Source of the DNA: Epinephelus fuscoguttatus
Taxonomy: Eukaryota; Chordata; Actinopteri; Perciformes; Serranidae
Direction of reading: 5' to 3'
NCBI RefSeq assembly: GCF_011397635.1
Contig: NC_064761.1
Coordinates: forward strand, 25,337,643-25,401,642
Length of the DNA stretch: 64,000 bases
Part shown: piece after piece, positions 1 through 64,000 of the stretch
Layout of the letters: every line of letters begins with the position of its first letter
Numbering within the stretch: position 1 is the first letter of the stretch
Notes under the pieces: generated by a model
Told to the model about the DNA's origin: nothing
What the model saw: the letters and a program-made list of their open reading frames with translations, nothing else
Databases searched by the model: none
Position numbers and translations under genes: made by a program

Positions 1-358
1 ATTTTGACACCTTGATTATCTCATTGAGCTTTAGACCTGTACACGTGGCTAAAACTACTGCAGAACTTATAAGGAGATATCACTAGTTAGTGGTTTAAAG
101 CTTAGCTCATGGCTTTTCTGTATATATTTATTTAGCTGGTTCACCAAAGTGCTTAGCCTTGTGAAAATATCCAACCTCAATTTGTTATACAGATGTATTT
201 TTCATGGTTTGCACCATTTCAAGTAACTGTTACTGTCTTGAACACTCCCTCCTAGTGCAAGATGCAGTGATTGTTACTGTAAACATTTGCACAACTGCAC
301 AGGAACATACACACTTCATTGTTTACACAGTATTGTGTATGTGGAGAGGATGTCTTAC

Positions 359-397
359 CTGTGACAGAGTGGAGTCACTGCAGGCTTTCCTGGCATC
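359..397 (-). CDS. gnb4: gnb4 coding exon 2 (partial gene)
   Basis: This is a 39-nt exon encoding DARKACSDSTLSQ, the second part of the N-terminal helix of a G-protein beta subunit. On the minus strand it is preceded by a CAG acceptor (398-400) and followed by a GTAAGA donor (353-358). It joins in phase 0 to the exon at 1906-1962. The peptide aligns with the DARKAC segment found in GNB1 to GNB4. The WD40 propeller exons must lie to the left of the window; none is visible in 1-358. This helix forms a coiled coil with G-gamma. Confidence 0.9.
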
Positions 398-644
398 CTG
401 CAACACAACAAACACCTTTATAACCATGTAGACCAGCGGAAAAACTTCAGCTCAACTCTGTTACTGCAGAGCTAAATGCAACACCTGATTACTGTGCTGA
501 CACACACACAGACATACACACACAAATAATGAAACAAAAAGACAAACTTAGATAAATTAATGGCAAAAACGACTTCTAAATAATAAGGGTGGGAATCACC
601 AGAGGTCTCCCGATATACCATCACACTACTGCTGCAATTTTAAA

Positions 645-1235
645 CGTTTTAAATTAGGGGCATCAAAATAACGCATTAACTTCCATTAATTGATCACAGA
701 AAAAAAAAAGCATTATTGAGGGCTTTGTCACATGATGGAGGCAGATGAGAAGACACTGCTCGGCCCTGTGAATGGAACATTAACATTTAAAAAATGCCCG
801 GATGGAAGTGTTTGTAGGAGCTACGTTCTCTGCAGTTTCTGCAATGAGGAATTTTCATACCATCGGAGTACTGCAAGCCTGAAAGACTTCACCTCAACGC
901 AAAGGATTTAGTAGCGAACCCGGAGGTCCGAGCTAGCACAGCTTCGGATGCTACACTCATCCAGGCCACGAGATGCAAACTGAGTAAGTCTACCTGTAAC
1001 TGACTGACTAACTAACTCCCTTACAAAGTGGACCGCAGACCAGTTTGTGTGGTAGAGTACAGGGGGACAAGTGTCCAAAATCTAGCAGCTTTACTGCGAC
1101 ACGTGTCAAAATTTAATTTGAATTGAAATTTTTTAAATACTTTCACAGCAAAAATTGATGTGATTAATTAATCACAGAGCATGTAATTAATTCGATTTAA
1201 TTTTTTTTAAATCACTTGACAGCTCTATTTTAAAG
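645..1235 (+). mobile_element. Decayed hAT-type element with BED zinc-finger remnant
   Basis: The left end reads AGGGGCATCAAAATAACGC and the right end, read inverted, AGAGCTGTCAAGTGATTT. These resemble the GGGCTGTCAAAATAACGCG termini common in teleost hAT-like elements. Inside, from about 796, a plus-strand frame encodes a BED-finger-like piece (CPDGSVCRSYVLCSFCNEEF, then YHRSTASLK) before a frame shift. BED fingers occur in hAT transposases. The element lies in the gnb4 intron between coding exons 1 and 2. It has no intact transposase. Confidence 0.6.
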
Positions 1236-1905
1236 GTTTTGCAATATGCTGAGAATTGTGATGGCATACATTGCAATCTACTGTGATTTATTACCTTTTT
1301 TCCCCAACTGAAAATTAAGGAAAAACTGTCAACATCTGTTTTTATCTAATAAGATATAATTTTTGGTCCATTCATCTAACCTTAATAATTTTTATTGCAG
1401 CAAAATGTATCGAGTGAACTGAAAATGCAAGTGATTTTATTATTCTAACAGGCTACCAAATGTTTAACTTGTATTCGCAATATTAATAATCTATTAATTT
1501 ATATAATATGAAAATTGATACTTTGCATCTGTGTATTGATACCATAGTGCCGCACAAAATATCATGCTACTATGCTGTATCAATATTTCCCCCCACTCTC
1601 ACTAAATAAGTGTCTAAACATGTGCCATAAGTTTTTTCTAATCACAGAAATTGAATCTCTCAGTGATCTCAGAACAGTCACACAACAGCAACTGACATTT
1701 CTATATTAGTTCCCACAATACAATTCCTGCACGAGAATGGAGGTGGCTGATTGAAAAGTTATGTCGAGTGCGTCACTGTCTCATCTGAAACAGTGTGACT
1801 CACAGCTTGCAGTGAACAGACAGTGGCACATGTAACGTACAAACACAACAACACACACACACAAGTCAATATAAACAAACATGTGCACACAAAATGCTGC
1901 CGTAC

Positions 1906-1962
1906 CCGGATCTGATTGCGTAGTTGCTCGGCTTCCTGCCGCAACTGTTCCAGCTCGCTCAT
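1906..1962 (-). CDS. gnb4: gnb4 first coding exon, G-protein beta subunit
   Basis: The exon encodes the 19 residues MSELEQLRQEAEQLRNQIR, the N-terminus of vertebrate G-beta 1/2/4 subunits. Glu at position 5 and Arg at position 15 fit human GNB4 better than GNB1, which has Asp and Lys there. The exon ends at a GTACGG donor (1900-1905). An AG lies 7 nt before the ATG, but its pyrimidine tract is weak. The gnb4 assignment also uses synteny, since GNB4 lies beside ACTL6A in human in the opposite orientation. The product is a membrane-associated G-beta that works as a beta-gamma dimer in GPCR signalling. Only the N-terminus is in the window. Among paralogues, gnb1 is the main alternative. Confidence 0.88.
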
Positions 1963-2036
1963 TGTCCCTCTGTCAAGTGTTCAGGCCACACTCCGCTCCA
2001 AATACTGACTGGGCTGGGAAAACACACGTGCCTGCA

Positions 2037-2096
2037 CGCACACACGCACACACACACTCGCACACCCACACACACTCGCACACGCACACGCACTTT
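2037..2096. repeat. (CA)n-rich imperfect microsatellite
   Basis: Imperfect CA repeats with interspersed CG and CT units. Simple-sequence DNA in the inferred gnb4 intron 1. Confidence 0.85.
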
Positions 2097-5000
2097 ACCA
2101 GCTGACACCTGCAAGACAGAGAGACAGAAATACTATGAGTTCAACAGGCAGACGGGGAGTGAAGGATGGGAAGACTTCCATCAGACAAACATAGGTATCC
2201 TGTATTGGCTCAGACCAAAGGAGGGTGCTGCAAAGGGTGGGGCTGAGTGGAGGCCTGGAGGGTGGCCTGGCTCTTCAAACACCCCCAGTCTGGTTCAAAA
2301 GGCCATCTGAGCCAGGCTCTGACCTTTCCTGACTCAATCAGCCTTTTGTGTTGTTGCAATGCGCTGTTTGCTCGACCCACCCCAAAGAGCCCCGAACATA
2401 CGTGTGTGTGTGAGAGTTGTGGGCAGATCTGGATGGTTTATTAGACAGTGCGTCCAAATGAGAAAGAGAACATATGTGCATATATTCATCCATGCGTGTG
2501 TGTACATTATGTGAGCATATATTTAAATGTGTGTCTAGGTTAGGTATGTCAGATCTGTCTGAATGTGCTCGCATATGTGTGTATGTGTGTGTTCGCACAT
2601 GCGAGTTGCCACTTCCTTTACCTTGGGGAACCTAAATGTGGGTCACAAAGCACTTAGACACTCCTCAGAAATGTTTGGACCGCGCCCCCCAACCCCCCTC
2701 CTCATTTTCCAGGCTGTTTTACAGTCTGCTGTCCAGAAGCCTAACCCTCCGAGATTAAATTTTCAGTTCCATTTTCTATAATTCAACAATTACACTGAGT
2801 CCAGCCCTTCCCCTCCACAGGAAATCATGTTAATGTAAAGAGGAGGTTGTTTGTGCTTTATCTTTTGCAGAAGCTTTAAAACCATTAGAGCCTAGTTACT
2901 TACTCACCACAAAAGAAAATCCCATAATTTAACAAATAGCAAATCAATGTCCATGCTGCTGCGACTGCCTTTAAAGATACTGTGAACGTGTGGAAAGCTA
3001 CTCTTTTAGATTCTCTGCTCACTTGGTTTTGGCCATTGTGCCTCCGCTCTGCAAACACAAGAGAGGATGCTTTGGACTGCTCATCGAGGACTCTCGTCTC
3101 AGCCAAGGAGGTCTTTGACAGTAACGAGGCATCAGGGGCAGCGAGCGTTGCAATGCTTTCAGCTGCCCGGGAGTGACGTCACTCTCTCCTCCGGCTGACG
3201 CAACCCCCCTGAAGAGAGGCTCTCAGCGTCAGCTCGCCTGTGATGTGGTGCTGCTCTATGACTGCCGTAGATCCATTATACTGTATGCCTCTGAAATCTG
3301 CCACGTCACACACAGCACCTTGTGGACTACCAAAACATCTGATATGACCTTCTGCACTCGGCTAAATATTTTCAATCAATGTTTTCAGCCCGAGGCTTGT
3401 GTGGTGAAAGGCAACAGAGCACAAAAGAGAAATGGGGTGAAAAATAATGCAGGTATGATGGAAGATGACGTAAAACGTGATGTGTTGGGGTTCTTTCCTA
3501 TCAGTCTGGATAAAACTGACAGCGCAGATTTTAAGGCATGTCATGGCTGTGATTTGAAGGAGTGCCTTATGAATTGTTTTTTTTCCACAAGTGGATAAAG
3601 CATTAGTCATTTAGAAACCAAACAGGCCACTTAGTACTGCTGTAGTAACTAACCACATACTAACCACAGCCGAAAGAAGCTGTAACACAGATATATGTCC
3701 CTATAAAAAGGACTACATAAAGTTCACCTTTTACAATTTATAGTTGTAAAACTCAGTGAGCAGTGTGTCTTTTCTCCAGTTATGTGACTGGAGTCATGCA
3801 GCCAATCAGTCGGGCCAATGAAGGCCCAGAGCATGGCACAGGATCAAGGGCGACAAAGGCAGAGCTGTGTGTTGGAGCTGCCTATTGTTTAGTATAAGGC
3901 TGCCAGCTACAGTACATAGTGCTGCTTGGCACCACTGCAGTTGGGTCTCTGAGACTGGCCATGGGAGACTATAACTGCTGCAGCCCTTCAGACACCAACA
4001 AACCAACCATGTTCAGCTTCACACTTGAGCTCCCAGCAGCAAGTAGGAGACAACTGTATCTGATCAACAGGGCTGGGTATCGCTTAAAAAATTACAATAC
4101 CAGTACCCTTTAAGTGATACTGATACCAACAGAGTACTTCATTTGATACCCATAATGTGAATGGAGTGGTGTGTAGCACAGCCATACTTTTAAACATTAT
4201 GGTGGCATCAACACACTGAACTCCCAACTCCGTCAAATACACCCTGCTTGACTCCAGCACACCACAGACTGTACTGGTTGTAGCTGCTGCTGGGGGAGTG
4301 CGAGCTCCATGCCGGTGACAAACTGTGAAAGATGCCTGGCTGTACACACACACTGACAGAGCTAACGGTTAGTATTACACAGATAACATTACCTGCAATT
4401 ATTAAAAGGTTTAAAGATATATTTGAGCAGTCTCAGTGTCAATGGGAGTTTGTTGGGACCATTTGACAGCTTAGTGTTAGATGTTCACCATACTGTGTTA
4501 GCTCATGCTCAATGGGCGACTCGCTGGGAGAGCGGCTCCAGAGATGGCAGCAACATAAAGTTTTCAGCGCAGGGTTGGGATGGTCTGGGATCAGACTGGC
4601 TGTCTGTTCTACATTGGCAAAGTCTTTCAATAATGCTTGAGCAGCTTGTACATGACCATTTAGGTCCTGACACACCAAGCCGACGGTCGTCTGTCGGTTT
4701 GCATCTGTTGCCCTAGGCAGTGTGGTGAGTCCCACACCGTTGGCTTGTTTTTGGCCTGTTCAGTATGTTGAATCAGCACTGATAACGCAAAAAGCGGATT
4801 GGTGAGAGAAATCCCTCTGATTGGCAGTTCAGCTCAGTGCACAAGAAGAGGCACAGAAGTGAGGAAAGTAAACAAATAGCTAAATTCATGAGAGAGTGAG
4901 ACCAAAACAAACTTGTTACATGAGGTAAGATTATTTTTCTTTAGCAATTGAGCTCTTTAGCAGAAATGTTATGTGATAGTTTATTGTTTACTGGCACACG

Positions 5001-5449
5001 GTAAATATGCTTTGTTCTTTCAGTATTGGATTGTGTTGTCAATGTGCTAACTGGCAACAGGCGTAAAGATGCTCTTCTAGTTTCACTTTTCAAATGACAA
5101 TTACAGACTACTGCTGCCGGCTGGTGTGGAGAGTCATTTCCTCTCACTCAGGCACAGAACGTATGTGCTGGTTGGCTATCAGCTGCAGTTTTTACAGTGT
5201 GTTCTTGTGCAATTTTTTGGTAAAAACACAGGCAACATGAGGTGATGCAAGAGTTCTCTATCATTGCCACTCGTTCTCTGAAGTTGGTTTGGTGTGTCTG
5301 GGCATTTACACGTGACTCTAGTTGTCCAATAAAAGAAAAAATAAACTGAATAAAATACACAAAACAGGAATTGAATTTTCAAACCCCAATATTTCTAAAA
5401 AATACCCATAAAAACATAAATAATAACACTGAGCACATTATTTTTATAA

Positions 5450-5600
5450 AAGATTTTTTTAAAGATTAATTTTGGGCGTTTTTGCTTTTATTGATAGACA
5501 GCTGTAGACAGACAGGAAAGGTGGGAGTGATCAGAGGGATGACATGCAGCAAAGGGTCATAGGTCAGGTCAAACCCCATTGCAAAAGACTTATGTGGGGT
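5450..5600 (+). repeat. SINE-like teleost repeat (fragment, copy A)
   Basis: This copy has TTTTGCTTTTATTGATAGACAGC, a purine-rich middle and the phrase GACATGCAGCAAAGGG. The same arrangement recurs at 50085-50220. It matches a repeat type I recall as common in teleost introns. Boundaries are approximate. Confidence 0.6.
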
Positions 5601-8369
5601 GCACACTGTACCAGGTGAGTGATAGGTCACCTTTTGAAATGTGTTGGCATATTACAGAAATGTATGCAGTATGAAGTAGAGCTGAAATGATTAGTGTATT
5701 GATCTATTTGTTGAATTCATTTGCAACCTGAAAGCGTCCAGCTTTTCCAATATGAATGGTTGCTCGTTTTCTTGGCCTTCTCTTTTATCAAACTGAATGT
5801 CTTAACACAAATTTAATAGATCAAGGAAATAACTGGAAAATTGATAATGACCATAACCACTAGTTGTGGCCATTTATATATGAGAGTGGCATATACAAGA
5901 AGTTTTTGTATGTAAGCTCTGTTTTTACATCTGATGTTATTAGCTGCTGTTGCACAACTTCATAATTCAGTTTTAATCCAGGTTAACAACGACTGTAAAA
6001 ACGATTCTGTTTGTCTTACTGCCATGCAACCTTTCACTTTCATTTTTATACCACTCAGGAGAAACAGAGACACACCAAGAGATCTCCTTAACTTCTCCAT
6101 AGTAAGGTTATTGTCAGCCACAAGTCACTATATTCTCTGGTTCCCATAATGAAGCTTGGTCACAATATATAAGTTACAGGAGACACTGTCGCTTCAGTGT
6201 GTGTCCCTGCTGGCTCAGTTCATGATCTGCTTGAAACATACAACCATAGGACAGAAGTGTTTAAATATATATTAGATCACAACGCTCATCAGCATATTTT
6301 GTTTTTAACTGAAATTTGTCAATGAGACCTTCTGCTGCTTCTGGGTCATACAGTAGAAAGTCAGTCACATCTGCCTCAATCATGAACAAATACTGGTGAA
6401 CAGAGCAGCAGGAGGTGCAAGCAGTGCAGCTGCACCCAGAGCCACAGGGGCCCAACAACATGAAATGGTCAGGAAGTTAAGGAATTAACAGTATGAAAAG
6501 CCTGGTCTAATCAAATTATTGCTCGACAGTCCACCGTGAGCAATTAATACCAGTGTTTACAGTAAGATTCTACCATTCACCACTCGCAAAATCACATTCT
6601 ATAAATGGGGCACAAGTATTCTTACTGTAAGCCGTTCAATTTTAAGTTACAATGAACAGAGAATTTACAAGAGTAACCCCACACCTACGCCTGATCTCAC
6701 CCAAAGAGTTTTTATCTGAGAACCAATTTTAGGAGCCATGAGTGTCTGTACTGGTTCAGCAGGAAACTCATTACGGCTCAGTGTGTGAAAGTAAAAACTG
6801 GATATGGCAGGACAGCTCCACCAGGTGTAAACTTGTTCAGGTAACCCACTGACTATTTCAATCATCCGGAGAATGGAGGAAATACCTGGTGAGATTCCAG
6901 TAAGGTGAGGCCACATGTTTTACTTCTCGTCAGCTGATGCACGTTGATATATCATTTGTGTCATGAGAAAACAAATTGCCCCTCGGTGACAAATAAAGGT
7001 CCTCAACTTGAATGGGTTATGAGAAAAGGTTTTATTTTTTCTTATTATTACACAGAAGTGACTGGAACACAGTGAATGAATGTGTGATGACTGTATAAAC
7101 TTTGATCACTGGTTTCGCCCCACCTACACCACATGATTATAATGCAGTCACACATCATTCCTAATGGAAAAATTACAAGAGCCCAATTAGATAGAAACAG
7201 TTTTGCCCAAACAAGCGCTATGTCACACCCATAACATGAAGCAAACTATAAACCTTCTACATGAAAGTTTGAAATTTTCTGCTAGTGTGTAATGGGCACA
7301 GTTGTTTCACTCTTACCCCAGGTTAGTTTCTCTGAGGTGTAGTGTTGGGTTTGGTAAAAAAAAAACAGCTGGACAAAAACGAAAATGTAGAGCTTGAAGT
7401 TGCAGTACACTAGGGCTGGGTGGTATGGTTGAAATCAGTATTACAATATCATAATGTGGCAAACATATTCTAAAGGCACATAAAATATTCAATTAAAGTC
7501 CAATGCAATGAGCTGCGTTCCACTTTTTGGCTCTCAAAAATACCATTCATATTTGATATACTGAATATTTCATCGCCCATCCCTTTGAGCTACACGACAT
7601 TATTACTGTGAGGACTTTATATATTGTCTTTCATTCTTTCATACTGTAAAATATTTTCTATTTTGTCTTTTCCTGGCTGTCGGGACCCAACTACCTTTAG
7701 TTTATCAATTCGCCTGATGACTTTCTTATTTATTGTTTACTTATTTTAATATATAAAACAACAGAAAATAGAGATATGACTGTTAAAATGTCACACAACC
7801 AACTGTGACATCTTCAAACTGCTTGTTTGATGATACAGGACTAATAAAGTGACAAATCCTCACATTTGAGATGCAAAAATTTAGCATGACAATTGATAAT
7901 TAAGCTATTATAAAAATTCTTATCGGTTATCTTTCAGCCGATCCGAAAATTAATTAATTGGCTTAGCTTTAAAGGCTGTAAAACATTACTTTATTTGAGT
8001 ATATCAGATGAACAGTGTATGTCATCTAACTGCCCATCATACCCACTTCATTTACATCTAACATGGCATGTCACCATCTATAAATTATGTGAAAACACCA
8101 TGCCAAAAATACTAAAACCTGTACGTATGTGCAAACAGGGTTCAAAAAGCTGCAGATTAATAACATACATGATTAACTTTTACAAACTGTAGCTTCATAA
8201 TGCATTATACATTAACAGCCCCGCTGTCCTGGTTTATTGCACACTGACTGTCAACAGCCAAGACAGGAAACCATCAGCTGCATCATATGGAAACACTAGA
8301 GAAAGAAATGCACACGTATTAGCCATCTTTATGAAATCATATGCATTTCTGATACGAGCAACAAATTGC

Positions 8370-9110
8370 CTGAGCCTCACGCCCCGTCACGCTACCAGTT
8401 GCCGCTCGGATGAAGGCGGACTGACATGTATATTTAATAGAAAAGGAAGGAAAAAAAGCTACGCAGGGTGTCGTGCGACCACAAATGTGAAAGCCTATGT
8501 GTGAAATGGGAATAGATAAATACGTGCGTATTAGTGAGAGATTTTGCCACTTTAGTTCCGCGTGAGAGTCGTTTGACAGCCCGTTAAAAAGGCCGCGTTT
8601 GGATAGCTGTGAATTCCCAGCTTTGCTTAGAGAAAAAAAACCCAGCATTGAGGCAATAGTAGCTCGGGAACAGTTATGTCAATAGCTACACCGCTGCTCA
8701 CAGCAACGACAATACCACAACTCACGGGCATTTGTGCATCGCTCCTTCAACATTTAACTAACTAACCCCGCTGTGAGCGAAGCAGGAAATAGCCAAAAAG
8801 CCTCCAAATTATCAAGACAAGACTACACGTCCTTACCTGAAACGGGCTTTTTTGGCTCTATCCGTGCTTCCAGTCCGAGTCACAGCGGTCCGTTTTCACA
8901 CGACAACCATGGTCCTAGCTGTGAGAGGAATCGCAAAGGCAGACGTGTTAATTTTAAGACAATTTAATCGGTTTAAAGCGACAGAAGCGAGCGCGACTCG
9001 GGTCGGATTAGACTAAAAATTTTCACCAAGCAAGCTAATCACCACACCCATGAAAGTGGGAACATGGCAACAGCCTACGCTGAGGGGTGCGCGGTGGTGA
9101 GTGGATCGAG
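8370..9110. promoter_or_regulatory. CpG-rich promoter-like region upstream of gnb4
   Basis: CpG dinucleotides are visibly denser here than in the AT-rich flanks, for example around 8377-8412, 8870-8905 and 8980-9005. The patch surrounds the inferred gnb4 5'UTR exon donor and precedes about 9 kb of gene-free DNA. This fits a CpG-type promoter firing leftward. No TATA box was identified. Confidence 0.45.
8837..9000 (-). other. gnb4: Probable non-coding first exon of gnb4 (5'UTR)
   Basis: On the minus strand a strong donor, TTTCAG|GTAAGG, ends a CpG-rich stretch at 8837. No protein reads convincingly through it, so I infer a 5'UTR exon whose intron runs to just before 1962. The upper boundary (transcription start) is a guess. 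A tiny upstream frame, ATG plus three codons then stop, starts at 8910 inside it. Human GNB4 also starts with a non-coding exon, as far as I recall. An unrelated promoter or lncRNA is possible. Confidence 0.4.
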
Positions 9111-11434
9111 CATGTTTTCATTTCTCACTAATTCAACATTTTATAAAATATGATCCATAGTGAATCTATTTAAATTCAGGTAAGTACTACAAAACAATAA
9201 TAATAGCAGCTCCTTTTAGCTTGGAAGAATATCTACATTTAGTTGTGTCCCCTACGGACAAAATGGTACCGTCCGGCAGCCCCCTCAACAAAAAGGAACC
9301 GAATGGGATACAGGAAACAAATATTAGACCTCTAAAGCCTGTAGTAGTAGTAGTAGTGGTGATTCAAAGGGACTCCACCTCAGCTTTAGAAAGACACATT
9401 TTGCCCAAAAACTCCACTATTTGATTTGGTCAAATATCAATACACCTAACATATCAAAAGAGTAGTGCAAACTGTATTAGTGTTAAAGCTGGAGGTGAGG
9501 AAAGTTCAGTATTTTGTGTTTTAATCTATTCATGTAATCACATACCAATTGTTACTTTGCATTGTGGCCTGTGAGCATTATTGATAAGTTATATGTTTTC
9601 TTTTTCAGTTTATTTTGCATATAGAAACAGATCACAAGTACAAAATACTTCAAACTACAGTGTATGTCCAGGAATAGATACCAAAACTAAGATGGTAATA
9701 TTGCAGCTGTTCAGCCTATAATGAGGCTGTCCTTAGCAAAAGGTAGCCTACAGTAAGTCTGCGTATAGCCATATGCTTTAGAGGTAAAATGACAAGTCAT
9801 TTGACAGTCAGTATATGCCAAAATTGTGGTTCAAGCTTCTCAAAGACGGGTATTTTTCTGACTTTCATGTTAAATTGATTACATTTGGGCTTTGAGCTGC
9901 TGGCAAGCCTTTAAAGACACACTCTGTGAAACTATGATGGCTATTCTACTATTTTCTGAAATTCTATAAACCAACAATTAATCAATAATTGTTATCGGTT
10001 GTTGTAAAATGCTCAGAAAATAATAGAGCTGCAACAATTAGTCAGTCACTCAGCAACTATTTTGATCATTTCATTTTTTCAACTTAGTTTTTTTCGTCAA
10101 TTCCAGCAACTTATACCATCATTTTTCGAATTTCTAGGCTGTTTTTTTCTATTGTTTTACAGCTGTGCCTGTGTGGCTTAGAAGCAAAACAATAAGTGAA
10201 AATAAACCAAACACATACCAACTTAAGTATTATTTTAAAATAAAACAAAAGGTATAAATAAGGAAAAGGGAATTTGGACAAAAAAGACTAAAAAAAAAAA
10301 AGTAAAATAAAAAAGCTAAAGGTTGGAGAGGGGAGTTGCATGTGTGTTTTTCTCAGAAGGTGAGTCAGGTAGTGGAGATAAAGATGCATATTTACTGTAA
10401 AATATGTAGGCGGATTTCAATCACTTCACTATGTTAGTATGGCGATAGCAGGGCCCCATCTTTTATTAAATATTTCTTTTTGGAGGCTCAAGGAGTACAT
10501 TATGTGTTGATCATTTCATTTTAAATGTTATTTTGTGAGCTAAAATGACAGAAATTCACTGGTTTAGCTTCTTAAATTTGAATATTTTCTGATTACTTTG
10601 TCATCTATTACAGTAAATTAAATATTTTGGGGTTTTGGACTGCTGGTCGCACGAAACAAATCATTTAAAGATGTCTGGGAACTTGTGATTTTCAGACCAA
10701 ATTATTTTTCAGTTTATCAATAAAAGCAGATTAATAGCTTAAAAATTAGTTGCAGGCATAACATCCTCATAATCCTATTGTACCAAAATAATTTACAGTA
10801 TATCCAGTATCTAGAATATAGAACAGTGCAGATAAATTTAGTTACTACTTCAAAGCCACCCAAAATCCAAACTTAAAGCTGTCAGGTTTGGATTGTGCCA
10901 GGAGACAGCTGTTCCAAGTCTCACCCCGACACACCGCGGTTGGCCTGCAGTGGGCTCATTGAAAAGGATCTCTCTCCATTAGGACAGGATGAATTTTTAA
11001 TGGGGCCAATGAAAGGGAGCAGTGGGATAGGCTTTTCCATATCTCTGCACGAGCCACAATCAATGGAGGGAAGATGAAAGTTGCCCAGCCCTTGGTTTCC
11101 TTTCCGAGTGGCATGGGGTCAGATTAAGTCTAATTGAATTCACACACAGCAGTGGTTTAGGTGTGTCAGACCAATTTCCCCCTAAACACATTATGAGGAT
11201 TAGGATTAGCATGATAGCAGAAACATATGTTGTGGTTGGTTTGTCATTAGTGCAGCCTGGAAGTTGGTAATTATTAAAATATAATACATTATTAAATACA
11301 GCAAAGTACAGGACGTGGTTCTCAAATAAGAAATAGTTTATTAACTTCTCCACCCTAGCCTATGACATCTGATTTTTACTGTTGTTGTTGAATGTGTGGC
11401 TTAATGAATGATGACATCTAAACAGGTTTTTGCC

Positions 11435-11810
11435 TTAAAGAGGAGCTACGCCCATTTTCAAAATTCATACATGTTGTTCCTATGGTCTAAATATGTCCAA
11501 AATTATTCTTAAAAATGAACAACTCTCTCTCAAATCTAAAAACTAGAGTGCTAACACTCATATTTGTTATGTCAAAGGGTATAAAGTCTGGAGCTGCTCC
11601 ATAGACAATGAATTGGAAAAGATATTATAGATGACACTGAGAGCACCCAGGACTCTGGACTTTAAACCCTATAACATGACAGGTTTGAGACTTACTTCTC
11701 TGGTTTCAGGCTTTGAGAGAGGGTAGCTCATGTTCACAAATATTGATTGAACTTTCCCAGGCCATGGAAATAACACTGGAAGTCTTAATTTAGGTGGCAT
11801 TCCCCTTTAA
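11435..11810. mobile_element. MITE, family A copy 1
   Basis: The ends TTAAAGAGGAGCTACGCCC and, inverted, TTAAAGGGGAATGCCACC form imperfect terminal inverted repeats. The interior (GTCTGGAGCTGCTCCATAGA and following) is closely similar to the copy at 23873-24323. It is a non-autonomous DNA transposon, probably hAT-like from its TTAAAG ends. Confidence 0.75.
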
Positions 11811-13129
11811 CTTGTTTTAAAGATGACATCATCTCAGCCCAAGTTGTCTGTTGTGTCACATCTGATGTTGCTCAACAAGTTCATTAGTGAATTCTCAAAG
11901 GTAGTTGCAAATCATGCAACTACAATTCAGCTCTACTCATATGTGTTTCAGCAAACAGTCATTTCCTTATCAAAATATATATTTTATATGTCATACATAT
12001 TATTTTGACCACAGATTGATTTGCAGGGACATTTTTAAAAAACTATATAAGCAGGAGTCAACTCTGCCCTCTGCATCTAGTGAGCAAAAAGACCGGATTC
12101 ATTAGCCAGTGGAGAATCACAGTCAAGGTGTCCAAAAGCATATCCTTGGCCAATCAGGTCCCTTGGCCCATTGCTTGGCAACCAAAAGGAGAGGGAGGGA
12201 GCAAATTGACACTGTAAAAATAGCACATCAGTAGCCTGGTGTCTGGGAAAAAAAAGAAAGACACACATGTTGGTGAGGCTATAAATAGCTTCCTGGAGAC
12301 TGGAACAGGTATCATGTACAGTTACTCTCTTGTATTGTTTCTCATGGATGAGATATGTTTGCATCGATGCAAATTCAGCATAGGCAGGGCAGTAAAGAAC
12401 AGTTGCAGCCAGGCAGCTGAATGAAATCATTTGAATGTGAGGGAGGTTTGGTGGTTTTGGCATCCCTTTATTACTGCGTAGTAAAGGCTCAAAACTAACA
12501 ACAGGTTGGTGTTTGCAGACAGCAGTTTGCCATCTGATGTTTGGCATAAACGCAAAATTACACTGTCCTCTGCTGCAATAATACATTTAAATGTACTATA
12601 ATAATAATCAATAATGTGCACGGACAAGTTTGCATGCCAGAGGGGATTTAGGGTTTAATGGCTTACATGCATAACTTGGCTGATACACATATACATCCAC
12701 ATATTGTTCAGTGGCATCACAATGAGCTGGGTGCTTTATCTAGTGTCTACATATTATCTCATCACTCCAATGTCACATTGTTAAAATGGGTCGTATACGT
12801 GTGTCCTTTGTGTAACAGGAGAGTAAAGCAAAACCAAAAATAGGTCTCTCACATCCAATTCAGTTTCACAGGACTGCTTAAAAATGAGCCCAATACGTGG
12901 GTGATCAAATCAAGTGGAGATAATGGGACGTCAATCTGAAGCAGCTCCTCCATGCCTATTTTTATCTGCACGTTCCCATTTTTTGCCCACATGTGGCGAC
13001 GCGCCCCGACGACCCCCATGTAATACTTCCACTGTATCAAAGGCAATTAAAAGGTGTAGCAACAGTAAAACCTTAAAAGGCTTTATCAGGGCCGTCTTAT
13101 CCACCAGACATCTCCCGGGGAGGATGGCC

Positions 13130-13167
13130 GTTGCCAGGGTAACCCTCACAAATGGCAACTGACGTCA
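13130..13167. promoter_or_regulatory. Candidate enhancer core: RFX X-box plus CRE
   Basis: GTTGCCAGGGTAAC (13130-13143) fits the RFX X-box consensus GTNRCC-N-RGYAAC. A perfect palindromic CRE, TGACGTCA, lies 16 bp away (13160-13167). A POU-like ATGCATAAT follows near 13205. The surrounding 400 bp is less AT-rich than its flanks and lacks obvious repeats. Motif matches alone do not prove function. Confidence 0.35.
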
Positions 13168-13289
13168 AGAAGGTAGGAGAAATACCAGGGAGAGCCAGAG
13201 CTGCTATGCATAATGGATTATTGAAAAAAGGGCCCTCTTGAAGAGTGCAAAGTGACTTAAAATATGCGTGCCTCGCTGGGCTCGCCACC

Positions 13290-13291
<2 letters not shown>

Positions 13292-13335
<44 letters not shown>
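13292..13335. repeat. (CT)n microsatellite
   Basis: About 20 CT units, interrupted once by TA. Confidence 0.95.
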
Positions 13336-15845
13336 GTGATGAGGAAAATAGATGTTGACAGTTTCAGGGTTTTACTTGTTGACTGGCTCAGCTTGGGCTT
13401 GACTGGTCCAACTGAAATGATCCATCCTGAGTCAAACAATACTAAATAACTATCTCTTTAAAGGACACATTGTGTATTTTTTTCTCACCATACTGGATCA
13501 TTTTAATGCCATTTATAAATATAGGTACTCTCGTATTTATGTGTCTAGATGTGAATACATTGCAGATGTTCTGCTGTGAAGTCTCTGAAAAGCAAAACCT
13601 TCCTCTACAGTCCTTAAATCAGAACACATGGCTACCTGCACCACATCCCACCCAACCTGATCTGAAGTCAGAGAGCTAGCACATCAGCTGCTACCATCCC
13701 CAGCAGATCCTGTGTTAGTCGCGTAACAAGGAGCCACAGTGACACTCACATGTAGCTTCTTAGAAAAGATCACTTCAGATTATGTGCAAGTTCAGAGCCC
13801 AACTACTGGCGGTTTACTCTGTCCCTGTGTCAGCTTCTTGTCTAATCTCAGTGCTGCTGTTGGCCCATGAGAGACTTTCACAGCGGCAGCTCAGTGAAGA
13901 GCTCTCATCGTCTCTGTGATAATGCCTCTCATGTTGTGTTGGAGTCGCACTATCGGGACACCGATTGTGGAGTCAGGTTTGGTGATGGCAAAGGCCCAGT
14001 GTTGTTGCTATCCAAATGTATACAGCAGGACAGAAGCATGCAAGGGTGTCGGTTTTGTTTCAACACTGTGGGGGTGGATGTTCCCTGCTCCCCCACCTCT
14101 ACAAAATCTATGCCCATGAATTGACATGGTGTCCATTTTAGGGTAGAGATGGGGCACACGGATGAAACTACAGTCATAATATCACAGAAATACTTTATAT
14201 CAATATTCTAGCACGTGTTCATATCATGTGATTAAAAACCTCACATTCCTGTGAAAGAATAGTGTAAAATCATCAGAGATTTTGAGTGAGCAGAGAGATA
14301 AATAAATACTTATTTGTTACTGACATGTGCGTTAAGATTAAATTAACATGCAGATATATAGTATGTTAAAAGGTGAATGCAATATCTAATACCCACAAAG
14401 CGATGCTGTGACTGTAAGGCCACGTGTTCTAAAGATGCAACATCATAAATGTTTCCCATCAATCTGTATTATTATTAACCCCATTACATGTGTAAACTGT
14501 ACACTAATTAACACCACAATGAGTAGGCCTGAAGCATATAGCTCTTTGTTTCAGGGAGAAGCTGCAGAGGAAATGTGCAAAGAGAAGAAGTGAAAGCGTT
14601 TCAGTCCAGGGGAATCCCAGACACTTCTGTAAATCAGGGGTGCAACAAGCAGCATAAAGCATGAACTAACATGCTCTGAGTTTCCAAAGAAGTGAATCAC
14701 ACAAGTCGTGTATGGGAAAAAGAATTAAAGGAAGTGAGGAACAACCCTGATGTGCTAATGCCACTCTATTCGAATGCCTCCTGTTCTAGCTGCAACACTA
14801 AGACGCCAGATGATCATTAATTTATAACCACGAGCCCACCATTACTTTGCCTTGACATTTTGGTGCACCATGGGTTCAGAACACGAGATCAGGTAGTACC
14901 TCCTGGTTGCCTCGATGCCAGTGCTACGGATCAGTTTGACGAGCTCACAATCAAAGTGCCACAGACACCAGTGTTTCCTCTGTTTCTGTAGTTCTGCAAC
15001 AGCGGCTTAACTGTTGGGGCTCCACACCCATCTCTGTTTTAACTGAAATGATGCTCCTAATGCAGATGTCTTATTTTTGATCCCAACTGTGCTTCTTTGA
15101 GCTTTACATTGACATTTCACCATGAACCTATCATCATTTTAATCTCAGTTTTACCCTGGAAGTTATTTTTGCTGTGGCAGTCTATCACAAATGAATGAAT
15201 CCAGAGGAAACACACAATGTGGACACTCATGTACACAAAAAAAAAATCTAGCTTTAGTCAAATAATTAAAGCTCTTCTACCTTTTTCCAGCACAGAGGAG
15301 TAGCAGAGGAGGTGGGCGTTTTCTGCATACGTCCTAAATAGCATGGATTGTGAGTCGCACAGAGCGCTGTCGTTTCAGTTCTTCCTTTCAGCTGTGAGTG
15401 TAGATGCTGCTAGGAGGAGCAGTAAATGCAGAGAGTGAGAGACAGAGCTGGAGTATGAGGTAGAGAGCTGCTGAGTGGGAGGGTGAGCATATGGGGGTCA
15501 TGGAGGATGGGAGATGGAGTAGTATTTCTGTTAAAGGGACAGAGTTTATTTCTCCCATACTGTAGTTAATGATATTACAGGATAAGTCACTGAATTCCTC
15601 TGTTATTTATGACAAACATGTTGCAATACTGATCTCCAGGGTGGGTTTATGGTGAGGCAATTACTCCCACATGTCATGTTGATGTTATTAAAAACATAGT
15701 TACAGTACAACAGGAGGACACTGCTCTGTGTGTGGGTATTGTTTGCTGGCTGTCATACTTTGTTAGCATTATTAGTAACGCCCATGCTCTTCCTACTACG
15801 ACAAATCAAAATGTCTGCTATGAAGAAGACCTTTGGAGAATAATG

Positions 15846-16198
15846 AGGGTTCCCACACATTTTCCTGGACAAAATTTCAGAACTTTTCCATGATTTTCCA
15901 CTGTCATAACATTATTTTTCTCTTATTCAGACACATCAGATTCACACATAGTTCGAGCTAGCTGGCAATACACAGAGGGAGAGACCTGGGGAGAAAATGA
16001 GAAAACATAGGCTACTTAATGGTCAATATATCGGCACATATTAGAGCTGCTATATGTCAACAGCTAGCCTACAGAAAATATATTTGCCATTATATTACAC
16101 TTTGAAGGGTTTGTCTAATTCCATGACTTCCCCAGGCCTGGAAAACAAGAATGTGTAATTCCATGACTTTTCCAGGTTTTCCATGAGAGTGGGAACCA
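15846..16198. mobile_element. MITE with GGGTTCCCAC ends
   Basis: The left end begins GGGTTCCCACACATTTTCC, and the right end closes with the inverted sequence GAGAGTGGGAACC. Subterminal TTTTCCATGA motifs occur near both ends. This matches a teleost hAT-like MITE architecture. No coding capacity. Confidence 0.65.
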
Positions 16199-16292
16199 TG
16201 TGTAACACTACATTTACATCAGAAATAGTGAAAACATTAGGATTGTACCTGCCTGTCAGATCACCAATTTGTAGGTGCTTTGCAGTGAAAAC

Positions 16293-16743
16293 TTTTAACC
16301 CTTCAAAGCCTGAGCAAATTGGCCTGATTCCTTTGAAGAACACACAACAAAGGCAATGAGCAGCTTTACGAGCAATGACCCCAAAAATGCAAAAAAATGT
16401 AAGTTACAGGAAAACTAAAAGGCAAAAAAAAAAAACCAAACAAGGACCCTTTTCTGTAATATGATTTAAAAAGTACAATCATAATAATTATTTAAAAAAA
16501 AATTCTGAGCATTTTTCTTTTTTTTTAAATAATTTCCCCCCTCTTTTTATTCTTATTCTTGTCACATTTTACTATTTTCGTACAATTTGCAGGACATTTC
16601 TTTTCAAGTTCCTCATTGCCTTTTTGCACATTTTCAGAAGAAACCAAACCAATTCCCTCAGGTTTCAAATATCTAAATGCTTGTGAAAGGTGTCTGAATG
16701 CAGCACAAGAAAACTGATGTCCCTCCAGATTTAAAGGGGTAAA
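16293..16743. mobile_element. MITE with TTTAACCCTT ends
   Basis: It begins TTTAACCCTTCAAAGCCTG and ends TTTAAAGGGGTAAA, which are imperfect inverted repeats of each other. The interior contains AT-rich runs. Probably a non-autonomous DNA element. The frames visible inside are not supported as genes. Confidence 0.55.
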
Positions 16744-17841
16744 GCACAACTCCTATTGACAATCCGTTTTGGAATTGCGGTGAACAAAGTAGTCATTGTG
16801 ACATAATATCACAAACATCCAGTGAATAATGTCAGGAATAAACAGCTTCACAAGGCTGCACACAGTGGGTGTAAACTCCATACAATTAAATACAGTTAAC
16901 ATGTCCTTAACATTTGCTGATATCACCATGTTTTTGTTCTTTTGCTAAGATTTCCATAATTTTTATGATATGTCTACTAACTTTTGTCTATTCCTTTATT
17001 CCACTGAACTCCGTGGCATATTTTTTATTGCTGTTTATTAACTCGTTACTCATTTATTTATGTCTACATGTTGATGTATGTCGTGCTATCGTGTGTGTGC
17101 AAGGCAAACTGTTCAAACAAATTGCCCCTGGTGGGTTTAATAAAGTTGTCTAAATCTGGTCTGCTGTAGTGTAGTTTTATATGTCTATTTTGTCTTTAAA
17201 CTTTAAAATCAATTACCAAATAATACATATTACATAACATCAATATTAGGGTTGAGGTTGTTTACCTGCAAATGTGACCTAACTGGTTGCAATCTCTAAA
17301 GCATATCTGCCTTAAAGATTCAAGCAGTGATGGAAGATTTCAAGTGTCATTTTTTGTATCAGAAAGGTATGTGCCGTATCTCTCTCCAACATTCATTTAA
17401 ACACATTTCATTTTCATCTATCAAGAACTCCACTGCATCTTACATTTTTGCTGTGGCTTTTACTGATACTTGAGTGATGCATGTGAAAACCTAGGATCAT
17501 TTAAGTAAAAATTAGTTTTAGGGAGTAGTGCTGCTTTTTCTAATCCTCTTTACAAACGCTGACAAAAAAACAGACCTGCCAACTCCACATGTGAACATGA
17601 AATCTTTTATTTATTGTTTTATTGTCATGAAAGCACAGTGCTTGAGATGCAAAGTACAGTATATTAATGCTGTCAGAGAGATGCAAACAGGCAGTGTTTT
17701 AAAAAGCTACCTTCTTTTAACCTTTACATGCTGTTAAGAAGATTTTAAGCAGTCTTGTTTGAATTGTCATTTGCGCTATGATGATTTAATCTAGACATGA
17801 ATAATGTCCACTCCAGTTTTTTCTTTCAAAATAAGCTAAGA

Positions 17842-17847
17842 TTTATT
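17842..17847 (-). other. Candidate polyadenylation signal of aldh7a1
   Basis: AATAAA on the minus strand, about 355 bp downstream of the aldh7a1 stop codon. Other AT-rich candidates lie further left, near 17600. Confidence 0.4.
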
Positions 17848-18202
17848 TTTTGTACAGTATAAAGTATCTGGTACAGTCATCTAACACTTAAACTCACTTT
17901 CTAAGTGCTTGTAGAAAAGTGCACACCAACATTTGGGCAAACAGTATCTGACCTTTAACACCAAACTTTTTTCAAACCAACGCTAATATCCGATGCAACA
18001 ACCTCAGACATAAATTTGGTACAGGAAAAATTAAACTGCTCCAAAATTATTCCAAATTTTGTTATAAATCAGACTGACCTTTCTGGATGCAAAAAATGCA
18101 AAGACAAATGTCTTGCATTTGCTAGGCAACACTGTCTCTAAAACATTCAGTGTTGTCCTTTTGGGCTCATTGAATGCTTATTTAACAAATCACCTGAAGA
18201 CT

Positions 18203-19831
18203 TCACTCAAACTTGATTCCCTGGGCCAGAGGAAGATCTTTGCTGTAGTTTATCGTGCAGGTTGAACGCCTCATGTACTGCTTCCATGAGTCGCTGCCAG
18301 ACTCTCTTCCACCTCCTGTGTGTTTCTCTCCACCAAAGGCTCCTCCGATCTCAGCTCCGCTTGTAGGAATGTTGACATTCACAATGCCGCAGTCGGATCC
18401 TTTGGGCCCAAGCCAGCGGAAAACCCGACCCATATCTTTAGTGAAGATGCTGCTGGACAAGCCCTGCTGGACCTCGTTGTTCCAGGCAAACGCCTCCTCT
18501 TCTGACTTGAACTTGAGCACGTACAGTATGGGGACAAAGGTCTCGGTGTGTACAATGGACGCGTCATGAGCCAGCCCTGTGATGATGGTGGGCTCCACGT
18601 AGTTTCCAGGACGGTCCATCACCTTTCCTCCGCAGACCACAGTGCCACCCTGCTTCTTGGCCTGCTCAATGGCTGCCAGATACTGATCCACGGCTTGTTT
18701 GGTGTGCAGAGGCCCATAAAGGGTGGTGGGATCCCAGGGGTCTCCGATGCGGACTTGTTTGTAGGCCTTGGCGACCCTCTCAACCACTGTGTCATGAACA
18801 CTGTCATGCAGCATGAGCCTCCTGGTTGTAGTGCAGCGTTGGCCAGCGGTTCCCACAGATGCAAAGACAGCTGAGGGCACCACAAGATTCAAGTCAGCAT
18901 CCTCAAACACGATGATAGCGTTGTTTCCACCGAGCTCCAGCAGCTTACGACCGAATCTTTCCTGCACCATCATAGCCACCATCTTGCCAACATGGGTGCT
19001 GCCGGTGAATGACAGCAGATCCACCCGCTCATCCTTCGCCATGGCTGTGCCGATATCAGCGCCACCACAGGTCATGGAGCAGATAGCACCAGGCAGGTTG
19101 TTATGCTCCAGCACCTCGGCAACGATCCTGGTAACTGCAACACTTGTGAGAGGTGTGGTTGGAGCTCCTTTCCAGAGGCAGACGTTGCCGCAGGTCAGAG
19201 CGATGGCATTGTTCCAGCCGTAGACAGCCACAGGGAAGTTAAAGGCAGTGATGATGCCGACAAGTCCAACTGGGTTCCACTGTTCGATCAGGGCATGGCC
19301 TGGTCTCTCTGAAGGCAGCATGGGCCCGCCAATCATTCTAGACAGACCAACTGCGTAATCACAGACATCAACGTACTCCTGAACCTCTCCCACTCCCTCA
19401 ACATAGATCTTGCCCATTTCTAAAGACACCAGGCTCCCAAGAACGTTAATCTTCTTTCTAAGTGCATCTCCAATCTGCCTCACAATCTCCCCTCTTTTGG
19501 GTGCAGGAATATCTGCCCACATCTTCCAAGCCTCCCTAGCCTTCTGGACAGTTTCTTCATACTCCGCCATGGTTGCCTGGGTTACCCTGGCAATTGGCTC
19601 ATTGTTGGCGGGGCAGTATGATGTGACGACCTCCCCGCTCCCTCCCCAGCTCCCGTTGTAAACACCTGGGTTGTCCTCAGACAGGCCCAGCTCTTTGAGC
19701 CAGGAGTATTTGGGTTGGTTGATAAGGAGACTTGACATGGCTGCTGATTGCTGGCAGTGGATGGGTGCAAATTTATTTCTCAAGAGGAGCCTGCTGTGCC
19801 GGGCAAAGGTCAGGGTGAGGCAACGCTGCAT
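18203..19831 (-). CDS. aldh7a1: Antiquitin: alpha-aminoadipic semialdehyde dehydrogenase, single coding exon
   Basis: An uninterrupted 542-codon frame aligns end to end with human ALDH7A1 (539 residues). The enzyme oxidises alpha-aminoadipic semialdehyde to alpha-aminoadipate in lysine catabolism, and also betaine aldehyde and lipid aldehydes, in mitochondria and cytosol. Catalytic residues are visible: Asn198 in AFNFP, Glu299 in LLELGG and nucleophile Cys333 in GQRCTTTRR. Residues 1-31 are rich in Arg, Leu and Ser, fitting a mitochondrial presequence. Met32 (MSSLLINQP) matches the start of the cytosolic form. I chose the ATG at 19829-19831; the frame stays open five codons further, but that stretch contains a splice acceptor (CCAG at 19837-19840). 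The human gene, as I recall, has about 18 exons, so the intronless frame suggests a retrocopy. It is intact, with no stops or frameshifts. Confidence 0.96.
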
Positions 19832-19836
19832 GGGTG

Positions 19837-21078
19837 CTGGAAGCAAACCAAGTTAAAAATTATTTTACAAGTTTAAGAAGGTTGGTAGAACATTTATAAA
19901 TGATTGCAGACGATCTCACAACAACATTCAGATTCATTTTACAATGATATAAAACCGAGAAAGGCAGCGTATTCTTAGATTTGAAAAGCCTGAATCAGAG
20001 AATGTTCCTTGATCAATACCTTGATTGCTTGATAATCAAAATGATATCTTGTGAATTTTGTGTCAACAAACAAATCAGTTACTTGTCTGTCAGCTCCAGT
20101 TCAGTCAACTGCTGTCTCCAAGATCAAGAGTTAACTTTTAATTTCGATATCAATGAATGACTTCAAAAAGTTGCACAAGCTGTGTTACAGTCCAACACAG
20201 CACACAGTGAACACGAGCCACAGGGAATGCGGAAAGTCAACAGGTGTTGGCCAGAGAATGCTTGTTTAAAAATAGGAGTGTTTTTAACAGCTTCTTCTCC
20301 TTGAATTAATAATAATAACAACTCATTGTTTCCCTCTAAAACTGTGAACTGTCTGTGGTTTTCTTAGTCATCTGTGATATTAAACTGAATCTTTTTGGGT
20401 TTTGTTGCACAAAGCAATCCATTTGAGGAGGTCACCTTGAACTCTATGCCTTATCCTCTGATATTTCATAGACTAACTGTAAAAATGCAGGATATTCTCA
20501 TACAAAACGTAACATCAAAAATATCTACAGCATAATGCCAATACAACAGAAGTCACAGGTATGTAATATGCATTAGGACCGTGACTATTTATAACTAAGA
20601 ATGTTGGAGTTGAATGAGTTTCTTTTTTTAAAAAAACTACCTGTTATATACTCTTACCTTTTCTCAGACCTAAACTATATGGTCAGCAATTTGTTCAACC
20701 TATGCGCTTGCGCAATTAAATCCAACTTTGGAAAACCACGAGGCTGTAGAGACTTCAACTTATTCATGATATATAAATAATACAGCGTACACCCACAGCA
20801 TCTCTCATGAAAACCAAAATAGTAATTTCACATTTGCATTGTTTAAATCCACAAATAGTACATGTCAGTTTGTTAGCGTTGCTACTTTTGCAACATGCAG
20901 TGACATGGTCGACGAGATCAGCGTCTTTCTTGTTGAGTCCAAACGACCGTGACTCAAGGTCCTGCAGTTAACAAAAAATCACCGTGCTGTTATAAAACCT
21001 GCTCTTATACTCTGTGCATGTCACTTTATACTGATTAAAAGTAAGTTTATACTACTTAACTATCAGTTTCTCACTCAC
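19837..21078 (-). other. aldh7a1: Inferred 5'UTR intron of aldh7a1
   Basis: On the minus strand the donor AAC|GTGAGT lies at 21073-21079 and the acceptor TTGCTTCCAG ends at 19837, five bases before the ATG. The resulting intron is 1,242 bp and contains no recognisable exon. An NRF1-like palindrome, TGCGCTTGCGCA, lies at 20703-20714. Transcript evidence would be needed to confirm it. Confidence 0.6.
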
Positions 21079-21330
21079 GTTGATATAAAGTGCGGTGGGC
21101 CACGTCCACTCCAGAGCATGGAAGTACTTGATGTTTCCGTCAGAGCTGAAACGGAAGTACTGCTACAGTGCTACGTTCTGATTGGACAGCGGCCGTGACG
21201 CAGTGTGGCGCCTGCTTTGTTAGATTGATCCATGCTAACAAATTCCCTTTGTTGTGATTAACCGTTTAGCGGTTCTCGTTCTGCTGTAATAACTTATATT
21301 GACAAAGTTGTCGTTGTGATAATCTAAAGG
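21079..21330. promoter_or_regulatory. Head-to-head promoter of aldh7a1 (-) and actl6a (+)
   Basis: Only about 250 bp separates the inferred aldh7a1 5'UTR donor from the actl6a ATG. The stretch is relatively CpG-rich. It contains an inverted CCAAT box (ATTGG at 21181-21185), an ETS-like GGAAGT (21154-21159) and GTGACGCA (about 21195-21202). No TATA box is evident. The simplest reading is a shared bidirectional promoter for two broadly used genes. Confidence 0.65.
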
Positions 21331-33858
<12,528 letters not shown>

Positions 33859-35001
33859 TTTGATACCCCGCCCCTCTCTATCACCGTCTTTGCCACAAGC
33901 TCAACAACATGATCCGTTCACCTCTGACCCTGGACTCAGGAACACCCACAGATGATGGCTCTCGTTTTGTATGATTTGTTTTTAAAAAATAATTGAGTTT
34001 GTCTGTATGTCGCTTGTCTGGGGTTCATTGTGAAAATCAGACAAACATTTACAAAGTACACCATGTCACGATGATGAAATTGGATTTAAGTTCCTCTGTT
34101 GATGTCTTTACAGTCGGTGTTGTGTGGAAACCTTGCATCTTTAAACGTTTTTCACAGAACGGACAAAAGTTGATCTTCTCCTGATAGTCTGTGCCCGTTT
34201 TCTTACTTTAGACAATGTCTGTCATGTTCAAAGGGCCATTACATATCAGCATGTAAATCAAGTTCATGATCGCATGTGGTAAAACACGTGAACACAGAAT
34301 TTGCTCTGCAAGGTTTCTGCAGAACACTGACACAGTAAAAGTTAGGTGACGTGCATTTGGATGAACGACCTTACAGTTTTGGGGTGAATAATGTCTTTTG
34401 TTCATAAGTCTTTTCTTTGTGTAGTAAGTAAGCTCATTATAGGCAGAGACCAGTCAGTTCTCACCTCTGCTTATTGGTGTCAACTCAAATAAATCTGTAT
34501 TTAATTTTCACTTTGCTTGTCATTGGCTACACATGGTCTTTTAAAAATAAAGTCGTTTTTGTTAAATGTGTGTGATAATGTATTATAGCTCACTTGTCTG
34601 AGGGTTTCTTGTAAGACTAACATGTAGTTTGACATGAAACAGCAGGTTTACATTTAGATAATCATTTCATGTTAAGTTGCATAAACACATTCTTAAAAGT
34701 CATGATCTCCAAACCTTAAACACTCAAATTATGAACTAGTAAATCACAATGACGAAAACTCAATACATGAGGTTTATTTTAATTTTAAGTATGAAAACAG
34801 GATGGTTTAGCATAATTTATCTTCTAGGATCAAATAACAGCTGAACAAATACACTCATACAGTTTCAGACCACCTTCGGTTATTTCACATGAGCCGAGTC
34901 AGACTTGAGTATCCATATCACGCCACAGATAAAATACAGAGAAGACCTTGTGTCTGGACAGATGTCAGAACTCCCTAACTGTAAAATCTGCGCTTGACGT
35001 T
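33859..35001. other. Tail-to-tail gap between actl6a and mrpl47
   Basis: This 1.1-kb non-coding stretch holds the actl6a 3'UTR (AATAAA at 34488-34493) and the mrpl47 3'UTR (minus-strand AATAAA at 34773-34778). No further gene is visible. Confidence 0.75.
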
Positions 35002-38000
35002 TCATGAGGCGGACGCTTTCATCTGAGGAAACTTCTCCTTGAGCTTGGCCTGAGCTTTCCTCTCTAAGTTGGCTTTCCTGGCCCTCTCTCGAAGGTGCTT
35101 CTCTATACGCAGCCTGCAGGACAGAAAAACATGAAAACAATGAGAAATCAACACTTTGTTTTTTGGAGGAAAACATTTTCATAGCATAACTTAAGGTTGA
35201 ACTCTTTCCACACTTTTTTTTTTACATTGACTAAAACATCCTCTGTGCCAACATGGTCAGTCTACAGACCACTGCAGGGGTTGGCACTGTCACCACACAG
35301 CAAGAGGGTCCTAGGTTTGGACCCGCCTGCTGGGTGGGGCCCTTCTGTGTGGAGTTTGCATGTTCTCCCTGTGTTAGTGTGGGTTATCTTAAGGTACTCC
35401 GGCTTCCTCCCACAGCCCAAAGACATGCAGGTTAACTGGTGACTCTAAATTGCCCGTAGGTGTGAATGTGAGCGTGAATGGTTGTCTGTCTCTATGTGTC
35501 AGCCCTGTGATAATCTGGCGACCTGTCCAGGGTGTACCTCCCCTCTCGCCCATTGTCACCTGGGATAGGCTCCCCCTGCAACCCTTAAAAGGATAAGAGG
35601 TTACAAAAAATTTTACCTTATGTGTGGTTCGACGAACTTCGGTGTGTAGAACTTCTTTCGCTTGTACCTTCTGTTCATGTACCAAGGAATTGCATATTCT
35701 TTGAATCGATACCTGAGGGAAAGACAACAAGCGTGCATGAGTGATGCCGTCTCTCACATTTAATTTTATAAAGCTTGGCCATTTAGATGTACTGCAATCA
35801 GATAACAGCTTTGCCTACACTTAGGAAATTCTGTTGATATCAAAACAGGGACACACACACAGAGAAACAACTCCGTAGTGCTGCTGTGTGTCTTCATGTA
35901 TACAGACAATGTGGCCTCACCAGTAGGTGTATCCAAATGTATTCTTCCTCCAGGTCCCTGGTCTGCCTTTCTCCTGTCCTGTCTGCAGCAGACGCAGTGC
36001 AGTCTCTCTCTCGTTCACCACTGTTTCCAGTCTTATCATTGACCGCTCAACCTAGAAGGAAAAAGACAGCAAGGATAATCTCAGCCAGGACTCTTACTTA
36101 GAAAAAAACATGCACCTGTGTGGCTCTGTTGAAGGCGAAGCCAAATGTCATCAGTCAGTTGTAATACACCATTAATATAGTAATAGTGGAGATATCAGTT
36201 AGGCATACTGACCTTCCTTAATCGTTCTGGACTCGGCATCATGACTTTTTGCCTTCGTGATTCCTGCTGAAGTGTGAGCAGCATGTTCTTCTCTTTAAGC
36301 AGCACATACCTGAGATAGAACAAGAGCGTTACACACAGCTGATAAATGATGATACACTGTGGAGCACCAGTGTGTCTCACCAGTGCTTACCAGAGTTTGT
36401 GTAAATCTTCATTGCTCTTTGTTCTCAGCTGTTTGGCAGTCCATGGTCCACCTACAAAATGACAACAAAACAAAAAGTGTGAAATGTTGTCGTCACGCCT
36501 GGTGGGTAAATCTGTGCTACAATAGTGCCACAGCAACCTAAGGTGTCTAAATGGCGGTAACTGCTGTTGTTTCTTGCAACCAGTGTTTTACCTGACTTGA
36601 CGCTGGACTCTCCTCGGTTCTCAGGGAGGTCAAAGAACTCTTCCAGCCCTCTTCTGCTGATGGTAGTGTGCAGGGCTCGACACTGACCCACAGAGCTGGT
36701 GGGACTGTACCAAGACAGGGCAGCAAGTGCGGACTTTTCCCTGGTAGGGCAAAAAAAAAAAAACACCTCACATAAGAAAACGTATAAGGGATAGTCCATC
36801 CTAAAACAAGTACTCTTATAATGCCTCCTGCTTTCCTTCCTTAACTACCTTTCCTTTCCTGACAGATAACAACCATGAAATCATCACTGCGAATCCAATA
36901 ATAAAATTCTGTAACAAATAAAAATAGAAAATAAAAAAGGGTACTTGGCAGGCATATTTTTAAAGCTTTAGGAGAACGTTTATAGAACCTTGTAGGAAGA
37001 TCTACACTGGAAAAAAATTGGAGCTGGTGCTGCCATTTTACCAGCCATTTATGTACAGTGGGAAATAAATAAAGCAGCTTTGAAGCCTCCTTTTTCAAAA
37101 TGAAAATGAATCAGAATAAAACAAGCGGGTTCCTGGTTCGAACCCAGGGTTGGGGGAGACCTTCTGTATGGAGTTTGCATGTTCTCCCCATGTCAGCGTG
37201 GGTTTCTCTGGGTACTCCGGCTTCCTCCCACAATCATAACATGCACATATGACTCTAAATTGCCCGTAGGTGTGAATGTGAGCATGAATGGTTGTCTGTC
37301 TCTATGTGTCTGCCCTGTGATAGTCTGGTGACCTGTCCAGGGTGTACCCTACAATATGAACATGATGTAAATATGCAACATTTTTACATCATGTCAATGT
37401 TGTGCAATATATTTTTCTCAAACTCATGTGCAATACTGCTTCTCGCTGTCATAACATATATAACATTGATTATCAGGAGCAGTATGCATTTTTCCACCGT
37501 TTTAGTTATTAACTTACAGTAACTCTCTCTATATATAGAGTATAAATATATGTATATATATTGACTGATATTTAAGACTAGCAGTAGTAGCTCAGTCCAT
37601 TTATGCCCTTGAGCAAGGCACCGAACCCCCCAACCGCTCGGGGCGCCTCACCAAGGGCAGCCCCCTCACTTTGATATCTCTCCACTTTATGCATGTATAG
37701 GTCCTGTTTGTGCATATGTGTGTCTTTCGGACCTGTGTGTAATTGACAAGCAAGAGTGAAAACACTGAATTTCCCCTCGGGGGGATTAATAAAGTAAATA
37801 AACTTAACTTAAACTTGGCTAGGTCCAGTGTGTGACCCTGAAACCCATTTGTTGTTCTGGTTGTTACTGTTTTTCCTTCGGGATGAATAAAGTTATATTG
37901 AATTGAATTAAGAACCCTGTATCTATATACACAGTTAATTACACCGGAGACTGTCATAGTCATAAACTATCACCCACACCATGACTCTTTAATCCAGTGT

Positions 38001-38351
38001 CAACAATTTCACTCAGCAGATGTCTGCAGGTAGCATCATAAATTTAAGCCTTGAAGATATCCACGTTTATTTATTAGCGCTGTTATACACTGTGTGTTCA
38101 TTAAGTAATGACTTATTTACACAAACCGTCCCTGACTAGCAGAGCCTGTTAGCTGTAACGCGTTTGACTTTATCGTCGCTTATTAATCATGTTTAAGACA
38201 ATGTAACAGCGTCTTACCTGTAGAGACAAGGCTGGTACTTGGTTACAGCAGCAGTACAGTGCTGAATATTTATCGCTGAGGATATCCTAAAGACATTTTG
38301 AAACTGCTTGCAAAGAGTCAAAACGCGTCCTGCGGACGAGGACGCCGCCAT
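35002..38351 (-). CDS. mrpl47: Mitochondrial large-subunit ribosomal protein uL29m
   Basis: Seven exons, in transcription order: 38351-38218, 36740-36592, 36451-36391, 36309-36213, 36051-35921, 35712-35617, 35113-35002. They total 780 nt, or 259 residues plus stop (human 250). All junctions are in phase with GT-AG sites. The N-terminus [17 protein letters not shown] is a likely mitochondrial presequence. [16 protein letters not shown] and the L29 core ([18 protein letters not shown], then LLKEKNMLL) match human MRPL47 closely. A basic, helical tail follows ([10 protein letters not shown], then [14 protein letters not shown]). The protein is a component of the mitoribosome large subunit in the matrix, near the exit tunnel. 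It is head-to-head with ndufb5. Intron 1 and intron 6 carry SINE-like repeats. Confidence 0.96.
35262..35600 (+). repeat. tRNA-headed SINE-like teleost repeat, copy 1
   Basis: A tRNA-like head (GCACTGTCACCACACAGCAAG, then a degraded B-box near 35310) precedes a conserved tail with CATGTTCTCCC, ACTCCGGCTTCCTCCCACAG, CTCTAAATTGCCCGTAGG and GACCTGTCCAGGGTGTACC. It lies in mrpl47 intron 6, antisense to the gene. Copies 2 and 3 are at 37125-37352 and 56338-56700. Confidence 0.75.
37125..37352 (+). repeat. tRNA-headed SINE-like repeat, copy 2
   Basis: It has an intact B-box-like GGTTCGAACCC at 37135-37145, then the same tail as copy 1, truncated after CCAGGGTGTACCC. Found in mrpl47 intron 1. Confidence 0.75.
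37588..37815 (+). repeat. Interspersed repeat B, plus orientation
   Basis: Contains CCGAACCCCCCAACCGCTCG and ends GGGGGATTAATAAAGTAAATAA. It is matched in reverse orientation at 41250-41593. Probably the 3' part of a non-LTR or SINE family. Lies in mrpl47 intron 1. A second 3'-end-like piece with ATTGAATTGAATT follows at about 37855-37910. Confidence 0.7.
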
Positions 38352-38617
38352 TTTTGCCGTAGTCCCTCCCACATTACCCGTCATGCATTTCGTCCACTAA
38401 ATATATGTTTTTTTTTATTGTTTAACTTTTCCGAGCTATTAATATCTATTTGCGTTTTAAGTTGTATATACCACACCTAGACGACAATACATTAAAAAAT
38501 AAATAAAAACAAAAGTAAAATAAACATACCTGCCCTTATTAAAGATGGCGGTTTCCGCTTCACTCTATCATCAACGAATCAGAGGTCGCGTTGTTGAGCG
38601 GCCGTCCCACAGTAGAG
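38352..38617. promoter_or_regulatory. Bidirectional promoter of mrpl47 (-) and ndufb5 (+)
   Basis: The two ATGs are separated by 266 bp. A YY1-type AAGATGGCGG lies at 38542-38551, and a second ATGGCGGC-type motif overlaps the mrpl47 start codon on the minus strand. YY1 sites near the start are common in nuclear genes for mitochondrial proteins. The middle is AT-rich (about 38398-38520). No TATA box was assigned. Confidence 0.75.
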
Positions 38618-41600
38618 ATGGTGGGCATGAGTGTTCTCAGGTCTGCTGCTGCCTTTGCAGCCAGACTGAGTCCTCTGAAATCTGGAAACAATGCGGCAAA
38701 TTTACTCTCTCGAACAATTCCACGGACAGATAAAGGTAAGAGACACTATGGCCGTTTAAAGAGTGAGAAGTTTGAGCCTGAAGGCGGCCGTCTCTTCTTA
38801 TGACCTTGCGCTGGGGCTCGTTAGCATGCTAATGTTAGCTAGCTGGTAACGTTTGTCCTGCTGTCAACAAAAGAGTACAAAGTGCGATAGTAACGTTACT
38901 TTAGTAGTGGCAGATAGCTGCTCACTCTTATTTGTTAGCTAACAACGTTATACGCTGCCTTTTAGCCGGTGTAAAGTTAGGAATTGTTTGTGTAGTGTTT
39001 GAACTACAATTTGTCACTCTTCCCCATGTTATCATGTGTCAGTGTGTGGCTCAGTTTTCTGTCGAAATGAATTATAACATTAACGTCACATCTAATTTTA
39101 CCAACTTCTGTAATAACCCATAGTGTAAAGACCAGGAAAATATGTTTTGTAGAAACTATAACACTATATAACCCGTTTGAATCAGTGGGATGCACATTAA
39201 ACATTTTACCACACGATATTGTAAATCCTAGTTAATATTATGATATATTGTTGTAAGGATAAAGCTGTGATATTGCCCAACATTAATTTATTGACAAGAA
39301 GACACATTTTGGGAATGATCATAAATAATCTGGATGTAAGGAGGCACTGTATTTTAAGTTTACTCAGATACTACAGCCCAATAAGTTCATTCATTCATTC
39401 ACAGATTTAGTCACAAAAACAGATATAAAAAAAATACAAGAACAGTCCATAAGAAATAATGGAGATGTGAAATGGGACACCCTGATGAACTATTGTAAAC
39501 TTGAGATTAGGGGCCTAGACATGAAGCAGTTTGGCAGATTGTATTTTTTATTTTATTTTTTTTAGATTATACTTATTAATTTGAGGATCATAACTATACA
39601 AAATAAACTATACAAAATAAAGGACATGGAAGATGTACATCTCTTCATGTACATCCTCTTTTCCAACTTATTTCCGTACTAACATACAGATACAGATGAA
39701 CAAAAGTCTAAGCAAAAAGGAGGAGAAGTGAAATTGGCATATTGAGCACATAAACCTACATAGAGATGTGTTTCAAGACCTCAGTCCTACTAGTCCATAC
39801 AGTCCACTCCCAAGAGCCCCACCAATTTTGATAGTAGTCCAGAAAAGGGTCCCAAATGTGAAAAACTTGAGTGGCTGGTCCTTCAGCCAGAAGCTTATAG
39901 CCTCTAAAGGTATAGGTTCCATAGTGGGATGGTATCTGAAATCCACTGAAGAAGAACACACCTCCTTGCACTAACAAGAAGCACCTTAAACAGCTTCATT
40001 GAAGAGGGGCTAAGGTTCAGGGGCACTGACTGTATCCCAAGAATGCAAAACGTAGGGCAGATTGTATTTTAAAATGTGTTTACTAGAAAGGTGTTTAGAT
40101 TTAAGAAAAGAAAGTGCATGTAATATACAGTGGCATTTATCACTGACAAAACTCCTAAGACTAACCAAAAACCTAGAGACTAAACTACCCTAATGCTAAC
40201 TACTAAATGGCCATTTATTCTAGACATTTAGACATTTATTCTATCAGTAAACATTGGGTTCACAGGTAAGATACCATAAATAGAGACGTATGGCAGGTGG
40301 AAATAAATACTTTGTAAATGGATATGAGGGTAACTGGTTTAGAGTTTTTCCCAACTGTTTAAGGGTGTTAAACTTTACCTTACTGTTTAAGGCTCTTTTT
40401 GAAAACAGGCACAGATAATGACATTTTTACATTTTACTCAGTCTCATTCCATACCTGCAGACCTCTGGAAACCACACTAAAGGTCATACATTTAAATTTA
40501 TGTGTTTTACCCTTTATAAGATGCTTTATTCTGGTCTCATATGTATGAGAGGGAAACTCAATTGGAAAGACGTCACTATGCTAATAAAGCACCCACCTTT
40601 AAATCTGAAATCCATGGTCACCACAGTATTCCCCCGCCTTGTCTTGCAGTGGCTGTTCGTTGGGGCCATGGGAAGAAAATGTTTGTCATCAAACCTACTG
40701 ACTTCTACGACAGGAGATTTCTGCGCTTATTGGTGAGTGCTGTAACACCATTTCCTGTGATCATGATGAATTAAGGGGTGGTCCCAGCTCAAATTTGGGG
40801 GCTGCAAATAGTCCATAATAAGATCAATGCCACAGCTGTATGTGGATTCAGAAGACACTTAAGTGGAGCCCTGCCCTACCCCTACCTGCTCACTTATTTA
40901 ATGTTTTAACAAGGATACTAAAAGCCTGAAATGTCATATTACTAAGTTAAGCCCCCTAAAGTCTTTAACGTTGCGCTCCTGAAGGTATTTGCATCACTGT
41001 TATTGAATCCACCTAGTAAATAACATGCCATTATCGGCCTTATTTGAGAGCCAATTTGTACGTGTTCAAGTCATATTCATATTTCACAGATGAAGATCCT
41101 CTGGTCAGTAGCGTTTGCATTTAGCTCAGAGGTAGCGTAAGTGTAGACACATGTAATAATAACATTACATAGAGCCAGTAGTGAGCCATGCAAGAGTCAA
41201 ACCCAAAGTGGAAAGAATTTCTGTTCCAAAAATTATTCTTGTGCTTGTAGTTTAAGTTTATTTACTTTATTAATCCCCTGCGGGGAAATTCAATATTTTC
41301 ACTCTTGCTTGTCAATTACACACAGGTCCGAAAGATACACACATGCACAAACAGGACCTATACATGCACAAAGTGGAGAGATGTCAGAGTGAGGGGGCTG
41401 CCCTTGGTGAGGCGCCCCGAGCGGTTGGGGGGTTCGGTGCCTTGCTTAAGGGCACCTCGACAGTGCCCAGGAGGTGAACTGGCACCTCTCCAGCCACCAG
41501 TCCACGCTCCATATTTTGGTCCGGACGGGGACTCGAACAGGCGACCCTCCAGTTCCCAACCCAAGTCCCTATGGACTGAGCTGCTGCCGCCCCATGATAT

Positions 41601-43846
41601 TTCTTTTCTATTATATAGAAGTGCAGCGCATAAAATGTCGACTATTTTCCATAAAAGTAATAATTACTCCTGACATGGAGGCTTGGTTAGAACTCCAGTC
41701 TTAATTGCCCCTTACGCAGAACAATAGTTTTCAGCATTTCATTTTGACTTCTCATTTTTTCCTCAGCAATACTACATCCTGCTGACTGGCATTCCTGTGG
41801 TGGTCATTGTCACATGTGTGAATGTCTTTGTCGGTAAGTTTTTATTTGGATCATCTGATAATATTTGTTAATTTAAAGATGTGATTTGACGAGTAAATCA
41901 AAAGAAGCTACATGTTTCTTTGAAGTGAACTTGAGTGTGATTGTGTTGTGTAGGTGAGGCAGAACTGGTTGAGACTCCTGAGGACTACGAACCTGAGCAC
42001 TGGGAGTACTACAAGGTGTGTAGCTACTCTAATATCTTATCTCATCAGAAGTTTTTGATCTGAACTCTGGTCACTGAGAGTGAGAGTGAGTTGAGAGTTA
42101 AAAAAGTCTTTTTCCTGCCATGATTTCAATGTGCACACAGCACCGGCCTCAGGCTAAGAACGGGTCAGTGACTGTTTATTTTGATTAAATATATTTGCCG
42201 TCATTACAAATACTTGTGTTTTGTGTGTCTCTGCAGCACCCCATCACCAGGTGGATTGCACGGACCTTCTATGATTCCCCAGTGAAGGACTACGAAAAGA
42301 TGATGGCTGCGATCCAAATAGAGAAAGAAAAGGCAGACATGAGGTGAGTTTTTTCCCCCGTCACATGTAAAGGACAGAAAGCAAAGGGGCATCAAGACAT
42401 TTTTGAATGTTCTGAAACAAAGGGGAAAAAAGGATCTTATTAAAGTTGGCAGCACAAGTTGTCAAAGTTACACATCAGGAGCCAACCATGCACTTGTTTT
42501 GCATTTTGTGCACTACATCTAGTAGTTTGTGATGGTTATTGTTTGTCAGGAGGTCTGCCAGCAATTTTACTCTGCACTAAACTAAAGGTGTTAAGGAGGA
42601 AGTTTTATCTGTGGTGGAAATTTTGCCACAAGAATGAGTCTTAAAACCTGGATATGAGTTCTCAGAGTTAATGTGTTTTGTGTTTTTTGGGTGGTTAGAT
42701 GTCTAAAATAAAGTCTGTGGTTAATACAAGCTGAAGAGACTTTCACAATTTTTTCTTTGTTCAACAACATAAAATACGTCAGTAAATACCCCACTCGTGA
42801 ACTTTAAAGCTTCTATGTGTTGTAGGCGGTCGCTAACAAGAGACTCAATCAGACTACAGAGCATCATCATGCCTATCCACGCTTAGCATGTCTCTGTTGT
42901 CTTGTTTTGGTACTGACGTTTGTTCATGCAATTGAGTGTAGTTCGTTTATAGCCTAACGTTAGCTTTTTACTTATTTGTATGATTCAAAAATGATAAAAG
43001 TGGCGTTCATTTGCTGAACAAAATGTCTAAGTATCAGAATGTTTGTTTGCCACAGAGCTTATTTTCTGCAATTATCCAAAATCCAAGTGAGAAATCCCAT
43101 TGGCTTTTTGACAAGGGAGCCAGTGCAATGCCATTCTCGGAACCTTCCCTGATTTTTTTGGCATTTCGGTTTGATTTGGGTGGAGGAGGCGAATTTCCGT
43201 TTCCGACTTCGGTTTAAATTTAAGTAAATATGCTGAACCATTGCGATGGATTCAGAGTTGGCGAACTACAAACAGCCTTCAACCGGAAACTAGGGCTCTT
43301 CCGCTCTTCTTCCGGACGCAGGATCTCCGGGGTTTGCCTACAGACTCTACATTCACTGAATGTAGAGTCTGTATATAGAGACTAGTGCAATGCTAACTTC
43401 CGCGTCGGCCAACAGAAAAACATCATCCCTGGGGCACTCTGTAGCCATTTGTTTAGTCATAAAACTGTGATTTTATTATTCCAGTGTTGAACAGTAATTC
43501 TGAATGTATCTTTCCAAACTGAAACGGATTGTTTGTTAGAGATTCAGTGTACAAGCAAAAAAGAAAGTTTCAGTCTTCAGAAAAGAGACTCGTCATCATT
43601 TTCCTCTTCTCCTCACTTTGTCAAAAGGGAGTGAAAAGTGTTGTGGCACTATCCTGGGATTCACATCTCACTCTTATCAACTCCTGAAGCATGATCTCAT
43701 GATTTCCCTGCCTGTTTGTAAACAGACTGATGCAGCTGGAGGTGCGTCGACAGATGAGGCAGAAGGGAGACGGCCCCTGGTTCCAAGTGGAGACCCTCAA
43801 CAAGGAACTAATTGACAACAGCCCCAAGTCATCACCTGACAATTAA
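38618..43846 (+). CDS. ndufb5: Complex I accessory subunit NDUFB5 (SGDH)
   Basis: Six exons: 38618-38735, 40650-40732, 41767-41833, 41954-42015, 42237-42343, 43726-43846. They total 558 nt, or 185 residues plus stop (human 189). The start [13 protein letters not shown] resembles a mitochondrial presequence and parallels human [22 protein letters not shown] and [10 protein letters not shown] are conserved. One membrane segment is visible at about residues 69-89 ([20 protein letters not shown]). The C-terminus has [22 protein letters not shown] and GDGPW. The protein is a single-pass accessory subunit of the membrane arm of NADH dehydrogenase. An upstream out-of-frame ATG at 38545 could be a uORF if transcription starts before it. 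AATAAA is at 43920-43925. Confidence 0.96.
39533..40070 (-). mobile_element. 5'-truncated L1-like insertion with 15-bp target-site duplication
   Basis: GGCAGATTGTATTTT occurs at 39533-39547 and again at 40056-40070. Between them, read on the minus strand, is a short frame with [19 protein letters not shown], resembling the end of L1-type ORF2 (WDPFL-x-Y). A 3'UTR follows, ending in an A-rich tail with AATAAAATAAAA next to the left repeat. This is the layout expected from target-primed reverse transcription. It sits in ndufb5 intron 1, antisense. Confidence 0.72.
41250..41593 (-). repeat. Interspersed repeat B, minus orientation
   Basis: Begins AGTTTAAGTTTATTTACTTT and contains CGCCCCGAGCGGTTGGGGG, the reverse complement of the copy at 37588-37815, and extends further. 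Lies in ndufb5 intron 2. Open frames across it are by-products of GC-rich repeat sequence. Confidence 0.7.
43341..43371. repeat. Perfect 15-bp hairpin palindrome
   Basis: CAGACTCTACATTCA, one base, then its exact reverse complement. Located in ndufb5 intron 5 inside what may be an unrecognised MITE (about 42800-43540). Confidence 0.85.
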
Positions 43847-44479
43847 TCCAGAAGTGTCCACCATCTGTGCATCATGCCGATGAAGCTCACTGTTTGTACA
43901 TTTTTTCCCTCCGTGCGTAAATAAAGTATATATGTACTCTAAGCTATTGTCTTTATTGCCACAAACACTTTGCACCTGTTTGTCAATGCATACTCAGTCA
44001 TGTACTCTACATAGAGATGCATGCATATGTGCATAGGTGCAGTCTATTTTTTGTTGTTTTTCATCCTGAATGTGATTTATCCATATGCTTGTTTTACGCC
44101 TGAGATATGGGCTGCATATTAATGGACATTTATGGCATTTACTTAGTGCTTTTATAAACCCATGCAAGACGTTTAGCTTTATTTAGGTGCCCTAGATACT
44201 TTACATCTGTTGCATTCATCATACCTATGTGACAGTGTGTCTGTACTGTAAAATAAACACAAGCAAATGTAAAGGTTTGACAAGATTACACATTTAGATG
44301 TAGGATTTCAATAGCCTGCTCCAGTATCAAGTATTTGCCTCATAATGAACAGTTCACACATGTTCACTCTCATCCAGAGGGAAGTTGGGTGGCCACATAT
44401 TGGTCTGTCAAGAAGCACACCCTGCGTGGGATACAATATTGGCCACCCACTGCTTGTTCTGTTTATTGTACACTCACCT

Positions 44480-44960
44480 TTTGCCAAAAACCCACCTCAT
44501 CAAATCAATATCAAATCATTTCAAGTTTACTCATATAGCACATTTAGAAATAACTGCAGTTGACCAAAATGCAGTACAAAATAAAAGAATGACACACGAA
44601 TATATAGCAATAAAAAATGTACACAATTATAAAACAAGAACACTAGTAAAAATTACATACGTGAAAAAAGATTATAAAATAGTAAAAAAACAACAACACA
44701 CTACAAACGACCAAAGGCTGTTGAACGCATGTATGTTTTAAGATTTGTCTTAAGTGTCAATGGAGGGAGAGTGGAAGGCTATTCCAGAGCTTTGGAGCAT
44801 CTACGGCAAAGGCACAACCTCCCTTACCCACCAGCTTCGATTGCAGGACAGTTAAAAGACAGTATTCGGAGGATCTAAGAGGTCGGGAGTTGGAGCAGGG
44901 GCAGAGAAGTTTAGTAATATACTGACGTGCCAGCTCATGTATGGCTTTAAAAACAAAAGA
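44480..44960. repeat. Old interspersed repeat (LINE/SINE-derived)
   Basis: Phrases such as GGAAGGCTATTCCAGAGCTT and GGCAAAGGCACAACCTCCC, and GTATGGCTTTAAAAACAAAA, match a type of dispersed teleost repeat I recall. Family and boundaries are uncertain. Confidence 0.45.
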
Positions 44961-45599
44961 CCCAGTACTTTTGAGTCACCCCTCATATGTCCCCCCCAAT
45001 GTTGAAATGAAATGTACGCCCTTGGCTAATATGCTTTGCACTTCGTGAGAGTGTCCAGCAGGTGGCAGAGCTGTGCAGACAGGACGATTGTTGTCTGATG
45101 GACAAAGGACCTTTATTTATAAGATGCAGGATATTAACATTTTGTTGTGTCTCTTTTTAAGTGTGACTTCCACAATTTAGTTATTATAAATGCCAAATTT
45201 TACGAGAAATGAAGGATTTTTTAAAAACAGTTGATAATTTTATCAACTAAAGCTACTGCAGATTAATACAGATTGATGGAGTGTTTTGTTGGGGTTGTAT
45301 GATATATAAAGGAGCAGCAATTAAAATGAAAATGCACCTGATATGCATGCTTCTCCTCCATCCTGGAGAGGGAAACATGCTGTAGTAAGTGTGGGCGGCT
45401 TTATGAATCATCCTCAGAGGTGGGAGGGGCCCTTCTGGTAAAACATCCCCGTGCTGAAAGCGTCACCACAGTCAACACTAACAATGTAATATCTGCGCAG
45501 GTCAAATCTCTGTGCAAGGAGGGAAAAAATACAGCCAAAAGAACAACATTAGCCTCCTCCATGCTTTTAGCTCTGCCGCCAGTGTAGCAGCCAGCCAGC

Positions 45600-45758
45600 C
45601 TCCACCCCTCTGTCATTTTATTTTTATGTTTTTCAGCGTCACATCCCCCTGGCCGGAGGAATGTAGAGACGGAGTGCTTTAAAAATAGCATCCTCTCCTC
45701 TGACAGCGCTGCTCCGGTGGCTCCGCTGCACTGTGGTGCGAGAAGCAGGAATGCGAAG
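45600..45758 (+). promoter_or_regulatory. Probable usp13 promoter / 5'UTR
   Basis: GC content and CpG frequency rise just before the usp13 ATG. The start context GAAGATGGCTGC resembles the TISU/YY1-type SAASATGGCGGC element with one mismatch. No TATA box was found. Confidence 0.45.
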
Positions 45759-46005
45759 ATGGCTGCAGACCTCGGAGAGCTGCTGGTCCCATACATGCCC
45801 ACCATCAGAGTGCCCAGGACTGGAGACAGGGTTTTCAAGAGCGAGTGCGCTTTTTCCTTCGACTCTCCCGTAAGTGTCCACACGCACACACTGAGACAGG
45901 CAGGAGACGGTTGTTTGTGGAGACACAGGAGGTGATCAGTGTGCGTCGCAGGCGGACTGACAGTCTGACTTGGCCGGGCTAAACAACACACGTGAACCCG
46001 CTGTA

Positions 46006-46064
<59 letters not shown>

Positions 46065-49000
46065 TCCATGGCCACCTTCCCCTGTGAACCTGACAGAAAT
46101 AAATAATTAAATGTTGTTTACATCAGAGGAGAGAGGGATGGAGGGGTTTCCCTTTGTGCAGGAAGAGGTAGACGGTGCAGCTCAGGCCACATTACCGCTC
46201 CGACCACGCGCTAAAACACACACCTGCCCTCAGCTGTGAATTAATTTCAAAAGCTTCAGCAGCCCTGTCAGGGTGGAGCTGTGCTGTATGATACAGCAGT
46301 TCTGTGTGTTAGAGAGTTTACAGCCACCTTTATGGTGTTTTTAATTTATATTCTGCCTAAAATTTAACTTGAAACTGTCAGTAGTTTGTCAAGGACTGCA
46401 CCATATGATGAGATATGCAACAACATTGCTGAATATCGCAATAACGATATTAATCGCGATAAATAAGACACTAGAGTACTCAATTCTGCCTTTTTAAAGC
46501 CACATTTTTTGGTGTTTTTAATTTATATTCCGTCTAAAATTTGACTTGAAATTGTCAGTAGTTTGTCTAGGGTTGCATGATATGAGAAGAAACACAGTAC
46601 CGTTGCTAAATATCTTGATAATGATATTAAGTGCAATAAATAAGACATTAAAGTACTCAATTCTGCCTTTTAAAGCCAAATTTTTGGTGTTTTAAATTTA
46701 TATTCTGCCTAAAATATGACTTGACACTGTCAGTAGTTTGTCTAGGGCTGCACAATATGAGGAGATACTTGACAGTGTTGCTAAATATCACGATAACGAT
46801 ATTAATCGAAACAAATAAGACACTAGAGTACTCAATTCTGCCTTTTAAAGCCACATTTTTGGTGTTTTTAATTTATGGTCTGCCAAAAAATTTGACTTCA
46901 AACAGTCAGTAGTTTGTCAAGGACTGCACGATATGATGATATACGTGATAACGTTGCTGAATATCGCAATAACAATATCAACCGCATTAAATAAGAGATT
47001 AAAGTACTCAATTTTGCCTTTTAAAACCACATTTTTGGTGTTTTTTAATTTATATTCTGCCTAAAATTTGAATCAAAACTGTCAGTAGTTTGTCAAGGGC
47101 TGCAGGATATGATGAATATTGCGATAATGATATTTATCACGATAAATAAGGTACAATAATGTAGAGTACTCAGTTCTGTGTTTTTGCTGCTTTCAGCAGC
47201 CTATGCTGCTAAAATACAACAAATTCAAAGAAAAAAAAGAAAGGAAATTATTTCTAACATTTTTTATGTTATGGAATAAATTGAGCAATAAACACAAAAG
47301 GCACCAAAAAATAAACATATAAACGAGAAAAAAAACTCTCTTTAAAGTTACTCCCAACTTCATGCAATATTTGTCTTTCATGATGTGTTTTGCATGTTGC
47401 AATACAGAAAAAAAAAACATATTGTGCAGCCCTAATATTACGACAATATTTTCATCTTTATGCCTGTGTGGTCACTACAGTGAGTTTATAGTGTTGTTTA
47501 GCCGTAATAGTCTACAGCAATCAATTTATGCTGTGACTTTCTGTACAGATACTCAAATCTCAACATCATGCAATATTTTAGTCTTTCGCTATGCTAATTT
47601 TTTAAAAAATAAATACATATATATCATGCATCCCTAAATATTACTACAATATTTTCATCTTTATGCCTGTATGGTCACTACAGTGAATTTATAGTGATAT
47701 TTTTTAATCTTAATTGTGCTGTTTAGCCTTATGAGTCTACAGCAATCAATTCATGGTGTGATGTACAGTTAAATGTTTAAGACGCCTCTTGCTTCCAAAA
47801 TTGTGTCCAATTGTGAGTTTACAATGACTAAGCAAAAACTCATGCTATCCCTGGTAGTACTGTGATACTGGTAGATTGACTTAAAGTACGTTTGTAACAT
47901 GTTTTGATGTTACTGTGTCACTAGAGAGTTCATAGAAAATCTCATGACCCACATTGTGATGCACATTTATTTTGTATGTTTTCTGTTTCTTATGTGATTA
48001 AGGTATTAGTGATATTGCGTCAAAACATCATATATTTTGATTTTAACATTTTTTAAAAATGTGTGAATGTGAGAATGTACAGATTTGACACAGTTATAAA
48101 GACATGTGTCAGAAAGAAAGTCTGGGTTTTTGGCTCTCATCACTTTCTAGGCGACATACAACATAAAAACCTATTTTCTCGACTGAAACCGTTTTTAAAG
48201 GTGACTCAGCTGTCTGGAGTTCATCATGTTGGCCCGAGGACTGGTTTATTTTTGTCCTTGCACTGTTGAAGCTCATATGTCACTCTGGGCCACTTAAAGG
48301 TTTTCACAGGGGTTTATAAGGCCCACACTGATTGCAGATTTAGGTTAGTTTTAAACAGACTTATTCTTGATGGATTTTGTCTCTGACAGTTTACATGTGA
48401 AAGTGCGGTAAGGTTGTTTGCTTCTGTCTGAAAAACGAAAACCCCCGGAGGAGGTCCTACTGTATTTGTATTTTAAAACACTTTAAATGTGAGCCACTGG
48501 TCACATGTAGACAAAATGATCATACCTTTGTATCCTGTAACAAGTTTCAGATACAGTAAGTCAATCCAAGGTGTGAAACGCATGGGCCTCAGTCCACAGG
48601 CACGCATCAGCAGTTTTATGAGGAATAAGGTTACTGTGTTTTTAAACATGCAGGTATTCAGCGAGGCACTACTTTGTCAATGAAATGAATTTTAATGTCA
48701 CTGTATGTAACAGGATGCTTGTATTCTTTAGTCGAAACAACAGCAGCAGCAGCACAATTGATCTGTCAGATTGCTTGTATGAAACAAAATATCAGATATT
48801 AATCCAAATTTTTAGACATTCTTTGGCTAAAATAACATGTATAAGGTGTCTTTGACTCTGTGCGTTTACAGTAAGAAACAGGAATTTTCAGCAGCAGCCT
48901 TTTTCTCGATTAAAGTGAGATTTTTCTTTCTGTGCGAGAGTGCTGGAACAGATTTTTGGCTTGTTGACAAAGTGCGAGAAAAAGACTGTTTGAGCAAGAA

Positions 49001-52000
49001 AGCCCTTTTGAAAATGTGCTTGCAGAATCATTGGCACATCTCTCCTACTTGCATTTCCGCTGTGCATGTTGTGTTACATTTTTGTGTGAGGTAGTGAGGC
49101 CAAAGTACAGTGCGCCACAATTTAACTGATGCTAAATAGTTTTTGTCACGAAGTTCATCTGCTTTTACTGAACTGTTCTCGTCCACTTTAAATAAAGCTA
49201 AAATTGTGCCTTTCATCTGAGTGTTAGATCCCATCTCCTCTGAAATTAAAGATAGAGGACATAGATTCAGGAGGACCAAGAATATGGTTGGATAGGTTTC
49301 TTGTGTAAAGTGCACTTCTTGTTGTGTTGACGTGTTCATAGCCACTGTTTGTTTTGGTCTGCAGGAGTCAGAGGGAGGCCTGTATGTGTGTATGAACACA
49401 TTCCTGGGCTTCGGACGGGAACATGTGGAGAGACATTATCGCAAAACAGGACAGAGCGTTTACATGCACCTCAAACGACATGTCAAAGAGGTAAGTTTTA
49501 CTCCTGTGGTGTATTTATAGTGTGTTACTGATTTTTAGTCCTCAAATGTTAAGCTTAGTGTAGTTTATTAGCATAAAGGAAGTGCTAAAAACAAAAATAT
49601 ACAACAACAAACATAGCATTGATTGTGCAGATGAGAGGTAAAAAAAAACCCAAAAGGCTTACAGCGAAACCTCCCCTCTAAGATTTACACTTTATCCTGA
49701 TACCATGGATATTTGTTACCTTAACATAATGAAAAAGAGAACAAGTTAGGAGTAATATTAATAAAGATAATAAATAAAACAGAACCATTTTGAGCGCATT
49801 AACTATGGCAATGGCTCATCTTAAACATGTACTGACAGCAAACTTTGTTTCAGTGATGATGCAAATTTCTCCCAGCTACAGACAGATCTTGGTTGCGTAC
49901 AAATAATATTAAATTTGATCTATTTTAGTTTGTAATCATTTATTTAATTCATACTTCATTCAATATTCATACATACATAGATTGAGAGTCTCATAACGTG
50001 GAAAAGTAGCAAGGTGGATTTCAGACATTGGTTATAATTTACTTTAACCTACATTTATAAGCAGCATATACATTTTTATTATTATTATTATTTTTTTTAA
50101 TTTTGCCTTTATTGGACAGGACAGGTAGGCGTGAAAGGGAGAGAGGGAGAGGGAATGACATGCAGCAAAGGGCCACAGGCCAACTATAACTCTTCCTGTG
50201 TGCACCCATAAGAGGAAGCTGATGTATAAACAGATAAAAATAATAATGTAGATATAAACATTGAAAAAATATGTTTTCATAGAGGTTGTAATAGTTGACA
50301 AATCAATTCTAGTACATTAATAAACACACAACATGTCCTTAAAGATGCTTAGAACTACAGTATAGTGTGTTATGAACCATTAACTGCTTATAAATGTCTA
50401 ATAGGAGGCAGTCTCTATTGAAATAAGCACTATTTTACCACTATTTGTATTTCAGTAAGCTGATCATGTCATTAACGCCGTCAGGATTACAGGCTAAACT
50501 CACACCATGATAACTGATGCTGCAGAGGTTTGCAGCACTGAAAGCAGTGTGAGATTAAAAGGTATACCGAGTGACCCTGATCGCCGATATCATGATGCTG
50601 TTATTTGGAACATCAGTGGTTGAATTACATCGTCCGCCCTGCGTGTTCTTGAAGCTGAAATGCTCAGTCATCAACATTTAATTAAAGAAAGATGAAAATA
50701 TGAACTTTTTCACTGGACCTGACTGACCTTCAGACCGAGGCCTGTCTGAGTGTTTGTGGCGAACACTTGATATGTTTTCAGCTCTCTCTGTGTCCGTCTG
50801 TATCCCCCATATCACATCTTTAACCTCTGTCTGTTCTGTTTTCTGATAGTACTGTATGCTGTGGATTTTCCCAGAAAGAAAGTGGTAATTTGGTATTAAT
50901 TATGTGGAGAGATAGTACTCATTTGATGCGCTTCTATTTAATTGATTAACTATTAATTTCCAGTGAAACCTAGAGTCTTATAATAAACATGCAAAAATAT
51001 GAAATTTGTAGACAGGCAAGCGTACAATTCAATATATAGAGAGAATAAATATTCCAATAACAAATGACCTGGGTTTAAACTGACAATTCTCCCTGTAACT
51101 AGAACCACTTTACATCATGTTTTTCAAGAATCTTCCATAAAAAGTCCACAAACTTTTGGAAATTACACACCCATGACATAAAGTGTCACAGCCTTGTCAA
51201 AGTTACTTCTGAAATCCAAATAATAGCATCATACTGAATACACAACTGAAGGCTTTATATAACAGACGGATCATAATGCAATCCAAAACAACAACCCTGC
51301 AACAAATATTTTCATAGATTGTTAGATGTGTGAACCAGAGAGCCACTAGTTCAACTCTATGGTAACTTCTGAAGTTTGAAGTGGTGTTGCATTGGATTGC
51401 ATTATACTGTAAGGCGTTTTTATTATTTTGTCCATCCCTGTGTATTTTTAAAAACACTCTTGCTTTTCCTTTGTGGTAAAAAAAAAGTCACACATGAACT
51501 CAAACAAGCCTCTCTTTTCAAAAGTCGATGGTGAACAACAAAGGCCTGAGCTGCAGCCGTGTTTTCCTACTGGCTCTAATTGCCCTCAGATAAGCTCTGC
51601 TTTGTAAAGAGCTGCTATTTCCATGCCTGGATCTGGCCTGAAACAGCTGCTCACATTCTGCAGGCTCCTGTGTCTGCTGTTTTTTTTTCCCATGAGTCCA
51701 CTTGGTCGTGAGTGTGTCAGCATTCTCTGTCTTTCTCTCTGTCTGCCACACCGTGTCCTCCTTCTCCTCCCTGCTGAGTGAACGGGAAGCAGTCACCTGA
51801 ACTGAATGCCATCTAGACCAATATTAAATAAATAAATCTATAAATAAATAAATGTAAAAATGGATAAATATGCCAATAAAATAAGTCCAGAAATTAATAC
51901 ATCTGGCATTAAATATATAAATAAATGGAAATGTATACATAAAAAGTAGTCAGTGTAGTTTAATAATTAAATAAATAAAAATAAATAAATATTTTTAAAG

Positions 52001-52183
52001 GATTACTTTACTTTTTTCCATTACTTTTAAAGGACTACATATTTATTTCAGGGGACTTCTATTTCCTGAATCCACATTTATTTATTTCAGGTGACTGTAG
52101 TCCTTTAAAATGTCCTTTTTTAATTAAATCCCTTTTTTAAAATTTATTGAACTACACTGGCTTATTCGTATATTTATATTTAC

Positions 52184-52223
<40 letters not shown>

Positions 52224-55200
52224 TTGTCACTCATTTATTTATTTTAAATTTTATTTCATAGGCATATTTATTTATTAATCTTTTTTTTTTTTCTACTTGA
52301 TATTGACTTAAATGTTATTCCATACACCTGGACCAGATGGGATAAATAGGAAGCCAGTCGGTGGCACTGGGTTGTTTTGCTGCCAGACAGTCATTTGGCA
52401 GAAAAACAGTTTTACCCAAGTGTTTTTTGTTTGTTGATTGATCCATGTATCAGGGCTGCAAATGTTATTGGCAGACTCAAAGTGTTTATCTACCAGTCTG
52501 TTAAAGTTAATTTTAGTTTCTTACCACTCTGGACATATGTCGTTGAGCAAAAGAGAAAGATGATTTCACGCTCTGCAGGCAAAGACAGGCCCAAACACAT
52601 GATGTAGTGTAAACTGTATCTGTCCAAGTCTACATATCAAACTGTGCAACTGAAGCGGTTTCATTCATCATTCTTTAATTTTGCCCACACTGTGGAAGGG
52701 GTTTTCCCCTCGCCTTGTAACCCGACCTGGCAAGTGGAACATCCAGCATCCATTTCAAACAAAATGACAACCATCTGGACCTGCTGCCACAGCCGAGCAT
52801 TAAAGTTTTTTTTTCCACAAAGAGAATCATCAGACGTGTTTTAATTTGACGAGGCTTCTTTGATCTGATTTAATCTCTTCCTTCCTGTTTCCCACAGAAA
52901 GCCACAGGAGCTGCAGGAGGCGCCATCCCCAGACGAAGAAATGGAAAAGTGTTTCTAGGTAAGTCAGAGGCAGTGGTGGAAGACGTACTCAGATCGTTTG
53001 TCACTATGTAAAAATACTCCGTCGCAAGTGACAATCCTGCATTCAGAGTATTAATTAAAGGGCCAGTGTGCAGGATTTATGGACATCTACTGGCAGACAT
53101 GGGAGATAAAATGCACCACTATGTCTTCATTAGTTTATAATCACCTGAAAATAAAAATCATTGAATTTTTGTTACCTTAGAATGAACTGCTTTATATCCA
53201 CATATGAGCGGATCCTCTTCCATGGAGTCTGCCATGTTGTTCTACAGTAGCCCAGAAGGGATGTATCCAACACTGGCTCTAGATAGGGCCACTTGTGTTT
53301 TCACATTTTAGTGTTTTTGTGTTACCGCGTTGGTCCCTAAAGTTCTCCTACACGCCTGGCACACGGAAATAGTTTCAGTTCTGCAATCTCACCACTAGAT
53401 GCCACTAAATCCTACACACTGGACCTTTAAATAAAACACAGAAGTATTATGAGTAAAATGCACTCAAAGTATCAAAAGTAAAAGTACTCATTAGGCAGAT
53501 GAATGTCCCCTGTGACTGATATATTGTGATATATTACATTATTAGATTGTTACTACATTATTAGATTGTTAATACTGATGCATCGATGTGTAAGTAGCAT
53601 TGTAATGTTGTAAATCTAAGGGGGTGTCAAATAAGTATCAGAGCCCAAAAGAAGTATTGAGAAGTATTGGTTCATAAATTGTTACTCATTTTTTAAACTT
53701 TAATTTTCTATTTGTGTGGGTAAATATCGGAAAGTTTCAGGTTTTTGGGCCTCTTTAAAATTATTTAACCTAAACCATCTGAGTCGTTCAGATGCGAAAC
53801 GTCCGCTTTGGTGGAACTGCTGAACATGTGAGAAGGTGCCTCAATGTAGACTATTAATCTTTATCGATGCATTGTATTTAAATGTAAAATTTTAATTTGA
53901 AATGTAAACATTAATTGTAGCTGTCAGATAAATGTAGTGGAGGAAACTGTACAGAAATGTAGTGGAGTAGAAGTATAAAGTAGCATAAAATAAACATACA
54001 AGCACCTCAAATTTTTAATGTAAACTCAGTCACTGTCCACTACTAGGTACAGGCTGGACTAAACCTGGTGTTTCGGTCGTGAAGTAAATGTGATTTGTTT
54101 GTTCAGAAACCCCTCTCGATGCTCAGAGAACCCCCTCTGTTACTAGCAGGTGTTATTGTTTGTTACACTGTGGTGACCCGTCAGCTGCCCCTCCAGCCGG
54201 CCTTTACCCAAAGCGTCAGATATTTCCCATGATGAGACCTCTCCTCCTCCTCCTGTGCTCCAAATATAGCCCATTTATTTGTATATGTGGTTGGTAACTG
54301 TTCTAAATCAAAGCCCGGTCTGCTCCCCTCCTCCTCCTCGGCGCGGGGAGGGGCTGGTTGTTCGTCGGCCTCTCAGCTGCCACCACCTGTCAACCTCCCT
54401 GACACACTTCCACTGAAGTTATGACGCTGCTCAGAGGGGACCAGGTGTCCCTCACCCTCCTCCTCCTCCTCCCTCGCGACTAGCCTGGTGGGGGAGGAAT
54501 TCCTTCCACTCACCCTCTGTGTAATTGATGTTTCTGTTTCATTATTGTTCGGAGTTTAATAGACTTAACCATCCTTTGCCTTTTGATGAGTGCTGTACAT
54601 TAGGTCAACCCTCAGCGTCTGGCTGGCAGTCAGACGCTGCTTGCTGTCGTCCATTTTGGGTCTTTGAGGTGATAGCGGGCATGTATGTATCCGCCATCAT
54701 CTCCATACCAGTCCAGTGATCTAATCAAGCCTTTAGCTGGTAACGTCAGCCGTTACCATGAAGCCGGTGGGCACAATAACAATGACAGGGATAACCTATG
54801 ATCCTGTTTCACATGAGTCATGACACGACTTTAGGCTGTGGAGTGGAGCACAGATGACTGAGTGATTTAAGAGAGGAGTCTCACCTCAGTTTGATATCAT
54901 TTAAATGAGAAATGAAATGATTAGTTGATTAATCAGGTAGCTGATGGACAGAAAATATCTTCATTGTGAGGATTTAATGCCTCTCCTTGTCATAACTGAT
55001 AGTAAACTAGGGCCGAAACTAGTAATTTTCATCATTGATTAATCTGCAGACAGTTTTCTTGATTCATTGATTCATTGTTTGGTCGACAGAAATAATTGAA
55101 AATTGTGAAAAATGTCCATCAAAGGCTCCGATAACCAAAAGCGATGTCTTTAAACGCCTGGTTTTGTAGGACGAGCAGTTCAAAAGCCAAAGATATAAAA

Positions 55201-58200
55201 CAGAAGAACCTGAAAACTAGCCGACGAAAAGGACTCATCAATTACTATAAGTATTACTACCTTTATTTAACCAGGAAGTCCCACTGTGATTGGTAGCAAC
55301 CAATCAAAACCCATTAAAATGCAACAAATACAACAATTAAGACAAAAATCTGCTCTTTGGGAATGAGACTGTTGGTCGGACAAAGTCAGATGTCATCCTG
55401 GGATTTAGGAAAGTGCGATGGACATTTTCTCTACATCCTGACAATAATACACCAAATGATTATTTTAAAAATACCAAGCAGATTAATCAATAAGGAGAAT
55501 AATTGTTAGCTGCAGCCGTGATTGTAATCAGTAATGAAATGAGAATGCCATAGCTGCACAGACAAATGTCAGGGATTTGAGCCATGCTCTATTCTCCTTA
55601 GTAACTCCATAAGTTGCTGGTGATGAGAGTGTGTGATAAACAGCTAAATATAGCTCTGCATAAATCGTGTCGGAGCAAAAGAGTCATCAGCGTCGTATGA
55701 AGTCATCCTGTCACTGCTGTAAAAAAAGATGTTGGTGGTTTTCTTGTTCAAGGATTCATCTGTTTGTGCTCACTGTGTCTCTAGACTATTACGGTCCTGA
55801 CTGAAGGAACGAAGCAGGAACATAAAATAAGATCAGAACTCACACTCAAGAGCACAAAGGAGCAGAACACAGAATAACACTTTCTTAATGTTTACTTCCT
55901 CCCCTGTAGATTTAGAGCTAAACCGTGATTTTAACGGCGAGGACTATGAATATGAAGACGAGGCCAAGCTCGTCATTTTTCCAGACCACTTCGAGATCCC
56001 CTTACCAAATATTGAGGAGTTGCCCGCTCTGGTCAGTGAGTCGGCACTGCATGGGCTCTTGTGTGTTTCCATGCATGTTGGTGGGAGAGGGTGCGCTCAG
56101 TGGTTCCCTTGTCACTGAACAGACAGCGTGATTGTTCTTGTTTTAAACAGGGTGTCTACAGGTCCTTGAAAAGTCTTAAAATGTCTTAAGATAAGTTTTC
56201 TTAATATAAGGCCTTTAAAAGCCAAATTGTTGGGGTTTTTTTGTTCCATTTTTCCTTACTGTACATTTTGAACTGACATTAGTGTGTTTACTTGGAAGTA
56301 CATAAACATTTGTGTGACACACAAACATATATATAATTGATTCATTCATTTTCCGTAACCGCTTATTCTGTTCGGGGTCGCGGGGAGGCTGGAGCCTATC
56401 CCAGCTGACATTGGGTGAGAGGCAGGGTACACCCTGGACAGGTCACCAGACTATCACAGGGCTGACACATAGAGACAGACAACCATTCACACTCACATTC
56501 ACACCTATGAACAATTTAGAGTCACCAATCAACCTGCATGTCTTTGGACTGTGGGAGGAAGCCGGAGTACCCAGAGAAAACCCATGCTGAAACGGCGAGA
56601 ACATGCAAACTCCACACAGATGGGTCCCTTCCTGGGTTCAAACCAGGAACCATCTTGCTGTGAAACGACAGTGCTAACAACTGCTCCACAGTGCCCTTGG
56701 TTATGCCTGTAGACGCCCTGTTAAAGAGCTGCAAAGTCTGAATCCATTCATTTTAATTTGATTATTTCCAATTTCGAACCTCTAGTCGCTGTTAGTTTAT
56801 TTAAAAGTTTCCATTTGGATGTATTTTTGTGGAAGGTTTTGCTGTTCTTATAGGCTGCTCTCTGCCAAGTGTATATTATGGGGAACCACTGGATACACAC
56901 ACTGTGCAGGTGTTGCTTTTAGCTTTGTATTTCTTTTCTTGCCTGGAGTCCAGAGGAGACATTTTACTCCTGTTTTAATTTGTTTTGTTTTTTTGAGTAT
57001 GAGATTCTACAGTGAATGAGGTTTTGTGTTGGCATGTCATGTTTAATTTTTCAAATTATTTTACGCATGTATCATTAAATGTTGTGAGTGCTGACCACCT
57101 ATCCTAATTTCAGTTTGTTCTGCACGCTTTGTCTCTGCGCATAGAGACACCCTGTCTTCCTCTGCTGGATCCATCGCTTTATGTGGCACAGCTTCACAAT
57201 GTCTTGCATAGATCTTGCTATTGTCCTTTCTTTCTACTGTTAATGATGACTTGCATTTAAAGGGACAGTTCACCCCAAAATTAAAGAATACTTATTTTTC
57301 CTTTTAGCTGTAGTGCTATTTATTAAGCTAGATGTTTTGGTGCGAGTTACAGAGTGTTGTAGATATCGGCCGTAGACCACAAACCTTGTTCTGAGCAGTT
57401 TCATATTGGAACTATTTCCTTTCTAGCAAACTACACCCACCAACTGTATCATTGCGCAGAGGAAAACGTGTCTAGTCAGGGACGAGAGACTCGCAAATAT
57501 TAATGGCGTCCTCCTCAGTTGAGCGTAATGTTAACTAGCTCAGTGGTGCTAGGTGATCTAGTAGGAGATGCACGCTTTCGTCTGCATGGTGAAATGATTG
57601 GCAGGTGTAATTTGGTAGACAGGAAATAGTTCCTACATAAAACTGCTCGGAACAACGTCTGTGGATTATTTTGAGTAACCGGGTCATGATTTCTGGAGAG
57701 AGACACTTTGAGTAGCACAAGCCGAGTGTTATCTAGTTACATTATATTCGAGAAGGTAGAATATTTTAACACTCTGCAACTCACACCAGAACAATCCAGA
57801 CTGATAAACAGCACTACAGGTACAGCAAGAGGAAAAATATGTATTTTTGATTTTCGAGGTGAACTCCACTTCCAGAAGTTCATTCTGTCTCTGCTTGATT
57901 TCTGTGATGCTCAGGTGACCATCGCCTGTGACGCAGTGCTCAACGCACCATCAGCCTACAAGAAGCAGGAGCCTGAATCCTGGGAGGAGGAGATCCAGGT
58001 GTCCAGACATGCCAGGAGCCTCAGACAGCTGGATAATGGGGTCAGGATCCCACCCAGGTAGGAAACCACTGCATCATTTATAAAGCAGGACTTAATTACA
58101 TTTCTAGACAGCAGTGGTTGTATTTGTGCAGCCAGTTACACAACTGCATTACTGTGTCTCTTGCTGTTTGTCTTGTTTATCCAGACTGTTAATATTCAAA

Positions 58201-61200
58201 ATATAAATCCAATCACTTTTCCACCTGCTTGTGAGCAAAGTGCAGTTTTTAAATCATTCTGTGAGTCTTCACATGAAAATAAAAGCAACACAACAGAAAC
58301 AAGAGTCTCTGTGTCTTTCTCTATCAGTGGCTGGAAGTGTCAGAAGTGCGAGATGAGAGAAAACCTGTGGATGAACCTGACAGATGGAGCCGTGTACTGT
58401 GGGAAGTGGTTCTTTGATGGGAGTGGAGGAAACGGTCACGCTCTGGAGCACTACAAAGAGACCAAATACCCCCTGGCTGTCAAACTGGACACCATCACTC
58501 CAGACGGAGCAGGTCTGAGACACCCAACATGGTTATCTGAACTGTTGAATCCACAATCTGAGTTATTACGTAGTGTTAGTCAGTTAGTCAGTGTCCTTTA
58601 AATTGTCTTTTGGCAAAGTTTTACCAGAAAATTTGTGTCTACGAAAAAAAACCAGGTCTATTTTAGTGATGTAACTTATCCTTTGGTTTCAGATGTCTAC
58701 TCATTTGAGGAGGAGGAGGCCGTGTTGGACCCCCACATATCAGATCACTTGTCACACTTTGGAATAGACATGCTACAGATGCAGAAAAGAGTAAGTTGTC
58801 TGAGCTGTGAACAAACAAACAAAAACCAAAATGTGAGGCTTCCACAGTGAAGGTTTCACACAGCTCTCTTTGTCTCCCTTCAGACAGAGAATGGCCACCA
58901 CACAGACAATAACGCCCGGCCGCGGGTCAGTGAATGGGAGGTAATCCAGGAGTCGGGCATGAAGCTGAAAGCGGTGTTTGGCTCTGGTTACACAGGCATC
59001 AAAAACCTGGGCAACAGCTGCTACTTCGGCACAGTGATGCAGGTTCTCTTCAGCATCCCTGACTTCCAGAGGATGTGAGTACGCACAGTTAGCAAGAATA
59101 TGTTTTCATCTAAATTATTTAACATGCAGACTATTTTTTACATTATTCATACACAGTATATTGTAGGGCCTATAGCAGAGCATAAATAGGCCATGTTTAA
59201 GGAGTGATTTCATTGGGTGTTTTAATGTCTCAACTCTACAATACTGAACACCATGGGCCCTATTAAACACTCTACAGTGCGTGGTCCAAAGTGCACAGTG
59301 CAAGTGCATTTAGGGTCCATCTCCACTTTTGATAGTTAAACGGAGCATAGTCTGGGCACAAAGTAAGGCACAAGGTGTAGAGGGGTTGCATTAAGTCCCT
59401 TAATTAATCATAGGTTTGTTTTGGGCATAATATGAATTTAACCAATCAGATTGACAGGTGCTCCTGCAGCTGCTACATTGATATTTACATGGCACATTCG
59501 GCATATTGGAGAAGCGTTTTTTTGCTGAGAGTAATGCAGTAAGAGCAGTCATGTCACTGCAAATACCGTGGGACATTTAAGCAGCAAAACTAAAAACTGC
59601 AGCCTAATTATAAACTTGAAACTAAACATTTAGCTTCTAAAATAATCAGTGAAGTTATGCTGCTCCTCGTGCATAACTGCGCACAGCGTCCCTCTTAATG
59701 GGGATGCTCTTGCCCTAGGAAAAGTGAAGTTGTACTTAACTAATAGACTAATTAGACTAATAGATTAATGTGTACGTCTCCCACAGACCAAAGTCTGTCC
59801 TTTAAATAGCAGGAAAATATGGCGGCACTCTGACAGTAGACCAGGTTTTTGCTGGTCAATGGCATAATCTCTTGCTGCTCCCTCAAAATAGCAGTTCGCC
59901 AACAATGCAACAGACCACACCTCATTTTAAGACCTGCACGCCCATGGGTGCACAGATGGGTACAAGTGCTATTAACAACATGGGCACTGGCTGGCCATGA
60001 AAATGACAATTGAGTCTGAAACTAGCAGTGACAGTTGCAAGCTGTGCGCTGCTTTGTGTCAGGTAAGATCAGGCCCTGTGCCTTTGAACCTTCAGTACTG
60101 TAACAATAAGAGGTTGAAAAAAATACTCTAAACACAGCATACATAAATGAATAAAATATTTTTACAGATATTAGATTTACTGGCAGGTATAGCAGCATTT
60201 GTGAGCTACTGAACAGATCTTGAAACCGGCATTTTGGTAAGTGAGTTTCTAAGCACGAGAAACATCTAACAAGAGGTTCAGTAGGCCAGACAATTTTACA
60301 AAGTATGCCAGTCACTGATAAATGACATCAAGCAAAAGAAACTGGAGTCGCCATTTTAAACAAACTCACATGGAGATGAAGGACTTTATAATATGACCCG
60401 CTTTTGAAATTTCTTTTGCAATACTGCTTGTAATTACTGATGGTAATCTATAATTATGTTTGTTTGTTGATTGTCTAGCTCAGGATTAGGTATACATGTA
60501 ATAGTAATACTTCTCTGGAAACGTCTTTGGTTATTTAAATAACTGATATGGCCCCCAGCAGATGGTGTTAGTGTCTTCACCATGCCAACTTGTGTGTTTC
60601 CAGTGGTCTTATGTCTTTGTGATGTAACCATGTGCTCCATCTGAGGTGAGCGTGTGACATGTATTTTGATCTTTAGGTATGTGGGTAATCTTCAGAGGAT
60701 ATTTGACTATTCACCTCTCGACCCCAGCCAGGACTTCGCCACACAAATGTAAGTGACTCCAGTGTTACATAATGCAGTGTTAAGATACGCAAAACAAGTG
60801 AAGGTGTTTTTCAGTTGCTGCTGTGGTTGAAAAATGGCTAAGGTTTCGTTATGAGTTACTAACTTCAAATTTGTATCTTTATGGTTACTATGGCTGTTTT
60901 ATAAGAGGCAAAGTTTTGTCAATGACACTTCATTAAGATAATAAATGCATATTCAGTGGGGTGAAAGCCTTTTTTCTGCATCTTCTGGAAAATACTTGTC
61001 ATATAAGCCAGTGTGTTGCAAGTGTGTGAGTCCAGTCAGGTGCTGTGGTCACGATGAAAGCAGAATGTTAGCCAGGCAGGTGACAAATATCAGATACTGT
61101 ATGTGAAGCAACAAACGTTTCATATTCTGAGGCACAATGCCAGATAAACATGTTTTTCTCGCCACTGCTTGTACTTTACAGCCTGTCAACAAAAACCAGG

Positions 61201-63115
61201 CCATTCAGAAAGAGAATTTGTGTCTCCAAATGTGTTGAGCCTGGACTGATTAAACATGACCCCTCTCCTAAAAACACTGAAGGCAAAGCGTTAAATAAAT
61301 TTGACTTTTTCTTGGACAGGTAGGATTATCCTAATTAACTGAAAATATTACTCTGTAATTACCTCTACATAAATAAGAGCGTTCAGGAGAAGATTCCTGT
61401 AGAACTCTTTCCGGATGCGTATGAAAGGACAAGCTGTCGCAGTAAGCATGGAGCCCACACTGTAACTAACTGCACTCCCTAAAGAAATATTATCATATTT
61501 TTGGAAAATGAAACAGTGATTCCAGAGAGAAGCAGACAGAGGGGTCTACAGTCTGTGTTTGAAGGATATATCCAGGATGTCAAACTGACTCAGCAGCAAC
61601 AACAGGTTAAAAAGACAAAGATAGTTAGAAGCTAAAGCCAAACTATCTGAATATGAGCAAAGCTTCCCTGCTTCCCTTCACTGGTTCCTGTACAGCAGGG
61701 TCGGTCTTTTTTTTCACTCTTATAATCATTAAAAAGCAAAAGCAGCATGTGTATACATTCAGTAGGCTATATCTTCAGTAGCTAGCTAGCTAACCCTACA
61801 CTTTTCAGGGTTTGATTTTGGTTTTGGAACAGGGAAGAAACGTATATCTTTTTCCAACCTCTCCAGGTAACGAGTATCATTAATACACAACGTGCCCCAG
61901 GCACAACATTTAGCTCCAAATCTACAAAACCAGCCTGAAAATGAAGGAAATCTGAAACGATTGCATTAGAGTCAATGGAGCACAGCTGTGTTGTTGTCGG
62001 ACCCTGGTCTGAGCCGGCCTGATATGACGTCATGACTGGCCAGTCTGTGTCTGGGGGCGGGACTTAGCAAAGGGTCAATTATTTGGCAGGTGGAAGAATT
62101 TTTACTTCTGCAACTTCACCACTAGATGCCACTAAATCCTCCACACTGGACCTTTAAATGTTTGCTTACTCCTACTGTTACAGATTAGTCTTATTTATTG
62201 TATTTGTTTATTTTTGCTGAATACATTTTGGATTACTTTATGCATAAAATGCCAATCTTGGCCAGGAAACTATTGAAAATATTTTTTTTAAATCTCAGTG
62301 AGGCTCTTCTGTGAAGATAAAGTTTAATTAAGATAAAATCTTGAATCATCATAGACTGATACAGACTTCTGTGTTTATATTCACTGTTTCAGCCTTGGGA
62401 GGATGTTACTGCTTGAAACAACTCAATGCTCAGATATACGTTTCTTAGCATGTGTAAAACAACATGAGACCAAATGAATCTTAATATTAGCTGTTGAAGA
62501 AAGAGATACTGATGAAACTTGTACAGGAATGGGTTGAGTCACTGCCCCCTACAGTTTATGTGTGGTATGATATGTGGTATTTGTGATGAAATGTTTTTTG
62601 TCTCAACCCAGCCAGATCTGGTAAAGAATCATTCACAAATTTCCAAAAAGTAGCAATAACTGGAGCATTTTATAACATCTATAAGGTGTAGGGAACAAAG
62701 GTTTGTGTCATAAAATATACTGTTCACAAATAAGACAGAGATTAGATTTGTATGTCTGTGAATCTGAAGGATTTAGGAAGAGACGGAGAATAGAAAAAAT
62801 ATATATTCCTGAAAGGTTTGGTACCATGGTAACAGAGCTGAGTTTAAATTGGAGCCAGCTTTCTACGAGCCGGGGTGAACAAGTTAGTCCCTCAGGCCCC
62901 AGGTAGACTGTCTGATGGTTTTGAAATGTCTTTCTCTGTCTAGTATAGACCCACACCCACACTAAACTGACAGACTGACCTTATGTTGTCCTGTTTATAC
63001 CTTTTGTTTTTTTTCCGACAGGGCTAAAGTGGGACACGGACTCCTCTCAGGCCAGTACTCCAAACCACCCATGAAATCTGAGCTCATTGAACAGGTGATG
63101 AAAGAAGAATACAAG
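45759..63115 (+). CDS. usp13: Ubiquitin carboxyl-terminal hydrolase 13, N-terminal 401 residues (partial)
   Basis: Ten exons: 45759-45869, 49365-49490, 52898-52958, 55910-56031, 57915-58057, 58328-58512, 58693-58790, 58884-59074, 60677-60748, 63022-63115 (1,203 nt, in phase throughout). The rest lies beyond the window; human USP13 has 863 residues. The N-terminal part ([12 protein letters not shown]) is a USP5/13-type variant region. A ZnF-UBP follows from about 188, with Cys192, Cys195, Cys212 and His225/His229 as likely ligands. The catalytic domain starts with KNLGNSCYF, the nucleophile being Cys328. [16 protein letters not shown] identifies USP13 rather than USP5. It removes ubiquitin from targets such as BECN1 and ERAD substrates (family knowledge). 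I chose the MAADLGELL start; no upstream in-frame ATG was seen, so the longer human N-terminus is absent or in another exon. ATGGCTGC context is TISU-like. Confidence 0.95.
46007..46063. repeat. (GT)n microsatellite
   Basis: About 28 perfect GT units in usp13 intron 1, likely polymorphic. Confidence 0.97.
46334..47200. repeat. Tandem satellite, about 176-bp unit, five copies
   Basis: Anchor GGTGTTTTTAATTTATATTC recurs at 46334, 46511, 46686, 46861 and 47037 (spacings 177, 175, 175, 176). Each unit contains GTCAGTAGTTTGTC, a GGGCTGCACGATATGA-like segment and a CGATAACGATATTAATCGC-like segment. Units differ by scattered substitutions. The unit looks as if it derives from the GGGCTGCACGATAT class of MITE. 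Located in usp13 intron 1. Confidence 0.9.
47430..47770. repeat. Tandem duplication, about 203-bp period
   Basis: TTTTCATCTTTATGCCTGT, then TGGTCACTACAGTGA and CTACAGCAATCAAT, occur twice with a 203-bp offset (first at 47449, second at 47652). The segment directly follows the 176-bp satellite and includes an ATTGTGCAGCCCTAATA terminus that may be the far end of the same ancestral MITE. Confidence 0.8.
50085..50225 (+). repeat. SINE-like teleost repeat (copy B)
   Basis: Contains TTTTGCCTTTATTGGACAGG, a GA-rich middle, and GAATGACATGCAGCAAAGGG followed by CCACAGGCC. Same family as 5450-5600. In usp13 intron 2. Confidence 0.65.
51820..52290. repeat. AT-rich imperfect fold-back element
   Basis: AGTCAGTGTAGTTTAATAAT (about 51950) is nearly the reverse complement of ATTGAACTACACTGGCTTA (about 52147). 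Outer arms of AAATAAATA repeats with GGATAAATATGCC (left) and GGCATATTTATTTATTAA (right) also pair. The middle has TTTAAAGGACTACA paired with TGTAGTCCTTTAAA. An (AT)n run is at 52187-52218. It is probably a palindromic MITE in usp13 intron 2. Confidence 0.7.
53055..53430. mobile_element. hAT-type MITE (TTAAAGGKCCAGTGTG family), complete
   Basis: The left end TTAAAGGGCCAGTGTGCAGG and the right end, inverted, TTAAAGGTCCAGTGTGTAGG are near-perfect inverted repeats, continuing with GATTTA and CATCTAGTGG-like pieces. Length is 376 bp with no coding capacity. Located in usp13 intron 3. A right-end fragment of the same family is at 62100-62158. Confidence 0.85.
55010..55535. repeat. GGGC(C/T)G-type MITE with possible nested insertion
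   Basis: The left part (AGGGCCGAAACTAGTAATTT, then GATTCATTGTTTGGTCGACA) and the right part (AAGCAGATTAATCAATAAGG, then TTAGCTGCAGCC) look like opposite ends of one MITE. Between them, from about 55256, a TTTATTTAACCAGGAAGTCC repeat appears to be inserted. In usp13 intron 3. Confidence 0.5.
56338..56700 (-). repeat. tRNA-headed SINE-like repeat, copy 3
   Basis: Reverse orientation. It includes the element's 3' end (CCGTAACCGCTTATTCTG) at the left and the B-box-like GGTTTGAACCC near 56638 at the right. It is the most complete of the three copies. Located in usp13 intron 4. Confidence 0.78.
57257..57873. mobile_element. Large fold-back MITE beside usp13 exon 5
   Basis: The left terminus starts TTAAAGGGACAGTTCACCCC. 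The right terminus read inverted gives GGAAGTGGAGTTCACCTC, followed in both arms by a matching stretch (TATTTTTCC, CTGTAGTGCT, TTTTGGTG or TTCTGGTG, GAGT, CAGAGTGTT). Pairing extends inward (GAGCAGTTT, GGAACTATTTCC). Arms exceed 100 bp. It lies in usp13 intron 4 and ends about 40 bp before exon 5. Confidence 0.8.
62100..62158. mobile_element. Right-end fragment of the 53055-type MITE
   Basis: CTTCTGCAACTTCACCACTA, then GATGCCACTAAATCCTCCAC and ACTGGACCTTTAAA, match the right end of the complete copy in the same orientation. The left end was not found. Located in usp13 intron 9. Confidence 0.75.
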
Positions 63116-64000
63116 GTATTAAACTGGGTATGTGCAGCTCCCAAACTGACAGAAGCATGTTAATACTGAGTGGTAGCAAAGTGAGTCTTTTTCATTTCAT
63201 GTCCAAACTGTTAGGGTTGTCAAGAGGAAAGAGTCTCAGCTTGCCAGTTTGATGTTTTCCCAATTTAAACATGAAACAACTTTCATAAGGCAGCATAATC
63301 TGTGTTATTAATACACCTGAGCTTTTGTGTGATTGCGACAGCTGGAGAGATGTTGATCGAAACAACACGAAGACATGATTTTGAGATACACTGTCAGGTT
63401 TTCTTGTGCTTTGACCTTTTTCCTTTAGTCTGAAAATAGCCCGGGGCTGCAGTCCCAAATGTGCAACTCAAATTGTTTATGAACACAGCTCCAGGCGCAG
63501 CTCTAACCCAGTGTTTTGCTTTTAATTTCCCCCACAACACTGCTTAATTTAGTCACAAATACTAGCTGTGCATAATGATTGTCTTCATTATGAGTGCTTC
63601 CTGCAATCTGTCAAGTCCTCTAACAGTTGGGCTGATTCAGTAGGGTATTTCTTTGTGTGTTTTGCTGTACTAATTTGAATGCACGAGATATGAAATCATT
63701 GCCTTTTCAACCACATAGTACACAGCTGCCGGGAAATTAGGAGAGGAAAGCCATTAAACAATAATGGGGCCCAGCACCATGTCTGTAAGCCCCAGGCTTC
63801 TTTTAGGCCTTACCAGCCACAGTAATTGATAGGGCAGAGCTATGATCCTGCACTTCCTACACATGTGACGGTGGGGTCAAGTTTGGGTACTTATTGACAG
63901 CTGGGAAAAGGCTTGGGTTGGCATGCTGTGGTCAGTCTGTACTAAGGAAATATCACTCATTGAAACTATTTACAGTGAAATGCCTTTTTAAGTTTACTAA
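63116..64000. other. usp13 intron 10, partial, to window edge
   Basis: Begins with GTATTA after exon 10. No exon or repeat with clear identity was seen up to the right edge. Confidence 0.7.

Follow-up and report, generated by a model that had tools for sequence, protein, structure and literature searches.

An intact single-exon aldh7a1 between gnb4 and actl6a in Epinephelus fuscoguttatus is a probable orphan retrogene

The window analysed here is the whole stretch of 64,000 nucleotides at C10:25337643-25401642 of an Epinephelus fuscoguttatus assembly that comprises 1.047 Gb in 26 contigs. By tblastn, its gene order is gnb4 (-), aldh7a1 (-), actl6a (+), mrpl47 (-), ndufb5 (+) and usp13 (+), the neighbours of aldh7a1 having been located with human protein queries:

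356..1962, minus strand: 5' coding pieces of gnb4 (2 pieces, the gene running off the window; tblastn, human queries)
18203..19831, minus strand: aldh7a1 coding sequence (intact frame, Pfam Aldedh 450.6 bits, 96.7% identity to seabream antiquitin)
21331..33855, plus strand: actl6a, head-to-head with aldh7a1 (14 matched pieces; tblastn, human query)
35020..63070, both strands: mrpl47 (-), ndufb5 (+) and usp13 (+), the remainder of the conserved block (tblastn, human queries)

Human 3q26.33 has the same order and strands as this gnb4-usp13 block, aldh7a1 being the addition here. Since actl6a is matched in 14 pieces, the neighbours are split in the usual way, with 9 pieces for usp13 (which runs off the window), 5 for mrpl47 and 4 for ndufb5; these counts exclude two weak and out-of-place matches, of MRPL47 at 62143 (E 0.49) and of USP13 at 35279 (E 0.17). 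Around ndufb5, a near-identical peptide stretch (VNYTQVRK...) occurs in the frames 37601-37963 (-) and 41305-41673 (+), in opposite orientation, and by eye these are probably copies of an interspersed repeat.

The aldh7a1 frame is open and intact on the minus strand over 542 codons and a TGA (18205-18203), all in one exon, while the plus strand of 18203-19831 is interrupted by stops. It forms the longest stop-free stretch in the window, at 549 codons versus 238 for the runner-up, a more than two-fold difference. The product is a full-length aldehyde dehydrogenase, with the Pfam Aldedh match spanning residues 67-522, and it is closest to vertebrate antiquitin (ALDH7A1). Among proteins of solved structure, it is nearest to black-seabream antiquitin (2jg7), with 493/510 residues identical in the alignment, and to human ALDH7A1 (4x0t), with 435/511 (85.1%). 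The catalytic residues Asn198, Glu299 and Cys333 are all in place, and the substrate-binding residues Glu152 and Arg332 (Glu121 and Arg301 in the 511-residue numbering) are conserved too. An earlier note, made from the letters of this DNA, had described an intact 542-codon antiquitin frame in one exon, with these three active-site residues, contrasting with split neighbours and lying inside a conserved gnb4-actl6a block. All of this holds: the residues stand at the positions named, the contrast with the neighbours is real, and the tblastn order (human queries) bears out the location; the strand, absent from that note, is minus. The likely 5'UTR intron and the parallel case of phax, treated below, also go beyond that note.

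Seabream and human antiquitin are identical at 434/510 residues (85.1%), so that the window copy and the seabream protein are equally distant from the human one, with no sign of relaxed evolution. On these alignments, the evolution of the copy has been no faster than that of the seabream protein, and the intact residues and conserved protein suggest that the single-exon gene may have kept the parental function. A gene without introns that has bacterial relatives might also be explained by bacterial contamination or horizontal transfer, the NCBIfam model pip_6_carb_DH (L-piperidine-6-carboxylate dehydrogenase) giving 690.9 bits. This score is below the cut-off of 730, although the model is one for prokaryotic proteins and exceeding its cut-off is not a defining feature for animals. 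A bacterial origin is refuted by the identities to the fish and human proteins, the gene lies within a vertebrate gene block, and we give this explanation practically no credence.

We then come to the number of copies. A six-frame search of the genome with the aldh7a1 protein returned, at an E-value limit of 0.001, this gene and 6 further matches of 33-42% identity. When the limit was raised to 10 and all 31 first-look candidates were scored, there were 29 matches, one of them this gene, the other 28 being 24-42% identical and covering at most 141 residues each. Several of the distant ALDH-like matches cluster as separate pieces, and the 28, read as a group, seem to be other ALDH genes. A multi-exon antiquitin, if present, would be far more similar than 24-42%, and the same search recovers split genes: a lamin B1-like gene (C18:930255-1024778) was matched in 9 places at 43-79% identity. 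No second aldh7a1, multi-exon or other, was found in this search of the animal's own genome at E up to 10; with a sole aldh7a1 at both thresholds, a parent gene still in the assembly is rejected. The earlier note had proposed to look for a second, multi-exon copy and had left it undecided whether the gene replaces or supplements its parent. In this one assembly, of unstated completeness, there is one copy only and no parental gene is left, which supports the replacing half of that statement and not the supplementing half. With no other aldh7a1 recovered from the genome, this gene more probably replaced its parent than supplements it, and would then be an orphan retrogene, a known kind.

Where the parent should have stood can be judged from the human gene order. 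Passages of PMC4424952 place human ALDH7A1 between GRAMD3 and PHAX, with LMNB1 beyond. A human LMNB1 query gave at least 81 matches with the best 83 of 204 candidates scored, and the best candidate is a multi-exon gene at C18:930255-1024778. GRAMD3 is now named GRAMD2B, and its best candidate is C18:8284793-8286948, multi-exon too, where three pieces match at 60-69% (the query gave 13 matches altogether). With orthology of both genes assigned by best match only, aldh7a1 thus lies away from its ancestral neighbours, on C10 versus C18 for the likely gramd2b and lmnb1. A second gramd2b-like copy at C6:44042586-44043583 (-), with pieces of 72% and 66%, may be the duplicate left by the genome doubling of teleosts. 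The Pfam lamin-tail family missed the lamins and matched an unrelated gene. In a stretch of C20 near 16799468, a 301-codon open frame (positions 856-1761 of that stretch, -) scores 28.9 bits with the lamin-tail family, below its cut-off of 34.3, and by eye is not a lamin.

Around these two genes we looked for a relic of the parent. The 50 kb that flank the lmnb1 candidate on its 5' side (C18:880001-930000) yielded only matches of E 0.43 or worse for aldh7a1, phax and gramd2b, and none of the neighbours expected from the human order was matched. At C18:910788-910853, a stretch of 22 residues aligns with aldh7a1 codons 15-36 (E 0.74); 31/66 of its bases are identical, which is at chance level. 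The 10 kb over and beyond the gramd2b 3' end (C18:8287001-8297000) held nothing like aldh7a1 at E up to 5, and phax was matched there with E 0.52 at best. By blastn, the transcript-like stretch 17601-19836 gave nothing better than E 0.33 in both C18 stretches. A parental relic is thus rejected within these 60 kb, and the rest of the 7.3 Mb between gramd2b and lmnb1 was covered by the genome-wide aldh7a1 search. Many frames in C18:880001-930000 resemble transposable elements by eye (reverse transcriptase, transposase or integrase).

These results bear on the idea that the retrocopy supplements a multi-exon parent that is still present but missing from the assembly. Such a parent could hide behind the unstated completeness of the assembly, and the genome search scores first-look candidates only. 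However, the assembly holds 1.047 Gb in 26 contigs, and no second copy appeared at E up to 10 in a search that did find split genes at 43-79%. Moreover, the best gramd2b and lmnb1 candidates are present, yet no aldh7a1 better than E 0.74 lies in the 50 kb, and none at E up to 5 in the 10 kb at gramd2b. We regard a hidden parent as very unlikely.

How the gene came to its present place is suggested by its structure. Human ALDH7A1 has many introns, and here the coding sequence is in one exon, as in a retrogene. No A-run of 8 or more was found beside the aldh7a1 3' end. A search for target-site duplications gave 28 families, none convincing among the 20 of 28 that were listed; an A+T-rich pair, 17506-17518 and 19854-19866 (92% over 13 bases), is unconvincing among so many. 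With a poly-A tract and a convincing target-site duplication both absent, we infer retroposition from the missing introns and the new location; the absence of these marks is expected for an old insertion, yet is no proof of the route. The same absence leaves some room for a gene that moved as DNA with its introns, these being later lost in place through recombination with cDNA. This requires two events, relocation and the loss of every intron from a gene with as many as the human one has, versus a single retroposition, and we hold it to be improbable.

The other question is that of timing. It might be that the replacement is old, common to most or all teleosts and ordinary for the group, which would be compatible with an orphan retrogene; the conserved order of the surrounding genes, the lack of any parent remnant and the decayed marks of retroposition fit such an age. 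A passage of PMC5650160 on zebrafish aldh7a1, however, places a guide-RNA target in 'exon 4'. The target reads VPAPKR and window residues 108-113 read IPAPKR (V for I only), so that 'exon 4' holds codons near 108-113, which fits a split ancestor unless untranslated exons were counted. An ancestral intron-rich parent may be assumed on this one zebrafish passage and the human structure, 'exon 4' possibly including 5'UTR exons. If coding exons are meant, the replacement took place after the zebrafish lineage had branched off, and the passage suggests that aldh7a1 is not intronless in all ray-finned fish. The replacement could be clade-wide or recent, and we consider the older, teleost-wide timing unlikely. 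According to PMC8175701, zebrafish aldh7a1 mutants die at about 8-10 days, which makes it unlikely that the sole copy here is a dead gene.

A retrocopy has to acquire the means of its expression, and the surroundings of aldh7a1 offer several candidate elements:

20701..21900, no strand assigned: CpG-rich interval of four consecutive 300-base bins, candidate divergent promoter of actl6a and aldh7a1
19837..21078, minus strand: candidate 5'UTR intron, predicted, with donor AAC/GTGAGT at 21078, acceptor GCTTCCAG/CACCCATG and first exon base 19836
20652..20660, minus strand: alternative donor AAG/GTAAGA, with the intron beginning at 20657; it has the highest donor score of the interval
19739..19831, minus strand: codons 1-31, likely mitochondrial targeting presequence (5 basic and 0 acidic residues; putative role)
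19736..19738, minus strand: Met32, second in-frame start, likely cytosolic, aligned with the Met that opens human MSTLLINQP (putative dual use)
17606..17847, minus strand: candidate 3' end, with AATAAA at 17842-17847, 17618-17623 and 17606-17611 and ATTAAA at 17785-17790

The ratio of observed to expected CpG is 0.94-1.08 in the four bins of 20701-21900, versus 0.24 and 0.00 in the flanking bins. The CpG-rich bins cover actl6a exon 1 and extend to 630 bases upstream of the actl6a ATG. The gene thus has both a head-to-head partner and a CpG-rich interval, although G+C in this interval is only 0.39-0.43, which counts against the promoter reading. The candidate donors fall within or next to the CpG-rich interval, and at the predicted acceptor the exon starts 5 bases ahead of the aldh7a1 ATG. 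The splice scores are ordinary: when the sites in 17001-21800 are ranked by weighted scoring, the 21078 donor takes 5th place and the acceptor shares the 7th. On the aldh7a1 strand, 20 ATGs lie between 21078 and the start codon, so that an unspliced leader would be unfavourable; against the reading, a transcript starting above 21119 would carry an out-of-frame upstream ATG at that position. These features suggest a divergent promoter shared with actl6a and a 5'UTR intron for aldh7a1. Retrogenes with 5'UTR introns that recruit bidirectional CpG promoters have been reported (Fablet 2009, as cited in a passage of PMC5803294), a pattern that the CpG interval and the splice-like sites of aldh7a1 match. 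As to the two starts, the base at -3 is G for Met32 and C for Met1, and the arrangement suggests that the choice between a mitochondrial and a cytosolic start came along with the copied mRNA.

It is thus probable that aldh7a1 is here an orphan retrogene, that is a case of retrogene replacement. The retrocopy that stayed functional, as the earlier note had proposed, fits all the findings, with its intact residues, its status as sole copy and its new location. Reverse transcription of a full-length spliced aldh7a1 mRNA would have produced a copy that landed between gnb4 and actl6a, next to the promoter of actl6a and pointing away from that gene; the back side of this CpG-rich promoter probably drives aldh7a1. 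A non-coding first exon would be joined to the one coding exon by removal of an intron of some 1.2 kb, or by use of the other donor at 20657. Loss of the multi-exon parent would have followed, leaving the copy, presumably expressed, as the only source of alpha-aminoadipic semialdehyde dehydrogenase, an enzyme of lysine breakdown, made as a mitochondrial form (Met1) and perhaps also as a cytosolic form (Met32).

The closest known case is amphioxus SYCP1. AmphiSYCP1, like aldh7a1, has a single coding exon and a multi-exon parent that is lost or not found, and it stands head-to-head with the unrelated CHIC as aldh7a1 does with actl6a. There the gene co-opted a bidirectional promoter and gained new 5'UTR exons, which were shown by experiment together with expression, whereas those of aldh7a1 are predicted; no CpG island was found at AmphiSYCP1 (PMC5803294), whereas a CpG interval is present at aldh7a1. 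Unlike SYCP1, aldh7a1 encodes a metabolic enzyme. In ray-finned fish, the rod opsin (rhodopsin) of teleosts is a single-exon retrogene that assumed the role of an intron-containing gene; its intron-containing copy was kept in another role, whereas none was found for aldh7a1. With the antiquitins 2jg7 and 4x0t, the gene shares family, residues and length, but differs in gene structure and location. The 'orphan' retrogenes of the human genome were reportedly treated by Ciomborowska in 2013. A passage of PMC5408686 gives 25 such cases, e.g. CHMP1B, in which the retrocopy takes over after loss of the progenitor; this takeover is the feature shared with aldh7a1, while the genes and the lineage differ, and the orphan-retrogene text of that source holds nothing on fish aldh7a1. 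Among the papers found on aldh7a1 or antiquitin as an intronless or retroposed gene, no title pointed to such a finding, and passages of PMC10542311 deal with positive selection and are silent on gene structure.

An essential function can apparently be carried by a single-exon copy with a borrowed promoter, loss of the enzyme being lethal to zebrafish larvae (PMC8175701). Two large retrocopy surveys, as described in passages of PMC13320880 and PMC3091775, detect copies by pairing them with a multi-exon parent annotated in the genome under study; any copy that has outlived its parent would presumably escape them. In species with such a gene, fish models of pyridoxine-dependent epilepsy cannot reproduce coding-region splice variants.

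The human neighbour of ALDH7A1 offers a possible parallel. PHAX has introns in human. In the genome, the PHAX RNA-binding family is matched once (C22:30282201-30282446), inside a single open frame of 403 codons from its ATG, C22:30281943-30283229 (-). This frame carries human PHAX residues 6-394 in a single alignment with 52% identity; searched through the whole genome, it matched itself and otherwise gave two hits at chance level (E 0.91 and 8.4). A frame about 15 kb away is presumably dnajc2, and no aldh7a1- or lmnb1-like sequence was found at E up to 1 in 200 kb around phax. The two genes, adjacent in human, are thus both single-exon, single-copy and relocated here, and phax is a second candidate orphan retrogene of the same human block. 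One might speculate on a coupled replacement, in which aldh7a1 (C10) and phax (C22) were both replaced while gramd2b and lmnb1 stayed split on C18, 7.3 Mb apart; the aldh7a1-phax segment would have been lost, perhaps at the breakpoint separating gramd2b and lmnb1, a loss tolerated only through working retrocopies that already existed. We put this forward as a tentative scenario with somewhat less than an even chance. Retrogene replacement itself is already known; what was not expected is that aldh7a1 and phax share their state. If phax is indeed a second case of the same block, it would provide a dated natural experiment on the loss of a chromosome segment with essential genes.
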